Below are positions 1-64,000 of a stretch of DNA of 64,000 nucleotides, one piece after another. The position numbers were made by a program, and so were the translations under genes. Within the stretch, counting starts at the first letter, position 1. The number at the start of each line of letters is the position of its first letter. Source of the DNA: a virus; IMG/VR virus record IMGVR_UViG_3300042302_000730, positions 16,742 to 80,741 of that record; one strand, written 5' to 3'. Below the pieces are notes generated by a model. It saw nothing but the letters and a program-made list of their open reading frames with translations, was not told the origin of the DNA and ran no database searches.

Positions 1-387
1 ATTTAAATGATTAGTATCTAAGTGACCTTTATTGGCAAGTTCGTCATATTCTAAATTAGTTTGAAATAATTTTTCTGCTGTAAGTTTTATTTTTATCTTA
101 TACTTGTCTATTATAGTATTTGCATTTTCTTTAAGACCATCCTTTAATGCTTGTCTGACTTTAAAATCATAATCCAAAGAATCTTTATTTGTTGCATATA
201 CGATATCAGACCAATCGTGTAAAATTTTTAACTCATCTTGATTCATAAAATTTTTTATAATTTTAATAGTATCCGAACCGTAGCCTACTCTTTCTGTAAA
301 ATTATCAGTGTAGGGGGACCTAGTACGATTAGGATCTTTTTCCTCAATTACATAATTTTCTAAATCTAGGCCTGTCTCATTATTCAT
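1..387 (-). CDS. Partial CDS, possible 2OG-Fe(II) oxygenase N-terminus
   Basis: An open frame starts at ATG 387 and runs leftward without a stop off the window edge (at least 129 residues). It begins MNNETGLDLENYVIEEK and contains TIKIIKNFMNQDELKILHDW, a pattern like the N-terminal helix of phage prolyl-hydroxylase-like proteins. The Fe-binding HxD...H core is not in the window, so the family is a guess. It diverges from the methyltransferase gene at 427, and the 39-nt gap holds the rightward promoter. Confidence 0.5.
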   Translation of the reverse strand, partial: MNNETGLDLENYVIEEKDPNRTRSPYTDNFTERVGYGSDTIKIIKNFMNQDELKILHDWSDIVYATNKDSLDYDFKVRQALKDGLKENANTIIDKYKIKIKLTAEKLFQTNLEYDELANKGHLDTNHLN

Positions 388-411
388 ATAATCATTATAC
401 CCTATTGAACC

Positions 412-420
412 TGATATACT
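412..420 (+). promoter_or_regulatory. Leaderless extended -10 promoter
   Basis: TGATATACT lies 6 nt before ATG 427. No Shine-Dalgarno is present, so transcription probably starts at the A of the start codon. Confidence 0.6.
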
Positions 421-426
421 AATAAT

Positions 427-1032
427 ATGACTTTTGCTATTAAACAAGACAAAGTTAAAAATGCTAAATTGTTTGGGACCAGAAACGATTTTATTAAAAC
501 TTTACCAAAAAATATATCATATGTCGAGGCTGGAGTGTTGGCTGGAGATTTTTCGTTAGAAGTTTTAAAAATTATTGATCCATCAGTAATGCATTTAGTT
601 GACACATATTTTGATTTAGATTTTAGAGAATCAGATTTCAAAGGCAATAGGTGGAACACAAAAGAAGAACACTACGACTTTGTTTGTAAAAGATTTAAAA
701 ATATAAAAAATGTAATATTACACAAACAAACATTTGAGACTTTTTTTAAAAATAACAAAGAAAATAAGTTTGATTTTATTTATCTTGACTATGAGGTAAG
801 TTATAGTTCTGTTCGCAATCAAATACGAATGGCAACACAAATGTTAAATCAAGGAGGAACAATAGGGTTTAATGATTATAATATATACTTTAACAATACT
901 GAAACTGGAGAAAAGATGGGGGTTGTGCCAGCAATAAACTATTTTGTTAATAATAACCCAGATTGGTACGTGCATGCTTTTGCTTTAAATGATAATTTAA
1001 CTTCAGATATTTATTTAAAAAAATTAACTTAA
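427..1032 (+). CDS. Class I SAM-dependent methyltransferase-like protein
   Basis: 201 residues. YVEAGVLAGDFSLEVL (about residues 32-47) fits the glycine-rich SAM-binding motif I, HLVDTYFD the acidic end of strand 2, and KFDFIYLDYE (about 115-124) followed by GGTIGFNDYN the post-motif region of the Methyltransf_24 family. The same architecture occurs in the gene at 28135. In phages such enzymes sit near sugar or glycan genes and may methylate a glycan or metabolite; the substrate cannot be read here. Start chosen because a TGATATACT box lies exactly 6 nt upstream. The 3' end overlaps the convergent gene by 9 nt. Confidence 0.65.
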   Translation: MTFAIKQDKVKNAKLFGTRNDFIKTLPKNISYVEAGVLAGDFSLEVLKIIDPSVMHLVDTYFDLDFRESDFKGNRWNTKEEHYDFVCKRFKNIKNVILHKQTFETFFKNNKENKFDFIYLDYEVSYSSVRNQIRMATQMLNQGGTIGFNDYNIYFNNTETGEKMGVVPAINYFVNNNPDWYVHAFALNDNLTSDIYLKKLT

Positions 1033-1179
1033 ACCTTCAATTTCATCTATAATCCTATCTGCTATTTTGTCGTATTCAATTTCTAGAATAGCATTATCCA
1101 TGTCTATGGTATGAACTTTAATTTTTCCAATTTCTTCAAAAAGAATTTTTGTTATTGCTTTATGAGTTTCTTGGCTCAT
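1024..1179 (-). CDS. Hypothetical acidic protein, 51 aa
   Basis: Begins MSQETHKAITKILFEEIGK; mostly predicted helix. ATG 1179 is preferred over an in-frame ATG at 1215 because it overlaps the upstream gene by only 20 nt, as expected for coupled genes. It is the last gene of the leftward three-gene unit 1489-1024. No family recognised. Confidence 0.5.
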   Translation of the reverse strand: MSQETHKAITKILFEEIGKIKVHTIDMDNAILEIEYDKIADRIIDEIEGLS

Positions 1180-1357
1180 CGCTGTTTTCTTTTTTATTTT
1201 GCAAAATATTTGCATAAGTCATTCCTCGTATTTTTTCATAAATACTTATCTGTTGTCTTTGAAATTTAGACAACTGGACCTTATCTGATAATCTTTTTTT
1301 GTTTTTGTTGGCTCTTTTAACTTTAGATTTAGAAACTTTGTCGTTACTTTTTTTCAT
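1160..1357 (-). CDS. Hypothetical Lys/Arg-rich protein, 65 aa
   Basis: The first half is very basic (MKKSNDKVSKSKVKRANKNK), suggesting nucleic-acid binding. AAGGGA lies 6 nt upstream of the ATG. It starts 9 nt after the membrane protein gene at 1489 and overlaps the next gene. No family recognised. Confidence 0.55.
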   Translation of the reverse strand: MKKSNDKVSKSKVKRANKNKKRLSDKVQLSKFQRQQISIYEKIRGMTYANILQNKKENSDEPRNS

Positions 1358-1366
1358 TTATATCCC

Positions 1367-1489
1367 TTATTCATCTTCAAATGGTTTATTTGATACCCAA
1401 ACTCCGTCTTGATCTATGCCTTTTGTCATATAAAAATAGCAAGAAATAAAACCAATAAAAAAACTAAACAATACCAATAATGCTGTCAT
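1367..1489 (-). CDS. Small membrane protein, 40 aa
   Basis: One N-terminal membrane segment (residues 2-20, TALLVLFSFFIGFISCYFY) followed by a short acidic tail. AAGGAG 6 nt before ATG supports the start. First gene of the leftward unit driven by the promoter at 1507-1515. Function unknown. Confidence 0.6.
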   Translation of the reverse strand: MTALLVLFSFFIGFISCYFYMTKGIDQDGVWVSNKPFEDE

Positions 1490-1506
1490 TTTTTCTCCTT
1501 TGTATC

Positions 1507-1515
1507 AGTATACCA
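1507..1515 (-). promoter_or_regulatory. Extended -10 promoter
   Basis: On the minus strand, TGGTATACT lies 17 nt before ATG 1489. The leader contains the SD AAGGAG. It is back-to-back with the rightward box at 1538. Confidence 0.55.
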
Positions 1516-1537
1516 AAAAAACGGGGATAAGTCAAGA

Positions 1538-1543
1538 TATACT
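1538..1543 (+). promoter_or_regulatory. Leaderless -10 promoter
   Basis: TATACT lies exactly 6 nt before ATG 1550 and no SD is present. Confidence 0.55.
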
Positions 1544-1549
1544 ATATAA

Positions 1550-1873
1550 ATGGAAAGAGCCCTACTATACCTAATATACTCTCCATCCCTTAAAGCCTTT
1601 AAGGTTGGGATATCCAACTTATCTAATCGTAGATACTCTCAACACAGGGTCAAAGGCTGGATGATTATTGACTATTGGTATTTTGAGGATAGAGAGATTG
1701 CTAGGCTTGTGGAGCAGGAGGTTTTAAAGGTTTTTCGTAATAGATTTCCTGGGCGGTACTTAAACAAAGAAGACATGCCTCAAGATGGTTATACAGAAGC
1801 ATTTAGTAGTGATAAAATATCATCAAAGAAAGTTATAAGGATTATTAATGGTGTTATAAAGGATATTAAGTGA
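1550..1873 (+). CDS. GIY-YIG nuclease-like protein
   Basis: 107 residues. The N-terminus (LYLIYSPSLKAFKVGISN, residues 5-22) matches the GIY-YIG core as found in T5orf172/Meiosis-type small domains: a LYLIY strand, then K-VGI. Conserved Arg (SNRRYSQH) and Glu (VEQEVL) follow, consistent with the catalytic layout of a compact single-domain nuclease. It stands alone with its own leaderless promoter. It could act in DNA cleavage or as a small homing-type enzyme; this is inference. Confidence 0.55.
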   Translation: MERALLYLIYSPSLKAFKVGISNLSNRRYSQHRVKGWMIIDYWYFEDREIARLVEQEVLKVFRNRFPGRYLNKEDMPQDGYTEAFSSDKISSKKVIRIINGVIKDIK

Positions 1874-1898
1874 ATACTTCCACATTAGTATTCCTTTA
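1872..1898 (+). terminator. Weak hairpin terminator candidate
   Basis: A 6-bp stem GAATAC/GTATTC with a 10-nt loop is followed by CTTTAACTT directly after the stop codon at 1871-1873. The U tract is weak. Confidence 0.3.
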
Positions 1899-1924
1899 AC
1901 TTGATTACTCTATTAACTATGAGA

Positions 1925-1930
1925 TATAAT
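1925..1930 (+). promoter_or_regulatory. -10 promoter, near-leaderless
   Basis: TATAAT lies 8 nt before ATG 1939, with no SD between. Confidence 0.5.
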
Positions 1931-1938
1931 AGAGTAAT

Positions 1939-2277
1939 ATGAGTTTTAAACTTAAAAGTATAATCTGGGTACAATCTGCATTAATCGTAATACTTTCTAT
2001 GTCCCTGCTTTTTATGGGAGGAGACTTAAAACAGGCTCGAAAAATGACCCTTGATCAAAGCAATTATTGTATAAGATACACAAGTGATATTATTGCAAGC
2101 AGTCGTCTTGATTTGATAAGAGAGCAAGATGCTCACATTCGTACGGTAGATAAAGCAAATTCTGTAATTGATGACATTGTTAATAGATATAACTCACTTG
2201 TGTCCCGCTACAACAAAAGCACTGGTGGGAGCAACTACGATTTGCTTAATGTGTACTCATATAAAGTAAAGCCTTAA
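1939..2277 (+). CDS. Single-pass membrane protein, 112 aa
   Basis: A hydrophobic segment at residues 8-28 (IIWVQSALIVILSMSLLFMG) is followed by about 80 hydrophilic, helix-prone residues (DLIREQDAHIRTVDKANSVI) that look like a coiled coil. This topology is shared by phage spanins and other envelope proteins, but no family is recognised and there is no lysis gene beside it. Confidence 0.55.
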   Translation: MSFKLKSIIWVQSALIVILSMSLLFMGGDLKQARKMTLDQSNYCIRYTSDIIASSRLDLIREQDAHIRTVDKANSVIDDIVNRYNSLVSRYNKSTGGSNYDLLNVYSYKVKP

Positions 2278-2312
2278 AATTCGGCAAAAAATAGAAAGAG
2301 TAAACTGATATA

Positions 2313-2328
2313 TGCACCTAGCGGTGCA
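2313..2328. terminator. Bidirectional hairpin between convergent genes
   Basis: TGCACC-TAGC-GGTGCA forms a perfect 6-bp stem with a 4-nt loop between the rightward gene ending at 2277 and the leftward gene ending at 2329. No strong U tract. Confidence 0.35.
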
Positions 2329-2460
2329 CTAGTAGTTAGATTCTTCTACTTTAGCCAATATTCTCTTAATCATGTCTTCTCTATATTCTGGGGTAAGAAT
2401 AAAGCCAGTGTCCATCTCAGTCATAAGCACAGACATTCTTACTATTTCATCAATATTCAA
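2329..2460 (-). CDS. Hypothetical protein, 43 aa, TTG start
   Basis: TTG 2460 preceded by AGGGG gives an open frame with MTEMDTGFILTPEYREDM and a helical end. A start at the internal ATG 2436 is the alternative. No family recognised. Upstream on the same strand is a coding-like stretch without a start codon (see findings). Confidence 0.4.
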   Translation of the reverse strand: MNIDEIVRMSVLMTEMDTGFILTPEYREDMIKRILAKVEESNY

Positions 2461-2576
2461 GATTACCCCTTAATATTAAGGACAGTTTTAAGACTTATCC
2501 AGGTCCTATCCTGATCTTTTCCTTTATAGACGTTGTCAGGCTCTCGTTGTTCGTCTTGTGGGGTATTGCACTATTA

Positions 2577-2582
2577 ATTATA
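2577..2582 (-). promoter_or_regulatory. -10 promoter candidate
   Basis: Minus-strand TATAAT preceded by TG, about 117 nt upstream of TTG 2460. It implies a long leader. Confidence 0.35.
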
Positions 2583-2612
2583 CATAAGGTTGAAGGGTTT
2601 GTCAAACCACAA

Positions 2613-2621
2613 TGATATAAT
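2613..2621 (+). promoter_or_regulatory. Extended -10 promoter
   Basis: TGATATAAT lies 8 nt before ATG 2630. An ATG at 2622 right after the box opens only a 3-codon frame. Confidence 0.5.
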
Positions 2622-2629
2622 ATGAGCGT

Positions 2630-2755
2630 ATGAATGATAATCTTTTAAAACAAATAGCGGCAATTATAGCCCCACACTTAAGGTATAAACACAAAGACTC
2701 AAGGTCTATAGAAATAGCAGAAAAAATACTAAAAGAAATAAACAAACAGAACTGA
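2630..2755 (+). CDS. Hypothetical protein, 41 aa
   Basis: MNDNLLKQIAAIIAPHLRYK... is predicted to be all-helical with a Lys/Glu-rich C-terminus. The stop codon TGA (2753-2755) doubles as the TGN of the next gene's extended -10 box. No family recognised. Confidence 0.5.
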   Translation: MNDNLLKQIAAIIAPHLRYKHKDSRSIEIAEKILKEINKQN

Positions 2756-2761
2756 TATACT
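2753..2761 (+). promoter_or_regulatory. Leaderless extended -10 overlapping a stop codon
   Basis: TGATATACT, whose TGA is the stop of the 41-aa gene, lies exactly 6 nt before ATG 2768. Confidence 0.6.
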
Positions 2762-2767
2762 GGTTTA

Positions 2768-3490
2768 ATGCTATACGTAATAGGTCTTCCAGTAGGTAAC
2801 TCGGCAGATATGCCACCCAGAAACCTTCAAATGATTAAAGATGCCAAACACCTTGTAGTTGAAAATAGTCACCATTTTAAAGAATTTTTAAAGACTTTTC
2901 AAATAAATAAAGCCAACTGCAATATTATGTATCTTTCTACTCAAACAAATGATAAGACTCAAAATCCACCAGAAGCAGAAGTGGCATTCAAAGTCTTAGA
3001 GTATTTGAAAATGGGAGAAGATGTATATTTAATCTCTGATGATGGCATGCCAGGCGTTGCAGATCCAGGACAAATTCTTATAAGAAAATGTATTCAAGAA
3101 GGTATAAAGATATCCGCTACTCCTGGACCTAGCGCAGTAATGGCAGCCGTGACTGTTGCTGCATTAGGACATTTTTTTTCTTTTCATTCTTTTTTTGAAA
3201 GAGATCAAATTAAAAGAACTCAACAAATAGTCGACTTAAAAGAAAGCAATTTAGCACAAGTTTTTGTACTCAGAAATGCTATATCTTCAACAGAATTTTT
3301 ACCAGAAATTGAGGATGTATTTCCTGAAATCATACAAATTTGGGGGGATAGAGAAGCAACTCTTTGTATCAATTTAACCATGAGTAATGAGAACGTGGTT
3401 AGAGGAAAGATCTCATATATTCTAGAATATATATTAAAGCATAGAAGCCCTTATGATAAAATGATGATTGTAATAGAAGGCAAGCATTAA
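2768..3490 (+). CDS. RsmI-like tetrapyrrole-methylase family methyltransferase
   Basis: 240 residues, close to the catalytic part of bacterial RsmI, which 2'-O-methylates C1402 of 16S rRNA. Family marks in order: LYVIGLPVGN (2-11), VYLISDDGMPGVADPG (86-101), SATPGPSAVMAAV (116-128), then a FF-rich segment and the final MMIVIEG strand. These match the SAM-binding layout of the tetrapyrrole methylase fold. The C-terminal region is shorter and lacks some RsmI landmarks, so another RNA or small-molecule substrate is possible. Leaderless promoter 6 nt upstream; the stop overlaps the ATT start of the next gene. Confidence 0.75.
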   Translation: MLYVIGLPVGNSADMPPRNLQMIKDAKHLVVENSHHFKEFLKTFQINKANCNIMYLSTQTNDKTQNPPEAEVAFKVLEYLKMGEDVYLISDDGMPGVADPGQILIRKCIQEGIKISATPGPSAVMAAVTVAALGHFFSFHSFFERDQIKRTQQIVDLKESNLAQVFVLRNAISSTEFLPEIEDVFPEIIQIWGDREATLCINLTMSNENVVRGKISYILEYILKHRSPYDKMMIVIEGKH

Positions 3491-4136
3491 AACAGTTTTT
3501 ATCCTCGCAGCAGGTTCTGGCACTAGATGGAATAATTATAGAGGCGTCCCTAAGCATAGGCTTGTAATTGAAGAGGAAGTCCTGATTGAAAGGACATATA
3601 GGCAGTTTTCTAAGTATGCAGATAAGGTCATAATCGTCGCAAATGAGGAACAAGGTTTTGCCCAGACTTATATCCCCCCTGAAAATAAAGCATGGAGAGA
3701 TATAGCCAAGTTCTACTCAACTAGGGATATCTGGACAGAGGGTAAGAATATTCTGGTTTTTGCAGATGTGTACTTTACCGATGATGCAGTTGAACGAATT
3801 ATGAATGATCCTTATGGCCTATCATTTTATCTACGAAGCAAAGGATCTCACCTTACAAAGAAGTTATGGAAGGAGATATGGGGTATAGGGTTTGATGGTT
3901 CTTCTATTCCTATCTTAGAGTCTACGATATTAAAAATCATAGAATCCAAAGAGAATTACAGTGCTGGTGGTTGGCGATTGCTAGATCAATTTACCCAAGA
4001 TAAACAAAAATTTCACTCCGTAGAGATAGATGATTGGACTGAAGACTTTGATTTTCCTAAAGATATTGACACTTGGGAAGCACGAAGAAAGATAGTTTTA
4101 TCAAAAATAAATGTTACTGATAGGGCTAAGATCTGA
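3486..4136 (+). CDS. Nucleotidyltransferase-like protein with apparent ATT start
   Basis: 216 residues when started at ATT 3486. The reading frame KTVFILAAGSGTRW...PKHRL (residues 2-25) is the N-terminal nucleotide-binding signature of sugar-phosphate nucleotidyltransferases, and ILVFADVYFTDDAVERI (about 88-104) carries the metal-binding Asp strand. No ATG, GTG or TTG lies between the upstream in-frame stop and this signature. ATT overlaps the TAA of the methylase gene, with GAAGG about 5 nt upstream, so coupled initiation at ATT is the simplest reading. An annotation starting at GTG 3768 would lose the active-site half. It may activate a sugar or cofactor; the substrate is unknown. Confidence 0.7.
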   Translation: MKTVFILAAGSGTRWNNYRGVPKHRLVIEEEVLIERTYRQFSKYADKVIIVANEEQGFAQTYIPPENKAWRDIAKFYSTRDIWTEGKNILVFADVYFTDDAVERIMNDPYGLSFYLRSKGSHLTKKLWKEIWGIGFDGSSIPILESTILKIIESKENYSAGGWRLLDQFTQDKQKFHSVEIDDWTEDFDFPKDIDTWEARRKIVLSKINVTDRAKI

Positions 4137-4420
4137 CTGTAGAGTAAAGTGGAGGAAAGTGGTGGGGAATGGAGCGCTTTTATATGGGGCTTCGTAATGT
4201 CTGGCGGAAAAACCTTCCTATCCCAAACCTTCAAACCTTCAAACCATATGCCCTGCATATGCCTTATACCATAGATATAAAGGTTTGTCAAGCACCAAAA
4301 ACCCTATAAAAAAATAAAGAAAAAGTTATAAAACCATATAGAATCTGGGAAAAAGATTAAGGTTTCGTAATAAAAAAAGGTAAAAAGGTTTGAAAGTATT
4401 AAGGTTTTATATAGAGAGTA

Positions 4421-4600
4421 TTATGACTCTGATTGTCTTTGTCCCCGCTTGAAAAGGCGCTTGATATCACGAAAGGCCTTGACGGGATGACGGACGGGAG
4501 AGAAAGCAAAGGATAAGGCGTGCTCTACACGCTCTTCAATTTCACGTTCAGTTTGTGATTGACGGCTACGGTTTAATTTAGCAAAATGATGGGGACTCAT
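4421..4600 (-). CDS. Hypothetical basic protein, 59 aa
   Basis: MSPHHFAKLNRSRQSQTERE, then an amphipathic C-terminal part rich in Arg/Lys (KAFRDIKRLFKRG). It is slightly more GC-rich than its surroundings. The start is fixed by a TGATATAAT box exactly 6 nt upstream. No family recognised; nucleic-acid binding is possible. Confidence 0.55.
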   Translation of the reverse strand: MSPHHFAKLNRSRQSQTEREIEERVEHALSFAFSPVRHPVKAFRDIKRLFKRGQRQSES

Positions 4601-4606
4601 AACCTG

Positions 4607-4615
4607 ATTATATCA
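4607..4615 (-). promoter_or_regulatory. Leaderless extended -10 promoter
   Basis: Minus-strand TGATATAAT, exactly 6 nt before ATG 4600. No SD. Confidence 0.6.
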
Positions 4616-4632
4616 TTATTTTTGGCGGGGGA

Positions 4633-4752
4633 TTAACCAGAATACCTATACTTAAAGTGTATAAGACAGGTATCTATAATCAAACCATCCTTGTCAGATA
4701 CATAGGTGGCTTCTTTATCACAGTAATAACATTTGGTTTTAAGGTTTGACAT
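4633..4752 (-). CDS. Small putative zinc-binding protein, 39 aa
   Basis: CYYC (residues 8-11) and later CLIH (30-33) form a CxxC...CxxH pair, consistent with one small zinc knuckle. The start is set by TGCTATAAT exactly 6 nt upstream. Function unknown. Confidence 0.5.
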   Translation of the reverse strand: MSNLKTKCYYCDKEATYVSDKDGLIIDTCLIHFKYRYSG

Positions 4753-4758
4753 ATTGAA

Positions 4759-4767
4759 ATTATAGCA
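4759..4767 (-). promoter_or_regulatory. Leaderless extended -10 promoter
   Basis: Minus-strand TGCTATAAT, exactly 6 nt before ATG 4752. Confidence 0.6.
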
Positions 4768-4872
4768 TATGAAGGTTTGTCCATGAATCTGGAAAATATT
4801 TCAGTGGATCGTAATGTCTGGATCGTAATAAGGTTTTAAGGTTTGATGGTTTGGAAAGTATGGACCGGGCCT

Positions 4873-5085
4873 TTAGGCCATGCCCCAATAAAAACCAACA
4901 ACTTTAGATATTTGTTCCATCTTAGTCTCATCATCAATTAAATATTCTCCAGCAGTATCCTGACCAAAAATATCTCCAATAAGATCAGCAGCAACCTTTG
5001 ACTTATTTCCACCGCTTACTACCACCCAGTTATCAAAAGACTCTTGATCTATTAATATTTCTGCTCTAGCCTCTACTCTTTCCAT
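4873..5085 (-). CDS. Hypothetical protein, 70 aa
   Basis: Begins MERVEARAEILIDQESFDNW. AGGGGG lies 6 nt upstream of ATG. Last gene of the leftward unit, 10 nt after the 101-aa gene. Acidic, small alpha/beta character; no family recognised. Confidence 0.6.
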   Translation of the reverse strand: MERVEARAEILIDQESFDNWVVVSGGNKSKVAADLIGDIFGQDTAGEYLIDDETKMEQISKVVGFYWGMA

Positions 5086-5095
5086 TTTGTTCCCC

Positions 5096-5401
5096 CTATT
5101 TGTTATCTTTAATATAAGACTCAGAATTATTTAACATATCTTCTAAATCTTCCCAGCCTTTATCTACAATATCCCCTGCCTCATCTACAAACCCTAGAGA
5201 TGCCAAAAGCATATCAAAGGTTTCTTGTGTATAAAGATCAGACCTTGGAGAAGGAGCAACAATGTCAGTATGAATAGCGTAGGCTAGTGGTAGTCCTATA
5301 TCGTTATAGTCTACAAACTCTTCAAAGGCTTCTTCATCACGATAAGTTAACCACAACTCAGAAAGAATTTTTAACTTAGTGGTTGGTCCTGTTTCGCTCA
5401 T
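5096..5401 (-). CDS. Hypothetical acidic protein, 101 aa
   Basis: Strongly acidic (DEEAFEEFVDYNDIG; EAGDIVDKGWEDLEDML). The start is fixed by TGGTATACT exactly 6 nt upstream, so it is probably leaderless. It heads the 5401-4873 pair. No family recognised. Confidence 0.6.
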   Translation of the reverse strand: MSETGPTTKLKILSELWLTYRDEEAFEEFVDYNDIGLPLAYAIHTDIVAPSPRSDLYTQETFDMLLASLGFVDEAGDIVDKGWEDLEDMLNNSESYIKDNK

Positions 5402-5407
5402 CTTATA

Positions 5408-5416
5408 AGTATACCA
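5408..5416 (-). promoter_or_regulatory. Leaderless extended -10 promoter
   Basis: Minus-strand TGGTATACT, exactly 6 nt before ATG 5401. Confidence 0.6.
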
Positions 5417-5428
5417 AACTATTCATTG

Positions 5429-5662
5429 TTATGGAAGCCTTCTTTGATCATACTGTAATTTAGCATGCTCTATCTCGTCCTCTTGAAACTTAGCACTTTC
5501 CAGCACTTCTAATGCCCTGCGATAAATTAAATAAGGGGTTGCCTTAGCCAAATAATATCCAACCTTTTCTAAATCAAGATAAAAGTCAGCAAGGTGTTTG
5601 CCCATAGCAATAGCAACCTTCTCCTCGTTGGTTGTTTGCTTAGCCCTACTAATACGATACAT
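5429..5662 (-). CDS. Hypothetical helical protein, 77 aa
   Basis: MYRISRAKQTTNEEKVAIAM... is helix-rich. ATG 5662 is chosen over in-frame ATG 5713 because AAGGAG lies 4 nt upstream and a TGATATACT box (5680-5688) lies inside the longer frame. No family recognised. Confidence 0.6.
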   Translation of the reverse strand: MYRISRAKQTTNEEKVAIAMGKHLADFYLDLEKVGYYLAKATPYLIYRRALEVLESAKFQEDEIEHAKLQYDQRRLP

Positions 5663-5679
5663 AACTCTCCTTACTCCCC

Positions 5680-5688
5680 AGTATATCA
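5680..5688 (-). promoter_or_regulatory. Extended -10 promoter
   Basis: Minus-strand TGATATACT 17 nt before ATG 5662, with an SD in the leader. Confidence 0.5.
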
Positions 5689-5756
5689 AAAAATGGGGTA
5701 GGACACAAACCACCCATTAGTCGGTGCCCTACCCTCGTTTTTAGCAGGTGGTGACC

Positions 5757-6128
5757 CTACCCCTGCAGCGCTCCTACGGGCGTATCCGTAGAGCAATTAT
5801 AAGAAATAAAACTATCAATGTCTTTGTGGTCTACGCCATCATGACTAATAGTATTATCTGTTAGGTCGATTAATATTGGATGGTCCGCAAACCCTAAGTC
5901 ATTAGGATTACATGCATAGATTCCAAACCCTGTCTCATCCAAGATAGAGTCTTGCATCAAATAACTAATAGCCATGCGGGTATAGTATTCTGTATCCCCT
6001 TTACGTACCGCTGCATGCTTTAGGGCCTGAGCCAGATCTGTATACATACTGTCTTCGCCCCAATGACTGTACAGTGCTACTGCTAGGTCCTCTGATTGTT
6101 TAAATACGAATGTACAGCGTGCTCCCAT
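5757..6128 (-). CDS. Conserved phage hypothetical protein, 123 aa
   Basis: MGARCTFVFKQSEDLAVALY... with YSHWGEDSM and AISYLMQ reads as a compact alpha/beta protein of a type often seen in actinophage early regions. TAATG overlap at 6128 couples it to the 48-aa gene. No biochemical function is known to me. Confidence 0.6.
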   Translation of the reverse strand: MGARCTFVFKQSEDLAVALYSHWGEDSMYTDLAQALKHAAVRKGDTEYYTRMAISYLMQDSILDETGFGIYACNPNDLGFADHPILIDLTDNTISHDGVDHKDIDSFISYNCSTDTPVGALQG

Positions 6129-6274
6129 TAGTCATCCGTTCTCTCAGGTATAATTGATATTTGATTTGTTATCTCATTAAAGATATCGTTCTCGTCTTCA
6201 GTGTCAGTCTCATATTCAAAATTCATATAAGTACCTGTGGGCTCAAAGATTATTTCAACATCCCATGTAGCCAT
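6128..6274 (-). CDS. Hypothetical acidic protein, 48 aa
   Basis: MATWDVEIIFEPTGTYMNFE begins with a beta strand, then an acidic helix (TDTEDENDIFNEI). Linked by TAATG overlaps at both ends (6128 and 6274), so it is translated as part of the 7496-5757 operon. Confidence 0.6.
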   Translation of the reverse strand: MATWDVEIIFEPTGTYMNFEYETDTEDENDIFNEITNQISIIPERTDD

Positions 6275-6606
6275 TAGTCATTCTCCTCATCTAGGTCCCC
6301 CTCGAAATCGATTACGACTTTAGAAACTCTGCCGTCCTCGTTCATCTGAACATAGACTGGATATACGCCATCGCCATATCCTGTATTAAATACTACTGCC
6401 GTGCCATTACCTAACTGACCGTAAGCATTAGAAAGTGTGGTGGCACTTGCGCCATGATAAGAATATTGCCCTTGCTTGCCGTCAATATTCCACTCATCAT
6501 TTTGGTTAGTATCCCATTGCTCTAAATAACATGGGTCGCCAACCATTGCTTGTCCGCTATCAATTCCTATTTGGCCTGCTAGGATTAAGGTTTTTGTTTT
6601 TATCAT
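6274..6606 (-). CDS. DUF4241-like protein, 110 aa
   Basis: VGDPCYL (residues 22-28), YHGASATTLSN and GDGVYPVYVQ in series recall the DUF4241 family, whose function is unknown. Mostly beta. AAGGAG lies 5 nt upstream of ATG 6606. It is coupled by TAATG to the 48-aa gene. Confidence 0.55.
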   Translation of the reverse strand: MIKTKTLILAGQIGIDSGQAMVGDPCYLEQWDTNQNDEWNIDGKQGQYSYHGASATTLSNAYGQLGNGTAVVFNTGYGDGVYPVYVQMNEDGRVSKVVIDFEGDLDEEND

Positions 6607-6615
6607 TGGGTCTCC

Positions 6616-7173
6616 TTAGAAGTGAAAGTCTACTGGTACTAGATATTGTAGAGCAGACTGTTCAGGTTTGTCAAGTCGCTCATTTAAATACTCGAATTCT
6701 GAGACATGTTCTTGAAGATCGTAAAACCCACTGTCGGATGTCCAAGAGCCCATGAGCATTTCTGCTGCTTGTTTAATAGAATAAACATTCATTAGGGTAT
6801 CCCCATTCCAGGGACCCCTGCCACCCTCTGAAGCATAGTCGACCATTTGACTAATAAACTTATCAGTCTTAATCTCTACTATGTTTCTGTTCATGGTTTG
6901 AGAGCGGAACCTTAAGATATCCTTAATTACTTCTTGGAACTTTTCTTTATTTTCAGCATAGCCAATAACATCAGTACTGTCATGGTTATAACCGTCCATA
7001 AAATCTTTAGATTTTTGTGCATTAGTGCTCCACCTTCCTCCGCCAACGACGTGCCAATCTGACCAATCGCCTATGCGGTATCCGTCTTCGTTTGTTTGTA
7101 GGCTTACAACAACTTTGTCAAAAGCCTCTTGCTTGTTATCTGCTTCAACTGCTAGATAATGTAGGGTATGCAT
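6616..7173 (-). CDS. Conserved phage hypothetical protein, 185 aa
   Basis: HYLAVEADNKQEAFDKVV at the N-terminus resembles small proteins that handle per-codon quality or antirestriction tasks, but there is no firm family. WSDWHVVGGGRW (about 37-48) is distinctive. TAATG overlap with the upstream gene at 7173. Part of the 7496-5757 operon. Confidence 0.55.
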   Translation of the reverse strand: MHTLHYLAVEADNKQEAFDKVVVSLQTNEDGYRIGDWSDWHVVGGGRWSTNAQKSKDFMDGYNHDSTDVIGYAENKEKFQEVIKDILRFRSQTMNRNIVEIKTDKFISQMVDYASEGGRGPWNGDTLMNVYSIKQAAEMLMGSWTSDSGFYDLQEHVSEFEYLNERLDKPEQSALQYLVPVDFHF

Positions 7174-7496
7174 TAGTCGTCCTCTCCTGCAATTAGTTGT
7201 ATCTGATAATACTGTTTGTCATCGTAGGGCACGGTAGTTACAAAGTAACCAATCCTATTAACCATATGCATACCGTCAGAGATATACGTACCACCGTTAT
7301 CTCCGTCACAGTAAGTCCATACAGTGTTGGGATGTAGAAACGCATGGTCTCTAACAAACTCTACCTCATCACCATATGTCTCAAACATATAGCCATGTTC
7401 ACCGTCATTGAATGAGGCATTCTCGTCTAAATGGTTTGGGATAGGCTTGAACTGTTTAAACCATTCATCCTCTGTAAGTTCTACTAACTTGGGCAT
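7173..7496 (-). CDS. Hypothetical protein, 107 aa
   Basis: MPKLVELTEDEWFKQFKPIP, then beta-rich sequence (TVWTYCDGDNGGTYISDGMH). First gene of the 7496-5757 operon. AAAGAAG lies 4 nt upstream of the ATG. Preceded by a -35/-10 promoter and a Crp-like operator. Confidence 0.6.
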   Translation of the reverse strand: MPKLVELTEDEWFKQFKPIPNHLDENASFNDGEHGYMFETYGDEVEFVRDHAFLHPNTVWTYCDGDNGGTYISDGMHMVNRIGYFVTTVPYDDKQYYQIQLIAGEDD

Positions 7497-7526
7497 TGGG
7501 CTTCTTTCTCTAGGGTTCTTAATACA

Positions 7527-7555
7527 ATTTTACTACGAACTGGGAAAAATTACAA
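7527..7555 (-). promoter_or_regulatory. Early promoter with -35 and -10
   Basis: Minus-strand TTGTAA (7550-7555), 17-nt spacer, TAAAAT (7527-7532). It precedes gene 7496. The operator at 7566-7581 would be centred near -53.5. Confidence 0.6.
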
Positions 7556-7565
7556 GGTATCGTAA

Positions 7566-7581
7566 GGTGATCTACATCACA
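7566..7581. promoter_or_regulatory. Crp/GlxR-like operator
   Basis: GGTGATCTACATCACA: GTGA-N6-TCACA with central TA. It overlaps the stop of the upstream gene and sits upstream of the promoter for gene 7496. Confidence 0.6.
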
Positions 7582-7732
7582 CTCCACCCCAATAGGTTTG
7601 AGGGTTCTCTTCAAGAAGTCCCCTAATACTATTAACAACCTCTTCATCAGACAGGACCTCACCATCTGTGTTTATAAGTTCCATAATTTTATCTATAATT
7701 GCACCGTGGTCTTGAGAATATTGAGGAGCCAT
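7577..7732 (-). CDS. Hypothetical acidic protein, 51 aa
   Basis: MAPQYSQDHGAIIDKIMELI, then an acidic helix (EVLSDEEVVNSIRGLLEE). TAATG overlap at 7732 couples it to the 54-aa gene. Last gene of the 8262-7577 operon. Confidence 0.55.
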   Translation of the reverse strand: MAPQYSQDHGAIIDKIMELINTDGEVLSDEEVVNSIRGLLEENPQTYWGGV

Positions 7733-7896
7733 TATTCAAAGTACCCCTCTGCCCATAGGCCTTGCAAGAAGTCAGAGGCTTGTGTAAGGTTTCTGTGTAG
7801 CCAAGGATCATCGTCAGAATTCACGGTAGTTAGAGCAGATTCAACTGCAAGAACCATATTATCTAAATCATCTCTTTCATACCCTAGCATTGACAT
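7732..7896 (-). CDS. Hypothetical protein, 54 aa
   Basis: MSMLGYERDDLDNMVLAVES, then DPWLHRNLTQASDF. Linked by TAATG overlaps at both ends. A start at ATG 7890 is the alternative. No family recognised. Confidence 0.55.
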   Translation of the reverse strand: MSMLGYERDDLDNMVLAVESALTTVNSDDDPWLHRNLTQASDFLQGLWAEGYFE

Positions 7897-8057
7897 TACT
7901 CACCCCAATATTCTAAGATAGTATTAAGAGTGATATGGATACGACAATCACAATCACCGCTAGCCATGTTGTCTATTAGATCTAGGTGTGAGAAATTATC
8001 CTCGTATATGGTTTCTACTAATTGGTTTATGGTTTTGGGTTTAAACTGCGTAATCAT
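7896..8057 (-). CDS. Hypothetical protein, 53 aa
   Basis: MITQFKPKTINQLVETIYED, then GDCDCRIHITL. The start lies within the end of the 73-aa gene (17-nt overlap); the stop overlaps the next start (TAATG). Function unknown. Confidence 0.5.
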   Translation of the reverse strand: MITQFKPKTINQLVETIYEDNFSHLDLIDNMASGDCDCRIHITLNTILEYWGE

Positions 8058-8262
8058 CTGCATACTCCTTAAAGTACCAGTTAAGGGATTTTACATTTAA
8101 GTTTAACTCATCATAAGGGTATTTGTCAAGCACGTATTGTATTGCGTCCCCTGCGGTTTTAAAATCAGAGACACACCACTCGTCAATAGATACTTCCCAA
8201 CAGTTAACTCCACCAGGAGAGCATGAGTAATCCATTTCATATATTTCTACGTTTAGGGTCAT
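8041..8262 (-). CDS. Hypothetical protein, 73 aa
   Basis: MTLNVEIYEMDYSCSPGGVN, beta then helix (TAGDAIQYVLDKYPYDEL). First gene of the 8262-7577 operon. TAAAAT lies exactly 6 nt upstream, so it is probably leaderless. Confidence 0.6.
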   Translation of the reverse strand: MTLNVEIYEMDYSCSPGGVNCWEVSIDEWCVSDFKTAGDAIQYVLDKYPYDELNLNVKSLNWYFKEYADDYAV

Positions 8263-8268
8263 ATTAAT

Positions 8269-8297
8269 ATTTTACAGGCAACTGGGAAAAAAGTCAA
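8269..8297 (-). promoter_or_regulatory. Leaderless promoter with -35 and -10
   Basis: Minus-strand TTGACT (8292-8297), 17-nt spacer ending TG, TAAAAT (8269-8274), exactly 6 nt before ATG 8262. The spacer shares TTTTTCCCAGTT with the promoter at 7527-7555. Confidence 0.65.
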
Positions 8298-8356
8298 GCG
8301 TTCTTAATGAAACAATTGTGTGTTATTATTTAAATAGTCATGCCCGGGCCCACTTG

Positions 8357-8430
8357 CGATCCCAACGGGACTTGAACCCGTAGCCTTTACCGTGACAGGG
8401 TAACGATCTAACCAATTGATCTATGGGACC
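8357..8430 (-). tRNA. tRNA-Asp (GTC)
   Basis: 74 nt with a full cloverleaf. The acceptor stem GGTCCCA/TGGGATC and discriminator G fit aspartate. The anticodon stem TTACC/GGTAA with loop CTGTCAC gives GTC, and the T arm is ACGGG-TTCAAGT-CCCGT. CCA is not encoded. It follows the DUF932 gene on the same strand and may share its transcript. Confidence 0.95.
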
Positions 8431-8434
8431 AGCG

Positions 8435-8455
8435 GAGCAGTTTTAAATCATGCTC
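8435..8455 (-). other. Intercistronic hairpin family, copy A
   Basis: Stem GAGCA/TGCTC around loop GTTTTAAATCA (plus-strand view), followed by AGGATTTTA. Lies between the stop of the DUF932 gene (8468) and tRNA-Asp. Confidence 0.5.
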
Positions 8456-8467
8456 AGGATTTTATTG

Positions 8468-9484
8468 CTAAACTAGTTGCAAAGTATTTTGAACAATAGT
8501 TAGCAAACGATTTTTCTCTGCATTTATTACAGGGTCAAATCCAGAAGCAGCAGCAAACATGCTTTCGCTATTACCACCACGAGCAGAACGATACCAGTCT
8601 AAACGCTCAGTTAGTGCATTGAACGCACCCCAAGCATTTCCACTAATCATTCCGTTAAACTCTCCAGTATAGATATCGTTAATCATATCTACTTTGTTTT
8701 CCCATTTCTTTAGAGAGCCCTTGCTATCGGTTTCAGGTTTAGGATATGCAGCAAGAATAATGTTATTGAAATCTTGTGCGGTGATTTCTTTTGTTATCAT
8801 AGCATGAGCCATTTTATCAAATGCGTCCATGTATGAATTAGCCATACCTAATGCTTGACGAGCAACAGCAACTTTGCCCTGAGCAGTTTGAGTATGACGG
8901 ATTTTGAAAGATTGCTTGACGCCATCTTTCTTGCGTGTACGGTTAAGTGCAACATTAAGAGTATTAGCGCACACAACACGAACGGGTGTTATGCTTGCTT
9001 GAATAGCGATTGAGCCATCGTGTGATGTGTTGATAAGCAAATAAGTTTTAACAACATCTGCCACACCATTTGGGTCTAATACAGTTTCACGCTCTAATGC
9101 AAGAGAGCCAAATACTACACGCCCACCCTTAAGAGAGCCAGCAGTTTCCCATCGTCCACCACCATCAAGAATATTATCACCGAATGAAAATAAATCTTCA
9201 TTTTGTAGTGGAACATAACGCTCACCAACAATTCCCAAAACATCAGTTTGAGATTTGTCAGTAGGATTTGTGCGAACAACATATTGATATTGTTTGTCAG
9301 ATACTAAACTAGATGGGATTTCTAAATCCTCTAGTCTAACATTCCAATTATTAAGATTAGCAGCAACTAACATTTCGTTAGTGTTTTTCTCAGTATCAAA
9401 TACAGTACCAAGATTGTGCCATGCAGGTTCACGGAATGATGCAAAACTTGCCACACCGTTTTGAGTTTCTAACTCATGGGCCAT
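8468..9484 (-). CDS. DUF932 phage/plasmid-like protein
   Basis: 338 residues, the usual size for the DUF932/TIGR03299 family common in actinophages and plasmids. Signatures: AHELET...REPAWHNLGT at the N-terminus, VGERYVPLQNEDLF (about 91-104), GSLKGGRVVFGSLAL, and RVVCANTLNVAL (about 171-182). Function is unestablished. SD GAAAGGA lies upstream of ATG 9484. The promoter at 9511-9539 is the best -35/-10 match in the window, suggesting high expression. Confidence 0.9.
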   Translation of the reverse strand: MAHELETQNGVASFASFREPAWHNLGTVFDTEKNTNEMLVAANLNNWNVRLEDLEIPSSLVSDKQYQYVVRTNPTDKSQTDVLGIVGERYVPLQNEDLFSFGDNILDGGGRWETAGSLKGGRVVFGSLALERETVLDPNGVADVVKTYLLINTSHDGSIAIQASITPVRVVCANTLNVALNRTRKKDGVKQSFKIRHTQTAQGKVAVARQALGMANSYMDAFDKMAHAMITKEITAQDFNNIILAAYPKPETDSKGSLKKWENKVDMINDIYTGEFNGMISGNAWGAFNALTERLDWYRSARGGNSESMFAAASGFDPVINAEKNRLLTIVQNTLQLV

Positions 9485-9510
9485 TTTTTTCCTTTCGATC
9501 GTTTTAACTA

Positions 9511-9539
9511 AGTTTAGCAGTCATGGCTGACAATGTCAA
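9511..9539 (-). promoter_or_regulatory. Early promoter with -35 and -10
   Basis: Minus-strand TTGACA (9534-9539), 17-nt spacer, TGC + TAAACT (9511-9516). Drives the DUF932 gene. No Crp-like site upstream. Confidence 0.7.
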
Positions 9540-9577
9540 ATAGGATTGGGGGAAATGGTTTAATCTTCTTAAATAGT

Positions 9578-9591
9578 ACAAATCGGACATT
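9578..9591. promoter_or_regulatory. CGGACATT motif, copy 1
   Basis: ACAAATCGGACATT, followed by GGGCGGGCCGGGC. It lies about 80 bp upstream of the predicted start of the DUF932 promoter. Related copies are at 11478, 12347 and 15286. Confidence 0.4.
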
Positions 9592-9615
9592 TCGGGCGGG
9601 CCGGGCATTTTAATA

Positions 9616-9636
9616 GGACAGTTTATGATCATGTCC
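9616..9636 (-). other. Intercistronic hairpin family, copy D
   Basis: Stem GGACA/TGTCC around loop GTTTATGATCA, then AGGATCTTGA. The stem differs from the other copies by compensatory changes. It follows the gene ending at 9700. Confidence 0.5.
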
Positions 9637-9699
9637 AGGATCTTGATAGCCCCCTATCAAATTTAAACGGTCCCTGCAGCGGATGCTACAGATCTCTTA

Positions 9700-10197
9700 T
9701 TAGTTCTCTTCCAGTGATACATCGTCCACAGTTAGGTCCGCTTCATAGTCATATGAACTTATTTCTGCGTCAATGGTTACATTGCTTAGGTCAAAATCTT
9801 CAACCTCATCCAGTGGCACCTGTATTGTTCCGCTGAATGTAACAGTTCCGTATACGCTAATCTCCTTCATAGGATTAATAGCAAAGTGTTCTGCTAGCGC
9901 TTTTAAAACTTCTTCTTTGGAATAGTTTGGGTCATACCATTCAACAATGTGCTCTTCAAGCCACTCAATGTCACCACGTCGCTCTGCAGCCAATGCAGAT
10001 GATCTTGCTGCATACTCTCGTGACTTATGAAGTTGCCATTCAATCTCAGTAACTTTATCAGTCATGAATGTTGCTGCTGGCTCTTCCCCTAGTTGCACAC
10101 CATGTGAAGGTGTCAGTTCAGGTATATACTTGTAGGTCACAAGTAGGTTGGGATTATAAGAAACAGTTAACTGATCTTGTAACATTACTTCGCTCAT
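9700..10197 (-). CDS. Hypothetical protein, 165 aa
   Basis: MSEVMLQDQLTVSYNPNLLV; a central helical segment (SREYAARSSALAAERRGDIE), and a C-terminal beta domain (ISVYGTVTFSGTIQVPLDEV). ATG 10197 is chosen over 10251 because AAGGA precedes it and the -10 box lies within the longer frame. It is adjacent to the DUF932 gene. No family recognised. Confidence 0.6.
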   Translation of the reverse strand: MSEVMLQDQLTVSYNPNLLVTYKYIPELTPSHGVQLGEEPAATFMTDKVTEIEWQLHKSREYAARSSALAAERRGDIEWLEEHIVEWYDPNYSKEEVLKALAEHFAINPMKEISVYGTVTFSGTIQVPLDEVEDFDLSNVTIDAEISSYDYEADLTVDDVSLEEN

Positions 10198-10222
10198 TAG
10201 GGGTTCCTTTTCTGTTAATACA

Positions 10223-10251
10223 ATAATATCACCATGGCCTGTGAAATGCAA
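10223..10251 (-). promoter_or_regulatory. Early promoter with -35 and -10
   Basis: Minus-strand TTGCAT (10246-10251), 17-nt spacer ending TGA, TATTAT (10223-10228). Drives gene 10197. Confidence 0.6.
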
Positions 10252-10283
10252 GTTCAGTTCTTAATTAGTCTCACATAGTGGGA

Positions 10284-10299
10284 CGTGATCTACATCACA
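10284..10299. promoter_or_regulatory. Crp/GlxR-like operator
   Basis: CGTGATCTACATCACA; GTGA-N6-TCACA with central TA, centred near -75.5 of the promoter for gene 10197. Confidence 0.65.
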
Positions 10300-10331
10300 T
10301 GTGCCCGGGTTTTTGCGGGGCAATTAAAAGG

Positions 10332-10355
10332 TGAGCAGTTTAGAACTCATGCTCA
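10332..10355 (-). other. Intercistronic hairpin family, copy B
   Basis: Stem TGAGCA/TGCTCA around a 12-nt loop starting GTTT and ending TCA, then GGAGTCTTA. It follows the gene ending at 10412. Confidence 0.5.
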
Positions 10356-10411
10356 GGAGTCTTATCTCAGGAATAACTTAGCAGATGAGCCAAGTGCTTA
10401 TCAGAGATAAA

Positions 10412-10582
10412 TTATTTAGTTGTGCTTACCATAGCAAGGCGTCTTGCGCCATTTGCTAATTGTAAGGATACTCTAGTGGTCTTAGAGTTAATAGGTGAGA
10501 ACTTTACAATTCTACCTGTAATACCTGTTTTGCTTGTGGTGAATAAATCACCTAGTTGGTATGTGTATCCGCCTAGTGTCAT
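10412..10582 (-). CDS. Small beta-rich protein, 56 aa
   Basis: YTYQLGDLFTTSKTGITGRI, then SPINSKTTRVSLQL. It aligns along its length with the 54-aa product at 11177 (VGDxYTSxKSxVxGTI; INS/TNK-TxRV), so they are paralogs. The pattern suggests a small SH3/KOW-like barrel. No experimental family is known to me. Confidence 0.6.
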   Translation of the reverse strand: MTLGGYTYQLGDLFTTSKTGITGRIVKFSPINSKTTRVSLQLANGARRLAMVSTTK

Positions 10583-10668
10583 TTGGGTCTTGCCTTTCTG
10601 TTTGGGTTTGGGTCATTACTTATCTAGTCTAACATATTTTGGGGGCATAGTCAAATACCCCCAAACTA

Positions 10669-11091
10669 TTAAAGGTATCTAGCGATAGCGTTATATGTGC
10701 TAGTGCTAACTGTTTCCTCGTCGGTCATTTTAAGGATACGGATAGCGTTTTCCATTTCCTCTTTCTGCTCACGATAAGTATGAACATGGATTTGCTCAAA
10801 CTTACGCTCAGGTTCAGCAGGGAACTCGCCTTCTTTAACTGTTAAATCAAAATCAACATTAAGGTTGTTGTTCCATTGGCGATAGTTAGTTCTAAGGTTT
10901 TCTGCCTTAGAAACATTAGCGATAGCAAAAGCAAATAGTTCTTTTTTCCAAGCGTCTATTTGGGTTTGGAACTTTGCCTCGTTCTCGTCTTGTGTTTTAT
11001 AGTTAGCCTCTAGTTCGGCTAATCTGTTTTCTAAGGCTGTAATAACCTTAGCAGTAGCGATTTTTACGCTGATGGGTTTGCTTCTTGCCAT
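10669..11091 (-). CDS. Hypothetical coiled-coil protein, 140 aa
   Basis: A basic N-terminus (MARSKPISVKIATAKVITAL) leads into a long coiled coil (ENRLAELEANYKTQDENEAK). The C-terminal half holds a charged beta segment and a helix. A weak GAAACCCATCACA leader precedes the ATG. A copy of the conserved hairpin (11131-11153) lies in the leader, between this gene and the 54-aa gene. Confidence 0.6.
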   Translation of the reverse strand: MARSKPISVKIATAKVITALENRLAELEANYKTQDENEAKFQTQIDAWKKELFAFAIANVSKAENLRTNYRQWNNNLNVDFDLTVKEGEFPAEPERKFEQIHVHTYREQKEEMENAIRILKMTDEETVSTSTYNAIARYL

Positions 11092-11130
11092 TGTGATGGG
11101 TTTCCGTTTCTGTTAGTGGGGCTTTTAAGT

Positions 11131-11153
11131 TGAGCAGTTTTTGGTCATGCTCA
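11131..11153 (-). other. Intercistronic hairpin family, copy C
   Basis: Stem TGAGCA/TGCTCA around loop GTTTTTGGTCA, then GGACTTTA. Lies between the stop at 11177 and the next start at 11091. Confidence 0.5.
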
Positions 11154-11176
11154 GGACTTTAGCCACTAGGCTAAGA

Positions 11177-11341
11177 TTACTTTGCTGTCCAAGTAGTCCA
11201 GCGAGTTGAGCCATTAACATCTAACTTAACTCTAACTGTGTTCTTGTTAGTTGGCACAATTTCGGTAATAGTTCCTACTACCTTTGATTTTTGTGATGTG
11301 TAGGTGTCGCCTACTTTGTATGTTGCGGTTGATACGGACAT
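11177..11341 (-). CDS. Small beta-rich protein, 54 aa (paralog of 10412-10582)
   Basis: TYKVGDTYTSQKSKVVGTIT, then PTNKNTVRVKLDVNGSTRWT. Paralog of the 56-aa product at 10412. AAGGAGA upstream sets the start. The two copies share downstream hairpins as well as sequence, suggesting duplication of a gene-plus-hairpin cassette. Confidence 0.6.
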   Translation of the reverse strand: MSVSTATYKVGDTYTSQKSKVVGTITEIVPTNKNTVRVKLDVNGSTRWTTWTAK

Positions 11342-11375
11342 GGTTCTCCTTCTTGTTGGTTTGGCTTACTACCTA

Positions 11376-11404
11376 AGAATAACATTATTTGGTCAAAAAT
11401 ACAA
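11376..11404 (-). promoter_or_regulatory. Early promoter with -35 and -10
   Basis: Minus-strand TTGTAT (11399-11404), 17-nt spacer ending TGT, TATTCT (11376-11381). Drives gene 11341. Confidence 0.65.
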
Positions 11405-11444
11405 GTTATATTTCTAATAATCTCATATTTTGAGATGTGATATC

Positions 11445-11460
11445 TGTGATGTATCTCACA
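11445..11460. promoter_or_regulatory. Crp/GlxR-like operator, perfect half-sites
   Basis: TGTGATGTATCTCACA: exact TGTGA-N6-TCACA with central TA, centred near -83.5 of the promoter for gene 11341. Confidence 0.75.
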
Positions 11461-11477
11461 CCAGCGTATAGAAACGG

Positions 11478-11500
11478 ACAAAACGGACATTTAGTGTCCT
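11478..11500. promoter_or_regulatory. CGGACATT motif, copy 2, with palindrome
   Basis: ACAAAACGGACATT runs into GGACA-TTTAG-TGTCC, a perfect 5-bp inverted repeat, in the spacer upstream of gene 11341 and downstream of the gp88-like gene. Confidence 0.4.
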
Positions 11501-11566
11501 AGACCAGCAAACAATAAATAGACGAATATAATTGATAGTCCTATTAAGAGTTCCAAGCACCACTCC

Positions 11567-12289
11567 TTATTTTTTAGATGATGAGAAAACAATATCGCTT
11601 TTAGAGTATACACACAATCCGCATGATACGCAAGCACTTCCAGCATTTGAGATTAGGGGAATGGCTTTTAGGTTCTCAGGACACTTAGCGCCAGGTTTAT
11701 CAAACAATTTTTTCATATCTGCTTGACCTATAGCAAAATTCTGTGCAAGGTATGCAAGGCGCACTCCATGATCTTTCTTTAAACTAACACCTATTTGCTT
11801 ATTCTCGCTATCTGTTGAATAGTATAAAGATAGATTATCAATACCCTTAAGCATTAAGGCTGCTGCTTCTACTCGTGTATATACCCAAAATTTTATATCT
11901 GCATTGTTAAGGATGATCTGCTTCCATGCTTTGGTGTACGTGTCATTAAAGAAATCACCGTCCCAATGAATGCGAAATAGTAGTGGGGCTTTTTTCTTTT
12001 CACAATCTTTTTTAAAATCATTAATCATATTATCTAATAGACTTATCATAGTTGATTCGTCTGCGTCTTTTAATAACTCCCAATTGTGAAGGAGGTTAGC
12101 CTTTACTCCTTTGAATAGTTTTTCAAGTTTCCCAGCGTAGCAAACAGTCTCGCAGATAGACGTAGCACCAGGACATGAAAAGTTTTTTCCTGCGGGTAAT
12201 CCGAACGTGTTTGCAATTGCGGCTTGCTTTCCATTTTTTGTAACAAGGTTAGCGACCTTTCTATCATGCGATCTCTTTAATTGGGTCAT
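11567..12289 (-). CDS. gp88-like phage protein (Cys-rich)
   Basis: 240 residues from MTQLKRSHDRKV. It resembles the actinophage gene product 88 family: SCPGATSICETVCYAG near residues 38-53, FRIHWDGDFFND in the middle and a C-terminal cluster CVSCGLCVYSK. The cysteine clusters suggest a metal or Fe-S site; the family's function is not established to my knowledge. ATG 12289 is preferred over 12340 because TGTTATACT lies 5 nt upstream and would otherwise be inside the gene. Confidence 0.7.
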   Translation of the reverse strand: MTQLKRSHDRKVANLVTKNGKQAAIANTFGLPAGKNFSCPGATSICETVCYAGKLEKLFKGVKANLLHNWELLKDADESTMISLLDNMINDFKKDCEKKKAPLLFRIHWDGDFFNDTYTKAWKQIILNNADIKFWVYTRVEAAALMLKGIDNLSLYYSTDSENKQIGVSLKKDHGVRLAYLAQNFAIGQADMKKLFDKPGAKCPENLKAIPLISNAGSACVSCGLCVYSKSDIVFSSSKK

Positions 12290-12294
12290 AATTA

Positions 12295-12303
12295 AGTATA
12301 ACA
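12295..12303 (-). promoter_or_regulatory. Leaderless promoter
   Basis: Minus-strand TGTTATACT, 5 nt before ATG 12289. TTGTAT lies 17 nt upstream of the -10 as a -35. Confidence 0.6.
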
Positions 12304-12346
12304 TTTTTAGGGGAAAAATACAAGTATACGTAATTAACAAAATGGG

Positions 12347-12360
12347 ACAAAACGGACATT
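12347..12360. promoter_or_regulatory. CGGACATT motif, copy 3
   Basis: ACAAAACGGACATT, followed by GGCCGGGCGCC, about 64 bp upstream of the gp88-like start. Confidence 0.4.
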
Positions 12361-12373
12361 GGCCGGGCGCCTC

Positions 12374-12613
12374 TTATTTCAACATCATTAAATCAAATTG
12401 CTGATACTCAGAAACTTCAATAGTATCTCTTTCACCAAAATCATTTATAATTTCTAAAGTGTATCCATCGGCTAATGAAATTATTTCAGTAATACAAACA
12501 ACCTCGCCATCAACAAGAATGTTATCGTCAACCATTAACTGTCCTGCAGTTAACATATCAACTTTATAGTAATCCATAATTAGAATAATATCATCGTTTT
12601 CTAATGTTTTCAT
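12374..12613 (-). CDS. Hypothetical protein, 79 aa
   Basis: MKTLENDDIILIMDYYKVDM, then VCITEIISLADGYTLEIIND: a small beta-barrel-like pattern. Its start overlaps the TGA of the 30-aa gene (ATGA), so it is coupled in the 13352-12374 operon. Confidence 0.6.
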   Translation of the reverse strand: MKTLENDDIILIMDYYKVDMLTAGQLMVDDNILVDGEVVCITEIISLADGYTLEIINDFGERDTIEVSEYQQFDLMMLK

Positions 12614-12702
12614 TGTTCCTCAATTTCTGCTAGTGTTTCCCATAGAATAGGCTCTAAGATTAGCGCAACTGCATCTAGTTTATCTTGCAAGTCTTTACTC
12701 AT
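12610..12702 (-). CDS. Very small protein, 30 aa
   Basis: MSKDLQDKLDAVALILEPIL, a single acidic amphipathic helix. Overlaps the upstream gene by 8 nt and the downstream gene by 4 nt, which supports translation despite its size. Confidence 0.5.
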   Translation of the reverse strand: MSKDLQDKLDAVALILEPILWETLAEIEEQ

Positions 12703-12979
12703 CTACTGGCTCGATAAACCACTCTAGGTGTGCGTGTGATACCAATGCACTAGCGGTAGTCCAAGTATTACCCTTCCAACTAATCTGGAATCCATCAACA
12801 ATTGGCAACTCTATTTTACGAGAGTAGTCCTCATCATAGTAAGCGTCAATAGCCTCGATGCAAGGCTGCACCATTACTGTTGGTATTGGTGGATAATGAT
12901 TACCTTGCAAGTGATACTTTAATTGTGTTTCTAGGTCTAGCGTTGTATCTGCTAAACCTATTGCTGTTATTGATCCCAT
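12695..12979 (-). CDS. Hypothetical protein, 94 aa
   Basis: MGSITAIGLADTTLDLETQL... with HYPPIPTVMVQPCIEAIDAY. TAATG overlap at 12979 couples it to the upstream gene. No family recognised. Confidence 0.6.
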   Translation of the reverse strand: MGSITAIGLADTTLDLETQLKYHLQGNHYPPIPTVMVQPCIEAIDAYYDEDYSRKIELPIVDGFQISWKGNTWTTASALVSHAHLEWFIEPVDE

Positions 12980-13188
12980 TATTTAATTGATACCTTTCCG
13001 TTGGTGTAGAAGGTTTTAGTATACATCTTACCTGTTGGGTCAGACAAGTTATAGGTTGCGTATTCTTTAGCAAAGCCATAGTCCACGCATTTATCCCAAG
13101 CATGAACGGCGTCAAACAAATCGCTAACTCGCAGGGTATGAATTAACTCTCCGTCATACGAAGTAGTAAGTGAATAAGTATATTCCAT
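12979..13188 (-). CDS. Hypothetical protein, 69 aa
   Basis: MEYTYSLTTSYDGELIHTLR; alpha/beta. ATG 13188 is preferred over 13203 because it forms a TAATG overlap with the upstream stop. No family recognised. Confidence 0.6.
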   Translation of the reverse strand: MEYTYSLTTSYDGELIHTLRVSDLFDAVHAWDKCVDYGFAKEYATYNLSDPTGKMYTKTFYTNGKVSIK

Positions 13189-13352
13189 TAGTTTAGTTTC
13201 CAATCTAGTAGGTTGTCGGCAGGGATATTGTAAGGATTACACTCGCACGCCCATACATCATAGTCTATAGCATTTCCTACGAATTGCCAACCATAGCCAT
13301 AACAACTATCGCACTCCAATATATCCATTACGCTTGCTTTTACTTTACCCAT
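13188..13352 (-). CDS. Small zinc-finger-like protein, 54 aa
   Basis: CDSCYGYGW (residues 14-22) and WACECNP (33-39) form a CxxCxGxG...CxC pattern like half of a DnaJ-type zinc site. It is paralogous to the 49-aa product at 13856 (CNDCNGQG...CEC). AAGAAGG sets the start. First gene of the 13352-12374 operon. Confidence 0.6.
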   Translation of the reverse strand: MGKVKASVMDILECDSCYGYGWQFVGNAIDYDVWACECNPYNIPADNLLDWKLN

Positions 13353-13376
13353 TTTGCCTTCTTTCTTTATATCTTT

Positions 13377-13385
13377 ATCCTATCA
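13377..13385 (-). promoter_or_regulatory. Early extended -10 promoter
   Basis: Minus-strand TGATAGGAT, followed by the leader ATATAAAGAAAG shared with other early units. The -35 is poor. Drives gene 13352. Confidence 0.55.
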
Positions 13386-13435
13386 GATACAACCGACAAA
13401 ATCTAATTAGACACCATAATCTGGAGAATCTGGGG

Positions 13436-13451
13436 TGTGATCTTAACCACA
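13436..13451. promoter_or_regulatory. Crp/GlxR-like operator
   Basis: TGTGATCTTAACCACA; one mismatch in the right half-site. Centred near -73.5 of the promoter for gene 13352. Confidence 0.6.
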
Positions 13452-13521
13452 CGTAAAGACTATTGATTGCGACACGCCGTCAGCGCCGGGCCTTTCGAAC
13501 GTATGTTCTAGGGCCTTTTGT

Positions 13522-13674
13522 TTATTTGTTTTTAAGTCGCTCAGTTCGCAACGCAATTTGCAATCTGCGAATTTCTTTTTGTTGTGCAATATTTTGTTTC
13601 CAAAATAAACCCATAACAGTTAAGCAACCAAGTAGCGCAATTATTATTGCAATCACATCTAAATTAGTTAACAT
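13522..13674 (-). CDS. Small membrane protein, 50 aa
   Basis: One membrane segment (residues 6-24, DVIAIIIALLGCLTVMGLF), then a basic coiled-coil tail (QQKEIRRLQIALRTERLK). Overlaps the end of the upstream gene by 11 nt. Possibly a lysis accessory or membrane anchor; unproven. Confidence 0.55.
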   Translation of the reverse strand: MLTNLDVIAIIIALLGCLTVMGLFWKQNIAQQKEIRRLQIALRTERLKNK

Positions 13675-13855
13675 TTATTAATCCAATCTCATCAATTCCG
13701 CAAGCCTTTTCAAATCTTGCAAAGTCAAAGTTTTCGTTATCTGATTTGAACCACTCAGCAAACTCTTGAACTAAATCTTCATAAGTGTTTTGTGGAACTT
13801 CATCTACAAATCCAGCCAATATGTTTGCGGTTTTGATATAGTCTTTTCTAGTCAT
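13664..13855 (-). CDS. Hypothetical acidic protein, 63 aa
   Basis: MTRKDYIKTANILAGFVDEV, then FAEWFKSDNENFDFARFEKA; helical and acidic, with the feel of a phage early regulator or inhibitor. It starts directly after the stop of the 49-aa gene. No family recognised. Confidence 0.6.
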   Translation of the reverse strand: MTRKDYIKTANILAGFVDEVPQNTYEDLVQEFAEWFKSDNENFDFARFEKACGIDEIGLINVN

Positions 13856-14005
13856 TTAGTCAGCCTCTTTCGTAGTAAATAAAGTTCCTAGTGCGAAATC
13901 ATTACACTCGCATTTTTCCACATTGTAGTCAAGGTCATTACCCCAAAAGATAAGACCTTGCCCATTGCAATCATTACAATCAAAACGCATAACAGAGTTA
14001 ATCAT
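13856..14005 (-). CDS. Small zinc-finger-like protein, 49 aa
   Basis: FDCNDCNGQGLIFW (residues 8-21) and EKCECND: CxxCxGxG...CxC, a paralog of the 54-aa product at 13188. ATGA overlap with the upstream gene. Probably binds one zinc ion. Confidence 0.6.
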   Translation of the reverse strand: MINSVMRFDCNDCNGQGLIFWGNDLDYNVEKCECNDFALGTLFTTKEAD

Positions 14006-14184
14006 TGTTTTTTACCTCTTAGCGTTCCTCTAATCCCTAGCATATCGCAATCTAATTTAACAGATACGCCAACAGGTAATTGGTTTGGATAAGTGTTAAT
14101 AAACTCAGCCACTTGTCCTTTAGTGGTTAAGTAAATATTTTTTACTGCGCCATTATAGGTTTCTAGTTTTATAGTGTAAGTCAT
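14002..14184 (-). CDS. Hypothetical protein, 60 aa (paralog of 16186-16371)
   Basis: MTYTIKLETYNGAVKNIYLT, then EFINTYPNQLPVGVSVKLDC. Aligns over its length with the rightward 61-aa product at 16186 (GTVKEMPF; EFIERYADALPLGTAV). ATG 14184 is chosen because the -10 box lies inside the longer frame and GAAAGG lies upstream. First gene of the 14184-13522 operon. Confidence 0.65.
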   Translation of the reverse strand: MTYTIKLETYNGAVKNIYLTTKGQVAEFINTYPNQLPVGVSVKLDCDMLGIRGTLRGKKQ

Positions 14185-14218
14185 TTCTGACCACCTTTCT
14201 TTATTGTTTGATAAGACT

Positions 14219-14247
14219 ATCCTATCAAATCCCACCGACATTTTCAA
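14219..14247 (-). promoter_or_regulatory. Early promoter with -35 and -10
   Basis: Minus-strand TTGAAA (14242-14247), 17-nt spacer ending TGA, TAGGAT (14219-14224), then leader ATAAAGAAAGG. Drives gene 14184. Confidence 0.65.
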
Positions 14248-14268
14248 CCTGCGGGGGGTGTGTTGCCT

Positions 14269-14284
14269 TGTGATTTATCTCACA
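14269..14284. promoter_or_regulatory. Crp/GlxR-like operator, perfect half-sites
   Basis: TGTGATTTATCTCACA: exact TGTGA-N6-TCACA with central TA, centred near -64.5 of the promoter for gene 14184. Confidence 0.75.
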
Positions 14285-14402
14285 AAGCCCCTTCTTGGAA
14301 TAAGCCAATTTCTAGGTCAAGCAATTCTGCGGGGGTAGCCTCAGAAAGGTCAACCCACCCAGCACCTTGTTCATCAAGGCGAAATATCTCAATATATCCC
14401 AT
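14280..14402 (-). CDS. Hypothetical acidic protein, 40 aa
   Basis: MGYIEIFRLDEQGAGWVDLS, a beta hairpin followed by an acidic helix (PAELLDLEIGLF). It starts 2 nt after the stop of the 67-aa gene. Its stop overlaps the operator at 14269. Confidence 0.55.
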   Translation of the reverse strand: MGYIEIFRLDEQGAGWVDLSEATPAELLDLEIGLFQEGAL

Positions 14403-14404
14403 TA

Positions 14405-14608
14405 TTATTCACCAACCTTCACCGCAATTGTGCGGTATTTATTACGCAAAGTATGAGGAGAAAAAATTTCTACCAAATACGCTTCCGTATTTTCTCCATA
14501 CCAAATTGGTTGATTAGATTTCTCTGCTGAGACAATTTCTCCAGACAAAGTTTTTGAGTTATAAGTTTTTCCCACTAGGAGATTTTCTATTGTGTATAAG
14601 TTAGCCAT
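14405..14608 (-). CDS. Hypothetical beta-rich protein, 67 aa
   Basis: MANLYTIENLLVGKTYNSKT, then LSGEIVSAE and a YRTIAVKVGE end; a small barrel-like pattern loosely like the 54/56-aa paralogs. GAAAGGAAGTGG leader upstream. First gene of the 14608-14280 pair. Confidence 0.6.
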   Translation of the reverse strand: MANLYTIENLLVGKTYNSKTLSGEIVSAEKSNQPIWYGENTEAYLVEIFSPHTLRNKYRTIAVKVGE

Positions 14609-14645
14609 TGTTAGCCACTTCCTTTCTTTATTTTCTTACTCCGTA

Positions 14646-14674
14646 AGTCTATCAGAATTAGCAGACATTTACAA
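14646..14674 (-). promoter_or_regulatory. Early promoter with -35 and -10
   Basis: Minus-strand TTGTAA (14669-14674), 17-nt spacer ending TGA, TAGACT (14646-14651), leader ATAAAGAAAGG. Drives gene 14608. Confidence 0.65.
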
Positions 14675-14715
14675 CCTACTAGCCAGTAATTCCAAATAAT
14701 GAGACGCTCAAGTCT

Positions 14716-14731
14716 TGTGAGAAAAATCACA
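14716..14731. promoter_or_regulatory. Crp-like operator, perfect half-sites
   Basis: TGTGAGAAAAATCACA: exact half-sites, centre AA rather than TA. Centred near -84.5 of the promoter for gene 14608. Confidence 0.7.
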
Positions 14732-14786
14732 TCGTACGTAAGTTATCCACAGCCTGTGTACGACACGCCAGGTGCGCCGGGTTTTT

Positions 14787-14912
14787 TTATTGCAATTTAT
14801 TTTTATGTTTTGTTTTTCTTGAATACTTTTTTTTATTTGGAATTGGAGTCGCAGCATTACTACGACGCAATTCTTGAATACGAATAATTTTGTTTTTTAT
14901 TTCTTTTAACAT
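14787..14912 (-). CDS. Hypothetical very basic protein, 41 aa
   Basis: MLKEIKNKIIRIQELRRSNA, ending in a Lys-rich tail (KKKYSRKTKHKNK). Likely binds nucleic acid. It starts 4 nt after the stop of the zinc-ribbon gene. Last gene of the 15192-14787 operon. Confidence 0.5.
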   Translation of the reverse strand: MLKEIKNKIIRIQELRRSNAATPIPNKKKYSRKTKHKNKLQ

Positions 14913-14916
14913 TTTA

Positions 14917-15018
14917 TTATTCCCAACAACTAGAACATTTAACAGTTAAGTCTTCTGCTTCATCAGCAGGAAGCGATAGCACAAAGCCATCGCAAACTTT
15001 ACAAAATAAATCTATCAT
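14917..15018 (-). CDS. Small zinc-ribbon-like protein, 33 aa
   Basis: FCKVCDGF (residues 5-12) and KCSSCWE (27-33): CxxC-N18-CxxC, a minimal zinc ribbon. It follows directly on the upstream stop. Function unknown. Confidence 0.55.
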   Translation of the reverse strand: MIDLFCKVCDGFVLSLPADEAEDLTVKCSSCWE

Positions 15019-15192
15019 TTACTTACCAACTTTCCAAGAAGTCCAATAAGACATGAAGTCATTATCCTCACGATAGTGAGAAGTTATATTCTGCTCACAA
15101 TTCTCGCAGAAGGTAAATCTTTCGTCATTAACGATAGAGATAGCATTTTTATTAGGTGTATGCTTACACACTTTATTTATAACTGAATTCAT
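15019..15192 (-). CDS. Small putative zinc-binding protein, 57 aa
   Basis: CKHTPN (residue 9 on) and FCENCEQN (28-35) give a C-x-H...CxxC arrangement. AGAAAGGA upstream. First gene of the leftward operon beside the divergent control region. Confidence 0.6.
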   Translation of the reverse strand: MNSVINKVCKHTPNKNAISIVNDERFTFCENCEQNITSHYREDNDFMSYWTSWKVGK

Positions 15193-15243
15193 TTGAATTC
15201 CTTTCTAAGTTTGAGAACCTTTCTCAACTTTCTTTATACTAGA

Positions 15244-15252
15244 AGTATAACA
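15244..15252 (-). promoter_or_regulatory. Early extended -10 promoter
   Basis: Minus-strand TGTTATACT with leader TATAAAGAAAG. Drives gene 15192. The -35 is weak, with AAATGTC in its place as in other early promoters. Confidence 0.6.
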
Positions 15253-15285
15253 CCTACCACTGACATTTACTGACTAGTAGGTAGG

Positions 15286-15299
15286 ACAAATCGGACATT
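15286..15299. promoter_or_regulatory. CGGACATT motif, copy 4
   Basis: ACAAATCGGACATT between the promoter of gene 15192 and its Crp-like operator. An inverted relative (TGTCCAATATGTCCGAATT) lies at 15405-15423. Confidence 0.4.
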
Positions 15300-15305
15300 G
15301 TGTCG

Positions 15306-15321
15306 TGTGATGTAGGTCATG
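15306..15321. promoter_or_regulatory. Crp/GlxR-like operator
   Basis: TGTGATGTAGGTCATG, central TA, centred near -76.5 of the leftward promoter. Confidence 0.55.
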
Positions 15322-15347
15322 TGGATAACTTAAGCGTGAAATGGGTA

Positions 15348-15363
15348 TGTGATCTATATCATG
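15348..15363. promoter_or_regulatory. Crp/GlxR-like operator
   Basis: TGTGATCTATATCATG, central TA; between the two divergent promoters. Confidence 0.55.
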
Positions 15364-15427
15364 TGGATAACTCTCTCAGACACACCCGATAGCGCCGGGC
15401 TACATGTCCAATATGTCCGAATTGTCG

Positions 15428-15443
15428 TGTGGTGTATATCACT
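15428..15443. promoter_or_regulatory. Crp/GlxR-like operator
   Basis: TGTGGTGTATATCACT, central TA, centred near -75.5 of the rightward promoter 15476-15504. Confidence 0.5.
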
Positions 15444-15475
15444 AATTACATGCGTGTTATTTACGGCGTGTCGTC

Positions 15476-15504
15476 TTGACTTTTGGGGTTATCTCTGCTA
15501 TAAT
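15476..15504 (+). promoter_or_regulatory. Strong rightward early promoter
   Basis: TTGACT (15476-15481), 17-nt spacer ending TGC, TATAAT (15499-15504): the best rightward early promoter. Its transcript begins with the micro-ORF leader. Confidence 0.75.
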
Positions 15505-15537
15505 TCCATTATACAAAAAAATAAAGAAGCAGACTCA

Positions 15538-15661
15538 ATGAGCCTAGCAAATAACCCTCGATAAGAGGATGAGCCTAGCAAGTAAGTGAGTTAGAGATTA
15601 GATAGCCTCAATGAGCCTACCAAATAAGCCTAGCAATAGGATGAGCGTAGCAATTAAGTGA
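15538..15661 (+). repeat. Repeated micro-ORF leader (MSLA repeats)
   Basis: Five copies of AGCCTAGCAA-like units (starting 15541, 15572, 15614, 15628, 15644); four begin with ATG. They encode MSLANNPR (15538-15564), MSLASK (15569-15589) and a 16-residue peptide starting MSLPNK (15611-15661). Each unit ends in or near a stop codon. The array lies in the leader of the strong early promoter and touches the operator at 15657. Confidence 0.55.
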
Positions 15662-15672
15662 GGTATCTCACA
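15657..15672. promoter_or_regulatory. Crp/GlxR-like operator
   Basis: AGTGAGGTATCTCACA, central TA, centred near -64.5 of the promoter for gene 15762. Confidence 0.6.
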
Positions 15673-15716
15673 CCACGACACTAGGGGAAAGTCCCCAAAA
15701 TGTCAGTCCCCCCTGC

Positions 15717-15722
15717 TAGACT
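15717..15722 (+). promoter_or_regulatory. Early extended -10 promoter
   Basis: TGC + TAGACT, with AAATGTCAG near -35 and the TATAAAGAAAG leader used by the leftward early units. The -10 lies inside a C6/G5 hairpin (15708-15728). Confidence 0.55.
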
Positions 15723-15761
15723 AGGGGGTATAAAGAAAGTATCTTGAAAGGATAACTATAA

Positions 15762-15962
15762 ATGATAAACAATAACCCTAACAATAACATTATTGCGGAT
15801 ATTAGAAAAGCCCAACAGGCTCGCTATGCTAAAGAGCATGCGCTTGCTATGGAAAGTTTTCCATGGATTGCTGAGAGCATTAACGCTTATCGCAACGCTA
15901 CTCCTGAGCAATTAGCACAGGTAGAGGCTATCACTTCTAATAGATTAGGATTCTCGCTATGA
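15762..15962 (+). CDS. Hypothetical protein, 66 aa
   Basis: Asn-rich start (MINNNPNNNIIADIRKAQQA), then helices (PWIAESINAYRNATPEQLAQ). GAAAGGA lies 9 nt upstream. First gene of the rightward early operon 15762-16465; its stop overlaps the next ATG (ATGA). Confidence 0.6.
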   Translation: MINNNPNNNIIADIRKAQQARYAKEHALAMESFPWIAESINAYRNATPEQLAQVEAITSNRLGFSL

Positions 15963-16051
15963 CTAACGCTGATAAGATTAACGAAGCCATAGAGGCTTTA
16001 CAAAATGCTAACAAAGCGTTAGTAGAGATGTTCGGAGAGGACGAAGAATAA
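15959..16051 (+). CDS. Very small acidic helical protein, 30 aa
   Basis: MTNADKINEAIEALQNANKA..., one amphipathic helix with an acidic end. ATGA overlap upstream; the next gene starts immediately at 16052. Confidence 0.5.
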   Translation: MTNADKINEAIEALQNANKALVEMFGEDEE

Positions 16052-16189
16052 ATGGAATTATATTTTGATCTAGACTACTTTAGTCTATACATTGACAGCA
16101 TTGGTCTAGCACTAGACATACCATCATGGTTATTAGTTGGCACTATTGCTTTCATCTATTCAATTAAGTTAATTAGGAGAGATAGATGA
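16052..16189 (+). CDS. Small membrane protein, 45 aa
   Basis: Residues 18-39 (IGLALDIPSWLLVGTIAFIY region) form one membrane segment, then KLIRRDR, a positive anchor. ATGA overlap with the next gene. Function unknown. Confidence 0.55.
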   Translation: MELYFDLDYFSLYIDSIGLALDIPSWLLVGTIAFIYSIKLIRRDR

Positions 16190-16371
16190 TAACAGTAGAA
16201 CTAACATCAGTAAGCGGTACAGTAAAAGAGATGCCGTTTGAAAACAAGGACAGGGTGTTAGAGTTTATCGAGAGATATGCTGACGCATTACCATTAGGAA
16301 CAGCGGTTAACATTAACGCACCGCTAATTGGTATTCATTCGGGTTGGATACAAGGACGCAAGAGTGTCTGA
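16186..16371 (+). CDS. Hypothetical protein, 61 aa (paralog of 14002-14184)
   Basis: MITVELTSVSGTVKEMPFEN, then EFIERYADALPLGTAVNINA. Paralog of the leftward 60-aa product at 14002, so the divergent early blocks carry related genes. GGAGAG lies upstream. ATGA overlap with the preceding gene. Confidence 0.65.
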   Translation: MITVELTSVSGTVKEMPFENKDRVLEFIERYADALPLGTAVNINAPLIGIHSGWIQGRKSV

Positions 16372-16465
16372 GTATTCTGCTGAACAGTTAAGACGCAAGG
16401 CCCATCTAGACAATGGTGGGACACTTGCTGACTACGATAGGACACACTACCCAGAGCAAGCATAG
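16364..16465 (+). CDS. Very small protein, 33 aa, GTG start
   Basis: MSEYSAEQLRRKAHLDNGGT from GTG 16364, overlapping the previous gene by 8 nt. A hydrophilic helix plus tail. The gene at 16872 starts with the same MSEY. Last gene of the rightward early operon. Confidence 0.45.
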   Translation: MSEYSAEQLRRKAHLDNGGTLADYDRTHYPEQA

Positions 16466-16590
16466 AGGGCTTCCCCCCTTTATGTGCTCACTATATTTTG
16501 TGGTTTTTATTTTCTAAATGCTGCATCGTACATCTAAACAAAATATTCAGATTTTGTCAAAATAAAAATTTTTTCAGATTTTCCAGGTAG

Positions 16591-16596
16591 TATAAT
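16591..16596 (+). promoter_or_regulatory. Leaderless -10 promoter
   Basis: TATAAT exactly 6 nt before ATG 16603. Confidence 0.6.
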
Positions 16597-16602
16597 AAAG
16601 AT

Positions 16603-16761
16603 ATGTGTCAACACGCTTATACCTATGTAGGACATGGCTTATGCCGATACTGTGGTTTGACAACGCACGATCCTGATTGGAATACAATTAATGCGGGGTA
16701 TGCAGCATACAGAGAAAAAGTCGGATTCTTCTTCAATAACAACACCTGGTGGACTATATAG
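16603..16761 (+). CDS. Small putative zinc-binding protein, 52 aa
   Basis: CQHAYTYVGHGLCRYCGLT: C2, H4, then CxxC (14-17), typical of short phage zinc knuckles. The C-terminus is aromatic (FFFNNNTWWTI). Leaderless start. Resembles the Cys/His layout of gene 15019. Confidence 0.6.
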   Translation: MCQHAYTYVGHGLCRYCGLTTHDPDWNTINAGYAAYREKVGFFFNNNTWWTI

Positions 16762-16764
16762 TAG

Positions 16765-16770
16765 TATAAT
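16765..16770 (+). promoter_or_regulatory. Leaderless -10 promoter
   Basis: TATAAT exactly 6 nt before ATG 16777. Confidence 0.6.
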
Positions 16771-16776
16771 AAATTC

Positions 16777-16875
16777 ATGAAAAGATTCTTAATGAGAGTA
16801 ATTGCATTACAAGTTATTGCATCAATAATTATAATTGGTTTGGCAGTAATATTTTTCGGGGTATTTGGTCAATGA
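16777..16875 (+). CDS. Small membrane protein, 32 aa
   Basis: A positive N-terminus (MKRFLMRV) followed by one membrane helix to the C-terminus (ASIIIIGLAVIFFGVFG). ATGA overlap with the next gene. Confidence 0.55.
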   Translation: MKRFLMRVIALQVIASIIIIGLAVIFFGVFGQ

Positions 16876-17054
16876 GCGAGTATCCAGATTCTTGGAGTAG
16901 ACAAACTCCTAAAGGATATGAAACACCCCTTAACATAGCAAGATTACAAGATAACGAACCTGTTATAAATGATGGTTTGGCGTTAAAGGTTTTTCAAGAA
17001 TTTTGTTGCGATGGCTGTACTTGTAAATCTGAGGTAGATCACTCTCTAGATTAG
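16872..17054 (+). CDS. Hypothetical protein with Cys cluster, 60 aa
   Basis: MSEYPDSWSRQTPKGYETPL; the C-terminal CCDGCTCKSEVDH is a possible metal site. Overlaps the convergent 2OG gene by 4 nt. No family recognised. Confidence 0.55.
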   Translation: MSEYPDSWSRQTPKGYETPLNIARLQDNEPVINDGLALKVFQEFCCDGCTCKSEVDHSLD

Positions 17055-17794
17055 TTTGTTCTTGTTGCTCTACTGCCAAACTCTTTTGCAATTGCAACAG
17101 CCTCTTCAATAGTTTGACCATCAGACATGCCTGTACAATCTGTATTGGTGTTTTTGTCTTCAGTGCCTGCAATTGTTAACATGTCTTTGTATTTTTCTTG
17201 CAAAGCACGTTGTTTTTCGAGCATGATGTCAAAATGATTTTCTGGATATAGGTCATTATTAGTATCTGTCCAGGCCTGACACAACAAAATATCATAATAT
17301 TCATGTGGTTCAAATTTCATATCTGGTCTCCAATGAACATCTTGATTTCCAGTAAACCATACAGCAGAACCATACTCTCCCATATCAAATTTTTTATCTT
17401 CTACATAAAAATCCCATTGCTTACTGCTTTTAAGTCTCACTGTAGCGGTGTACATAGTTTTATTTACAACAACATCTGCGTGGGGAACTAAGTTTGGAGC
17501 CCCACCACTATCATGCGTGTATCGGCAAAAAATTAAAACTATATTCTCATATGAAACATTACCTTGGCCTAGTTCTTCTGCTTTATTTTTAATAACATCA
17601 ATCAGTTCTTTCGGCCAGTCTCTATTACTTGTAATAAAACCATTATTTGAAAACTTAAACATTTCTGCATATGGATCATTTTTTTCTGTAAGACCCTTTT
17701 CTATTTTTGCATCAATAACGCCATAGACAAGGTCCATTTCTTTTTCTGTAAAAAATTTATCTATTTCAATTGGTTCTATTCTTTTAACACTCAT
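17051..17794 (-). CDS. 2OG-Fe(II) oxygenase-like protein
   Basis: 247 residues. VPHADVVVN gives the HxD pair (H105, D107), and GNQDVHWRP the distal His (H154), within a beta-rich core (QWDFYVEDKKF, GSAVWFTG): the double-stranded beta-helix layout of Fe(II)/2-oxoglutarate dioxygenases. The C-terminal 80 residues are a separate helical tail. ATG 17794 is chosen because TGTTATAAT lies exactly 6 nt upstream. Substrate unknown; several relatives lie at 24-39 kb. Confidence 0.65.
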   Translation of the reverse strand: MSVKRIEPIEIDKFFTEKEMDLVYGVIDAKIEKGLTEKNDPYAEMFKFSNNGFITSNRDWPKELIDVIKNKAEELGQGNVSYENIVLIFCRYTHDSGGAPNLVPHADVVVNKTMYTATVRLKSSKQWDFYVEDKKFDMGEYGSAVWFTGNQDVHWRPDMKFEPHEYYDILLCQAWTDTNNDLYPENHFDIMLEKQRALQEKYKDMLTIAGTEDKNTNTDCTGMSDGQTIEEAVAIAKEFGSRATRTN

Positions 17795-17800
17795 GTAATC

Positions 17801-17809
17801 ATTATAACA
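17801..17809 (-). promoter_or_regulatory. Leaderless extended -10 promoter
   Basis: Minus-strand TGTTATAAT, exactly 6 nt before ATG 17794. Confidence 0.65.
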
Positions 17810-17814
17810 CGCTT

Positions 17815-18015
17815 TTACCACTTATCAATTGGACATTTAGCATTTTCTAGCGTAGTCTTTAATTTCATAAAGCATCCACACTTACGACAGGTTTCAGTCT
17901 TAGGTCTAAAATATTCACATGCTCTACATATTTTTAAGCGGGAATTAACAAGATCCTCTTGGCTTCTTGGCTGATTAGGATTAAACAAATCCCAAGGCTT
18001 AACGTCATCGGACAT
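17815..18015 (-). CDS. DUF6171-like zinc-ribbon protein, 66 aa
   Basis: CRACEYF, CRKCGCFMKLKTT and a final CPIDKW form the zinc-ribbon pattern typical of this small family in actinobacteria and their phages. ATG 18015 is chosen because a longer frame to 18042 would run into the neighbouring small gene. Role unknown. Confidence 0.65.
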   Translation of the reverse strand: MSDDVKPWDLFNPNQPRSQEDLVNSRLKICRACEYFRPKTETCRKCGCFMKLKTTLENAKCPIDKW

Positions 18016-18070
18016 ATTTCTTAATAACAGCCATAAGCCCAATAGTAAACATAATCAAACCTATTGCCAT
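18005..18070 (-). CDS. Micro membrane protein, 21 aa
   Basis: MAIGLIMFTIGLMAVIKKYV: one membrane helix with a basic tail. TAATG overlap with the upstream gene and overlap with the downstream start support translation; size makes it uncertain. Confidence 0.4.
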   Translation of the reverse strand: MAIGLIMFTIGLMAVIKKYVR

Positions 18071-18828
18071 TATCTCCATTCCATCTCCTGGTTATACGTC
18101 ACACTATACTCGCCTGAGTATATTTCTGCATAAGATATTATATCGTTCATATAACGCATAAGGGTGTTTATACCAACCTTATCAGCCATATAGCGCTTAC
18201 CCGTAGTTATTGGTAGATGTTTTATCCCCTCGGAAATTAGAGCAGCATTTAACGTAACTAGATACCTATCTAGTCCAAACCTTCTTGATACAAAAGATTG
18301 TGTTGGATACTTTGCTCGGATATCTGATATATCTAAGGTTTTTTCAATAATTGGTTTGATATCCACTTCTCTAAGCCTACTAGACCATCTAAGCATGTTA
18401 GCGCTGTAATTGTCCATATTAGTTAGTGTTGAATCAGCGTGAGCCATGCGTTTAAGGTCATACAGGTCTAAATCAACCTCTATTGCCGACGAAATTAAAA
18501 AACAGGTTGCGTAAGGAAACTTAGAGGTATACATTTTCGTATTCCAAAAACGATTTGGATTAAACGACGAATCAGCCATATTGTCATTTTCAATTCTCAT
18601 ATGATTTCCGACCGAAACAAAATCTTTTGTATTCATATCGCAATCCAAAAAAAGACACTCTTCAGGCTTAACATCGTCAGCAAGACATAACAAATTTTTA
18701 TCGTACGTACCAACAACAACCGAATCAAATTTTCGACTTAACAACTCCGCCGACATAAAACCATCAATATCTGGAGAGATTATAATTTTTTGAAACTTAC
18801 TTAGCGTTTCCAATATAGCGTCTTTCAT
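18070..18828 (-). CDS. DHH-like phosphoesterase-related protein
   Basis: 252 residues. ISPDIDGFMSAELL (residues 17-30) fits DHH motif I (DxDG..SA..L), CLFLDCDMN (58-66) motif II, and VGNHMRIENDN (about 72-82) could be the DHH/NH motif. The family cleaves phosphodiesters or phosphoanhydrides with Mn2+. The third motif is unusual, so this is a tentative assignment; a divergent or inactive member is possible. SD AGGAGA lies 8 nt upstream. Linked by TAATG to the micro-ORF. Confidence 0.45.
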   Translation of the reverse strand: MKDAILETLSKFQKIIISPDIDGFMSAELLSRKFDSVVVGTYDKNLLCLADDVKPEECLFLDCDMNTKDFVSVGNHMRIENDNMADSSFNPNRFWNTKMYTSKFPYATCFLISSAIEVDLDLYDLKRMAHADSTLTNMDNYSANMLRWSSRLREVDIKPIIEKTLDISDIRAKYPTQSFVSRRFGLDRYLVTLNAALISEGIKHLPITTGKRYMADKVGINTLMRYMNDIISYAEIYSGEYSVTYNQEMEWR

Positions 18829-18851
18829 TTTTAATTTCTCCTAAATAATAA

Positions 18852-18860
18852 TGTTATAAT
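18852..18860 (+). promoter_or_regulatory. Extended -10 promoter
   Basis: TGTTATAAT, 9 nt before ATG 18870. No SD. Confidence 0.55.
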
Positions 18861-18869
18861 TACTTTATT

Positions 18870-19136
18870 ATGTCAACAACTGATACCGCAGCCCTAATTG
18901 TATCTATCTTTACTATTGTAGCATTTGTCATTGGAAGTATCAAGTGGTTAACAAAACACTATTTTGACGAAATACTATCTGAAATTCGCCCCAATTCTGG
19001 ATCAAGTTTAAAGGACCAGGTCACAAGGTTAGAGGTTCGGATGACAGAAGCAAATGAGATGAGAAAAGAGATGGACGCTAAAATAGATAAAATGTTTGAT
19101 GCTCTATTATCCCATATATCAAAAACTGAAAAATAA
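18870..19136 (+). CDS. Holin-like membrane protein with coiled coil, 88 aa
   Basis: One membrane segment (residues 7-26, AALIVSIFTIVAFVIGSIKW), then a conserved SSLKDQVTRLEVRM coiled coil. Such single-span proteins are frequent next to phage lysis or tail genes. The endolysin lies 6 kb away. Holin function is inferred, not shown. Confidence 0.5.
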   Translation: MSTTDTAALIVSIFTIVAFVIGSIKWLTKHYFDEILSEIRPNSGSSLKDQVTRLEVRMTEANEMRKEMDAKIDKMFDALLSHISKTEK

Positions 19137-19315
19137 TTTTTTACTATATATAATATATAAAGATATCTAAGGTTTAAAGGTATTCTTTTTTCTTTATATA
19201 TTTTAAGTATACACTATAGATTTTGTATCCTGGGGCCAAATCTTAAAGAGTGAGACAGTTTTTTAAAAGTTACCAAATTGTTATAAAACCTTCATATATT
19301 TTTTTTGATATTTAG

Positions 19316-19324
19316 TGGTATAAT
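19316..19324 (+). promoter_or_regulatory. Leaderless extended -10 promoter
   Basis: TGGTATAAT exactly 6 nt before ATG 19331. The AT-rich spacer 19137-19315 shows nothing else clear. Confidence 0.65.
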
Positions 19325-19330
19325 CCTATT

Positions 19331-19717
19331 ATGTCTTCTTGCGAAAATGAGATTTTTGGGTCAGATCCAGCAAATATTAAATGGACCATTGTCCGTGGTG
19401 ATACTTGCACCCTAAGAGTTGATTTTTTAAACAATGACGAAGTTACATATATTGATACCGATGATTGGTCATACACGGCCAGTGCTTATGATAAAAAGAC
19501 AGATGTTATAGATGAATTAGAGGTTGTATCATATGACGGATATGTTATTATTACTGCCCCTGCCGAAATTACATCATTTTGGGGAAGCACCTATAATGGA
19601 ATTGTAGCAGAGTTAACTTTTGACCTACAGGTTGCACTAAATGATGTAAATAAAACTATTTGGACTCCTGTTCTTGGAACTATATCTGTAATTGGCAATG
19701 TGTCTGGAAGTTTATAA
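19331..19717 (+). CDS. RGDT-type virion protein, 128 aa
   Basis: IKWTIVRGDTCTLRVDF (about 16-32) and beta-rich sequence throughout. The xxRGDTxxxRV strand is shared with genes 20662 and 26077, making a three-member family that resembles the N-terminal domain of baseplate upper proteins (BppU-like) by pattern only. Likely a baseplate or fibre component. Stop overlaps the next start (TAATG). Confidence 0.55.
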   Translation: MSSCENEIFGSDPANIKWTIVRGDTCTLRVDFLNNDEVTYIDTDDWSYTASAYDKKTDVIDELEVVSYDGYVIITAPAEITSFWGSTYNGIVAELTFDLQVALNDVNKTIWTPVLGTISVIGNVSGSL

Positions 19718-19815
19718 TGGCTATCGTTAAAGTTAGTAATGTTAAGAGTAATTTGCCAGATGTTATTCGTATAACTGCATCTGGAGTTAGCAAAACAATA
19801 AAAATAAAGAAGTAA
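19717..19815 (+). CDS. Very small beta protein, 32 aa
   Basis: MAIVKVSNVKSNLPDVIRIT, then SGVSKTIKIKK. Coupled by TAATG to the RGDT protein. The RGDT gene at 26077 is likewise followed by a small gene (26487), so this pair is a repeated arrangement. Confidence 0.5.
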   Translation: MAIVKVSNVKSNLPDVIRITASGVSKTIKIKK

Positions 19816-19819
19816 CCTT

Positions 19820-20542
19820 ATGGCAATAAGTAAAAACGTGCCAACGCCATTTGCAACAAAAGATGCATATATTGAAAAAGTTATAGAAGCGCAACAAAAC
19901 ATAACCCCAGAAACTTTTCCCACACCTCAAACATATGTTCCAATTCAAGGTCCACAAGGACCCCAAGGTTTACCAGGACTAGAAGGCGCACAAGGCCCTA
20001 AAGGCGACCCTGGACTTACAGGGCCTCCAGGTGCAAAAGGAAAAGAAGGAAAGCCTGGTAAAGACGGAATATCTTTATCTGGACAACAACCAGGTTGGGC
20101 AAAATATTATAATTCGCAAACACAAAAAATAAATTTAGGAATAACCGAAGGAGATAAAGGTTGGGTAACTCTTAATTTTAAAAGAAAGTTAAGTAATGAA
20201 GAGTTTTTGCCCAAAGACAACGAACGGCTATGGATTGACGAAGCACAAGGGTTTAATTTCTTAGGCCTTAAGGTAGGAACAAAAATACAGATTTCTTACA
20301 GTATTCAATTATCAACTTACTCTGCAAACACTGACGTTTGGGTAAGAACGCTTTTTACAAAAAATAACACAGAGCATGTAAATTTTGTGGGATCTTTAAA
20401 ATATCAAAATACTTATGATTTTGTTATAGATCAAACCTTGTATATAGAAGATGCATCTTTTAAAGGCATAGCAAAGCCACAAATAAGGACTGACTTCCCC
20501 TCAGATATGATTTTAAAAAGCATGACTATTTCTATCTGTTAA
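19820..20542 (+). CDS. Collagen-like tail fibre protein
   Basis: 240 residues. Residues about 42-88 are uninterrupted Gly-X-Y triplets ([35 protein letters not shown]), predicted to form a trimeric collagen helix. Several lysines sit in the Y position before Gly. The 150-residue C-terminal domain is beta-rich, a likely receptor-binding head. An N-terminal helix may attach to the virion. It lies in a region with 2OG oxygenases and a GT25-type glycosyltransferase (see findings). Confidence 0.75.
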
Positions 20543-20551
20543 TGGTATAAT
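20543..20551 (+). promoter_or_regulatory. Extended -10 promoter for tRNA-Arg
   Basis: TGGTATAAT, 16 nt before the 5' end of the tRNA. It overlaps the end of the collagen-like gene. Confidence 0.6.
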
Positions 20552-20567
20552 GATAACGCTTTAAAAA

Positions 20568-20638
20568 TTTGAGTTCGTCTAATGGTCGGACCCCAGGTTC
20601 CGAACCTGACAATGAAGGTCCGATTCCTTCACTCAAAG
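20568..20638 (+). tRNA. tRNA-Arg (CCG)
   Basis: 71 nt. Acceptor TTTGAGT/ACTCAAA, D arm GTCT-AATGGTC-GGAC, anticodon stem CCAGG/CCTGA (outer pair mismatched), loop TTCCGAA giving anticodon CCG, T arm GAAGG-TCCGATT-CCTTC, discriminator G, no CCA. The A/U-rich acceptor base pairs at 1-72 are odd for arginine, so identity could differ from the anticodon prediction. Confidence 0.8.
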
Positions 20639-20661
20639 ATTAAAGCACAAGGAGACAAAAA

Positions 20662-21024
20662 ATGGCATTTCCAGGAACATATAACTTTAACTACTACCGT
20701 GGAGACACACACCAATTTGTTCTTTCTCCAAAAAATTCTGATGGAACAGTTTTTGCATTAGATAGTTATGCTCCAGCAGGAGTAAACAGTGCAATTTATA
20801 CAATTGCTACGGCTCGAGGAGTTGCAGGAACAAAAACCTCTGCACAGGCGGTAATTAATACAACTAACGATACTGTTGTTTGCACTATCTTGCCAGCAGT
20901 TGGAAGAACTCTTGCTGCAGGAACCTACGTGTATGATATCCAGATAAATTCTAGTTCTACGAATATCATTACATTGCTTACTGGAAACATTACAATAACC
21001 GATGACGTTACTGGAGCAATTTAA
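20662..21024 (+). CDS. RGDT-type virion protein, 120 aa
   Basis: MAFPGTYNFNYYRGDTHQFV, beta-rich; second member of the RGDT family (19331, 26077). AAGGAG lies 7 nt upstream. The last A of TAA starts the next gene. Likely baseplate or fibre component. Confidence 0.6.
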   Translation: MAFPGTYNFNYYRGDTHQFVLSPKNSDGTVFALDSYAPAGVNSAIYTIATARGVAGTKTSAQAVINTTNDTVVCTILPAVGRTLAAGTYVYDIQINSSSTNIITLLTGNITITDDVTGAI

Positions 21025-21617
21025 TGTCAGTAGAAGTTTTAGTTAATACTGACGACATTACAGTTTTAGGACCTCCAGCAGAAGTTAAAGTTCAATTAGA
21101 CATTGGCGCCACTGGAAATCGTGGCAGTCAGGTGTTTGTAGGAACTGGGAATCCAAATGCAATTACAATAGGCCAAACTCCAATTTTAAACGATTTATAT
21201 ATTAATAATGCTCCAGGAAACGAATACTCATATCTATATCAATACATCTCTAGTCTTGGAACTAATACTTGGGTCCCAATTTTAAAAGTTAACCCAACTA
21301 TTTATTCAGCAAATCATCTTGTCTCTAACTGGACATCCGGCAGCGCAAACATAACAATTCCAATTGCAAATATTGTTCAAATAACTGGAACTCCATTAAC
21401 AGAAGAAAATTTTTCAATTAAGTTTTCAGTAGGACACTCTAACCCTGTTGCAGCCTCAATATCTTCTGTTGCGATAACTGGCTCTAGCAATGAAAACTTA
21501 GTAATAACTCTTAAAGCAGCCGAACTAACTTCTGGAACTTGGCAAAACCTATCAGCCCCAGTTACGGTACACACTTTAATTACAGTTATTTTAGAGCCAA
21601 TTTCAGAGGAATCGTGA
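21024..21617 (+). CDS. Fibre-like virion protein, 197 aa
   Basis: The N-terminal region is followed by a short GATGNRGSQVFVGTGNPN segment, which is commonly found where collagen-like phage fibres begin; here the triplets are vestigial. The C-terminal part is beta-rich. Its stop codon TGA forms the TGN of the next promoter. Confidence 0.55.
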   Translation: MSVEVLVNTDDITVLGPPAEVKVQLDIGATGNRGSQVFVGTGNPNAITIGQTPILNDLYINNAPGNEYSYLYQYISSLGTNTWVPILKVNPTIYSANHLVSNWTSGSANITIPIANIVQITGTPLTEENFSIKFSVGHSNPVAASISSVAITGSSNENLVITLKAAELTSGTWQNLSAPVTVHTLITVILEPISEES

Positions 21618-21623
21618 TATAAT
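21615..21623 (+). promoter_or_regulatory. Extended -10 overlapping a stop codon
   Basis: TGATATAAT, whose TGA is the stop of the preceding gene; 18 nt before ATG 21642. Confidence 0.5.
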
Positions 21624-21641
21624 AAATGAAGGCGGTGAACT

Positions 21642-22085
21642 ATGGCTTCTGAAAATATTGGAAATTTGTACCCAAGCAAAATTCCTGGGTATGACGATGC
21701 TGCTGACATACAAGCAGCACTAAGACTATATCATTACGGATCAACAACTTACGATGTTAACAATACAGATACTGCTCAACTATTAAATCCATCATTAGCA
21801 TATACAATTAATGACTTACAAGAACAAATTGCAGATAATTTAAACAATCCCGCTGCTGCTGCAGAAGTCCAAAACACAGAGCCAACCTCTCCAGTAGATG
21901 GATTTTTGTGGGTAAACACTGCAACCTCTGTAACAGGAAGTCCTTTATCAGCAACATCAGTTTATCAAAACACAACCCCAGCATCCGGACTTGTTGATGG
22001 TTTATTGTGGGTAAAAAAAGGAACATCCCCGTTAGAGATGTATGTTTATGATTCTAACACTACCGCTTTTATTCAGGTGATCTAA
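21642..22085 (+). CDS. Fibre-like virion protein, 147 aa
   Basis: ENIGNLYPSKIPGYDDAADI and two repeats of a P-x-x-G-L/F-LWV unit (SPVDGFLWVNTAT; SGLVDGLLWVKKGT), seen in phage fibre shafts. The next gene overlaps by 1 nt. Role in adsorption inferred from context. Confidence 0.55.
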   Translation: MASENIGNLYPSKIPGYDDAADIQAALRLYHYGSTTYDVNNTDTAQLLNPSLAYTINDLQEQIADNLNNPAAAAEVQNTEPTSPVDGFLWVNTATSVTGSPLSATSVYQNTTPASGLVDGLLWVKKGTSPLEMYVYDSNTTAFIQVI

Positions 22086-22705
22086 TGGCAACATTTAATT
22101 CAACACCAAGGCCAGGATATGTTTATGATGAAGCCACCGACCAGTGGTATGAACTTGCAGGTAAAGTAAACACTGCAGCAGCATACACTTGGACTGCAGG
22201 GCAAACATTTGATTCAACTGTATCTTTAAACTCTACCGTAATTGCAAAAAATGTTAATATATTCTTAAACCCAGCAGCAGCATTAGCAGCAATTCCAACA
22301 CCAATTTACGGAACTATTATATTTTTAAAACAAAATGCTGGCGGAAGTGTTATAAATGATTTACAGGTTTATGATGGAACAAATTGGTTATCAATCGTAG
22401 ATCCTTTATACACATTTAATCAACAATCATCTTCTTACACTCTTGTTATTTCAGATTCTTTTAAAATGATAGAAATGTCTGCTGGAGGAACATTAACGGT
22501 CCCACTTGACTCTAGTGTTGACTTTCCAATTGGAACTGCTATTGATATTTTACAAACTTCTTCTTCTCAAGTTACACTTGCAGGAGCATCGGGAGTTACA
22601 GTAAATGCTACCCCAGGTCTAAAAATTAGAGCACAGTGGTCTAGCGTAACTCTAGTAAAACGTGCAGCAAATACTTGGGTTGCTATGGGAGATTTGGTTG
22701 CATAA
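22085..22705 (+). CDS. Fibre-like virion protein, 206 aa
   Basis: N-terminal RPGYVYDEATDQWYELAG, then a beta-helix-like middle, and a C-terminal domain (about 115-206: VNATPGLKIRAQWSSVTLVK) that is nearly the same as the C-terminus of gene 31192 (VNATPGLKLRTRWSSATLFK). It is probably a shared tip or receptor-binding domain. TAATG overlap with the next gene. Confidence 0.6.
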   Translation: MATFNSTPRPGYVYDEATDQWYELAGKVNTAAAYTWTAGQTFDSTVSLNSTVIAKNVNIFLNPAAALAAIPTPIYGTIIFLKQNAGGSVINDLQVYDGTNWLSIVDPLYTFNQQSSSYTLVISDSFKMIEMSAGGTLTVPLDSSVDFPIGTAIDILQTSSSQVTLAGASGVTVNATPGLKIRAQWSSVTLVKRAANTWVAMGDLVA

Positions 22706-23649
22706 TGGCAAAAAATATCGGACGTGGAAATAAAGGATCACGAAAAAACTCAATACCAAACGTAGTTGGAGTTGCAAAAACTACTGCAGAAACAAATTTA
22801 ACTAACGCTGGCTTTGTTTATAACACAACAAACGAAAACACAGGAGATGCTGGGCTAAATAACACAATTAAATCTCAAAGCATTGTGGCAGGAGAAGTTC
22901 AGGCTGTTGGTACTAATGTAAATTTAGTAAATTATACTTTTAGTTTTACTCCATTCGGAGCATTTGGTTTTACTCCTTTTGGTTTCACCCCAGTTGTTGC
23001 TTTTGGTTTTACCCCAGTTGTTTCTTTTGGTTTTACTCCTTTTGGTTTCACCCCAGTTGTTTCTTTTGGTTTTACCCCATTTGGTTTTACCCCATTTGGC
23101 TTTACTCCAGTTTTTTCTTTTGCACCAAATCCTGGGCCTTTTAGTTTTACGCCACCAAACTGCATAGATGAAAACACTTTAATTAGCACACCTAATGGCC
23201 CAATTGCAGCCAAAGACCTAAAAGTTGATGATGAAATTGACAGCGTTAATTTATTAGAAATTCCACAAAGCGATATTACAGGGCAATATGATTTTGATTA
23301 TGTAGGAATGATTTCAAAAACTCTTACACCATTAAACAAAACAACCACACGCATTGTTGCTATAGAGCCTTTTGCAAAAAACGAAGTAATATATTTTAAT
23401 GATGATTTAGAAAAATTATTTTCAATTAGTCAGCCAATGTTTACAAAATCAAATGACTTTTATCAAGTAGTTCCAACAGGGGCTCTACAGGTCGGAGATT
23501 ATTTGATACAAGTAAATGAAGATGGAAGTTTTACAGAAGTTTTAATTGAAACTATAACTCCATTAATAAAAGACACAACTGTTTATCAATTTAGTTGTGA
23601 GCCAGCAGATTGGTTTATTGCGGGTAATTATTTAGTGCATAATAAGTAG
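22705..23649 (+). CDS. PASTA + FGFTP-repeat protein with C-terminal Hint domain
   Basis: 314 residues from ATG 22705 (TAATG overlap; a longer frame to 22675 is less likely). Order: basic N-terminus; PASTA-like domain (about 15-77, NVVGVAKTTAETNLTNAGF); aromatic FGFTPFG/FGFTPVV repeats (about 79-140); Hint domain starting at C153 (CIDENTLISTPNGPIAAKDL...VDDEI) and ending WFIAGNYLVHNK, with H312-N313 as last residues before K314. This is the intein/hedgehog autoprocessing fold with its N-terminal Cys and C-terminal HN, but no residue pair for splicing, like bacterial intein-like domains. Likely a surface-exposed adhesin that self-cleaves or forms a crosslink; inferred. Confidence 0.7.
   Translation: MAKNIGRGNKGSRKNSIPNVVGVAKTTAETNLTNAGFVYNTTNENTGDAGLNNTIKSQSIVAGEVQAVGTNVNLVNYTFSFTPFGAFGFTPFGFTPVVAFGFTPVVSFGFTPFGFTPVVSFGFTPFGFTPFGFTPVFSFAPNPGPFSFTPPNCIDENTLISTPNGPIAAKDLKVDDEIDSVNLLEIPQSDITGQYDFDYVGMISKTLTPLNKTTTRIVAIEPFAKNEVIYFNDDLEKLFSISQPMFTKSNDFYQVVPTGALQVGDYLIQVNEDGSFTEVLIETITPLIKDTTVYQFSCEPADWFIAGNYLVHNK
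22938..23130 (+). repeat. In-frame FGFTP repeat array
   Basis: About ten units of FGFTP(F/VV) encoded by near-identical 12-27 nt tandem repeats. The minus-strand and other-frame open readings here are shadows of the repeat. Confidence 0.8.
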
Positions 23650-23654
23650 GCCTT

Positions 23655-24266
23655 ATGGGATTCCCAATTGGAACAAAAGTATATCTTGAGGATAAAACTT
23701 TAAAAAACATTGAAGATTTACAGTTTGGTGATAAAATTTTATCTATTAAAACAAAAGATTCAGAAATTTTAACTCATTCAGAATTTTATCATCGATACAT
23801 AAAATTAAATAACAAAAGAGAAGGATTTTTTATTCAAACAGGAGATACTGTTTTGTGTTCTGCAACAGTATATTCTGTTTTTGTTCATAAAAATTTTGGA
23901 AATTTTAAAAGTTTAAACAACAATATATTGTCAGGAATAGATCCAATATTAATACAGAAAGATTTAGAGGTAGATCACATGTATTTAAAAAATGCAGATA
24001 GTATTATTGGTAAAATGATATCTAGTGAAAATGAAGAAAACTATTTTATTCAATCTTTAGATTCTAAGCCTTTTAATCTAAATGTAGAAACTTTAGATGA
24101 CAATATTTTTGTTAACCCAGATCAACCATTTTTAAAAACAAAAATTGAAGATTTTGAATCAAAAATTTCTAACCAAATTTCAGTTTCTTTAGTACTTTTA
24201 GATAATTACTTTTTTTTAACCGAAAACTTTATATGTCTTAGTCATTTAATAATGGAAGAAAATTAA
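23655..24266 (+). CDS. Degenerate Hint-like protein, 203 aa
   Basis: MGFPIGTKVYLEDKTLKNIE...LQFGDKILSI follows the Hint N-terminal pattern (C..GT.V...G...I.DL..GD.V) but the nucleophilic Cys is absent and replaced by Gly-Phe-Pro. No terminal HN. It starts 5 nt after the Hint protein at 22705. Probably a non-catalytic relative or partner. Confidence 0.5.
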   Translation: MGFPIGTKVYLEDKTLKNIEDLQFGDKILSIKTKDSEILTHSEFYHRYIKLNNKREGFFIQTGDTVLCSATVYSVFVHKNFGNFKSLNNNILSGIDPILIQKDLEVDHMYLKNADSIIGKMISSENEENYFIQSLDSKPFNLNVETLDDNIFVNPDQPFLKTKIEDFESKISNQISVSLVLLDNYFFLTENFICLSHLIMEEN

Positions 24267-24268
24267 TT

Positions 24269-24892
24269 ATGAATAAAACTTTTTTAGATAACTTTGTTAT
24301 CCTTTATTCTGAGAATAAAAATAAAAATTTTATAGAATTGTTACAGACAGTAAACAATGAGCCATCAACAAAAAATGTATGGAGCATTTCTTCTTTAAAA
24401 AATATTAGAGATACTGATCATATTGTCAATCAAAAAGTTATTAACTTGCCAAGCGAAGATAATTTTTTATTGGTTCCTAATTTAGTAATTTCAGAAATTA
24501 ACTTAGTGGCAAACAATTTAGGGCAATCTATTAAAAAAAGTAATTTAAAATCTGAATTAATTGACTATGCCTTTCCCTTTCTGTATGATTATATAAAAGA
24601 ATACGAACTGTCAATAAAAAAAATAAAAAATTTTACAATTTACGAACAAATTGAAAGTTCTGATTTTCACGATGATTTAGATAGAGATGGACAAAAACAT
24701 TTTTATACAATTGTTATAGCATTAAACGACAACTATGCTGGTGGTGAATTTCAATTTGAAAATAGAGTTGGCAACGAAATTATAAGTTTATCTGCAGGAG
24801 ATGTTTTGATATATCCAGCAAACAAAAACTATAGACACAGAGAACTTAGAGTTACTTCTGGAACAAAATATACGGCTATTGCCTATTTTTAA
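24269..24892 (+). CDS. 2OG-Fe(II) oxygenase (prolyl-4-hydroxylase-like)
   Basis: 207 residues. DFHDDLDRDG holds H134 and D136, YPANKNYRHR the distal H190, and SGTKYTAIAYF K200 in the 2OG-carboxylate position; GGEFQFEN is a classic family strand. This is the best dioxygenase match in the window. Directly downstream of the Hint genes and 4 kb from the collagen-like fibre. It could hydroxylate Pro or Lys in virion proteins, by analogy; substrate unproven. Confidence 0.8.
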   Translation: MNKTFLDNFVILYSENKNKNFIELLQTVNNEPSTKNVWSISSLKNIRDTDHIVNQKVINLPSEDNFLLVPNLVISEINLVANNLGQSIKKSNLKSELIDYAFPFLYDYIKEYELSIKKIKNFTIYEQIESSDFHDDLDRDGQKHFYTIVIALNDNYAGGEFQFENRVGNEIISLSAGDVLIYPANKNYRHRELRVTSGTKYTAIAYF

Positions 24893-25419
24893 TTAATTGT
24901 CGGATATTTAGTTAAAAATTCTTTAATTCTTTGTCCCTCAAGATAAGTCCAAGATGACCAATCTTTTCCGCCTTTTGTCATGTAGAAAGCAATCTCTGCA
25001 TTGGTTACTGGATTAAAAAGATCAGAGACCGAGTTAAGATTAAATTTTTCTAGTCTATCCTCCATTAATCTTCCATTCATATTAATCTGAAATATTCCAA
25101 ACGAGTGGTCGCCAGTGTCCTTGTTGCCGTTAAAGGCCAGAGGCCTGCCATTGCTTTCTTTTTTAGCAACTGCCCATGCCATTTTTAAACCTTGTCCGTC
25201 AAAGCCAACCGCTTTCAATAAAACCTTTAACTCTTTATCTGACAGGGTTGTAACGTTAGAATATTTTGCTTTTATTGCGGACGGAGTCCCCGACTCAACT
25301 TTTTCATTTGCAGTTTCTATAGGTACAATTTCTTCTAGATTTGCGTTAGCCCCAGTTAAACCAACTACGGCAGCAATAAAACTTCCGGCAATTCCAGTAA
25401 TAAAATCTTCTTTATTCAT
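24889..25419 (-). CDS. Lysozyme-like endolysin (transglycosylase fold)
   Basis: 176 residues. A hydrophobic N-terminal segment (ITGIAGSFIAAVVGLTGANA, 7-26) looks like a signal or membrane anchor. The catalytic domain (about 75-176) has AWAVAKKESNGRPLAFN, with Glu in the KKESNG position, GDHSFGIFQINMNGR, and the final SSWTY segment, as in SLT/lysozyme-like enzymes that cut glycan strands. AGGAGG lies 4 nt upstream. It is the only leftward gene in the 19-64 kb block and overlaps the 2OG gene by 4 nt. Endolysin is the likely role, virion lysin the alternative. Confidence 0.8.
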   Translation of the reverse strand: MNKEDFITGIAGSFIAAVVGLTGANANLEEIVPIETANEKVESGTPSAIKAKYSNVTTLSDKELKVLLKAVGFDGQGLKMAWAVAKKESNGRPLAFNGNKDTGDHSFGIFQINMNGRLMEDRLEKFNLNSVSDLFNPVTNAEIAFYMTKGGKDWSSWTYLEGQRIKEFLTKYPTIN

Positions 25420-25441
25420 AGATCCTCCTATAAGTAAAATA

Positions 25442-25455
25442 ACACCTTTCGGTGT
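25442..25455 (-). other. Leader hairpin of the endolysin gene
   Basis: ACACC-GAAA-GGTGT (GNRA-type loop) followed by TATTTT in the untranslated leader between promoter 25466-25474 and the SD. It may act as an attenuator or a stability element. Confidence 0.4.
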
Positions 25456-25465
25456 CAATACCTTA

Positions 25466-25474
25466 ATTATATCA
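25466..25474 (-). promoter_or_regulatory. Extended -10 promoter of the endolysin gene
   Basis: Minus-strand TGATATAAT, 46 nt before ATG 25419. Confidence 0.55.
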
Positions 25475-25511
25475 ACCCCAAATCAATTTTGTCAACTACC
25501 AATGCTTTTAG

Positions 25512-25520
25512 TGGTATAAT
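25512..25520 (+). promoter_or_regulatory. Extended -10 promoter
   Basis: TGGTATAAT, 9 nt before ATG 25530. No SD. Confidence 0.55.
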
Positions 25521-25529
25521 AATAAAATT

Positions 25530-26060
25530 ATGGCATCAGGTTCAACAAATCCGCAATTAATACCATATCCGTTAGCAGATGATCCTGTAAACGTTCATTC
25601 TGACATGCAAGAAATGGCAGAAAAGGTAAATGATATATTAACTGCCCTACAAGTCCCTTATTTATCTCTTGATGTAAAAAATATAAGCGGGGCAACATTA
25701 ATAAAAGGAACTCCTGTATACATAACTGGATACTCTAGTGGCAGAGCAACTATCGATAAATGTGAGTCTGATGATATTAATACATTCCCATGTGTTGGTT
25801 TGGTCAAGGCTCAAATATTAGATGGACAAGAAGGTGTTGTAGTAACGGTTGGAGTTTTAGATGACATTAATACTTCTACATATTCTAATGGAGATAAGTT
25901 ATATATAGGGGCTTCTGGTGGGCTAGTCAATGCCCGACCAACAAATGGCTCTGGTGTTATTGGTGTTGTTTCATATTCACATGCAACAAGTGGAAAAATA
26001 TTAGTTTCGCCAATTAAGGGAGGAAATGCCACCTGGGGTGCTGTTAAAAACGGACTTTAA
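25530..26060 (+). CDS. Virion decoration-like protein, 176 aa
   Basis: A short helical N-terminus, then repeating beta motifs (LSLDVKNISGATLIKGTPVY; GLVKAQILDGQEGVVVTVGV; GDKLYIGASGGL) like capsid decoration or fibre-tip folds. No firm family. Own promoter and no neighbour coupling. Confidence 0.5.
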   Translation: MASGSTNPQLIPYPLADDPVNVHSDMQEMAEKVNDILTALQVPYLSLDVKNISGATLIKGTPVYITGYSSGRATIDKCESDDINTFPCVGLVKAQILDGQEGVVVTVGVLDDINTSTYSNGDKLYIGASGGLVNARPTNGSGVIGVVSYSHATSGKILVSPIKGGNATWGAVKNGL

Positions 26061-26061
26061 G

Positions 26062-26070
26062 TGTTATAAT
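26062..26070 (+). promoter_or_regulatory. Leaderless extended -10 promoter
   Basis: TGTTATAAT exactly 6 nt before ATG 26077. Confidence 0.65.
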
Positions 26071-26076
26071 TAAATC

Positions 26077-26487
26077 ATGGCAACAACAAGAAGCAGTAGC
26101 GGTCAATATGAAGTTGGGAACAAACCTCCAACAGTAACTTGGACAGTAGTTCGTGGAGACACATCTGCGTTTCGTGTTTACGTAACCGATGACGCCAAAG
26201 AGCCATTAAATATTCCAGATTGGACAATTACAATGAAAATTAAACGTCCAACTCTTGCACAAAATAAAGGTGTCATTACAGATGATGCAACTACAATTAT
26301 GGCATTAACACCAATTCATGATGCAGATGATGGCGATGGCGAATTTACAGTTTCTCTAGAGGCATCAGAATCAGTATCTCTTCAAACAGGAGACATCTTC
26401 GACATACAACTTTCTTCTGCTGGTAATCTTCAGGTCTGGACAGTTGCCCAGGGTAGTATGGTTATCCTAGAAGACGTAACAGATTAA
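26077..26487 (+). CDS. RGDT-type virion protein, 136 aa
   Basis: TVTWTVVRGDTSAFRVYV (about 19-36), then beta-rich. Third member of the RGDT family. Its TAA overlaps the start of the next small gene, as at 19717. Confidence 0.6.
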   Translation: MATTRSSSGQYEVGNKPPTVTWTVVRGDTSAFRVYVTDDAKEPLNIPDWTITMKIKRPTLAQNKGVITDDATTIMALTPIHDADDGDGEFTVSLEASESVSLQTGDIFDIQLSSAGNLQVWTVAQGSMVILEDVTD

Positions 26488-26711
26488 TGGCAAAAGCAGT
26501 CCTGTCCAACAAGGGCGCCAATAAAACAAAAAGTATAACTTTAGAAAATTATTCAATTACAAAGATTGTTCCAGAAACAAGAGTTGTAAAAATTAATGAT
26601 GTTTTACCGTTTCGCATAAAGTTTATTAACATTGGGATTGAGGGGTATAGTTCTACTAACCCCCCTCCAATTCCACTGCAAGTAATTGGATACAGTAACT
26701 ACATTTTATAG
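26487..26711 (+). CDS. Small virion-associated protein, 74 aa
   Basis: MAKAVLSNKGANKTKSITLE; beta-rich with a proline-rich end (NPPPIPLQV). TAATG-coupled to the RGDT protein. Counterpart of the 32-aa gene at 19717 by position. Confidence 0.5.
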   Translation: MAKAVLSNKGANKTKSITLENYSITKIVPETRVVKINDVLPFRIKFINIGIEGYSSTNPPPIPLQVIGYSNYIL

Positions 26712-26722
26712 ATAGGAGAATT

Positions 26723-27436
26723 ATGGCTCATATTACGTTAGCCACACCAATGTATGGTGGTGTCTGTAGTGGTGCTTTTATGAAAAGTGTTTTACAATTG
26801 GCTCAGGCAGTTTCTAATTCAGGGCACCAACTTAATTTTATTGATCTTTCTAATGAATCTTTAATTACTAGAGCAAGAAATACTTTGACAGAAATGTTTT
26901 TAAGAAGTATGAGCGATTATCTTTTATTTATAGATGCGGATCAAGGGTTTGACGCACAGGCTGTCGTAAGAATGATAGATGAAAATGTAGACCTTATTGG
27001 CGCAGCAGTACCAATGAAGGCCATTAATTGGGCAAGAGTTAAAAAGGCCGTTCTAGATGGTAAAGAAAACTTAGATGAGCACACTGCAATATTTAATGTA
27101 AATATGAACAAAGAACAAAGAAAAATGTTAAAAGAAAATCCAAATACCATAGCAGAGGTTGATTACATGGGCACTGGCTTAATGCTAATATCCAGGAATG
27201 TTTTTGAAACAATTAAAAAAGACATTAAACAATATAGGTGCGATCAACCACAGATTGGTAGCATTGTTTTTGGAGACCCAATATATGATTTTTGGCAAAC
27301 AACAATTGATGACGAAAGCGAAAGACTGCTATCTGAAGATTATCAATTTTGTAAACTATGGAAAGAAAGTGGTGGAAAAATTTATCTTGCGCCATACGTG
27401 AGGGTGTCCCATGCTGGAACATACTGGTTTAAATAA
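26723..27436 (+). CDS. GT2-like glycosyltransferase
   Basis: 237 residues. ITLATPMYGGVCSGAFMKS at the N-terminus, LITRARNTLTEMFL, then YLLFIDADQGF with D71-x-D73, the nucleotide-sugar metal motif of GT-A folds; VDYMGTGLMLISRNVFE is the typical acceptor-side segment. TAGGAG lies 4 nt upstream. It overlaps the next glycosyltransferase by 26 nt, suggesting the two work in sequence on a virion or cell glycan. Confidence 0.7.
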   Translation: MAHITLATPMYGGVCSGAFMKSVLQLAQAVSNSGHQLNFIDLSNESLITRARNTLTEMFLRSMSDYLLFIDADQGFDAQAVVRMIDENVDLIGAAVPMKAINWARVKKAVLDGKENLDEHTAIFNVNMNKEQRKMLKENPNTIAEVDYMGTGLMLISRNVFETIKKDIKQYRCDQPQIGSIVFGDPIYDFWQTTIDDESERLLSEDYQFCKLWKESGGKIYLAPYVRVSHAGTYWFK

Positions 27437-28160
27437 ATTAAAGGGGTTCTCCCCAATATATGTGATTAATCTTGAGTCTAAGACAGACAGGCTAGACTAT
27501 ATAAAAAATCATTTTGAAAAGTATGAAATAAAAGATTATAAAATTATTACAGCCTATGATGGTGACACTTTTGATTTTGATAAAATTGTTTTTGAAAAAG
27601 ATAAACTTCAGTTGGCAAAAAATGAATTAGGGGCAACTATCTCGCATCTTGAAACAATCAAACATTGGCTAGAGACTTCAGATTCTGAATATGCAATTAT
27701 TACTGAAGACGATTTAAGTTTAGAGACTGTAGATTTTTGGAATTTTGAATTTTCTAATTTTGTAGAATCAATAAAAAAACCATACGACATGTTACAACTT
27801 TGCATTATTCATAACTATAGGGTCAATCCATCCTTACATATGAAAGAAAAAAGAGACTGGTCTGCAGCATGCTATTTAATTAAAAGAAATAGGGCAGAAG
27901 CCTTATTAAAGAAATATTTTATTGATGGAAAATATGTTTTGCCAAGTTCACGAGCAGCATTAGCAGATATTTTGATATACGAAGGTTGCAAAACCTTATC
28001 TATTCCACTTTTTACTTACACAATGGATTATGGCTCTTCAATTAATTTGGAGTTTGATAAGACCGCAGAAGAAACTGGCAAGTTCTCTATTCACACAACA
28101 TCAAAAGAACAAACCTTGGACTATTGGAGAAACCATGAAATACCCAAACTGGTTTTCTAG
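27411..28160 (+). CDS. GT25-family glycosyltransferase-like protein
   Basis: 249 residues. PIYVINLESKTDRLDYIKNH (about 15-34), ELGATISHLETIKHWLE (about 72-88) and YAIITEDDLSLE (about 94-105) match glycosyltransferase family 25. The family includes LPS galactosyltransferases and the collagen hydroxylysine galactosyltransferases. The catalytic acidic EDD is present. It lies between the GT2-like and methyltransferase genes in a three-gene overlapping unit (26723-28698). Given the collagen-like fibre in the same region, glycosylation of hydroxylysine is a testable option. Confidence 0.75.
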   Translation: MLEHTGLNKLKGFSPIYVINLESKTDRLDYIKNHFEKYEIKDYKIITAYDGDTFDFDKIVFEKDKLQLAKNELGATISHLETIKHWLETSDSEYAIITEDDLSLETVDFWNFEFSNFVESIKKPYDMLQLCIIHNYRVNPSLHMKEKRDWSAACYLIKRNRAEALLKKYFIDGKYVLPSSRAALADILIYEGCKTLSIPLFTYTMDYGSSINLEFDKTAEETGKFSIHTTSKEQTLDYWRNHEIPKLVF

Positions 28161-28698
28161 CAACATTCAAATATTTGAAAAATTTTTAAACAAGTATAAA
28201 GACCTTCCAAATGTTAATTTTTTACAAATTGGCGTATACCTTGGTCATGGCTCTGAATGGCTGTTAAAAAATATATTAACAGACAAAACATCAAGCCTTA
28301 CAGACATAGATACTTGGAAAGGCTCAAAAGAAAAAATTCACACAGAATTTGACTGGGATGAAATTGAGTCAATGTATGATGAAAAAATGAGCCAGTTCCC
28401 GAATTCTATAAAGATCAAAAAAGATAGCAAAGAATACCTATCTTCTTCTGATGCAGAGTTTGACTTTATATATATAGATGGAGATCATTCAGCAGAAGGT
28501 GTTTACAATGATGCAATTTTAGCATTCCCGCTTTTAAAATCAGGAGGAATCCTTGCGTTTGATGATTACGGATGGGAGCACCCAAGTCGAAATGTTGACT
28601 TAAAACCTTTAAATGGTATTGATAGGTTTTTAAAAAACAACGAACTTAGAATTAAAATTTTACAAAAAGGGTATCAAGTTTGGATTGAAAAACTGTAA
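28135..28698 (+). CDS. Class I SAM-dependent methyltransferase-like protein
   Basis: 187 residues. NFLQIGVYLGHGSEWLL is motif I, SLTDIDTWKG motif II, and DFIYIDGDHSAEGVYNDAIL with GGILAFDDYGW the Methyltransf_24 pattern. Overlaps the GT25 gene by 26 nt; GGAG lies upstream of ATG 28135, so the longer frame to 28030 is rejected. Likely caps or modifies the glycan made by the two glycosyltransferases; inferred. Confidence 0.7.
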   Translation: MKYPNWFSSNIQIFEKFLNKYKDLPNVNFLQIGVYLGHGSEWLLKNILTDKTSSLTDIDTWKGSKEKIHTEFDWDEIESMYDEKMSQFPNSIKIKKDSKEYLSSSDAEFDFIYIDGDHSAEGVYNDAILAFPLLKSGGILAFDDYGWEHPSRNVDLKPLNGIDRFLKNNELRIKILQKGYQVWIEKL

Positions 28699-28706
28699 TA
28701 AAATAA

Positions 28707-28715
28707 TGTTATAAT
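28707..28715 (+). promoter_or_regulatory. Leaderless extended -10 promoter
   Basis: TGTTATAAT exactly 6 nt before ATG 28722. Confidence 0.65.
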
Positions 28716-28721
28716 AATGCC

Positions 28722-29168
28722 ATGGCAATCATATCAATCCCAAATGTAAAGAATTTGTTCCAAACAGGTGACCGCCCTACACAGGCCGATTACATAAATC
28801 TTATTGATACTACTGCATCCCAAGCAACAAGTTTAGGGTCTGCGGGTAACAATGATAATACTATTAATGGTATTGAAAATTTAACCACAATAGACAGTTT
28901 CAGTGCAACTGAATGGCGAATGGTTAAATATCTGATAGCAATTTCAAAGACTTCTGCTGGCGATAATAAATTTTATGCCACAGAGATGACAATACTTGTA
29001 GATGGAAGCGACATTTCCGTAAGCGAGTACGGCACGATAGACAATGATGGGAATATTGGCACCATAAGCGTCTCTAGAAGTGGAAACACTGTTTATTTAA
29101 CAGTAGACCCAGACATATCAATCCGCCCGATCACCGTACGTTACGCACGTATGGGACTTAAGGCATAA
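28722..29168 (+). CDS. Virion protein, 148 aa
   Basis: The C-terminal half (EWRMVKYLIAISK...YATEMTILVDGSDISVSEYG) is a beta domain also found at the end of gene 29184 (YRSAEYLVKVAYG...ISKVLLTLDTSDNIAITEYA), as in fibre-associated proteins of T4-like cyanophages. Position and shared domain suggest a tail-fibre adaptor or alternative tip. Confidence 0.6.
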   Translation: MAIISIPNVKNLFQTGDRPTQADYINLIDTTASQATSLGSAGNNDNTINGIENLTTIDSFSATEWRMVKYLIAISKTSAGDNKFYATEMTILVDGSDISVSEYGTIDNDGNIGTISVSRSGNTVYLTVDPDISIRPITVRYARMGLKA

Positions 29169-29183
29169 CCTAGGAGATACAAA

Positions 29184-30659
29184 ATGGCAACAGTAACAAA
29201 AGATTTTAAAGTTAAATATGGTCTAATCGTTGAAGGTGCGACAGCAACCGTTAACGGAAATGACGTTCTTACAAAATCAGCAGGAGACACAACTTACATA
29301 CAGGGACTTATTGGTGGAGTAGCAAACTCAGCATCAGTAGCAAATGCTATTGTACTTCGTGATGGCAACAAAAACTTTGCTGCAAACGTAATTACAGCAG
29401 ATCTTGTTGGAGATGTAACTGGTCAAGTATCAGACATTTCAAACTTTGATACTGATGATTTATCAGAAGGAACTTCAAACCTTTACTTTACAAATGCACG
29501 TTCAAAGTCTGCAACAGCAGATCTTTTAACTGGTGCAACTCTAACAAACATTACAATTACAGGATCAGGTTCAGGACTTACTATCTCTGCAGAAAACGGT
29601 GTAGCAGATTCTGATACTGACGACCTAACAGAAGGTACAACAAACCTTTACTTTACAAATGCACGTGCCCAAGCAGCACTTGCTGGATCATACGATCTTG
29701 CAGGCGCAGCAGCAAATGCATTATCAGATGCACAAGATTATGCAGATGAAGCAGCAGCCAACGCTGTAGCAGCAATTGTTGATTCAGCACCAGATTTGCT
29801 TAATACTCTTAATGAATTAGCAAACGCAATTGGTGATGACGCAAACTTTGCTGTAACACTTGCTAACTCAGTTGCATTAAAGCAAAACATTTTAACTGCA
29901 GGGTCAAACATTGATATTACAGGAAATACAATTTCTGTAACTAGCCTTGACACAGATGATGTTTCAGAAGGTGCTTCTAATCTTTACTTCTCAAATGCTC
30001 GTGCACAAGCAGCAACTGCAGCATCATATGACGCAGCAGGAACCGCAGCAAATGCAATCGCAGCACTTGACACAGACGATATTGAAGAAGGAGCAAGTAA
30101 CCTTTATTTCTCAAATGCTCGTTCAAAGTCAGCAGCAGCAGATCTTTTAACTGGTGCAACACTTTCAAACATTACAATAACAGGCTCAGGCGCAGGACTT
30201 ACTATTACCGCTGAAAACGGTGTAGGAGATTCTGATACTGATGATTTAGTAGAAGGAACTTCAAACCTTTACTTCTCAAATGCTCGTGCAGTATCTGCTC
30301 TTGAAGCAGTTGTTCCAAACTTTGTAGCAGTTGAGTTATCCTCAGTTGCTAAGCAGGTTGCAGCACAACTATCAGCACCAACAGCAGGAATTCAAGTAGC
30401 ACATTCTTTTGCAAAGGCTGAATATCGTTCAGCAGAATACCTTGTAAAGGTTGCTTACGGAGCACACACTGAAATTTCAAAGGTCCTTTTGACACTTGAT
30501 ACTTCAGATAACATTGCAATCACTGAATACGCAATTGTTGGAACCAATGGTTCAGCATCAACAATTTCAGCAAGTATTTCAGGAGCAGATGTCCGACTCA
30601 ATGTAACAACTGCTAATAACAGTTCAACAGTAACAGTTGTCGGAACACTAGTAGCGTAA
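29184..30659 (+). CDS. Repeat-rich tail fibre protein, 491 aa
   Basis: N-terminus TVTKDFKVKYGLIVEGATAT is like the virion-attachment domain also in gene 30689. The shaft has five copies of TDDxxEGxxNLYFxNAR, alternating with GATLxNITITGSGxGLTI units. Ala-rich helical inserts follow, and the C-terminal domain is shared with gene 28722. AGGAGA lies 6 nt upstream. It is a long trimeric fibre by inference. Confidence 0.75.
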   Translation: MATVTKDFKVKYGLIVEGATATVNGNDVLTKSAGDTTYIQGLIGGVANSASVANAIVLRDGNKNFAANVITADLVGDVTGQVSDISNFDTDDLSEGTSNLYFTNARSKSATADLLTGATLTNITITGSGSGLTISAENGVADSDTDDLTEGTTNLYFTNARAQAALAGSYDLAGAAANALSDAQDYADEAAANAVAAIVDSAPDLLNTLNELANAIGDDANFAVTLANSVALKQNILTAGSNIDITGNTISVTSLDTDDVSEGASNLYFSNARAQAATAASYDAAGTAANAIAALDTDDIEEGASNLYFSNARSKSAAADLLTGATLSNITITGSGAGLTITAENGVGDSDTDDLVEGTSNLYFSNARAVSALEAVVPNFVAVELSSVAKQVAAQLSAPTAGIQVAHSFAKAEYRSAEYLVKVAYGAHTEISKVLLTLDTSDNIAITEYAIVGTNGSASTISASISGADVRLNVTTANNSSTVTVVGTLVA

Positions 30660-30688
30660 TAAAAAATAACTAAAAACGGGGGAGATAA

Positions 30689-31144
30689 ATGGCAACAGTA
30701 GAAAAAGACTTTAAGATCAAAAATGGCCTTATTGTTACTGCTGGCGGTAGTTTTGGAAATGCTGTAGTAGTTGGAACTCCAACTGAAAGCACCCATGCAA
30801 CCACTAAAGCATATGTTGATTCAGTAACTGGCGCAATGCCAGCATCATCAACTGCCCCCGTTTCTCCAACAAATGGACAACTATGGTTTGATACGTTAAC
30901 ATCTCGAGTCAACGTTTATTACAATGGTTCTTGGATTACAATTGCAACAATTGATGATACACAAACACTACCAGATCACATTCACGATACAGCAATAGAT
31001 GGAACTGGTTTTATAGTCAGCCAATTTATAAGTAGTGGATTTTATAATGCACCACAAGGAACACCACAAGATGCAGGATTACCATCAACATCATCTTGGA
31101 CATTAACGTATGATGGCGGAACAGCAACAGATAATTTTAACTAA
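30689..31144 (+). CDS. Tail fibre-like protein, 151 aa
   Basis: TVEKDFKIKNGLIVTAGGSF matches the N-terminus of gene 29184, so they probably dock at the same site. Contains NGQLWFDTLTSRVNVYYNGS, a fibre motif. GGGGGAG lies 4 nt upstream. Could be an alternative or shortened fibre. Confidence 0.65.
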   Translation: MATVEKDFKIKNGLIVTAGGSFGNAVVVGTPTESTHATTKAYVDSVTGAMPASSTAPVSPTNGQLWFDTLTSRVNVYYNGSWITIATIDDTQTLPDHIHDTAIDGTGFIVSQFISSGFYNAPQGTPQDAGLPSTSSWTLTYDGGTATDNFN

Positions 31145-31151
31145 AATAATC

Positions 31152-31160
31152 TGTTATAAT
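31152..31160 (+). promoter_or_regulatory. Extended -10 promoter
   Basis: TGTTATAAT, 31 nt before ATG 31192; the leader has AGGAGG. Confidence 0.55.
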
Positions 31161-31191
31161 TATACCCATAACCCCCAGGAGGAAATAAAAA

Positions 31192-32931
31192 ATGGCAACT
31201 AGAATGCAACAGCGCAGAGGTACAGCAGCACAATGGGCTGCAGCAAATCCAGTACTGGGCGCAGGAGAAATTGGCTTTGAAACAGATACCAACAAGTTTA
31301 AAGTAGGTAATGGAAGTACTGCATTTGCAAGCCTACAATATTTCGTAGATGCCTCCATTGTATTTGATTCATCAGAGGTTACTACTGCTATAAATAATGC
31401 AATTGATGCGGTTATCGACGCAGCACCAAACACACTAAATACTCTTAATGAGATTGCAGCAGCAATTGGAGATGACGCAGGATTTGCAAATTCGATTACT
31501 CAAAATCTTGCAAACATCCAAAATGTTTTAACACAGCAAAGTAATACTAATTCTAGCCTTAGCAACTCTATTGCAAGCACAAATAATGCCTTGTCAGTAC
31601 TTGATCAAGATCATTATGCAGTCAAAACTTCAGTTGAAAATCATGCTAACGCAACCTCAAATGTCCATGGTATTATAAACGCTTTTACCTTAGTCTATGA
31701 TGAAGATCTTGATGTAGTTTCTAATTCATTAGCAGGTCATGAATCAGCAACCTCAAATGTCCATGGTATCTCAAACGTATTTAGTCTAGTCTATGACGAA
31801 GATCTTGTTGCAGTTTCTAATTCATTAGCAGACCATGAATCAGGAAATACAAGCGTACATGGTATTTCAAATACACTAAACCTTGTTTACACAAACGATT
31901 CACGTCTTTCAGATGAAAGAACTCCAGTTTCTGATTCTGTCACAACAGCAAAAATTGCAAATGCAGCAGTAACTGGACCTAAGATTGCAGACAATGCAAT
32001 TTCACAATCACATTTAAGTGATGACTCAGTTGGAACTAATGAACTTGGTGGCCTTTCTGTTACAACAGAAAAACTTGCTAATGCAGCAGTAACTACTGCA
32101 AAAATTGCAGAAGGAGCAGTTACAAAGACTATGGTAGGGCTTTCAGATGTTGACAATACATCAGATGCAAATAAGCCAGTATCAAGTGCTACACAGACAG
32201 CCCTTGATCTTAAGGCTAATCTTGCAGGACCAACATTTACAGGAACAACAACAGTTGACGCTCTTACTGTAGATGGAAATTTAACAGTAAATGGAAATAC
32301 CTTTGCAGTATCATCAACGAGTATTACAGTTGAAGACAATATTCTTCAACTTGCTCACGAAAATCCAGCAAATACGATTGACCTTGGCCTTGTAGTTGCA
32401 TACAATGATGGAACAGCAAAACACTCAGGATTAGTAAGAGACGCATCTGATGCTAAGTGGAAACTGTTTAAAGGCGTAACAACAGAGCCAACAACTACCA
32501 TTGATTTTACAGAAGGGTCACTTGATGACATTAAAGTTGCTGCACTTGAGGCTACAACAGTAACCCCCTCATCTGGAGTAGTATTCCCAGACGGAACACA
32601 AACAAAAGAAGGCGTTCCTTCACGAACACCAATTATTTCAAAGACTGCTTCTTATACTCTTTCAGCAGAATCAGAAAGAGACTCATTAATTGAAGTAAGT
32701 TCAGAATCAGGAACAACAATCACCATCCCACTAAATAGCGCAGTTGCTTATCCAGTAGGAACCACATTGGATATTCTACAGACTAACACTGGACAGGTTA
32801 CAATTGCTGGCGATGCTGGAGTAACAGTAAATGCTACTCCTGGACTTAAACTTCGTACACGTTGGTCATCTGCAACATTATTTAAGAGAGCAGAAAACTC
32901 TTGGGTAGTCTTTGGAGATCTTTCAGCGTAA
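31192..32931 (+). CDS. Tail fibre with Mtd-type N-terminal domain, 579 aa
   Basis: MATRMQQRRGTAAQW...GAGEIGFETDTNKFKVGNGS is the N-terminal domain seen in the Mtd/Bordetella-type receptor-binding proteins and many phage fibres. Residues about 140-230 have repeats of NVHGI(S)N-x-F-x-LVYDEDL. The middle (TTAKIANAAVTGPKIADNA) is a typical fibre shaft, and the final about 90 residues match the C-terminus of gene 22085. AGGAGG lies upstream. No reverse transcriptase or variable repeat is nearby. Confidence 0.75.
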   Translation: MATRMQQRRGTAAQWAAANPVLGAGEIGFETDTNKFKVGNGSTAFASLQYFVDASIVFDSSEVTTAINNAIDAVIDAAPNTLNTLNEIAAAIGDDAGFANSITQNLANIQNVLTQQSNTNSSLSNSIASTNNALSVLDQDHYAVKTSVENHANATSNVHGIINAFTLVYDEDLDVVSNSLAGHESATSNVHGISNVFSLVYDEDLVAVSNSLADHESGNTSVHGISNTLNLVYTNDSRLSDERTPVSDSVTTAKIANAAVTGPKIADNAISQSHLSDDSVGTNELGGLSVTTEKLANAAVTTAKIAEGAVTKTMVGLSDVDNTSDANKPVSSATQTALDLKANLAGPTFTGTTTVDALTVDGNLTVNGNTFAVSSTSITVEDNILQLAHENPANTIDLGLVVAYNDGTAKHSGLVRDASDAKWKLFKGVTTEPTTTIDFTEGSLDDIKVAALEATTVTPSSGVVFPDGTQTKEGVPSRTPIISKTASYTLSAESERDSLIEVSSESGTTITIPLNSAVAYPVGTTLDILQTNTGQVTIAGDAGVTVNATPGLKLRTRWSSATLFKRAENSWVVFGDLSA

Positions 32932-32975
32932 TTGTTAGACAGGAAAAAAATTAATAAATAAGGGGAGAAGAGTTT

Positions 32976-34256
32976 ATGAGTAAAAGAAGTGGTCGTAAAT
33001 CGCAAGGTGCTAATGACTTTTTAATGCCATATGCACCAACAATTGATTCTGCATCCAATGTTGGAACTGCTCGTCCATATAATGATGGTGCTGTAGATGT
33101 TTCCTTCACTGCAGACCCAAGAAATGCTGCAACCTCTTATACAGTTTTATCAACCCCAGGAAGTTACACCGCTTCTGGCTCGAGTTCTCCAATTCGGGTT
33201 ACAGGTTTATCAAGTGATACTGCTTATACATTTACAGTAACTGCAACTAATACTTATGGAACATCGGCAGCAAGTGCAGCAAGCGGCTCAGTAACTGCAA
33301 CAACAGTTCCTGCAACTCCATCAGCACCTAGCGCAACTGCACAAGGTGGAGCGGCAAACGACGACGTTTCTTGGTCAGCACCAGCAACTGGTGGAAGTGC
33401 TATTACTTCTTACACTTGGGCTTCTAGCGATGGCAAGGGAGCAACACAGGCGGGAACATCTGTTTCTGTAGGGCAAGAAGCGGGAACAGCACAAACATAC
33501 ACCGTTTATGCAACTAACGCTAACGGTAATTCAGGCACATCTGCTGCTTCAGGATCAGTAACATCATTCTCATTTACACCATTTGGTTTTGCACCATTCG
33601 GTGCATTTGGTTTTGTACCGTTTGATGCATTTTCATTTACACCATTTGGCGCATTTGGATTTACACCATTTGGATTTACACCATTTGGCGCATTTGGATT
33701 TACACCATTTGGCGCATTTGGATTTACACCATTTGGATTTACACCGTTTGGTTTTTCACCAGGAGGACGTGCTTGTATTGAAGCAGACACACTAATTAGA
33801 ACGCCAACTGGTTTGGTTGCAGCAAAAGATATTCAGGTTGGAGATGCTGTATACTCAGTAGGTTTGTCAGAATTGTCAACTGAAGGGGATGCTGGAGATT
33901 ATGACTACTCAGAATTTTCTAGTTCAGCATTAACTTCAAATGGAATAGTTTCAACAACTGTTGTAAATATTGTTCCATCAACAAAGTATTCAGTTGTATA
34001 TTTTAATGGAGAATCCCATAGCAAATATTCAATGACACAGCCATTTTTTGCTAAAGTGGGGTCATCCTATGTTGTTAAAAATGCTTCTGAAATAGAAGAA
34101 GGAGATATTTTAATAAAAGTTGAACAAGATGGATCTTTTTCAGAAATAGAAATTGTATCTATAACAACTGATATTTCAGAGTCCGTAGTCTATCAGTTTA
34201 ACTGTGAGCCACAAGACTGGTTTATTGCTGGAGATTATCTAGTACATAATAAGTAA
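32976..34256 (+). CDS. FN3 + FGFTP-repeat protein with C-terminal Hint domain
   Basis: 426 residues. Two fibronectin-III-like domains (about 20-110 and 112-195: YTVLSTPGSYTASG; TAYTFTVTATNTYG; ITSYTWASSDGKG), then (G)AFGFTPFGFTP repeats (198-262), then a Hint domain from C267 (CIEADTLIRTPTGLVAAKDI..VGDAV) to the end WFIAGDYLVHNK, with H424-N425. The layout is the same as gene 22705 with FN3 in place of PASTA. Both carry the intein-type Cys and HN and end in Lys-stop. Probably a secreted or virion adhesin processed by its own Hint domain; inferred. Confidence 0.75.
   Translation: MSKRSGRKSQGANDFLMPYAPTIDSASNVGTARPYNDGAVDVSFTADPRNAATSYTVLSTPGSYTASGSSSPIRVTGLSSDTAYTFTVTATNTYGTSAASAASGSVTATTVPATPSAPSATAQGGAANDDVSWSAPATGGSAITSYTWASSDGKGATQAGTSVSVGQEAGTAQTYTVYATNANGNSGTSAASGSVTSFSFTPFGFAPFGAFGFVPFDAFSFTPFGAFGFTPFGFTPFGAFGFTPFGAFGFTPFGFTPFGFSPGGRACIEADTLIRTPTGLVAAKDIQVGDAVYSVGLSELSTEGDAGDYDYSEFSSSALTSNGIVSTTVVNIVPSTKYSVVYFNGESHSKYSMTQPFFAKVGSSYVVKNASEIEEGDILIKVEQDGSFSEIEIVSITTDISESVVYQFNCEPQDWFIAGDYLVHNK
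33567..33761 (+). repeat. In-frame FGFTP repeat array
   Basis: Near-perfect tandem 12- and 24-nt repeats (GGATTTACACCATTTGG; GGCGCATTT) encode about 65 residues of FGFTPFG. Long open frames on the other strand are shadows. Confidence 0.85.
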
Positions 34257-34274
34257 AAATCTCATTTATCTTTA

Positions 34275-34283
34275 TGATATACT
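34275..34283 (+). promoter_or_regulatory. Extended -10 promoter
   Basis: TGATATACT, 21 nt before ATG 34305; leader carries GGAGA. It heads the three-oxygenase unit. Confidence 0.55.
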
Positions 34284-34304
34284 ATATAAAGAAATGGAGA
34301 CTAA

Positions 34305-34952
34305 ATGTACGAAAATATTTCTTTAAACAGCACTAGTCAAAATAAAAACGTTCCTCATAAATTTTTTGAAAGAACTTTAGATTCTGACCTAGATAATTTA
34401 TCAAATTTTTTAATTATACAATCTGAACGTATTAAAAAAGGCGAAATATTAAAAAATGATAAAGATGAAAAGACGCTTTGGGACTCTTCTGGAAGTATAA
34501 CTACAAGCAAATGGAATAAATATAATGTTTTTCAATTTTATCATCCAGCAATTCATAAATTGTTTAGATCTGTAAGGTCTATGACTATTGAAGCCTGTAA
34601 ACATTATGATCTTGATTTTGAAAAAGAGGATTTTTGGGTACAAGGTTGGTTTAATGTTAATTACAATCACACCGGAAAACTTGATTGGCACGAACATGGT
34701 GGCTCTGGCGCTCCGTGGTTTCACGGTTATTATTCTGTAAAAGCAGAACCATCAACAACTCACTACAAAGTATTTGATAAAGAATTTGAAAATATAAATA
34801 AAAATAATAGAGCCATTCTTTCTGAAACTGGCCATCCCCATGCCATGGCTGATTGGGACTGGGAAGGTCCAAGAATAACAATTGCCTATGATGTTATTCC
34901 TTTTAAAGGAATTATGCATAATTGGGAACAGCACTGGATTCCACTGGCATGA
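34305..34952 (+). CDS. 2OG-Fe(II) oxygenase-like paralog 1
   Basis: 215 residues. WHEHGG (H129, H131), FHGYYSVKAEPS, ILSETGHPHAM (H177/H179) and PRITIAYDV (R190) match the H-x-H...H...R pattern of the phage 2OG-FeII_Oxy_5-type family. First of three tandem paralogs linked by ATGA overlaps. Immediately downstream of the Hint/FN3 protein. Substrate unknown; modification of virion proteins is plausible. Confidence 0.65.
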   Translation: MYENISLNSTSQNKNVPHKFFERTLDSDLDNLSNFLIIQSERIKKGEILKNDKDEKTLWDSSGSITTSKWNKYNVFQFYHPAIHKLFRSVRSMTIEACKHYDLDFEKEDFWVQGWFNVNYNHTGKLDWHEHGGSGAPWFHGYYSVKAEPSTTHYKVFDKEFENINKNNRAILSETGHPHAMADWDWEGPRITIAYDVIPFKGIMHNWEQHWIPLA

Positions 34953-35608
34953 GTAAACCACAAAAATTTTTTAATGTTGTTTTAGATAATGATTTAAATA
35001 GTCTTAAGTCTTATCTAGTTGATATGGAATCTTTAATTTTAGATGAAAATATTCTAAATGTTTCAAAAGAAGAAATGCTTAAGCATGGAAAAGGGATGGG
35101 ATCTTTAACAAAGTTAGGCATTGATCATTATAATATTTTTACTTTTATTCATCCAGGCATTTATCAACTCTACAAGTCTCTTGGAAAATTAATGAAAGAT
35201 GTTTGTGAATATTATGAAATAGATATGGATAAAGAAAAATATTTAATTCACGGATGGTTCAATTTAGACCAGGAAACTCCAAATGAAGGAAAAAATGGGG
35301 GAGTTAATCCATTAAAGTATCCAAATCATTTTCATGATCATATGAATGGAATTGGCGCACCAGCATTTCATGGATATTACTGTGTAGATGCAGAGCCATC
35401 TTCTACTTTTTATAAAATAGACAGAAATGAAGATAAAATTTTTGAAAATGTAAATAAAAACAATAGAGCAATTATTTCAGAAACTGGTCACCCACATGGA
35501 AGAGATGATTGGTTTCAAAAAAACCCAAGAATAACAATTGCCTATGATATAGTTCCATCTGCTATGATGTCTGGTGGCAAACCAGGAAAATGGATTCCAT
35601 TATCATGA
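34949..35608 (+). CDS. 2OG-Fe(II) oxygen​ase-like paralog 2
   Basis: 219 residues from ATG 34949 (ATGA overlap; longer frame to 34922 rejected). FHDHMNG, FHGYYCVDAEPSST, IISETGHPHGR and PRITIAYDI repeat the motif set of paralog 1. It carries an extra loop (ETPNEGKNGGVN) before the His pair. Confidence 0.65.
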   Translation: MSKPQKFFNVVLDNDLNSLKSYLVDMESLILDENILNVSKEEMLKHGKGMGSLTKLGIDHYNIFTFIHPGIYQLYKSLGKLMKDVCEYYEIDMDKEKYLIHGWFNLDQETPNEGKNGGVNPLKYPNHFHDHMNGIGAPAFHGYYCVDAEPSSTFYKIDRNEDKIFENVNKNNRAIISETGHPHGRDDWFQKNPRITIAYDIVPSAMMSGGKPGKWIPLS

Positions 35609-36300
35609 AAAATCATTTGAAAAAACAGCATAAATTTTTTTCTAGGGAATTAGATAATGACTTAGAAGATTTATACTCATTTCTGCATAAAGTTAATTAC
35701 TTAATATATGCCGAGCAATTTTTTAAGATTAATGAGGTTACAGATCATACAATGACTAAATTTCCAAAGGAAATGTTTATTGATAAAAAAGATGGAATTC
35801 CATCAATGACAACCGAGTATTACAATATATTTAATTTTAAACATCCAGCATTAATTAATTTATTAAAATCTATAAGATCTATGACTATTGAGGCTTGCGA
35901 GTATTATGGTGTAAATTTTGAAGATCAAGACTTTTCTATTCATGGATGGTTTAATTTATATAGTGTAAAAAATAGTACAAATGAGGATATTGAGATAACT
36001 GAAGAGATGATAGAAAAAATGCCTTGGCACGATCATGGAGGAGAAGGCTTCCCATTTCTTCATGGCTATTATTCGGTTTCAGCAGAGCCTTCTAAAACAT
36101 ATTATAAAATTTTTGGTAAAGATGTAATTATTAATAATAAAAACAATGTTGCAATTCTTTCAGAAACAGGCCACGCACATGCTATGGCTCCTTGGAATCT
36201 TTCAAAGGATAGGATTACAATTGCATACGATATTTTTCCTATTAATAAAAATATAGATCCTATAGAAACCTATAATGATAATAGTTTTGTGTTATTATAA
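35605..36300 (+). CDS. 2OG-Fe(II) oxygenase-like paralog 3
   Basis: 231 residues from ATG 35605 (ATGA overlap). WHDHGGEGFPFLHGYYSVSA, ILSETGHAHAM and DRITIAYDI; the loop before WHDH is longest here (KNSTNEDIEITEEM). Three diverged copies in a row suggest different substrates or specialised roles. Confidence 0.65.
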   Translation: MKNHLKKQHKFFSRELDNDLEDLYSFLHKVNYLIYAEQFFKINEVTDHTMTKFPKEMFIDKKDGIPSMTTEYYNIFNFKHPALINLLKSIRSMTIEACEYYGVNFEDQDFSIHGWFNLYSVKNSTNEDIEITEEMIEKMPWHDHGGEGFPFLHGYYSVSAEPSKTYYKIFGKDVIINNKNNVAILSETGHAHAMAPWNLSKDRITIAYDIFPINKNIDPIETYNDNSFVLL

Positions 36301-36324
36301 AATCTGGACAGTTTGTTAAACTTT

Positions 36325-36357
36325 AAAACTCTATACTTTAACTTTAGACAGAGTTTT
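36325..36357 (+). terminator. Hairpin terminator after the oxygenase unit
   Basis: 8-bp stem AAAACTCT/AGAGTTTT with a 17-nt loop, the right arm ending in TTTT, between the oxygenase unit and nrdJ. Confidence 0.45.
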
Positions 36358-36373
36358 ATAATTTAAAAAACTC

Positions 36374-36382
36374 TGCTATACT
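36374..36382 (+). promoter_or_regulatory. Extended -10 promoter of nrdJ
   Basis: TGCTATACT, 42 nt before ATG 36425. The leader carries GGAGG 10 nt from the start. Confidence 0.55.
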
Positions 36383-36424
36383 TACACTACTAATTATTCA
36401 AATAAATTCGGAGGATTTACGCCT

Positions 36425-38455
36425 ATGTTAGACTTTTTTTCTTTTAAATTATCGCCAGAATTCCTAGAGAGTTATAAACAAACAGAACCTCCTTTTGGAT
36501 TTAAAGATGCTGCTACTAACTCTTTAGGAGAAATCACTTTTATTCGTACTTATTCTAGGATGAAAGAAGATGGGACTAAAGAAAGATGGCATGAAGTTTG
36601 CAAACGTGTAGTTGAAGGAATGTATTCAGTACAAAAAAATCATGCTAAAGAAAATAGACTCCCGTGGAATGATTATAAGGCTCAAAAATCTGCTCAAGAA
36701 GCATACGACCGTTTATTTACATTAAAATGGACACCACCTGGTCGTGGTCTTTGGGCTTTTGGAACTCCAATGACTATGGAAAGCCGTAACTCTGCATCTC
36801 TTCAAAATTGTGCAATGGTCTCTACCCGTGATATTGACAGAAACGATCCAGGAGCATTGTTCGCTTGGGTTATGGATGCATTAATGTTAGGCATAGGAGT
36901 AGGGTTCGATACTCTTGGACAAGATAAAGAAATGTCTATTTACTCTCCAACAGAACCAGAAAATATCTGGGATATTCCAGATACTCGTGAAGGCTGGGTA
37001 GATTCTGTAAGAATGCTTTTAAATTCATACCTGCGCCCTAATCAGGCTATACAAAAGTTTAACTATGACCTTATCCGTCCTCTAGGAGCCCCTATAAAAG
37101 GCTTTGGAGGGGTTGCCAGCGGCCCAGGACCACTTATTGCATTACACAATAAGATAGATAAAGTAATTGGTGGTAGAGCAGGAGAAACACTTGATTCTCG
37201 TGCAATAGTAGATATTGTAAACCTTATTGGCACATGTGTTGTTTCTGGAAATGTTCGTCGTTCTGCTACATTGGCTTTAGGGTTACCAGAAGATAAAGAT
37301 TTTATTAATTTAAAAAATGCAGAGGTTTTTCCAGATAGAAATTCTTTTGATTCAGAAAATCCAGGATGGGCCTGGATGTCTAATAATTCTATTTCAGCAG
37401 AAGTTGGAACAAAATATGAAGACTATGTTGACCTAATTGTAGATAACGGAGAGCCAGGTTTTATTTGGCTAGATGTTGCTCGTAACTATGGACGCCTTGC
37501 AGATCCTGCAGATGGAAAAGATTCTCGTATCATGGGATTTAATCCTTGCGCTGAACAACCACTAGAGTCTTACGAACTTTGCACATTAGTAGAAGTTCAT
37601 CTTAATAGACATGAAGACAAAGAAGATTTTTTACGCACATTGAAGTTTGCATATCTATATGGCAAAACTGTAACACTCATGCCAACACACTGGCAAACCA
37701 CAAATGGAATTATGCAACGTAATCGTCGTATTGGAACATCTTTAACTGGAATTGCATCTTTTGCAGACACTAAAGGTATGCCAACGGTACGACAATGGAT
37801 GGATGAAGGGTATCGAAAGATTCGCTCATATGACCATAGTTATTCGGAATGGCTATGCGTTAGAGAGTCAATTCGTGTAACTACCGTCAAACCTTCTGGC
37901 TCTGTTTCATTGCTTTCTGGTGCTACTCCAGGAGTTCATTGGGGTCCAGGAGGAGAATTTTATCTTCGTGCTATAAGGTTTGGCAATACAGATCCAATGA
38001 TGCATTTATTTAAAGCAGCAGGATATAAAATTGAAGATGATGTAGTATCAGCAAACACTTCAGTAGTATATTTCCCAGTAGCATCTGGGCACCCAAGATC
38101 TGAAAAAGATGTAAGTCTTTTTGAAAAAATTGGTCTAGCAGCAACTGCTCAAAAATATTGGTCAGACAATGGGGTATCTGTAACACTTTCATTTGATAAA
38201 GAAACAGAGTCTAAGTTTATTGCTCCCGCCTTACACATGTACGAGGGGCAATTAAAAGCAGTATCATTCTTGCCCATGGGAAATAAAACATATCCACAGC
38301 AACCTTATACTCAAATAACCAAAGAAGAATATAATTCTTATGTTGGAAAAATTGGAAAGATTGATTGGTCTGCTATTTACGATGGCGTAAAAAATTTAGA
38401 AGCACAGGGCGAGGCTTATTGTAGTACAGATGCCTGCGAAATTAAGTTTTACTAA
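36425..38455 (+). CDS. nrdJ: Adenosylcobalamin-dependent (class II) ribonucleotide reductase
   Basis: 676 residues, close to monomeric RTPR-type enzymes, which make dNTPs from NTPs with coenzyme B12 and need no second subunit. C129 in SLQNCAMVS and C386 in SYELC form the redox pair, NPCAEQPLESYELC (373-386) carries the thiyl-radical Cys (C375) and E377, and the end CSTDAC (C666, C671) is the thioredoxin-exchange pair. KPSGSVSLLSGATPGVHWG is the phosphate-binding loop. It lets the phage make DNA precursors without oxygen requirement. No cobalamin riboswitch is seen in the 124-nt leader. It sits among fibre genes, not in a replication block. Confidence 0.9.
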   Translation: MLDFFSFKLSPEFLESYKQTEPPFGFKDAATNSLGEITFIRTYSRMKEDGTKERWHEVCKRVVEGMYSVQKNHAKENRLPWNDYKAQKSAQEAYDRLFTLKWTPPGRGLWAFGTPMTMESRNSASLQNCAMVSTRDIDRNDPGALFAWVMDALMLGIGVGFDTLGQDKEMSIYSPTEPENIWDIPDTREGWVDSVRMLLNSYLRPNQAIQKFNYDLIRPLGAPIKGFGGVASGPGPLIALHNKIDKVIGGRAGETLDSRAIVDIVNLIGTCVVSGNVRRSATLALGLPEDKDFINLKNAEVFPDRNSFDSENPGWAWMSNNSISAEVGTKYEDYVDLIVDNGEPGFIWLDVARNYGRLADPADGKDSRIMGFNPCAEQPLESYELCTLVEVHLNRHEDKEDFLRTLKFAYLYGKTVTLMPTHWQTTNGIMQRNRRIGTSLTGIASFADTKGMPTVRQWMDEGYRKIRSYDHSYSEWLCVRESIRVTTVKPSGSVSLLSGATPGVHWGPGGEFYLRAIRFGNTDPMMHLFKAAGYKIEDDVVSANTSVVYFPVASGHPRSEKDVSLFEKIGLAATAQKYWSDNGVSVTLSFDKETESKFIAPALHMYEGQLKAVSFLPMGNKTYPQQPYTQITKEEYNSYVGKIGKIDWSAIYDGVKNLEAQGEAYCSTDACEIKFY

Positions 38456-38464
38456 GGAGATAAA

Positions 38465-39064
38465 ATGAATTATCAAATAATAAATGTAGCAACAGCAGAA
38501 AACTTAGAACTAATTGGCAAATTTGTTGATTCAGTTAAATTTAATACTAAAGAAGATCATATCCCATTACATGACCCTCTATTTAGCCAAGAAGGAATAA
38601 ACTTTGACATAACCACTTATGGAGATATGCCAAGAGAGGTTGTTTCTATCTTTGAAAAATATTGTAATGCAATACAGGAAGCCGTTTCTCAAATGTCTGG
38701 AATTAAATATGACCCACCTATTTTAGGAAAGAGTTATATTATGAGATATGCCCCAGGAAAAAATATTTCAGCAGGTCATTCAGCAGATAGGCCTGAAAAT
38801 GTGTTTAGGTCAATTATAAAGTGGAATGATTGCCATGATGGAGGAATCTTTAAATTTAATAACTATAAAATTGCAAAAAATTTGATTGCTGGAGATTGTA
38901 TAATTTTCCCAGAAACTGAGGAATTTTCAAGAGAGATTACTACTGTTGAAAAAAAACCAATGTTTATATCTGATTTTTGGAATGCTCCAACTGGACAGTC
39001 TCCCTATCCAGGTTTAAAGTATGAGGACATCTATTGGGGAAATCCTCTTTGGGAAAACCGTTAA
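38465..39064 (+). CDS. Degenerate 2OG-Fe(II) oxygenase-like protein
   Basis: 199 residues. YIMRYAPGKNISAGHSADRP (91-110) is the family strand with a His, and GGIFKFNNY...AGDCIIFPE the core sheet, but the distal His is not evident (FSREITTVEKKPMFISDFW). It may be inactive or use another geometry. AAGGAG lies 4 nt upstream, in the same unit as nrdJ. Confidence 0.5.
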   Translation: MNYQIINVATAENLELIGKFVDSVKFNTKEDHIPLHDPLFSQEGINFDITTYGDMPREVVSIFEKYCNAIQEAVSQMSGIKYDPPILGKSYIMRYAPGKNISAGHSADRPENVFRSIIKWNDCHDGGIFKFNNYKIAKNLIAGDCIIFPETEEFSREITTVEKKPMFISDFWNAPTGQSPYPGLKYEDIYWGNPLWENR

Positions 39065-39066
39065 TA

Positions 39067-39075
39067 TGATAAAAT
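39067..39075 (+). promoter_or_regulatory. Extended -10 promoter
   Basis: TGATAAAAT, 9 nt before ATG 39085. Confidence 0.45.
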
Positions 39076-39084
39076 AGACTAACA

Positions 39085-42000
39085 ATGTCTATTAAATCTA
39101 ATTTATATGCAGAAAAAATTTTTGCAGAGCACCCCATAGGTCTTTGGTCATTAGACGATGACGTCGATTATCTATCTTTAATTTCCAATACACAAAGAAA
39201 TTTAATAAACTGGGACTTTGTTGGTGCGAATGTCATATCTAGTAGCCAAGATTTAAACAAGCCTTTTGCAAACAGCATACTGAACTTAGTTGAATTTGAC
39301 GATTTTGTTGGCACAGAAAAAGAAATTAAATTTGTCGGGGATGATTTAGAAAACTTAAATGAACTAAACTTTGATTTAGAAACTCTAACTACAGGATGTT
39401 ATATCTATACAGATAGCCCATACTTGAAATCAGTATCAATTGGGTTTGAATATAATGATACTTCTTCTGCTGAAACTATTGAAAAGGTTACTCAGTACTC
39501 TTCTGGTATTTTTGGAAAATGGATTTTTATTTCTCACACCTCAATATTTCCAGATCAAGTTACATCCTTTAGACCAATATTAAAAATAAAATTTGAGGGA
39601 GGGGCTGCTTCTACAGATAGTTATCAAATTTTTACTAATGGAATAACTGTTGCACAATGTTCTGAAAATTTTAATACAACTTCTTTAGGACAGACAGTTT
39701 CTCCATTTCCATCCAACATTGGATTAACTGGGATAGATGGCGTTGTAGACTTAAATTCTTATGCTTTAGGTATAAAAAATGGATATTATTTAGTAAATAA
39801 TAATAGTTTAACTGCAAAAAACTCAAGCATTCCGATGGTCTATGGATCTGACAGTATTACAAAAATTATTCCAAATGAAAATAATCCATCACTAATTATT
39901 CCAGGTTTTGGCTTTCTAAATGAAACTGGAAGATATAAAGAATACACAATAGAGATGTGGATAAAAATTAGCCCTGACTCAAATACCGCATTAAGAATTT
40001 TTGGACCAATTGGGTCAACAGATGGCTTATATGTAGAAGATGGCTTTATAACTCTTGTCATTGGAAAACATTTTGCATCTCACTATGTTGGAGAATGGTA
40101 CAGGCCAATGCTTGTTCAAATAAAACTTTCTTCAAATAATGCTTCATTATTAATAAATGGAGAACAAGTTATTGCTTTAAATATTGATATGTCAAATATA
40201 GATTTGCCATTAGAGTTTAATGAGTCTAACAAAGAATTAGACTGGCTAGGCTTTTATTCTTATGAAAATGTTTATCCCTATGAGATAGATTGTATTGCTA
40301 TTTATTCGTACCTAGTTGCAGACCTTGTGGCAAAAAAAAGATGGGTTTATGGTCAAGCAGTAACCTCTCCCGAAAGTATCAATTCGGCATATGGAGCAAC
40401 GTCAGCATATATTGATTATCCGTTTGCAGAATATGCGGCAAACTATACATATCCAGATATAGGAAAGTGGTCACAGGCAACAACCGACAATCTTTCTATT
40501 ACAGCAAAAACTATGTCTCTTGCAAAATACAATCTGCCAACAATGTTTTTAGATGATTATACAAATGAAAAATTTTTAAATGACAACTCTTTAGTTCAAA
40601 ACGAGTCCGTTAATTATTTTACATTTAGGCCAAATGAAGACTGGAATAATAAAAAAACATATGCATATTTTGATAATTTTTCTATCATAAAAGAAGACAT
40701 TCATGGCCTTGTCGGAGTCATAAAGTTTGAAGAGGCATCGGAAGATATACAAACAATTTTTGAAATCTACAATATTGACAATGGAAATTATTTTAAAGCA
40801 ACACTCGAAGATGACGTAATAAAATATTATTTTTCATATAACAATAACGTTATAGTGCTAAATGAAAGTGCTTCGGTATTGCCAAATGCATATTTACCAA
40901 TAGGTTTTAAGTTAGCAAAAATGATTGAATATTTTGGCTCTAACCTATCAACATTTTTTGGAAGTAAAAATAGGTTAAGAGTTTATTTGGGGGCAAATCA
41001 TAGTGGTCTTGAAAATTTTAAAGGCAAATTTTATAAATTTCATATTTTTAGCAATTATAACTCAAGTTTGGTTTCTAGCCTATTTGAAATAAACGGCTTA
41101 GCAGATGTAGAAGCCGGAAATAGTTTTATGGCCCACACATCTACGTATACTTTAATTCCTGAATTAAGATACAACAAATTTTATTTAGACACAGCATCTG
41201 CTGGGTATTGGGAAGACTACATACCTTTATCATATTTTGGTTCTTATATTGATGACCTAGAAGGAAAAAACCATTACGATCTTGATTTGTTACAGTTCAA
41301 TATTGATTATCCATCCCCTACAGTTATTTATTCTACAGAGCAACAAGCGCCATGGGATTATAATGATTTAGAACTCAGATATGATCATACTGTTCAACAA
41401 TCTTACAACCAATTAGATAATGCTCTTTTTTCTGGCTGGGAAAACTATGAGGACATTGAGCAACAGTCTATTAAATCATATTTTTATAATACAGACAACT
41501 CTGCAGTCAAAAGTTATATAAGTATTCAATATATTACGGCAGGGGCTAATAAGAACTTAAATGAGTTTTCTATTGTCCAAGCATTAAGAAATGATAAAAT
41601 ATTAGATATATCTAATTATTCAAATTGGCAAAATACAGTTTTTGAGGTTGCAGATAACACAATTATTTATCCGCCAACAGGTGTAGATTTTAATTTATTA
41701 GCGGTTGTTGTTCATTTAGTTTTTAATTTAAAAGGAACTCAAAACAAAAATCTAGGTTTAAAAAAATTAGAAATTGCATCACAAGCATTTGACCATAACA
41801 GTGCAACTAAAATTGGAACAAGGTTTGGAACTCCAATATACCCATACAAAAAATCTGGAATTTATTATGACTATAAAGCAAAAAACCCAATTAGTATTTT
41901 TAAAGAAAGTGTTCCGTACTTATACTCAACAAGAAAAAGTGGAATAGAGGTAAGAGGATCGTTTCACCCATACGTAAATAGAGGTATTGGAATTCCAATA

Positions 42001-42675
42001 AATAGCAGCCTTTCAAATAATTATCGAGTAACTGCCTTACAAATGTGGCTAAGATATGATTTTGATAAGTTTCCTTATGGTGCAACGCAAGTTTTTGAGT
42101 TAGAACATAAAAATGACATAATTCAATTTTTTGTTTCTGCCTCCAGTCAAAGGGGAAATAGAGGAAAATTGTTTGCAGTCAATAAGGCAACTGGGCAACA
42201 AGTAAATGGGCTTGCATTTTATATTAATGGAAACTTAGTAAAAGATCCAATTTTAGAAGCAAAAGAGTGGTCTGTTATTGGTGTTTCTTTTGCAAGTAGC
42301 ATTAATATGGATAACTTTTTGGGGCATATAAATTTAAATGGGCCCTTTGTATTTAATAACATTGCCAGTTATCAATCTACTGCTTTGCAAGAGATTCAGA
42401 GCAAAGTCTACAGGCCGTGGCTTAGAGTAAAAAATAGTGGGTCCTCAGACTTATATTGGACATATTGGTATACATCTTATAATTGGGACGGGGTGTTGGT
42501 TTTGTCCTCTTCAGAATTATATGGAGTAAACCCAGCAAGCGTATATGAAGCATATATTGGCAGAAATAAATTTGTCATCGATAGCAATACTTCTGAAAGT
42601 TTGAATTTTATTGCAGATTCTGTTAAAATATATTCTGAAATGTCTTGGCAAACACAAACCGTAACACCAGTCTAA
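39085..42675 (+). CDS. Large tail protein with LamG-like domain, 1196 aa
   Basis: The N-terminus SNLYAEKIFAEHPIGLWSLD is common in tail-tip proteins. Residues about 285-400 (YTIEMWIKISPDSNTALRIF; LLINGEQVIALNID) read as a LamG/concanavalin-type jelly roll; a second is near residues 980-1090 (YRVTALQMWLRYDFDKFPYG; HINLNGPFVFN). These folds bind glycans, so a receptor-binding or cell-wall-binding tail protein is likely. It is followed by the head genes. Confidence 0.6.
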   Translation: MSIKSNLYAEKIFAEHPIGLWSLDDDVDYLSLISNTQRNLINWDFVGANVISSSQDLNKPFANSILNLVEFDDFVGTEKEIKFVGDDLENLNELNFDLETLTTGCYIYTDSPYLKSVSIGFEYNDTSSAETIEKVTQYSSGIFGKWIFISHTSIFPDQVTSFRPILKIKFEGGAASTDSYQIFTNGITVAQCSENFNTTSLGQTVSPFPSNIGLTGIDGVVDLNSYALGIKNGYYLVNNNSLTAKNSSIPMVYGSDSITKIIPNENNPSLIIPGFGFLNETGRYKEYTIEMWIKISPDSNTALRIFGPIGSTDGLYVEDGFITLVIGKHFASHYVGEWYRPMLVQIKLSSNNASLLINGEQVIALNIDMSNIDLPLEFNESNKELDWLGFYSYENVYPYEIDCIAIYSYLVADLVAKKRWVYGQAVTSPESINSAYGATSAYIDYPFAEYAANYTYPDIGKWSQATTDNLSITAKTMSLAKYNLPTMFLDDYTNEKFLNDNSLVQNESVNYFTFRPNEDWNNKKTYAYFDNFSIIKEDIHGLVGVIKFEEASEDIQTIFEIYNIDNGNYFKATLEDDVIKYYFSYNNNVIVLNESASVLPNAYLPIGFKLAKMIEYFGSNLSTFFGSKNRLRVYLGANHSGLENFKGKFYKFHIFSNYNSSLVSSLFEINGLADVEAGNSFMAHTSTYTLIPELRYNKFYLDTASAGYWEDYIPLSYFGSYIDDLEGKNHYDLDLLQFNIDYPSPTVIYSTEQQAPWDYNDLELRYDHTVQQSYNQLDNALFSGWENYEDIEQQSIKSYFYNTDNSAVKSYISIQYITAGANKNLNEFSIVQALRNDKILDISNYSNWQNTVFEVADNTIIYPPTGVDFNLLAVVVHLVFNLKGTQNKNLGLKKLEIASQAFDHNSATKIGTRFGTPIYPYKKSGIYYDYKAKNPISIFKESVPYLYSTRKSGIEVRGSFHPYVNRGIGIPINSSLSNNYRVTALQMWLRYDFDKFPYGATQVFELEHKNDIIQFFVSASSQRGNRGKLFAVNKATGQQVNGLAFYINGNLVKDPILEAKEWSVIGVSFASSINMDNFLGHINLNGPFVFNNIASYQSTALQEIQSKVYRPWLRVKNSGSSDLYWTYWYTSYNWDGVLVLSSSELYGVNPASVYEAYIGRNKFVIDSNTSESLNFIADSVKIYSEMSWQTQTVTPV

Positions 42676-42677
42676 TA

Positions 42678-42686
42678 TGGTATACT
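42678..42686 (+). promoter_or_regulatory. Extended -10 promoter
   Basis: TGGTATACT, 7 nt before ATG 42694. Confidence 0.55.
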
Positions 42687-42693
42687 GATGGTT

Positions 42694-43098
42694 ATGAATT
42701 TAAATAATAAGCCTAAAAAGAGTAAAGCCTTGCCTAAAATGAAGGGCCAAGTTGGAGAGTCTCGTATAAAAGTAATTGATAAATACTATGATTGGGGCCT
42801 TTATGTTTATAAGAAATCAAATGGAAAATGGTTTACCGATGGAACTGGATCTGTTTTAAATATTCCCGCTATGAAAGGGGACATATCAAAAATATCAGAA
42901 TTAAAAAATGCCGCAAAACACTATGGAGACCCAGGAGACGGTGAGTGCATTTTTGTTCCAGGTTTAAATAGAATTTCAGAAGAAGAATATTCAGAACAAA
43001 AAGACAGAATGTCTCAAGGGCTAATACCAAATATGAACGATTTAGGAGCAGTGCACGCAGCGCAGCAAACAGTAAAGAAATGGGGATCAGACGACTAA
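42694..43098 (+). CDS. Hypothetical protein upstream of portal, 134 aa
   Basis: A basic start (MNLNNKPKKSKALPKMKG), then DKYYDWGLYVYKKSNGKWFT, a beta hairpin. ATG 42694 is 7 nt from the -10; ATG 42688 overlaps the expected start region. TAATG overlap links it to the portal gene, so it is probably a head or packaging accessory. Confidence 0.55.
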   Translation: MNLNNKPKKSKALPKMKGQVGESRIKVIDKYYDWGLYVYKKSNGKWFTDGTGSVLNIPAMKGDISKISELKNAAKHYGDPGDGECIFVPGLNRISEEEYSEQKDRMSQGLIPNMNDLGAVHAAQQTVKKWGSDD

Positions 43099-44687
43099 TG
43101 AGTGAAGAAACGCAATACAATATTGGTGCAAGCATTGATGAGTTAGTTGATATAAATGATCAATTTAAAAAAAGCGATCCTTTTAATAAAACTTGGGATG
43201 AATTAAAAAATTTAACTGGTTTAGATAATAATTTTAAAAGACGTGCTGCAAGAATGTCCAAAGTAGAAGCAAGTCCAGCATACATGAATAGTGCTCTTGC
43301 AATTAGTTCAGGACGTGATGACGCAAAATCTAAAGAAATTAATCCAGGAGTTTTGTATAGAAATGCTTATGGTTTATTTGATGTTATTACCCCACCATGG
43401 AACGTTTATGAATTGGCAAATTATTACGATACATCTTTTGCTAACCATGCAGCAATCGATGCAAAAGTAGAGAATATTGTTGGACTTGGTTACAAATTTG
43501 AAATTTCTCCCAGAACAATGTTAAAACTAGAAGCATCTATGGATACTGCATCAACCGACCGTGCTCGTAAAAGAATTGAAAGATCAAAAATTGAACTTAC
43601 AGACTGGCTAGAAAGTTTAAATACAGATGATTCATTTACAACAACTATGGAAAAAGTTTATACAGACGTGCAAGCAACAGGAAATGGTTACCTAGAAATT
43701 GGAAGAACTACAAGAGGAGAAATTGGGTATGTTGGACATATTCCTGCAACAACAATGCGTGTGCGTCGCATGCGTGATGGTTTTGTTCAAATTATTGCAA
43801 ACAAGGTAGTTTATTTTAGAAATTTTGGGGCTAAAAATCCTAATCCAGTCACACTAGACAATCGTCCAAATGAAATTATTCATTTAAAACAATACTCTCC
43901 ATTAAACACATTTTATGGAGTGCCAGATATTATTTCTGCCATTTCTTCATTACATGGAGATCAGTTGGCATCTCAATACAATATAGATTATTTTTCTAAC
44001 AAGGCTGTTCCAAGATATGTTGTTACATTAAAAGGAGCAAAACTTTCTTCAGATGCTGAAGATAAGATGTTTAGATTTTTGCAGACAAATTTAAAAGGAC
44101 AATCTCATAGAACTCTTTATATTCCTCTTCCCGGAGATAGCGATAACAATAAGGTTGAGTTTAAAATGGAGCCAATTGAAAATGGTATTCAAGATGGTTC
44201 TTTTAAAGAATACAGAAAACAAAATCGTGATGATATTTTGATTGCTCATCAAGTTCCATTATCAAAATTAGGGGGATCTGATTCTTCTGCAATTGCAGCA
44301 GCCCTATCCCAAGATCGTACATTTAAAGAGCAAGTTGCAAGACCAGCACAGCGCCAAATAGAAAAAATGATTAATAAAGTTATTCGTGAAAAAACTGATA
44401 TTTTAGAATTTAAATTTAACGAACTAACACTTACAGATGAAATTGCTCAATCTCAAATTCTTGAAAGATACGTAAAGACTCAAGTTATGCTTCCAAACGA
44501 AGCAAGACAGCAACTTGGACTCCCTCAAGCGCCACATGGAGATGAACCATTTCAATTAAAACCACAAGACGCAGCAAATGACACTGCAAATCGACAAAGA
44601 GATTCTGAAAGAACAAATACTCAATCTGACGGGGCAGCAACAGTTTCTGGTAGAAATCCAAAGGGTTCTGGCAGAGCGTCTCAATAA
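43098..44687 (+). CDS. Portal protein
   Basis: 529 residues from ATG 43098 (TAATG overlap; a frame to 43080 is less likely). PWNVYELANYYDTSFANHAA, TGNGYLEIGR, IIHLKQYSPLNTFYGVPDI, and the clip/wing region (ALSQDRTFKEQVARPAQRQI) match the PBSX-type phage portal family that forms the dodecamer for DNA passage. The Asn/Gln/Gly-rich C-terminal tail is disordered. Upstream of the protease and capsid, the standard head order. Confidence 0.9.
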   Translation: MSEETQYNIGASIDELVDINDQFKKSDPFNKTWDELKNLTGLDNNFKRRAARMSKVEASPAYMNSALAISSGRDDAKSKEINPGVLYRNAYGLFDVITPPWNVYELANYYDTSFANHAAIDAKVENIVGLGYKFEISPRTMLKLEASMDTASTDRARKRIERSKIELTDWLESLNTDDSFTTTMEKVYTDVQATGNGYLEIGRTTRGEIGYVGHIPATTMRVRRMRDGFVQIIANKVVYFRNFGAKNPNPVTLDNRPNEIIHLKQYSPLNTFYGVPDIISAISSLHGDQLASQYNIDYFSNKAVPRYVVTLKGAKLSSDAEDKMFRFLQTNLKGQSHRTLYIPLPGDSDNNKVEFKMEPIENGIQDGSFKEYRKQNRDDILIAHQVPLSKLGGSDSSAIAAALSQDRTFKEQVARPAQRQIEKMINKVIREKTDILEFKFNELTLTDEIAQSQILERYVKTQVMLPNEARQQLGLPQAPHGDEPFQLKPQDAANDTANRQRDSERTNTQSDGAATVSGRNPKGSGRASQ

Positions 44688-44712
44688 TTGAGATATTGTA
44701 AAAAAAGTGCCT

Positions 44713-44718
44713 TATACT
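44713..44718 (+). promoter_or_regulatory. -10 promoter candidate
   Basis: TATACT, 10 nt before ATG 44729, no SD. Confidence 0.4.
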
Positions 44719-44728
44719 ATACAGTAAG

Positions 44729-46063
44729 ATGATTATAACTAAGGCCCAATGGAACACTGAGGGCGAGCAACTTCGACTTTCAATGCCTTTTAGTAAGGTA
44801 GATAAAGAAAGACGCACAGTTTCAGGCTTTGCCACATTAGATAACGTTGACAAACAAGATGACATTGTTACAACAGAAGCAAGTTTAAAAGCATTTAAAA
44901 AATTTCGTGGAAACATTCGTGAAATGCATCAGCCATCTGCTGTTGGAAAAATGGTTTCGTTTAAAGAAGATAAATATTATGATACAAAATCAGAAAAAAT
45001 GTACAACGGAGTTTTAGTTTCTGCATATATTTCAAAGGGTGCACAAAATGCATGGGAAAAAGTTTTAGATGGAACATACACAGGATTTTCAATAGGTGGA
45101 AAAATGAATAAATGGGACGAAGCATATGACGATCAAGTACAAAAACAAATTAGAGTTATTAAAGATTATGATTTAGTAGAATTGTCACTAGTTGATAGTC
45201 CAGCAAACCAATTTGCAAATATTGTTTCTGTAGAAAAAGTAGATGGTGTAGATATTGTAAAAGGTATGGATACACCAATTGAAAATGTTTTTTGGGATAA
45301 AGAATCTGGAATTGTTATGGTTTCAGAAAATGAATCAGAATTAAGCCCTACCTCTGGTATTCAAATGCAAAACATAGGTTTCGTTGAAAAAACAGACAAC
45401 GAGAAAACAAGCATGATCAAGTTCTTAGTTGAAAGTGCTAATGGCACAAGTATTTCTAAGATAGACAAGGAGGAAAATCCTATGGCAAAAACAACAAAAA
45501 AAGAAGCAACAGAAATTGTTGAGAAATCTATTGCTACTGTTGAAGATGTTCAGGTCGCTCCACAAGAAGATGCCGTAGTTGAAGTTGCTGAAGTTACAAA
45601 ATCAGAAGATGTTGTAGCAGAAACAATTTTAACAACCGAGCAGGCTGTGGTAGCAGAAGTAACTAAGGCAGAAGAGCCAACAGTTTCAGAAGTTACTAAG
45701 TCTGAAGAGGTAGTTTCTGAAGTTAAGACTGAAGAAGTATCTAAGTCTGATGTAGTAATTGCAGAAGCAGTTACAGAAATCAACAATACTCTCACATCAG
45801 CCTTTGGCGATCTAGTTGCAACCGTTAAGTCTCTGCAAGAGCAGGTTAATGCAATTACAAAATCAATTGGAGCAGTAGCACAAGATGTTTCTGCAACAAG
45901 AGATGAGTTTAATGAATTTGGAAAGCGTGTAGATGCCGTTGAAGCAGATACAGCATTCCGAAAATCTGGCGATCTCGGTGAGATTGTTCAGGAACAACCA
46001 GAAATGGTTGAGAAATCCCTATGGGGCGGACGTTTCCTCAAAACAGCCGATCTATTTAGATAA
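44729..46063 (+). CDS. Prohead protease fused to scaffold region
   Basis: 444 residues. Residues 1-170 match the XkdF/HK97-type prohead serine protease: REMHQPSAVGKM (H67), GTYTGFSIGGK (S121) and ELSLVDSPANQF. Residues 170-250 are a linker. Residues 252-444 are a low-complexity acidic coiled-coil region with many VAEVTKSEE repeats, ending LWGGRFLKTADLFR. This part is typical of scaffolds and is also predicted to be made alone from an internal start. Confidence 0.85.
   Translation: MIITKAQWNTEGEQLRLSMPFSKVDKERRTVSGFATLDNVDKQDDIVTTEASLKAFKKFRGNIREMHQPSAVGKMVSFKEDKYYDTKSEKMYNGVLVSAYISKGAQNAWEKVLDGTYTGFSIGGKMNKWDEAYDDQVQKQIRVIKDYDLVELSLVDSPANQFANIVSVEKVDGVDIVKGMDTPIENVFWDKESGIVMVSENESELSPTSGIQMQNIGFVEKTDNEKTSMIKFLVESANGTSISKIDKEENPMAKTTKKEATEIVEKSIATVEDVQVAPQEDAVVEVAEVTKSEDVVAETILTTEQAVVAEVTKAEEPTVSEVTKSEEVVSEVKTEEVSKSDVVIAEAVTEINNTLTSAFGDLVATVKSLQEQVNAITKSIGAVAQDVSATRDEFNEFGKRVDAVEADTAFRKSGDLGEIVQEQPEMVEKSLWGGRFLKTADLFR
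45482..46063 (+). CDS. Nested in-frame scaffolding protein, 193 aa
   Basis: An ideal SD (AAGGAGG, 45467-45473) lies 8 nt before in-frame ATG 45482 inside the protease gene. The product MAKTTKKEATEIVEKSIATV... is acidic and coiled-coil with a C-terminal SLWGGRFLKTADLF that could contact capsid. This is the phage lambda C/Nu3 arrangement. The shorter product would be made in excess over the protease fusion. Confidence 0.7.
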   Translation: MAKTTKKEATEIVEKSIATVEDVQVAPQEDAVVEVAEVTKSEDVVAETILTTEQAVVAEVTKAEEPTVSEVTKSEEVVSEVKTEEVSKSDVVIAEAVTEINNTLTSAFGDLVATVKSLQEQVNAITKSIGAVAQDVSATRDEFNEFGKRVDAVEADTAFRKSGDLGEIVQEQPEMVEKSLWGGRFLKTADLFR

Positions 46064-46083
46064 ATCACTTAGGAGGTGTAATA

Positions 46084-47229
46084 ATGTCGGAAGAAATTAA
46101 GAAAAACCAGCCAGGTACAAGCGGACAACTGGGCGGAACAACTCCAGGCCTTTACCAAGGTCAGGGTGCATTCGCATCAGGTTCAGACGCAGCAGCAAAC
46201 GTACCGGGAAATTACGGTGATGGTGGAGAACTTGGAAATATTCCAGTCGCACTAGCAGGCGTAACAACAGGCGCAAACGCAGTAAACCCTTCAGGTGATG
46301 TCGGAAGCGGTATTCTTCGTCCAGAACAAGCACGTCGTTTTATTGACTATGTTTGGGACGCAACAGTACTTGCTCAAGATGGTCGTCGTGTAACAATGAA
46401 GGCTAACACCATGGAACTTGAAAAAGTTAACGTTGGTGAGCGTGTAATCCGTGCTGCTTCACAAGCAGTTGGTGACTACACTAACGCAGGAGCAACATTC
46501 AGTAAGGTAGAACTTACAACCAAGAAGATTCGTCTAGATTGGGAAGTTGCAGCAGAAGCACTAGAAGATAACATCGAAGGTGCACAACTAGAAGACCACA
46601 TCGTTCGTCTTATGACAAACGCATTTGGTAATGACATTGAAGATCTAGCCATTAATGGTGACGGATCAACAGGATCATTCCTTTCAATTATGGATGGTTT
46701 CGTTAATAAGGTCAAGACAGATGGAGATGCTCACGAGTCAGAAGTGACCGTAGTAGATAATGCTTGGACAACAGGCGTTATGCAAGATATCATCCTAGCA
46801 ATGCCACGTAAGTATCGTGCTATCAAGCAGAACCTAAAGTTCTATGCTGGTACAGATGCTTTCCAAGGTATTGTTAAGAATAATGGTACTCTTGCAGATG
46901 CTGTTGCAGAGGCTTTTGCTGGTCAAGTACCAGGAAGCACTCAAGCAAATCGTCAAGACTACCTAGATGGAATGGGCCAAACATTCGGTGGAGCACGTAC
47001 AACTCGTGTTCTTGGTGTTGCGGTTCAAGAAGTTCCTTACTACCCTGCAGGCTATGTAGATCTTACATTCCCAGCAAACCGTGTATGGGGTTTCCAACGT
47101 GATATCACTGTTAACCGTGAGTACAAGGCAAAGAAAGACACTGTAGAATATACAGTATTTGTTCGCTTTGGTATTCAATGGGAAGAGCAGGATGCAATTG
47201 CGTTCGCTGACGCTGCTTCAGATTCTTAA
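46084..47229 (+). CDS. Major capsid protein (HK97 fold)
   Basis: 381 residues. A Gly/Ala-rich N-terminal arm (about 1-75), then RPEQARRFIDYVWDATVLAQ, ELTTKKIRLDWEVAAEALED (E-loop/spine helix region), AINGDGSTGSFLSIMDG, and AVQEVPYYPAGYVDLTFPAN: the order of HK97-type capsids. AGGAGG lies 7 nt upstream. Followed by a strong terminator. Confidence 0.9.
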   Translation: MSEEIKKNQPGTSGQLGGTTPGLYQGQGAFASGSDAAANVPGNYGDGGELGNIPVALAGVTTGANAVNPSGDVGSGILRPEQARRFIDYVWDATVLAQDGRRVTMKANTMELEKVNVGERVIRAASQAVGDYTNAGATFSKVELTTKKIRLDWEVAAEALEDNIEGAQLEDHIVRLMTNAFGNDIEDLAINGDGSTGSFLSIMDGFVNKVKTDGDAHESEVTVVDNAWTTGVMQDIILAMPRKYRAIKQNLKFYAGTDAFQGIVKNNGTLADAVAEAFAGQVPGSTQANRQDYLDGMGQTFGGARTTRVLGVAVQEVPYYPAGYVDLTFPANRVWGFQRDITVNREYKAKKDTVEYTVFVRFGIQWEEQDAIAFADAASDS

Positions 47230-47245
47230 TCTGTAAACAGTTTTT

Positions 47246-47280
47246 GGGGGATGAGAGTTAATTCTCTTGTCCCCCTTTTC
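47246..47280 (+). terminator. Rho-independent terminator after the capsid gene
   Basis: GGGGGATGAGAG/CTCTTGTCCCCC, a 12-bp stem (with G-U pairs) and 6-nt loop, then TTTTC. It separates the capsid gene from the connector unit. Confidence 0.85.
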
Positions 47281-47289
47281 TATTTATAA

Positions 47290-47298
47290 TGATATAAT
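47290..47298 (+). promoter_or_regulatory. Extended -10 promoter of the connector unit
   Basis: TGATATAAT, 17 nt before ATG 47316; leader has AAGGAGG. Confidence 0.65.
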
Positions 47299-47315
47299 AC
47301 AAGAAGGAGGATACT

Positions 47316-47606
47316 ATGTCTGATGTTAAACAAAAAAATATACAATCCCTTGGACCAATTGCTGATAATGTATTTGGTACTGTTGTTGCATCTTCAGAGT
47401 CATTCTCAGAAATCAAAGAAAAAAAAGAAAAGCCCGTAAAAGACAACGTAGCCATATATTCTAACAAAAACATATACTCTTCAGGTTTTGGAAAAATATT
47501 AAAAGGCTACAACATAGTAGAAAGAATTAATGCTGAAAAATGGCTTACAAGGCCAGGGATTAGAATTGCAAGTCCAGAAGAGGTAGCAAAGGAGTACGGT
47601 CTATAA
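47316..47606 (+). CDS. Small head-associated protein, 96 aa
   Basis: A charged, low-complexity first half (SFSEIKEKKEKPVKDNVAIY), then KGYNIVERINAEKWLTRPGI. First gene of the connector unit. A similar C-terminal segment is found in short head proteins beside capsid genes. Function unknown. Confidence 0.55.
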   Translation: MSDVKQKNIQSLGPIADNVFGTVVASSESFSEIKEKKEKPVKDNVAIYSNKNIYSSGFGKILKGYNIVERINAEKWLTRPGIRIASPEEVAKEYGL

Positions 47607-47607
47607 C

Positions 47608-48516
47608 ATGGATATATTAAGAGTTCCTACATACCCTAAAGTAACTACCTGGGATGTTCCAGATGCAAATAGTGACTATACAATTTACGTTGAAGATTTG
47701 GCAGATCATGTGTTACAGAGTTCAAATGTAACATCTACGACAGGCTCTAAAGTTACATATGCATTTCCCCAGTCAGATTTATTATTGGATAGAAATTTTT
47801 TGTTTCAAGTATTAGACGAAGATGAAAACATTGTTATAGAGGACACAATAGAAATAAAAAGACCATACATTGACCCAAACCTGCTTGGATCAACCGCATC
47901 TGAAGTATCAGAATACACACAGTTAGAGATGATTGCTAGATCAATTATAGATACAGTTGTCCAGGGTGGTTTTTATAATTCAAAAGAAATAATTCAAGGA
48001 GTCGGTCAAGGCTCTGATTATTTTAGTATTTGGAAAAGGTTTAACAAAATTTTAAAAGTATACGAAAATAATATTTTAATTTATGATTTTGAAACTCCAG
48101 ATGACAACATATACACATTTAATATTACAGCCGACAACTCAGGAATACAACGTTATTTTGATTCACAGTATAACCGTGTTGAACAAGGTTCAATTGTGTT
48201 ACCACCAGCATACGGAGATTTGGGGTCTGTTGGAAGTGGAAGAATTGTAGACTTCCCAAGAGGATATGATTATATTTTTGTTTTAGACGCAGGATATAAA
48301 ACAGTTCCCGAAGATGTAAAATATGCCACTACTTTATTAATAGAAGATTTAAAATGTGGAAAATTAGATTACTACAAAAGATATGTTACTTCATACGACA
48401 CAGATCAATATAAAATTCAATTTAATAAGAAAATTTTAGAAGGTACTGGAAACATGATAGTTGATAAAATTTTAGACAAATATGTAACCAATATTGTCAA
48501 ACCTGGAGTGATTTAA
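47608..48516 (+). CDS. Head-tail adaptor-like protein, 302 aa
   Basis: An N-terminal beta region (about 1-95) and a helical adaptor-like segment (EYTQLEMIARSIIDTVVQGG, then VPEDVKYATTLLIEDLKCG) at the site where gp6-like head-tail adaptors lie. The next ATG overlaps its TAA. Confidence 0.6.
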   Translation: MDILRVPTYPKVTTWDVPDANSDYTIYVEDLADHVLQSSNVTSTTGSKVTYAFPQSDLLLDRNFLFQVLDEDENIVIEDTIEIKRPYIDPNLLGSTASEVSEYTQLEMIARSIIDTVVQGGFYNSKEIIQGVGQGSDYFSIWKRFNKILKVYENNILIYDFETPDDNIYTFNITADNSGIQRYFDSQYNRVEQGSIVLPPAYGDLGSVGSGRIVDFPRGYDYIFVLDAGYKTVPEDVKYATTLLIEDLKCGKLDYYKRYVTSYDTDQYKIQFNKKILEGTGNMIVDKILDKYVTNIVKPGVI

Positions 48517-48962
48517 TGTTATGCGAACCAAATGACTTTATACATCCAATGTGTGCAGATATTTATTATGCAATATCTACCCAAGGTGGTTATGGAGAAA
48601 TAAAAAAAGAATGGCTAGTCGATAGAACAATTGCCTGCAATGCTGCCCCTTCTACTAGAAAAAATATTGAAGAATTAGATCCAAAAATGATTTCTCAACT
48701 TAACAACAAACTAATTGCAAGATCCTCAACAGATCTAAGAATTTCATCTCTTGATAAGCCATATGCAATTACTGACATATTGATTACAAACGTAAGAGAT
48801 ATGCATGGAAATATGATATATAAAGAAACATCTGGTATTCGTTCTGGAAAAGGTACAATCTATGAAATTGCAACAATACAGCCCTTTGTCGGCCCTTTTG
48901 GAAACGTAGAGTCATATCAGATGGTTTGGAGACGTACCGAAAGCCAAGCGTCGGTAGATTAA
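48516..48962 (+). CDS. Head-tail stopper-like protein, 148 aa
   Basis: MLCEPNDFIHPMCADIYYAI, then beta strands; position between adaptor and gp10-like protein matches the head-closure (stopper) slot. Identified mainly by gene order. TAATG overlap downstream. Confidence 0.5.
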   Translation: MLCEPNDFIHPMCADIYYAISTQGGYGEIKKEWLVDRTIACNAAPSTRKNIEELDPKMISQLNNKLIARSSTDLRISSLDKPYAITDILITNVRDMHGNMIYKETSGIRSGKGTIYEIATIQPFVGPFGNVESYQMVWRRTESQASVD

Positions 48963-49639
48963 TGTTAGTTAGGTTAAATACTAAACTTTTTCAAAAACAA
49001 CTAGACAATATGGTTGAGTACTCCTTTGGATTTTTAGAAGGAGCCGAAGATGGCAAAAAAATATTTTTAGATAATCTTGCAAGGGGAACTATTGAGGGAT
49101 TAAAATTATACATAGACGCTATGGCAAGAGGTAACCCACAAGCATTGCACCACGTATATGAATGGTACCAAACAGGCAATAGGGGACAAAGATTGTTTGA
49201 CATTGAATATAGAGTAACAAGTCTAGGAATATCTATTACTTCTAAATTTAGACAATCTCAATCTATTCAATCTGGATCTTATGAACCATTTTATAATAAG
49301 GCAAAAATTATGGAAGAAGGAGTTCCTGTTGTTATAAAGCCAAAGAATAGCAATGTCCTTGTTTTTGAGGACGACGGAGTCACAGTATTTACTAAAAAAA
49401 CAATAGTTAATAACTCCCCTGGAGGAAGAGAGGTTAAAGGGTCTTACGAAAAAGTATTTGATGGATTTATGAACACATACTTTGCTCAATCATTTTTAAC
49501 CTCAACAGGCCTTTATCAATACCTAGATAATCCTAAGATATATAAAAAGAATTTTACAGCAGGAATTAAAGGCGGTAGGTCAGTAGGAAAAGCAACGGGA
49601 TTTAAATGGATGGTTAATGCAAAAGTTGAGGTAGAATAG
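48962..49639 (+). CDS. Tail completion/neck-like protein (HK97 gp10 slot)
   Basis: 225 residues from ATG 48962 (TAATG overlap; frame to 48926 rejected). Contains FEYSF..., MARGNPQALHHVYEWYQTGN, and beta strands typical for this slot. The basic C-terminus (KGGRSVGKATGFKWMV) may face DNA. Identified by order as much as by sequence. Confidence 0.5.
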   Translation: MLVRLNTKLFQKQLDNMVEYSFGFLEGAEDGKKIFLDNLARGTIEGLKLYIDAMARGNPQALHHVYEWYQTGNRGQRLFDIEYRVTSLGISITSKFRQSQSIQSGSYEPFYNKAKIMEEGVPVVIKPKNSNVLVFEDDGVTVFTKKTIVNNSPGGREVKGSYEKVFDGFMNTYFAQSFLTSTGLYQYLDNPKIYKKNFTAGIKGGRSVGKATGFKWMVNAKVEVE

Positions 49640-49643
49640 TAAT

Positions 49644-50258
49644 ATGGTACTCGCCAGAGCAAACTTTGATTTTCCAGCATCATATATCAATGAGTATTTG
49701 CATGAGCAATTTAGTAAATATGAAGATATAAACATGGCTATAAATCCAAATGTACCATCATATATTCCATTTTTGCCTGCAGCACAAGCAGTTAATATTT
49801 CAGACATTTATCAGGATTTACAGACATCGGCAAATGAAAAACTTCCTGCTGTTTTATTTTATGACCGAATGATGCGCCTAAGATCTAGCGCTTTTCCAGT
49901 AGGCAAAAGAGAGCAAGTTTTGTATACAGTATACGGAGATATTGAAAGTTGTACTAATATTGGAAATGTAATGCTAGCGGTCCTAGATCGAGAAGACTAC
50001 TCTGCTCAAGATTTAAATAAATGGATGACCGATAACAAAACAAGCCTTGTTGCAAAAGAGTTACCCATGAAAGTATTTTTTAGAAGCATCAGGGTCTTTC
50101 AAGCAGACGAGTCTCAAGACTTGGTTGAGTTGGACGGATACAGAAGGGGAAGTGTTCACAAGTACATAGTAGAATACGACTATCATCTAAAAGACAATAT
50201 AGACTTTCTTGAATTTGATAGGCCATTACATCCACAATGGCCACAAGAAGAATCATAA
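49644..50258 (+). CDS. Tail terminator-like protein, 204 aa
   Basis: SYIPFLPAAQAVNISDIYQD, YTVYGDIESCTNIGNVMLAV, and a C-terminal beta hairpin ending in a charged tail. It precedes the major tail protein, the usual tail terminator position. Confidence 0.55.
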   Translation: MVLARANFDFPASYINEYLHEQFSKYEDINMAINPNVPSYIPFLPAAQAVNISDIYQDLQTSANEKLPAVLFYDRMMRLRSSAFPVGKREQVLYTVYGDIESCTNIGNVMLAVLDREDYSAQDLNKWMTDNKTSLVAKELPMKVFFRSIRVFQADESQDLVELDGYRRGSVHKYIVEYDYHLKDNIDFLEFDRPLHPQWPQEES

Positions 50259-50266
50259 TAAAAGGC

Positions 50267-50274
50267 TGTATAAT
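50267..50274 (+). promoter_or_regulatory. -10 promoter of the major tail protein
   Basis: TGTATAAT, 53 nt before ATG 50328; SD AGAGGTG in the leader. Confidence 0.45.
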
Positions 50275-50327
50275 TATGGATGAGGAAACAAATCGTCCAT
50301 ATACTAACCACAAAAAGAGGTGAATAA

Positions 50328-50972
50328 ATGGCATATACAAGAGGTACATCTAGCGATATTATCGTTGGCGCTGCTGCACTGTTTACAGCAGATAGTACAT
50401 TAACACCAGGAACTGTCCCTGCTTTCGTTTCAACTGAGTCTTACAAAACGACTCTATCTAATAGCGCTAATATCGCTGGCGGAATTGAAAACGTAGGATA
50501 TACAAGTAATGGTATTGAAATCACATTCCAACCTGATTTCGGCGAAGTTCAAGTAGACCAAATTCTTGACGTTGCAAAACTTTACAAACAAGGTATGCAA
50601 GTAACACTTGCTACTTCTTTTGCAGAAGCAACTCTAGAAAATCTATTGTTCTCAATCGCAGGACAAGGCGATGATCTTTCAGGCAGCAAAACAACATCTG
50701 CAGGACGCACACTCAACCTCGCTTCTGGCGATATCGGTGAATGTCCAGTAGAGCGTGCTTTGATTGCAGTAGGTCCAGGAACAGGTGATTGTGACGAGTC
50801 ATCTAGCGTTGAGCGTGTTTATGTTGCATACCGTGCACTTTCTATTGAAAATGTTACAGTATCAGCAAAGCGTGACACAGCAACAATGTTTGATGTTACT
50901 TTCCGTCTTCTACCAGAAGACTCAACAGGATCTTACGGAAAAATTATTGACCGTACAATCCAAGGTTCATAA
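50328..50972 (+). CDS. Major tail (tube) protein
   Basis: 214 residues. MAYTRGTSSDIIVGAAALFT, ENVGYTSNGIEITFQPDFGE, VDQILDVAKLYKQGMQVTLA and a final DVTFRLLPEDSTGSYGKI are characteristic of non-contractile tail tube subunits. Clean codon use, own leader and a strong terminator (50995-51027) fit a very abundant product. Confidence 0.85.
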   Translation: MAYTRGTSSDIIVGAAALFTADSTLTPGTVPAFVSTESYKTTLSNSANIAGGIENVGYTSNGIEITFQPDFGEVQVDQILDVAKLYKQGMQVTLATSFAEATLENLLFSIAGQGDDLSGSKTTSAGRTLNLASGDIGECPVERALIAVGPGTGDCDESSSVERVYVAYRALSIENVTVSAKRDTATMFDVTFRLLPEDSTGSYGKIIDRTIQGS

Positions 50973-50994
50973 AAAACTTAATAAAGAAAAGAAG

Positions 50995-51027
50995 GGCCCA
51001 CTAGTCAAACTGGTGGGTCTTTTTTTT
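50995..51027 (+). terminator. Rho-independent terminator after the tail tube gene
   Basis: GGCCCACTAGT/ACTGGTGGGTC, an 11-bp stem with a CAA loop, then a T8 tract. The T tract runs into the next promoter's TGA. Confidence 0.9.
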
Positions 51028-51035
51028 GATATAAT
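51027..51035 (+). promoter_or_regulatory. Leaderless extended -10 promoter
   Basis: TGATATAAT exactly 6 nt before ATG 51042, directly after the terminator. Confidence 0.7.
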
Positions 51036-51041
51036 GGAATT

Positions 51042-51722
51042 ATGGCAAACACTGTTTATGATATTAAAAATGTATACTCTGTTGATAATTTTGAAATAGA
51101 AGTTAGTCCTTTAAAAATTAAATATTTAAGGGAATTTATGGATACCTTTCAATTAGTCAAAGATACTAATGGCGATGATGAAGCCACAGATGTTTTGATT
51201 GAGTGCATTAGAATATGCATGAAACAGTTTCATCCAGAATGGTCTAAAAATAAAAAAGATGTAGAGGACAATTTTGACATGCCGACAATATTTGAAATAT
51301 TAGATGTAGCAGCAGGGATCAAAGTCAATAAAGACTCAAAAGATTCCGTGGCAAAAAACGTTACAGAGGACAAATCGGTTTGGGCAGATCTAGATTTAGT
51401 AAAATTAGAATCAGAAGCATTTTTGCTGGGAATATGGAAAGACTACAATGAATTAGAAACTTCTATATCTATGCCAGAACTAATGGCCATTCTTAAATCA
51501 AAAAGAGAAGTTGATAATGAAGAGAAAAAATTTCTTGCTGCTATCCAGGGTATTGATTTAGATAAGAATAAACCACAAGAAGAAGACCCCTGGACTAAGT
51601 TAAAAAATAAAGTATTTAATGGCGGAAGACAAGATAATGACATTCTTACCTATAAAGGCGACAAAGCGAGGAGAGCAGGCTTTGGCATTGGCATGGGGTT
51701 AGATTATGAAAATCTAAATTAA
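51042..51722 (+). CDS. Tail assembly chaperone-like protein, long form
   Basis: 226 residues. Residues 1-95 (VSPLKIKYLREFMDTFQLVK; ECIRICMKQFHPEWSKNKKD; MPTIFEILDVAAGIK) align with the 111-aa product at 51784. The remainder is an extra acidic C-terminal domain (FLLGIWKDYNELETSISMPE), like the T-extension of G/GT chaperones that hold the tape measure. Leaderless start. Confidence 0.65.
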   Translation: MANTVYDIKNVYSVDNFEIEVSPLKIKYLREFMDTFQLVKDTNGDDEATDVLIECIRICMKQFHPEWSKNKKDVEDNFDMPTIFEILDVAAGIKVNKDSKDSVAKNVTEDKSVWADLDLVKLESEAFLLGIWKDYNELETSISMPELMAILKSKREVDNEEKKFLAAIQGIDLDKNKPQEEDPWTKLKNKVFNGGRQDNDILTYKGDKARRAGFGIGMGLDYENLN

Positions 51723-51744
51723 TGTATAAAAAAACAAGGTTTTG

Positions 51745-51753
51745 TGATATAAT
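51745..51753 (+). promoter_or_regulatory. Extended -10 promoter
   Basis: TGATATAAT, 30 nt before ATG 51784; leader has GGAAGGGA. Confidence 0.55.
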
Positions 51754-51783
51754 TAAGTTCAACCTAAACAGGAAGGGAAGTAT

Positions 51784-52119
51784 ATGCCAACAGTAAAATC
51801 AGAAGGAACAGAACTCGTCTTGATGGATGGAACAAAGATTAGTGTTAGACCACTAAAACTTTCGTTGTTAAGACCATTTATGAAGAAGTTTGAGCAGGTC
51901 GCAGCAGTAGCCGAAGATAATGATAAGTCTATGACATTACTCGTAGAATGTGCTCAAATTGCTATGGAGCAATTTAGTCCTGAATTATCTAAAGACATTG
52001 ATAAGTTAGAAGAAATATTAGATCTTCCAACAACTTATAAAATTATTGAAGCAGCCTCTGGAATTAAATTAGCAGATGCAAATGCTCTTTTAAATACAGT
52101 ACTTGCAAATAACGAATAA
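51784..52119 (+). CDS. Tail assembly chaperone-like protein, short form
   Basis: 111 residues. VRPLKLSLLRPFMKKFEQVA, ECAQIAMEQFSPELSKDIDK and LPTTYKIIEAASGIK align with the N-terminal half of the long form. It lies directly before the tape measure gene. Chaperone role is inferred from position and paired forms. Confidence 0.65.
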   Translation: MPTVKSEGTELVLMDGTKISVRPLKLSLLRPFMKKFEQVAAVAEDNDKSMTLLVECAQIAMEQFSPELSKDIDKLEEILDLPTTYKIIEAASGIKLADANALLNTVLANNE

Positions 52120-52138
52120 ATAAACGGGGTGTAAATGA

Positions 52139-55100
52139 ATGGCTGATGTAAACGCTAAAATTGGCGTAAGTATAGATGCATCCGCCGCTTTAGCAGAATT
52201 AAAAAGTTTACAGAGGCAACTAGCAGCCTTTCATTCATCTCTATCAAAAGGCAGCGCAGCCTCTGTCGCAGCGCAAAAAAATCTATCTACTAATCTTTTA
52301 AATTCAATTAATGCTACGGGCAAATTTACTGCCCAAATGGGATTAGTAAGAAGTTCTACAGAATCCTTTACTCACTCACTTGAAACAAACAAACTTTCAA
52401 TGCGTGAGTATTTCCGTTATGCAGGCGGATCTACCAGAACTTTTGGAAAATTATTTAAACAAGAATTTAACACTATCGGGAAAGTTGCTGAAGAACGTGT
52501 TAAAAAGATGCAGACTCAATATATTAAAATGGGTCGTGATGCATCTGGAGCAATTAAGGCAATGTCAATTACTCCAAGAACATTGGACATGAATGACTAT
52601 GCAACTAAAACAGCGCTAGCAGCACAGAAACAAGCATTATTTAATCAACTATTAAAGCAAGGATCTACAAATCTTTTAAATTTTGGTAAAAACACTCAGT
52701 GGGCAGGTCGTCAATTAATGGTAGGTTTTACAATACCACTTGCATATTTTGGAACAGCAGCATCAAAAACATTTATGGATCTTGAAGCACAAGCCATTAA
52801 ATTTAAACGTGTCTATGGAGATATTTTTACAACTGCAGATGAAACTAATAAAGCATTAAAAGAAATACAACTTCTTGCTGAAGGGTTTACTAAATATGGT
52901 GTCGCAGTTACTGAAACTATGGAAATGGCTGCCAAAGCAGCAGCAATGGGTAAAACTGGAGCAGACCTTACAGCACAAGTAGCACAAGCAACTCGTCTTG
53001 CAGTTCTTGGCGGGGTAGAACAAGAACAAGCACTAGAAACGACCATATCAGTAACAAACGCTTTTGGAATAGCAGCAGAAGACCTAGCAAGTAAAATTAA
53101 CTTCCTTAACGCAGTAGAAAACCAAACTGTAGTATCTATTGAAGATTTAACTGTTGCAATCCCCAAAGCAGGCCCAGTAATAAAACAACTTGGCGGATCT
53201 GTTGAAGATTTAGCATTTTTCTTAACCGCAATGAAAGAAGGAGGAATTAATGCATCAGAAGGCGCTAACGCACTTAAGTCTGGTCTTGCATCATTAATTA
53301 ATCCAAGCAAAAAGGCTAGCGAAATGTTGGCTGGTTTTGGAGTTAACATTAAAGCAATTGTTGAGGGCAACCAAGGCAATATTAGAGAAACAGTTGTAGA
53401 TTTTGCTCAGGCATTAGACACACTAGATCCGCTAAATCGCTCCCGTGCAATTGAACAACTATTCGGCAAGTTTCAATTTTCACGTTTATCAACACTATTT
53501 CAGAACATAACAAAAGAAGGCACTCAGGCTTCTAAGGTCTTAGGCCTTGCCTCAGCGTCAATTGAAGAACTTGCAATTTTATCTGAACGAGAATTAAAGA
53601 CTGTAGAAAATGCTATAGGAACTGACTTTAGAGAATCTGTTGAAAAATTAAAAGTTGCAATTGCGCCAATAGGAAAAACATTTTTGCAAGCCGTAACTCC
53701 TATGGTAAAGGTTATAGGATCCTTATTAGATAAATTTGATAATTTGAGTGAAGGTACTAAAAAGTTTATTGTTGTAGCAGGAACTTTAGTTGGAGTTATT
53801 GGCCCTGTGTTGTTAATGACATTTGGTTTAGTTTTAAATGCTACGGCAAATATTGTTAAATTGTTTGGAACACTAAGGGCTGGATTTTTAAAATCTGGGG
53901 CTAGTACCAAAGTTTTGGCTGATCAAACAAATTATTTAAATTCAGAACAACTAGAAGCAGCAACAGTTGCAACTTCATTGGATCAGGCGCACAACAGACT
54001 TACTCAATCATTTACAATAGAAGCAGTAGCAGTTCAAGCATTAAGAAAAGCATATATTGACGCAACAGTAGCAGCAGCAAATTTTGCCAGAACAAATCCA
54101 GGAATGATGAATCCAGGATTTAGAAATCTTGGCCCTAAGAAATTTGCATCAGGCACAACTGGCGTTGTCGGTGGAACTCCAGGAAAAGATTCTGTCCCAT
54201 CTTTATTAATGCCAGGAGAGGCTGTTATTCCTACAGATACTGCACAAGATAATAGATATAAACCACTTGTGGCAGCGCTTGTTACTGGAAAAATTAAAAA
54301 ATACGGAAAGGGAACTGTTTCTGCAGGAGATGACTATACTCACGTAGGCGGGGGAAGATTAACAAATATAGATGACATAATTGCACAAGGAAGACTAACA
54401 GAAAATGAAAAACTTCAAGCCCAAGTATATAGAGATGTGTTAAAAGCAACAGGAAAATCTCCAGAAGCAAGAGCATATGGTTCTTTAGCACTTTCATTTG
54501 ATCCTAACCTAAATAAAGGTTTGGCAACAAGAAATGGTGTGTCGTTAGGCGATTTTGAAAGAGAATGGGCAAGTCGCCCAAACAAGTGGGCACCTTCAGG
54601 ACTAACTTCATCACAAACTCAAGCAATTGATTCAGCAATGATGGATCAAATAAGAAGATCTCCAAGGGTTACTGATGCTGTTATAGAAAATGCTTTTAAG
54701 AATGTTCCTGACAATATTAAATCTACTCCAGCATATCAAAAAATGCTAAGTCAGTATGACAGAATTGGCGGATACTCTTTAGGAAAAGGATTAGGGTCTA
54801 CCCCTCAAACTAGCGCTCAAGTTTTAGAGCAAGCAAAACGTGCTGGGATTATTAAAGATTTTAGAGTTGAAACAAGACAAAGACAATCTGGAGCAACTGG
54901 AACAAAGAGTCTTATTGTTACAACTAATGATGGAAAAGAGGTAAGTCTTGGTCGTGGGTCAAAGGCCAATAGAATTTATTTTTCAGATAAATCTTTAGCA
55001 AAAGGCTACCAATCTACAGCATCTACTCTGGCAGTAGCCAAAGGAGAAATTTATCAAACTAAAGATGGAAAAACTGGCGTAGTTGGTGGACAAACTGGAG

Positions 55101-58100
55101 AACCAAAACCAAGTGGTAAAACAATAACAGCAAATCCAAGAGATACAAGACTTATGCCTACATCTAATTTGGCAAGAATTTTTCCATACGGCGTCAAGGG
55201 TCCAAGATTTTCTGGTGCAATGGGTGGAGCAGAAGATTCATCCTTAATGACTGGAAAATCATTTTCACAAACTGCAAGTGGCCTATATGTTCCAGAATCT
55301 AAACTTATTGATGCAATAGAAAAAAATACTGATTCATCTAAAGAAAATACACAAAATGATAAACAATCAAAAAGAGAAGCAAAAGCACAAAGAATGAACC
55401 GTATGACCAGCATAGCAGGTCCAATGTCTATGGTTGCAGGAACTGCTGCAATGGCTGGTTATGCCACAGGAAATACTGGTTTAGGAAATGTTGCTATGGG
55501 AGTTTCTGGGTTAGCAATGATTGCTCCAATGCTTGCAAATCCACTAGGTGCAGCAGCAGCAGGATTAACAGCGTTAGCAGCATCTGTTGTTCTTATTAGA
55601 AGGGCATTTGATAGCGCACAAGATAGTGCTATGAAAATGTCTGAGGCGATGGGAAGTGGAGATAAGGCAATACAAGATCTTGCTATATTTTCAAACAGGG
55701 TAAGTGCTGGAGAAATTATGGATAGAAGAAGGGGGAATCTTCTTAATCCTTTTGCAGTCCAAACTGGTAAAACAACATTTGGCGAAAACTTTGTTAAGTC
55801 TGAAACAGGCAAATCTATGGTGTCTGGTGTTTCTGAATCTATTAAAACTGGGGGGACTCAATCTGCACAGGGGCAATTATTAAATCAGTTAGCAACCGGA
55901 ATTGCTGCGGGCGCAATTAATCCAGCACAAGCCAGAAGTATTGCTGCCAACATAGCATCAGAAATAGGAGACTATTCATTTGGAATTAGTGTTAATGCAA
56001 AACTTATAGATTTGATTGGCGTTAATGGAGAAAATCTAATGAAAGACCCATTAAAGTTAAGAGTAACGCTGATGGAAGAATCACGTCAAGGTTTGGCAAA
56101 ACAATCAAAACTTTTATCATCTGCTGGAGCAGGAGCAATGACAAAAACACAAACAAAGGTTGGCGCAATAGGTTTAGGTGCAATGGGTGCGATTGGCGGT
56201 GGAGTGTTAGGGGCTACAGCAGTTGGTGCCACTGCTGGATCAGTTGTTCCAGTTGTTGGAACTGCAATTGGCGCAGCAATCGGTGCAGCAATTGGTGCTG
56301 GAGCATTATGGTATAGTCAAAAAGGACAACAAGAAAAACTTGGCAGGGCATCTGGAGCAAATGTTGCTATGCAAAAAATGGCTTTAGAACAAAGCCAACA
56401 AATGCAAGACTCTTTAAGACTTGAGTATGAACAAAGAATTGCTAACGCTAAGGCTGCTGGAGACACTGTAAAAGCAATTCAATTGCAAAATGAATATCAA
56501 CGAGCAAACACTACACTGCTTGAGCAAAATGGAAAATTAGTTACAGATATACAAAACACATATAAAAATTCATCTGGAGCAGTTCGTGGAGCGCTTGAAA
56601 CTGGATTAGACAAACAGATTACAAGTAAATATAAAGATACTGCTATGGCAGATATAGCACCGCTTGCTACAGATTTATTAGGTGGTTCGTCTTTGTCTAA
56701 AGAAGCACAATTTACTTTAAAAATGCAACTAGCATCTGGTCAAATGGACCCAATGCAAATTGTTAATTTAATGGAAACATTTGGACAAGATTCAGAAACT
56801 TTAACCAAAGTTATGAATATTGTTACAAAGTTTGGTGGTGCTTTTGCTAATCAAGCCATGTCAGTTGTTAACCTATTCCAGGATAAAAATGGAAATCCGC
56901 TTAAAGAACAGCAGACAAAATTTATTGCGGACATTAGTGGTAAAACTTCAGAAGAAGCAGAAAAATATCTAAAACTTTTTGCAGATATAAGTAGGGTTGG
57001 AAATGTTATGGATATTGAAGTTGCATTAACATATTATAGTAATAATCCAATTGAAGCAGCAAACCTACAATCAACAATAGATAAAATTAATGAGCAAAAA
57101 GGAAAAATTGATTTAGAAATTGCAACAAAAATATTAGGGGCAAAAGAGATGGAGGTTTTAAGAAAAGATCAAGAATATTTTAGCAACCTTCCACCAGAAC
57201 AACAAAAGGTATATTTGCAGACACTTACGACAGTAGCAAACATTGAGGGCAATAATGCAGAAGCAATTCAAAATTGGCTAACACAAAATCCAGACAAAAC
57301 TGTATTAGATTATTTGGCCGAACTTGCACAAAAAGTAACAAAGATTAGTATAGATAACACAATCCCAGGTGGTAATAAAAATGTACAAAGTGGCAATAGA
57401 GATACCACATTTGACGATATTTTAATTAATCTTAAGAGAACAAGAGATGCCACAATAAATGCAACTAAAGGCGCAGGAGAACTTCTAAGAGTTCTTGGTG
57501 GAGCCAAAGACATTAAAATATTTAATGGCATTGATCAACAATTAGCAAGCCTTGGTGCAAATACAGATTTTATTGATTGGGTCGGCGGAGCAGAAAAAGC
57601 AATTCAAAATAAGTTAATTAAAGTGGCAAAAGATGGCATAGTTACAATAACTGCTTTGGGAAAGGCTGCTCAAAAAGCATTTGACGAAAAGGCACTTGGT
57701 TTATTTAATGCTGAACAAATAAATGCAATTAATGGAGCGCAAGCACAAAGAACTGCATTTGTAAGGTTAACTGCAGCAGGAGTAAATCAAGCACAGGCCT
57801 TAGAGTTAGTTGCTGATGCAAACTTGGCAATTGCTATTTCACGTATAAAAGATATTAAAGAGTTAGAAAAGTGGATAGAAACATATAAAACTGCAAAAGA
57901 TTTAATTGATAAAACAGCAAGACAAAATGACCCAATTACAGCATTTAGAAATGATATGGCCAAAGTTAGTGAAATGCTAGATGTTCAAGAACAGCAGGCT
58001 AGGGCTAAATATCAACCAGAAATTGATAGAGTAAATGGTTTAATTGAAGCAAACGAAAAAGCAATAGAGGCCAAACAACGCTACTCTGAGATCACTTATG

Positions 58101-59362
58101 ACAGACCAATTCAACAACGTCAGTCTGAAATCACAGAACTAAACCACGATCTTTCCTTAATAGAAAAAACAGCCTCAACAATAACTGAAAAATATGGCAA
58201 ACAGAGGGACGCTTTAGAGCAAGTTTATTCAATTAACCAAAGAATTGCCGATCAACAAAAGTCTAAAATTTCCCTTGCTGATGCATTAACAACTGGAGAT
58301 ATTTCTCAGGCAGCACAAATAGTACAAGATATTAGAAATCAAGAACAGGTTTATGCAAAAGAGCAAAGTTTAAATGCTTTAGAGATTGCCCAAACCAATG
58401 AAATAAATGCTTTAAGATCAGCAGGCGGATTATCTAAACTTCAAATTGAACAAAAAATTTATACCTTGGGAGAAGAAATATACTCTCTAGAACAAAAGCA
58501 GGCAGTTGTTGCAGCAGAAATTGTTGTGCTTCAAGATAAAAACTATAACTTAAAAGTTGGGGAGTTAGCAAAAGCACAAGGACTACTTGATAACGAAATA
58601 AAACTTATTGAACAACAAAGACTAAAATATGCAGAAGCAGAACTTGCTATTAAAAGTGCAGAAGTTAAAACTAAAGATTATATTAAAGCATTAGAAAGCG
58701 CAGAAAACGTTTTAAAGAGAATGGCAATTTTATGGGCGACTCTAGGCAGTAAAACATCAGCAGATCTAGGAGGCATTACAGGAGCAGTTGAAGACCCAAA
58801 GGATAAAATTAAAAATGACGAAGAGAAAGACAAACCCCCAGCCAAAACAAACCTTATAAGCGTTACAGCCAAAAACGGACAAACATTATCTAGTATTGCT
58901 AAGGCAAACAATACAACCGTAAAAGAATTGCTTGCCATAAACCCAGTATTAACCAGCAATCCTAAATATAATAATGGAAATACAATCTTTAACGGAACAA
59001 CAGTTAAAGTTCCAGGAAAAATGTATGGAGGCGTTGTTTCTGGAAGTGGAATGCTAGATAAAGTTCCTACCATGCTTACTCCAGGAGAATTTGTCATGAA
59101 TAGGGCTGCTTCACAAAAATTTGGACCATTACTAGAAAGGATGAATGAGTCTAAATATCCAGGAAGTTTATCACTTGGAGGAACTCCTGCAGTAAATGTG
59201 GTTAGCAATAACTCAGCAAAAAATAGCAACACTTCAGTGTATAATTATAGTTTAAGTGTTGGGGTAAACGGAACTTCTGCAAGCCCAGACGACATTGCAA
59301 GAACAGTAATTACACAAATTAGAAATATGGATGCTCAAAGATTGAGGGGGAATAGATACTGA
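52139..59362 (+). CDS. Tape measure protein with LysM domain, 2407 aa
   Basis: The N-terminal third has the tape-measure domain (TRLAVLGGVEQEQALETTIS; NAFGIAAEDLASKINFLNAV; GGSVEDLAFFLTAMKEGG). Two PGE motifs (SLLMPGEAVIP about 690; TMLTPGEFVMN about 2310) flank the centre. A Gly/Ala-rich hydrophobic stretch (about 1342-1390) may cross a membrane during DNA entry. Long coiled coils follow (about 1950-2190). A LysM-like domain (about 2240-2294: AKNGQTLSSIAKANNTTVKE) could bind peptidoglycan. A 2407-residue tape measure would imply a tail of roughly 350 nm at about 1.5 Angstrom per residue. Confidence 0.9.
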   Translation: MADVNAKIGVSIDASAALAELKSLQRQLAAFHSSLSKGSAASVAAQKNLSTNLLNSINATGKFTAQMGLVRSSTESFTHSLETNKLSMREYFRYAGGSTRTFGKLFKQEFNTIGKVAEERVKKMQTQYIKMGRDASGAIKAMSITPRTLDMNDYATKTALAAQKQALFNQLLKQGSTNLLNFGKNTQWAGRQLMVGFTIPLAYFGTAASKTFMDLEAQAIKFKRVYGDIFTTADETNKALKEIQLLAEGFTKYGVAVTETMEMAAKAAAMGKTGADLTAQVAQATRLAVLGGVEQEQALETTISVTNAFGIAAEDLASKINFLNAVENQTVVSIEDLTVAIPKAGPVIKQLGGSVEDLAFFLTAMKEGGINASEGANALKSGLASLINPSKKASEMLAGFGVNIKAIVEGNQGNIRETVVDFAQALDTLDPLNRSRAIEQLFGKFQFSRLSTLFQNITKEGTQASKVLGLASASIEELAILSERELKTVENAIGTDFRESVEKLKVAIAPIGKTFLQAVTPMVKVIGSLLDKFDNLSEGTKKFIVVAGTLVGVIGPVLLMTFGLVLNATANIVKLFGTLRAGFLKSGASTKVLADQTNYLNSEQLEAATVATSLDQAHNRLTQSFTIEAVAVQALRKAYIDATVAAANFARTNPGMMNPGFRNLGPKKFASGTTGVVGGTPGKDSVPSLLMPGEAVIPTDTAQDNRYKPLVAALVTGKIKKYGKGTVSAGDDYTHVGGGRLTNIDDIIAQGRLTENEKLQAQVYRDVLKATGKSPEARAYGSLALSFDPNLNKGLATRNGVSLGDFEREWASRPNKWAPSGLTSSQTQAIDSAMMDQIRRSPRVTDAVIENAFKNVPDNIKSTPAYQKMLSQYDRIGGYSLGKGLGSTPQTSAQVLEQAKRAGIIKDFRVETRQRQSGATGTKSLIVTTNDGKEVSLGRGSKANRIYFSDKSLAKGYQSTASTLAVAKGEIYQTKDGKTGVVGGQTGEPKPSGKTITANPRDTRLMPTSNLARIFPYGVKGPRFSGAMGGAEDSSLMTGKSFSQTASGLYVPESKLIDAIEKNTDSSKENTQNDKQSKREAKAQRMNRMTSIAGPMSMVAGTAAMAGYATGNTGLGNVAMGVSGLAMIAPMLANPLGAAAAGLTALAASVVLIRRAFDSAQDSAMKMSEAMGSGDKAIQDLAIFSNRVSAGEIMDRRRGNLLNPFAVQTGKTTFGENFVKSETGKSMVSGVSESIKTGGTQSAQGQLLNQLATGIAAGAINPAQARSIAANIASEIGDYSFGISVNAKLIDLIGVNGENLMKDPLKLRVTLMEESRQGLAKQSKLLSSAGAGAMTKTQTKVGAIGLGAMGAIGGGVLGATAVGATAGSVVPVVGTAIGAAIGAAIGAGALWYSQKGQQEKLGRASGANVAMQKMALEQSQQMQDSLRLEYEQRIANAKAAGDTVKAIQLQNEYQRANTTLLEQNGKLVTDIQNTYKNSSGAVRGALETGLDKQITSKYKDTAMADIAPLATDLLGGSSLSKEAQFTLKMQLASGQMDPMQIVNLMETFGQDSETLTKVMNIVTKFGGAFANQAMSVVNLFQDKNGNPLKEQQTKFIADISGKTSEEAEKYLKLFADISRVGNVMDIEVALTYYSNNPIEAANLQSTIDKINEQKGKIDLEIATKILGAKEMEVLRKDQEYFSNLPPEQQKVYLQTLTTVANIEGNNAEAIQNWLTQNPDKTVLDYLAELAQKVTKISIDNTIPGGNKNVQSGNRDTTFDDILINLKRTRDATINATKGAGELLRVLGGAKDIKIFNGIDQQLASLGANTDFIDWVGGAEKAIQNKLIKVAKDGIVTITALGKAAQKAFDEKALGLFNAEQINAINGAQAQRTAFVRLTAAGVNQAQALELVADANLAIAISRIKDIKELEKWIETYKTAKDLIDKTARQNDPITAFRNDMAKVSEMLDVQEQQARAKYQPEIDRVNGLIEANEKAIEAKQRYSEITYDRPIQQRQSEITELNHDLSLIEKTASTITEKYGKQRDALEQVYSINQRIADQQKSKISLADALTTGDISQAAQIVQDIRNQEQVYAKEQSLNALEIAQTNEINALRSAGGLSKLQIEQKIYTLGEEIYSLEQKQAVVAAEIVVLQDKNYNLKVGELAKAQGLLDNEIKLIEQQRLKYAEAELAIKSAEVKTKDYIKALESAENVLKRMAILWATLGSKTSADLGGITGAVEDPKDKIKNDEEKDKPPAKTNLISVTAKNGQTLSSIAKANNTTVKELLAINPVLTSNPKYNNGNTIFNGTTVKVPGKMYGGVVSGSGMLDKVPTMLTPGEFVMNRAASQKFGPLLERMNESKYPGSLSLGGTPAVNVVSNNSAKNSNTSVYNYSLSVGVNGTSASPDDIARTVITQIRNMDAQRLRGNRY

Positions 59363-59964
59363 TGGCTAGTGCAGCGTATTTAGCAGGTAGACGTAGATAT
59401 GTACTGCCACAGGCTATGCTTTGGTCTGAAAATCCAGGAACCCTATCTAACGGATTCTATTATCCTGATGGATACGAAATTGGATCAAATTTGACTGGCG
59501 TATCAGAAAATGAGAAAAATACATTTTTAATTTTATCAGATCACAATAGGAATGAACTGTCTTTTGGCCAAGAAAGAATTCAAAAAAGAGAAAGAATGAT
59601 TAACGGAAACATGAGAGCCTATAACATAGCAGATAAAATTAATTTATCAACTTCTTGGCAATTGTTGCCATCAAAGTCATACATAGATAACCCATCTTTT
59701 GATTCTAATGGATTGACAAATCTTCGTGGAGGCTTAGGCGAATTTACTGTTGATGGTGGTGCAGGGGGATTAGAATTATTAGGATGGTATGAAAATCACA
59801 AAGGACCATTTTGGGTTTATTTAGCATATGATAGATATGATGATAAAACAAAATATAATCAAATTGTTCAAATGTATTTTAGAGATTTTTCTTATTCTGT
59901 AGTAAAAAGAGGATTTACTAATCATGACCTATGGAATATTAATATAACGCTAGAAGAGGTCTAA
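59362..59964 (+). CDS. Distal tail (Dit)-like protein, 200 aa
   Basis: RRRYVLPQAMLWSENPG, SDHNRNELSFGQERIQKRER, STSWQLLPSKSYI and VQMYFRDFSYSVVKRG: beta strands in the order seen in Dit proteins, right after the tape measure. Stop/start overlap (TGATG) at 59362. It would form the hub that carries the fibres. Confidence 0.6.
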   Translation: MASAAYLAGRRRYVLPQAMLWSENPGTLSNGFYYPDGYEIGSNLTGVSENEKNTFLILSDHNRNELSFGQERIQKRERMINGNMRAYNIADKINLSTSWQLLPSKSYIDNPSFDSNGLTNLRGGLGEFTVDGGAGGLELLGWYENHKGPFWVYLAYDRYDDKTKYNQIVQMYFRDFSYSVVKRGFTNHDLWNINITLEEV

Positions 59965-59965
59965 A

Positions 59966-62900
59966 GTGTTTAGCAATAGTGACCTTGTAGAATATTTAAA
60001 AACATCCAACGATATATCTTTGCAGTCAGTCGTTATTGCTGAATGGAATATGAACGTGCCTGGCAACATTAAAAAGGTAGGAAATTATAGATATAGACCA
60101 AATGATATTTCTAGTATTTATAAAAATATTCCTAACACTTTTGATTTAGAGGACAGCGGAGATTACTATACAAATGCTGAATTATCTTATGAACAAATAC
60201 AAAATACATATAATACCAACGACACACTACAACTATTTCAATCTTTAGATCAAAAAAAATCTTTATATTATTCTTTGGAGGATTGTCTTAAACCATTTAG
60301 GCCAAGATCTGGCATTAACAAGATGTCATTTTTTGATAAAAAATATATACCAACAAATGTTATGTTTGGAAACAATGCTCCAAGATATTACATGTCATCA
60401 CGAAACGATATTTTTAAATACTGGTCATCCTATAGAAAAGAAAATGGAACTGAAAGAGGTATCGCAAATAAAACAATTAATGGTATTAACTATATAGAAG
60501 ACTCATGTCCTTTTGTCGTATACAAAGAAAGCGTCCCGTGCAATAGAATTGTTGTAAAAATGCAAACGAATGTTGGGCAGAATGATCCTGGAAATTTTCA
60601 AGACATTGTTGGCACAGACTCTAGCCCATTTTATGGCAATCAAAATAAAACCATTCCAAATAAATTTAAGGTACAAATTTTAAAAAATAATAACTGGATA
60701 GATATTTTAAATGTTGATCAAAATAGCAGAAGATTGGACGACTCTGATATCATTGGGCCAGATGGATATTTAGAATTGTCATATTTAAACAATGAATGGT
60801 TTTTAAAATCTGAGTCAGTTGACTACAATACTTCATTTGTTACAAAAATTTCTGATCCGATAAAAACTACTAAGATAGATAATACATTTTTTTATAATGA
60901 ATTTGATTATATTGATGGAATAAGAATAGTAGTTTTATCAATGAATAAATTTGATTCGGTTTTTGATTTAATTGAAATGTCTCCAAGACTTTCTGTAAAT
61001 ATTTCAAATAATGTTTTAGACTTTCAAATAACAAAAACAATGTCTGATATGTCCCAAGGTGCTATTCCGGTAGGCCAATTACTTGCCTCTAATGGCACCG
61101 TTACTATTTTTGATGAAGAGTTGGCCTTTAATGAAAATAATGAAAATAGTATTATAAAAAATTATTTAAACAAAAATATTAAGTTTGTTTTTTATGAAAA
61201 TATATACAATGATAATTTAACAATAAACTATTTTGTTCCAATTAAAACTTTATATTCGGACAATTTTCCGCAGGCAACTGACGATGGATCTACAATATCA
61301 ATTAGTCTTCGTGATTTTTATTTTTATTTTGAATCTCAAACAGCACCAAGGATGCTTTTGACTGACGTATCTTTAAGTTTTGCAATATCAACATTATTAG
61401 ATTCTGTAGGATTTTCAAATTATACATTTAAAAGAATTGGATTAGAAAAAGATCCAATTATCCCTTATTTTTTTATTGCACCAGATCAGAGTTTGGCTCA
61501 GGTTTTAAATGAGTTAGCAGTGTCAACTCAGACTGCAATGTTTTTTGATGAATATAATAATTTTACTATCATGAGCAAAAATTATATAATGCCAGAGGCT
61601 GGAGAAAGAGAGTCATCATTTACTTTAGTTGGCACAAATAACCAACAAGAATTAAAAGGCATAATGAATAATCAAGAAAATTTAGATGTAATCAAAAACA
61701 AACCATTGTCTTCAGACCTGCCAAATATTATTTCTATATCTTCACAAGATAAAAAAATATATAATGATGGAAAAATTAACTATACCTCAAGATATATACA
61801 AAGATCTTATGGGTCAATTAAACAAAGCACTTTAGTAGACAAAGAAAAAACCTGGATCTATAAACCATCATTGTTATGGGAAGCATCTGGAGAAGATGTA
61901 TTAAAAACAATAAACTCCCAAGTAGACAAACAATCAAGTTTTGTTTTAGGTGCGGTCCCCATTAATTCTGATTTACCAATATCTATTCCTTCAGTATCTA
62001 ATGGATTTATTATTGATAATACCGTTGATTTAGGAGAAAATGTTTATTGGTTAACCAAATATAAAGGATATTTTTATTCTAGCGGGGAGGTTATAAGATA
62101 TGACGCTGTTCAATTTAACATAACAGGAATTGGTAATATCTGGATATCAAACAATCAGGAGTATCAGGAATATATGGGATCGCTTCCGTTTAATGGAAAA
62201 ATATATCCAACAGGATTAATTAGAATTTTAGCAAACCCCTACTACGAAACAATTGATGGCGACACAAAAATAAAAAATGGTCCAGTTTTTGAACATGGAA
62301 GAGGACAGTTTGGAACATTGGTTGCCAGCCATACAGCAGGCATATCAAACAATTGGACAGAAGACACATACCTTCGTGGTTGCAATATGAAGTCTAATTA
62401 TTTATTTACAACTAGTCCAGAAATTGAATACCCTATAGATCTTACAGTTGGTGCTGCTGGAGTTAATAATACGCTGGCTAAAAAATGTTCAAGAACTGGC
62501 ATAATTAAAAACTTTATGACAAGCAATTACTTAACCGAAACAGAATTAAATAGTTTGCAATCAACTCAAACTGGAACAATTCAATCATCGGCATTAGTAA
62601 TGTCTGGCCCATCTTTTAGTTCTACAGATACTCCAGTTGATTTTATATCTTATGTATATAAACCGTTAGATAGTTCTTACAAACATTTTGGAACTAGAAT
62701 GAGAATTGTTGGTAGCGTAAATACAAGCGAAGATAGACTTCAGACTCCAATCGGAAGCACAACATATTACCAAGTGCCAACAACACAACCAAACCAAAGT
62801 ACAAACATTGGTGGTGGTTCTGGTGGCTTAGGAATTATGATTAACCCAGAAACAAACAATGGATATTATTTTGAGATAATTGCGTTATCAGAAAAAAATA

Positions 62901-64000
62901 TTGAATCATACTTAAAGATTAAGTCTGATGGTTCATCTGAAAATAATATTTCAAATATCGTTTTTTATAAAATTAAAAAAGACAGTGCTGGCAATGCTAT
63001 TCCAATAAAACTTTGGTCAGGACTAACTAATATTTTAGTAGATGATGGTAAATTTACTGGTCAATACAGAATGTCTGGAGAAGAAAACCCGACAGTTTAT
63101 GATTTAGCAGTAGAGTATTCTAATGTTGGAACAACAAGAAAATTTTATTTATATATTAATAACAAACTAATTGGCATAGTTGATGACACAGATCCACTTC
63201 CGGTGTATAACAATGTTTCTCTTTTTGTTAGAGGATCATCAAAATGTATGTTTGAAAATATTTATGCTTTAAACGAAAACTATTCTCAAAACACAGTTTT
63301 TAATGTTGCTGACTCTATATCTTCTGTGTTTGGAGCAAATGAAATTAATGCAAACTCAGCATTAAGAAAATATGCAATGAGTGGGGTTGTTCAATCTACA
63401 TATTTAGAGGGTATATCTAGTTTGCAGCCACCAAAATACAACATGTATTATGATGAGTTTGGTTCTATTTTTAGAGAAGTTGCATACTTTAATGTTAAAT
63501 ATGATAAAGCCTATCCAGCGCTATATGCAAAAATATCTCCAACACCAAACACAACAAAGGGATATGTTGTTTCTGGATTTCAGGCAGACTCTTACGGAGC
63601 AGAATTTTTAGTATTTAATGCAACAGATTCTGCACTTAATTTAGATGAAACTGGCGGAAACTATTTAAAAATTCAAGGAATAACATTTACACAAGATACT
63701 ACATATACCGTATCCGTAGATGATTATTTTAATAAAAAATCAAATTTTGCTGAATTGGATAATTTAGATAATAATACAATTAGATCTAATCTGGTAAGCA
63801 TTCAAGATTACAACTATATAAAACAAAGTAGATTAAATCATGGTATTAGTAGTTTTACTTTAGAGACTCCATATATTCAAACATTGTCCGATGCTGAAAA
63901 TATTTTAGGATGGATTGTTAAAAAATCAATGAAACCTAAAAAACTTGTCGGAGCACAAATATTTTCTTTACCAATACTTCAATTAGGGGATCTTGTACAA
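59966..64000 (+). CDS. Large tail hub/tip protein, partial
   Basis: An open frame from GTG 59966 (AGAGG upstream, 1 nt after the previous stop) runs to the window edge without a stop: 1345 codons seen. Residues about 340-600 (VGQLLASNGTVTIFDEELAF; QSLAQVLNELAVSTQTAMFF) resemble gp27/Tal-like hub domains. A LamG-like stretch (TRKFYLYINNKLIGIVDD) is near residue 1065. It is probably the central tail-tip protein. The 3' end is not in the window. Confidence 0.7.
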   Translation, partial: MFSNSDLVEYLKTSNDISLQSVVIAEWNMNVPGNIKKVGNYRYRPNDISSIYKNIPNTFDLEDSGDYYTNAELSYEQIQNTYNTNDTLQLFQSLDQKKSLYYSLEDCLKPFRPRSGINKMSFFDKKYIPTNVMFGNNAPRYYMSSRNDIFKYWSSYRKENGTERGIANKTINGINYIEDSCPFVVYKESVPCNRIVVKMQTNVGQNDPGNFQDIVGTDSSPFYGNQNKTIPNKFKVQILKNNNWIDILNVDQNSRRLDDSDIIGPDGYLELSYLNNEWFLKSESVDYNTSFVTKISDPIKTTKIDNTFFYNEFDYIDGIRIVVLSMNKFDSVFDLIEMSPRLSVNISNNVLDFQITKTMSDMSQGAIPVGQLLASNGTVTIFDEELAFNENNENSIIKNYLNKNIKFVFYENIYNDNLTINYFVPIKTLYSDNFPQATDDGSTISISLRDFYFYFESQTAPRMLLTDVSLSFAISTLLDSVGFSNYTFKRIGLEKDPIIPYFFIAPDQSLAQVLNELAVSTQTAMFFDEYNNFTIMSKNYIMPEAGERESSFTLVGTNNQQELKGIMNNQENLDVIKNKPLSSDLPNIISISSQDKKIYNDGKINYTSRYIQRSYGSIKQSTLVDKEKTWIYKPSLLWEASGEDVLKTINSQVDKQSSFVLGAVPINSDLPISIPSVSNGFIIDNTVDLGENVYWLTKYKGYFYSSGEVIRYDAVQFNITGIGNIWISNNQEYQEYMGSLPFNGKIYPTGLIRILANPYYETIDGDTKIKNGPVFEHGRGQFGTLVASHTAGISNNWTEDTYLRGCNMKSNYLFTTSPEIEYPIDLTVGAAGVNNTLAKKCSRTGIIKNFMTSNYLTETELNSLQSTQTGTIQSSALVMSGPSFSSTDTPVDFISYVYKPLDSSYKHFGTRMRIVGSVNTSEDRLQTPIGSTTYYQVPTTQPNQSTNIGGGSGGLGIMINPETNNGYYFEIIALSEKNIESYLKIKSDGSSENNISNIVFYKIKKDSAGNAIPIKLWSGLTNILVDDGKFTGQYRMSGEENPTVYDLAVEYSNVGTTRKFYLYINNKLIGIVDDTDPLPVYNNVSLFVRGSSKCMFENIYALNENYSQNTVFNVADSISSVFGANEINANSALRKYAMSGVVQSTYLEGISSLQPPKYNMYYDEFGSIFREVAYFNVKYDKAYPALYAKISPTPNTTKGYVVSGFQADSYGAEFLVFNATDSALNLDETGGNYLKIQGITFTQDTTYTVSVDDYFNKKSNFAELDNLDNNTIRSNLVSIQDYNYIKQSRLNHGISSFTLETPYIQTLSDAENILGWIVKKSMKPKKLVGAQIFSLPILQLGDLVQ

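Follow-up and report, generated by a model that had tools for sequence, protein, structure and literature searches.

The question raised by this locus, a window of 64,000 nucleotides taken from a virus record, is whether a phage may entrust its early operons to a global regulator of its host. A sequence-only reading had claimed ten near-palindromes of the form TGTGA-N6-TCACA, three of them with perfect half-sites and eight with the central TA of the GlxR consensus; all ten were found where it had placed them, and both counts were reproduced. Three sites are perfect (11445, 14269 and 14716), four have one mismatch to the pattern (7566, 10284, 13436 and 15657) and three have two (15306, 15348 and 15428). 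They are given below, with centres relative to predicted transcription starts.

7566..7581, no strand: Crp-type site GGTGATCTACATCACA, one mismatch, centre -53.5 of the leftward promoter at 7527-7555
10284..10299, no strand: Crp-type site CGTGATCTACATCACA, one mismatch, centre -75.5
11445..11460, no strand: Crp-type site TGTGATGTATCTCACA, perfect, centre -83.5
13436..13451, no strand: Crp-type site TGTGATCTTAACCACA, one mismatch, centre -73.5
14269..14284, no strand: Crp-type site TGTGATTTATCTCACA, perfect, centre -64.5
14716..14731, no strand: Crp-type site TGTGAGAAAAATCACA, perfect, centre -84.5
15306..15328, no strand: composite element in which a Crp-type site (TGTGATGTAGGTCATG, right half degenerate) merges with a DnaA box (TGTGGATAA)
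15348..15370, no strand: another composite of a Crp-type site and a DnaA box, lying 42 bp from the one before and without an assigned promoter
15428..15443, no strand: Crp-type site TGTGGTGTATATCACT, two mismatches, centred at -75.5 relative to a rightward promoter
15657..15672, no strand: Crp-type site AGTGAGGTATCTCACA, one mismatch, centred at -64.5 relative to a rightward promoter

We counted sites with at most one mismatch and found seven in positions 7001-16500, where 500 shuffles gave a mean of 0.41 and a maximum of 3. All of them lie in 7566-15672, and the record's other 71,241 bases contain none. The excess is less marked when the entire window is shuffled (seven sites against 2.63 expected, with a maximum of 7 in 200 shuffles), while perfect sites number three against 0.07 in shuffles. 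When up to two mismatches are allowed there is no excess in the window (28 observed, 36 expected), so the three weakest sites (15306, 15348 and 15428) are supported by their context and not by counts. As an observation, the Crp-type palindromes of the window are real. The sites at 15306 and 15348 overlap DnaA boxes and lie near a putative origin.

The nine distances between site and start proposed from the sequence were reproduced with our promoter model, from which the coordinates of the following predicted promoters were computed.

7527..7555, minus strand: predicted promoter TTGTAA-17-TAAAAT, serving the 107-aa ORF 7173-7496
10223..10251, minus strand: predicted promoter TTGCAT-17-TATTAT, serving the ORF at 9700
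11376..11404, minus strand: predicted promoter TTGTAT-17-TATTCT, serving the 54-aa ORF 11177-11341
13377..13405, minus strand: predicted promoter TAGATT-17-TAGGAT, poor -35, serving the ORF 13188-13352
14219..14247, minus strand: predicted promoter TTGAAA-17-TAGGAT, serving the ORF at 14002
14646..14674, minus strand: predicted promoter TTGTAA-17-TAGACT, serving the ORF 14405-14608
15244..15272, minus strand: weak predicted promoter CAGTAA-17-TATACT, serving the ORF 15019-15192, site centre -76.5
15476..15504, plus strand: predicted rightward promoter TTGACT-17-TATAAT
15694..15722, plus strand: predicted rightward promoter CCCAAA-17-TAGACT, poor -35, ORF 15762-15962

Two of these assignments depend on poor -35 boxes: the distance of -76.5 for site 15306 uses CAGTAA (the model's own choice gives -84.5 and is weak too), and that of -64.5 for site 15657 uses CCCAAA, the model's first choice being a leftward promoter. 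Some promoter regions of the window resemble each other.

The same motif recurs in relatives. Across 159 related viral loci, which overlap in part, the perfect motif occurs 553 times, compared with at most 13 occurrences for each of 29 rearranged palindromes and at most 6 for other spacer lengths from 2 to 12. Sites within one mismatch of the motif are present in 159 of the 159 loci, and perfect ones in 154. In 18 records chosen for their length, our own included, every record has 2-9 perfect sites and no match to the reversed pattern. Inside the motif (7 of 1175 sites were dropped for lying too near locus ends), T6 and TA at positions 8-9 are favoured, as in Crp/GlxR operators; the symmetrised preferences are T 0.54 at position 6 and T 0.54/A 0.30 at position 8.

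The claim of helical phasing was based on a single genome, where it is thin; in the relatives it is strong. Relative to predicted starts, site centres across the relatives peak at -53.5, -64.5, -74.5 and -84.5 (100 of 418 sites with a promoter score of 7 or less were excluded). In a rerun that excluded 96 of 421 sites at the same threshold, the small difference arising from clustering order, phasing R was 0.683 (325/421 sites) as against 0.061 for control palindromes (351/1506). The relatives are not independent of each other in these statistics. The phased sites belong to 53 downstream gene families, with a nominal p of about 5e-10 (25 of 318 sites were left out because no ORF lay downstream), and from one orthologue to another within a family the distance shifts by full turns of the helix. 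When the -10 was picked without regard to the -35, with the strand taken from the analysis of peak positions and 73 of 418 sites excluded since no -10 fitted, 249 of 345 sites still fell at the four peaks; a -35 starting with TTG accompanied 180 of these 249 and only 13 of the 96 off-peak sites. Phasing upstream of the -35 in a presumed early block was borne out.

At one promoter, that of the DUF932 gene, operator presence trades off with -35 strength: the site is found in 17 of 23 loci with a degraded -35 and in 4 of 22 with TTGAC (p 0.0003; 45 loci after clustering, 3 of 80 having been removed manually because they lay too close to the end of a contig). This family is itself poorly phased and does not keep sharply to the four peaks, 15 of its 31 sites lying at -100.5 to -104.5.

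The pattern also extends beyond detectable kinship. The viral motif scan covered at least 120 stretches (6 duplicates were dropped; 80 were used first and all 120 later), of which 83 have no detected homologues of 14 window proteins. Among 87 cases in those 83 loci, which are partly related to each other, 25 have a gap of 10 (p 3e-17) and 49 a gap of 10, 20, 21, 31 or 32 (p 1e-17), these five values having been chosen after viewing the first 80 stretches. Phages E7 and F5, isolated on 'Ca. Planktophila', have two perfect sites each, where control palindromes have a mean of 0.10 and maxima of 1 and 2; their promoters were assigned by eye and not picked by the promoter model, and the E7 promoter has no good -10 at 17-bp spacing.

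Concerning the host, the link is weak and consists of one co-binned contig: the DUF932 alignment led to three loci, one of them an actinobacterial MAG contig at 82%. Of 296 genomes from the candidate host order, 1 has the gene; a GP88 scan of genome contigs for the host returned no match, and a stricter motif searched in 396 genomes of the phylum matched once in each of four genomes, singling out no host. A cNMP-binding match occurs in 29 of 37 small genomes of this order near the MAG, exactly one in 28 of them, while G043, the MAG in which the phage contig was binned, gave no such Crp match. The recognition helix GASRETVNKAL is found in 28 of 30 loci of the order, the nucleotide-pocket residues of its Crp are kept, and the protein matches the solved CRP structures 3d0s/3i54 of M. 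tuberculosis over its full length (E 4e-78). No class III adenylate cyclase match (PF00211) was found in 20 genomes of the order, and a reading of host cAMP status by the phage is a conjecture. Crp-type sites are not enriched in these genomes: a single perfect site is present in each of 3 out of 13, in one case on the co-binned phage contig, and the reversed control occurs six times. The complete genome G057 has neither a perfect site nor a one-mismatch intergenic site, and in a de novo palindrome search of its intergenic DNA no Crp-like motif stands out.

Our preferred reading, to which we give a probability of roughly 0.74, is that these palindromes are upstream operators through which a Crp/GlxR-type protein of the host switches on the early operons of the phage. 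A host Crp dimer would bind 53-85 bp upstream of the phage promoters, in most cases on roughly one side of the double helix, and would help the host RNA polymerase to start there in a class-I-like manner. The promoters have a 17-bp spacer, and in many of them the -35 box departs from the consensus. The leftward operons, probably early, and the first rightward gene would in this way be tied to the host global regulator.

Other readings invoke a protein made by the phage. The sequence-only reading had offered a look-alike regulator as an alternative, which found no support: no Crp-family protein exceeds Pfam cut-offs in the phage's own record or in 42 related ones (0 of 42 for PF00027/PF13545, records that may be fragments). 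The sole PF00027 match in this set, in G017, is weak and below the cut-off (E 0.008), and the sole HTH match, also weak and below the cut-off, lies inside a 2407-residue tape-measure frame. A phage DNA-binding protein of unrecognised fold that binds the sites and activates early genes is unlikely. It would suit sites that are dense in phages but show no excess in genomes of the candidate host order, and most early proteins examined are without a family of known function; however, the interior preferences of the motif are Crp-like, and a private regulator fails to explain the same motif and distances in loci without detected homologues. Cluster A mycobacteriophages have stoperators, which are operators for their repressor. 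This actinophage resembles them in the number of copies packed into short gaps between genes, and a GP88 relative is frequent in Mycobacterium phages, which supply 270 of the 375 matching records. We nevertheless consider repression through such operators very improbable, because the sites stand upstream of the -35 box, keep their helical phase over whole turns and accompany weak -35 boxes, and no helix-turn-helix family was recognised among the early proteins scanned, a part of the ORFs.

It is also quite improbable that host Crp binds only as a sponge, for DNA architecture or in a role confined to the origin. The composite elements near the putative origin and the rarity of host sites would agree with such a role, but a sponge has no need for phasing to promoters and predicts no exchange with -35 strength. 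The likeness of some window promoter regions might suggest one cassette copied many times without function; this, or chance, is scarcely credible given the shuffles, permuted palindromes and spacer controls, the whole-turn differences between orthologues and the 53 downstream families. A chance origin of the motif was rejected by the shuffles, the 29 permuted half-sites, the other spacers and the reversed pattern.

If host Crp does activate these promoters, this would explain how transcription of such phages starts in tiny, slow-growing freshwater bacteria, it would provide a large natural data set on how Crp sites of actinobacteria are placed for activation, and the cultured Planktophila system would allow a test of how phage growth depends on the state of the host. 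A wider proposal, which we find rather doubtful, is that several unrelated groups of phages that infect abundant freshwater Actinobacteria each came to use host Crp as a general early activator, while their streamlined hosts hardly use perfect sites, so that the Crp regulon of an infected cell would be largely the phage's. Under this proposal Crp could also work at the phage origin, by way of the composite elements.

The nearest annotated relatives found (portal 46%; capsid) are Stanwilliamsviridae of Streptomyces and Rhodococcus phage Weasels2, which share with this phage a leftward block of small genes but, unlike it, have no perfect site in the stretches examined. One-mismatch sites number 1 in Karimac, 0 in Jay2Jay and 2 in Bmoc (first 20-24 kb), and 7 in 85 of the 135 kb of Weasels2, two of them apparent repeats at the genome ends.

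Among known systems, class I CRP sites of E. coli, at -61.5, -72.5 and -82.5, likewise stand upstream of the -35 at whole-turn steps. The register differs: the phage peaks of -53.5, -64.5, -74.5 and -84.5 are about 2-3 bp off the E. coli series of -61.5 plus whole turns, and the -53.5 position is heavily used. Of the class I-like activation proposed from the sequence, the upstream helical phase stands and is consistent with activation, while the E. coli register was not matched. In C. glutamicum the GlxR operator is TGTGANNTANNTCACA; this operator is common to the GlxR regulon and the phage, GlxR targets being host genes, and a literature search found no phage use of it.

Control of phages by host CRP was known before for single switches, whereas the sites described here, with their exact helical spacing, appear to place the entire early programme of many phages under a global regulator of the host. 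In coliphage T1, whose host and genome are both unrelated to those considered here, the available part of the source reports that host cAMP-CRP controls the pir, dam and recE promoters (PMC6737242). The likeness is that promoters of a phage respond to CRP of its host. In T1, however, the effect of CRP is inhibitory and directs the choice between lysogeny and lysis (PMC6737242), whereas here many promoters have phased, activator-like sites upstream. For M. tuberculosis, the available sections of PMC4117774 place sites at -44.5, -54.5, -57.5, -59.5 and -88.5 in genes lowered in a crp deletion, those at -54.5, -57.5 and -59.5 belonging to the CRP-activated genes of its Table 2; expression of one gene whose site is at -76.5 rises when crp is deleted. 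In these sections the sites cluster at -60 to -40 and at +1 to +20, with no sharp phasing. The M. tuberculosis regulon they describe is chromosomal (PMC4117774), whereas the sites studied here are carried by phages.

All ten TGTGA-N6-TCACA palindromes that the sequence-only reading placed at 7566-15672 are present, three with both half-sites exact (perfect sites) and eight with the central TA, and its nine site-promoter distances (site centre relative to a predicted start 7 nt after the -10) were reproduced, although two depend on poor -35 boxes. The stretch 7001-16500 contains 7 sites with at most one mismatch, where 500 dinucleotide shuffles average 0.41; for the whole window the comparison is 7 against 2.63. 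The three 2-mismatch sites would fail on counts alone. Outside 7001-16500, the record's other 71,241 bases contain no site with at most one mismatch. The observation is confirmed and much strengthened.

The virus record measures 80,741 bases, the window being its bases 16742-80741, and encodes within the window a portal protein, a head maturation protease, a tape-measure protein, a ribonucleotide reductase, and GP88 and DUF932 proteins. The flank encodes a WhiB-type protein, proposed as an actinophage marker (PMC10202952). Of the named phages found, Stanwilliamsviridae of Streptomyces are closest (portal 46%). Other features are as follows (L001 is a viral locus).

Window 8356-8430: tRNA-Asp(GTC) gene
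Window 20568-20638: tRNA-Arg(CCG) gene
Window 19820-20542: collagen-repeat protein
L001:6235-6894, 10673-11437 and 11952-12533: three 2OG-Fe(II) oxygenase matches
L001:9058-9669 and 15857-16423: two JmjC matches
L001:79-1056: haem-peroxidase family match PF00141
L001:14480-15469: trypsin-family match PF00089

One phage record combines three 2OG-Fe(II) oxygenase matches with a collagen-repeat protein, raising the question whether the phage could hydroxylate its own collagen-like fibre.

Related viruses were gathered by two protein scans into 159 loci, many of which overlap one another. The motif recurs there: we counted 553 perfect sites and 1175 with at most one mismatch, while 29 same-letter palindromes reached maxima of 13 and 228, and other spacer lengths yielded at most 6 perfect sites. 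Every locus (159/159) has a site with at most one mismatch and 154/159 a perfect one. Clustering by context reduces the sites to 418, of which 228 are perfect; these favour T at position 6 and TA at positions 8-9, the preferences that Crp and GlxR sites also show. The 18 records of 80-118 kb examined (our own and 17 of 42 relatives, selected for length) carry 2-9 perfect sites apiece, and the reversed pattern occurs in none of them. Among the matches listed, perfect sites in these records are confined to about 10 kb, except in record G023, where they lie at both ends. This site-bearing block is probably expressed early.

A promoter model (TTGACT-17-TAGACT), fitted over about 130 bp with distance unconstrained, adjoins 318 of the 418 sites, and the distances peak at -53.5 (51), -64.5 (45), -74.5 (30) and -84.5 (36). 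At 10.25 bp the resultant length reaches 0.683 (325 promoters, 421 sites) against 0.061 for control palindromes (351 promoters, 1506 palindromes), and modal distances of 53 downstream-protein families give R 0.635 (nominal p ~5e-10). The site also jumps by whole turns inside single families: one has -83.5/-84.5 in 14/42, -73.5/-74.5 in 9, -63.5 in 8 and 11 elsewhere; another -74.5 in 8/22 and -64.5 in 10/22. The DUF932 family departs from the phasing: 15/31 of its sites fall between -100.5 and -104.5. With the -10 picked by its own score alone and only the strand carried over from the full model, 249/345 fell in the four 3-bp peaks, which span 12 of 40 positions. TTG opens the -35 hexamer, which played no part in this choice, in 180/249 at the peaks versus 13/96 off-peak.

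Rather than covering the promoter, the sites are placed upstream of its -35 box. At the orthologous DUF932 promoter of 45 non-redundant relatives, a site is present in 17/23 with a degraded -35 versus 4/22 with a TTGAC -35 (Fisher p 0.0003; perfect sites only, 10/23 versus 1/22, p 0.004), but the test ignores kinship, so that much of this exchange could stem from a single ancestral change or a few. We consider it probable, at roughly three in four, that host Crp activates the phage promoters through these sites.

The suggestion that the phage encodes a look-alike regulator found no support: no cNMP-binding or Crp-type HTH domain exceeds Pfam cut-offs in the record or in 42 related records, which may be incomplete, and the early proteins scanned showed no HTH family. 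Viral contigs were also scanned for a site followed, after 9-39 bp, by TTGAC-N18-TANNNT. At least 120 stretches matched, 37 with homologues of 14 tested window proteins and 83 without; some of the 83 are mutually related, and a few could be remote relatives within the window phage's family. In these 83 the gap is exactly 10 in 25/87 cases (p 3e-17) and 10, 20, 21, 31 or 32 in 49/87 (p 1e-17). Among them is L321, with matches (74-75% over 43-48%) to OX376640 and OX376641, the genomes of phages LanE43-AprE7 and AprF5, whose isolation host was 'Ca. Planktophila' LanE-43 (PMC10202952). Two perfect sites occur in each phage (control palindromes: mean 0.10, maxima 1 and 2). Inspection by eye places one AprF5 site at -53.5, 10 bp ahead of TCAAAA-17-TAGAGT; the AprE7 site in front of a gene with an identical start is followed 31 bp later by TTGACT, whose -10 is poor. 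The promoter model picked neither. The simplest reading is a host protein common to these phages.

The DUF932 alignment yielded a single MAG contig, belonging to an unclassified member of the Actinomycetota, and the candidate host order appears, from its genome size and GC, to be Nanopelagicales. A cNMP-binding match occurs in 29/37 small genomes (0.6-1.8 Mb) near the MAG, exactly one in 28, and none was found in the MAG itself. The Crp recognition helix is GASRETVNKAL in 28/30 loci read; 13 aligned small-genome Crp proteins, chosen by RETVNKAL, retain the pocket GELSLFDP-PRTS, and one matches solved CRP structures along its length (E 4e-78). Several results weigh against this host link. Perfect sites are scarce in candidate hosts (3/13 genomes, in one of them on the phage contig; control matches, 6), and the complete genome G057 (1,328,793 bp, 45% GC) has 0 perfect and 0 intergenic 1-mismatch sites. 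A class III cyclase match occurs in 0/20 genomes of the candidate order, and the phage gene in only 1/296. Accordingly, either the phages rely on perfect sites that these hosts seldom use, or another lineage is the true host of the family.

Other elements lie near the sites.

15306-15328 and 15348-15370: composite element, TGTGA-N6-TCA running straight into the DnaA box TGTGGATAA
11476, 12345 and 15284, variant at 15405: second motif, TGTCCGWWTTGTCC, a candidate site for a regulator
8435-8464, 9616-9645 and 11132-11161: repeated GAGCAGTTTTAAATCATGCTCAGGA-like elements between early genes, inverted repeats by eye
15531-15665: short iteron-like repeats GAGCCTAGCAA(A/G)TAA ahead of the first rightward gene

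Among relatives (redundant loci), TCATGTGGATAA is preceded by TGTGA-N6 in 117/117 occurrences, and the composite kind makes up 22/183 non-redundant DnaA boxes. Two composite elements occur in 48 loci, spaced 41-42 bp in the seven pairs listed, and possibly mark the phage origin. The TGTCCGWWTTGTCC motif occurs 128 times in the 159 redundant loci versus 0 for a scrambled control, 5 times in the AprE7/AprF5-like group and 0 times in G057. The GAGCAGTTTTAAATCATGCTCAGGA-like repeats are candidate terminators or processing sites.

Class I CRP sites of E. coli are centred at -61.5 and at whole helical turns further upstream; the phage series is shifted by 2-3 bp and also contains -53.5. In M. tuberculosis (PMC4117774), CRP sites are concentrated between -60 and -40 and between +1 and +20; sites at -44.5, -54.5, -57.5, -59.5 and -88.5 are among those of genes lowered by crp deletion, and one gene with a site at -76.5 is raised. 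The phage register may therefore reflect actinobacterial geometry. Among the matches listed in open-licence full-text literature, no report of Crp sites in actinophage promoters was found, and the nearest precedent is phage T1, where host cAMP-CRP inhibits pir (PMC6737242).
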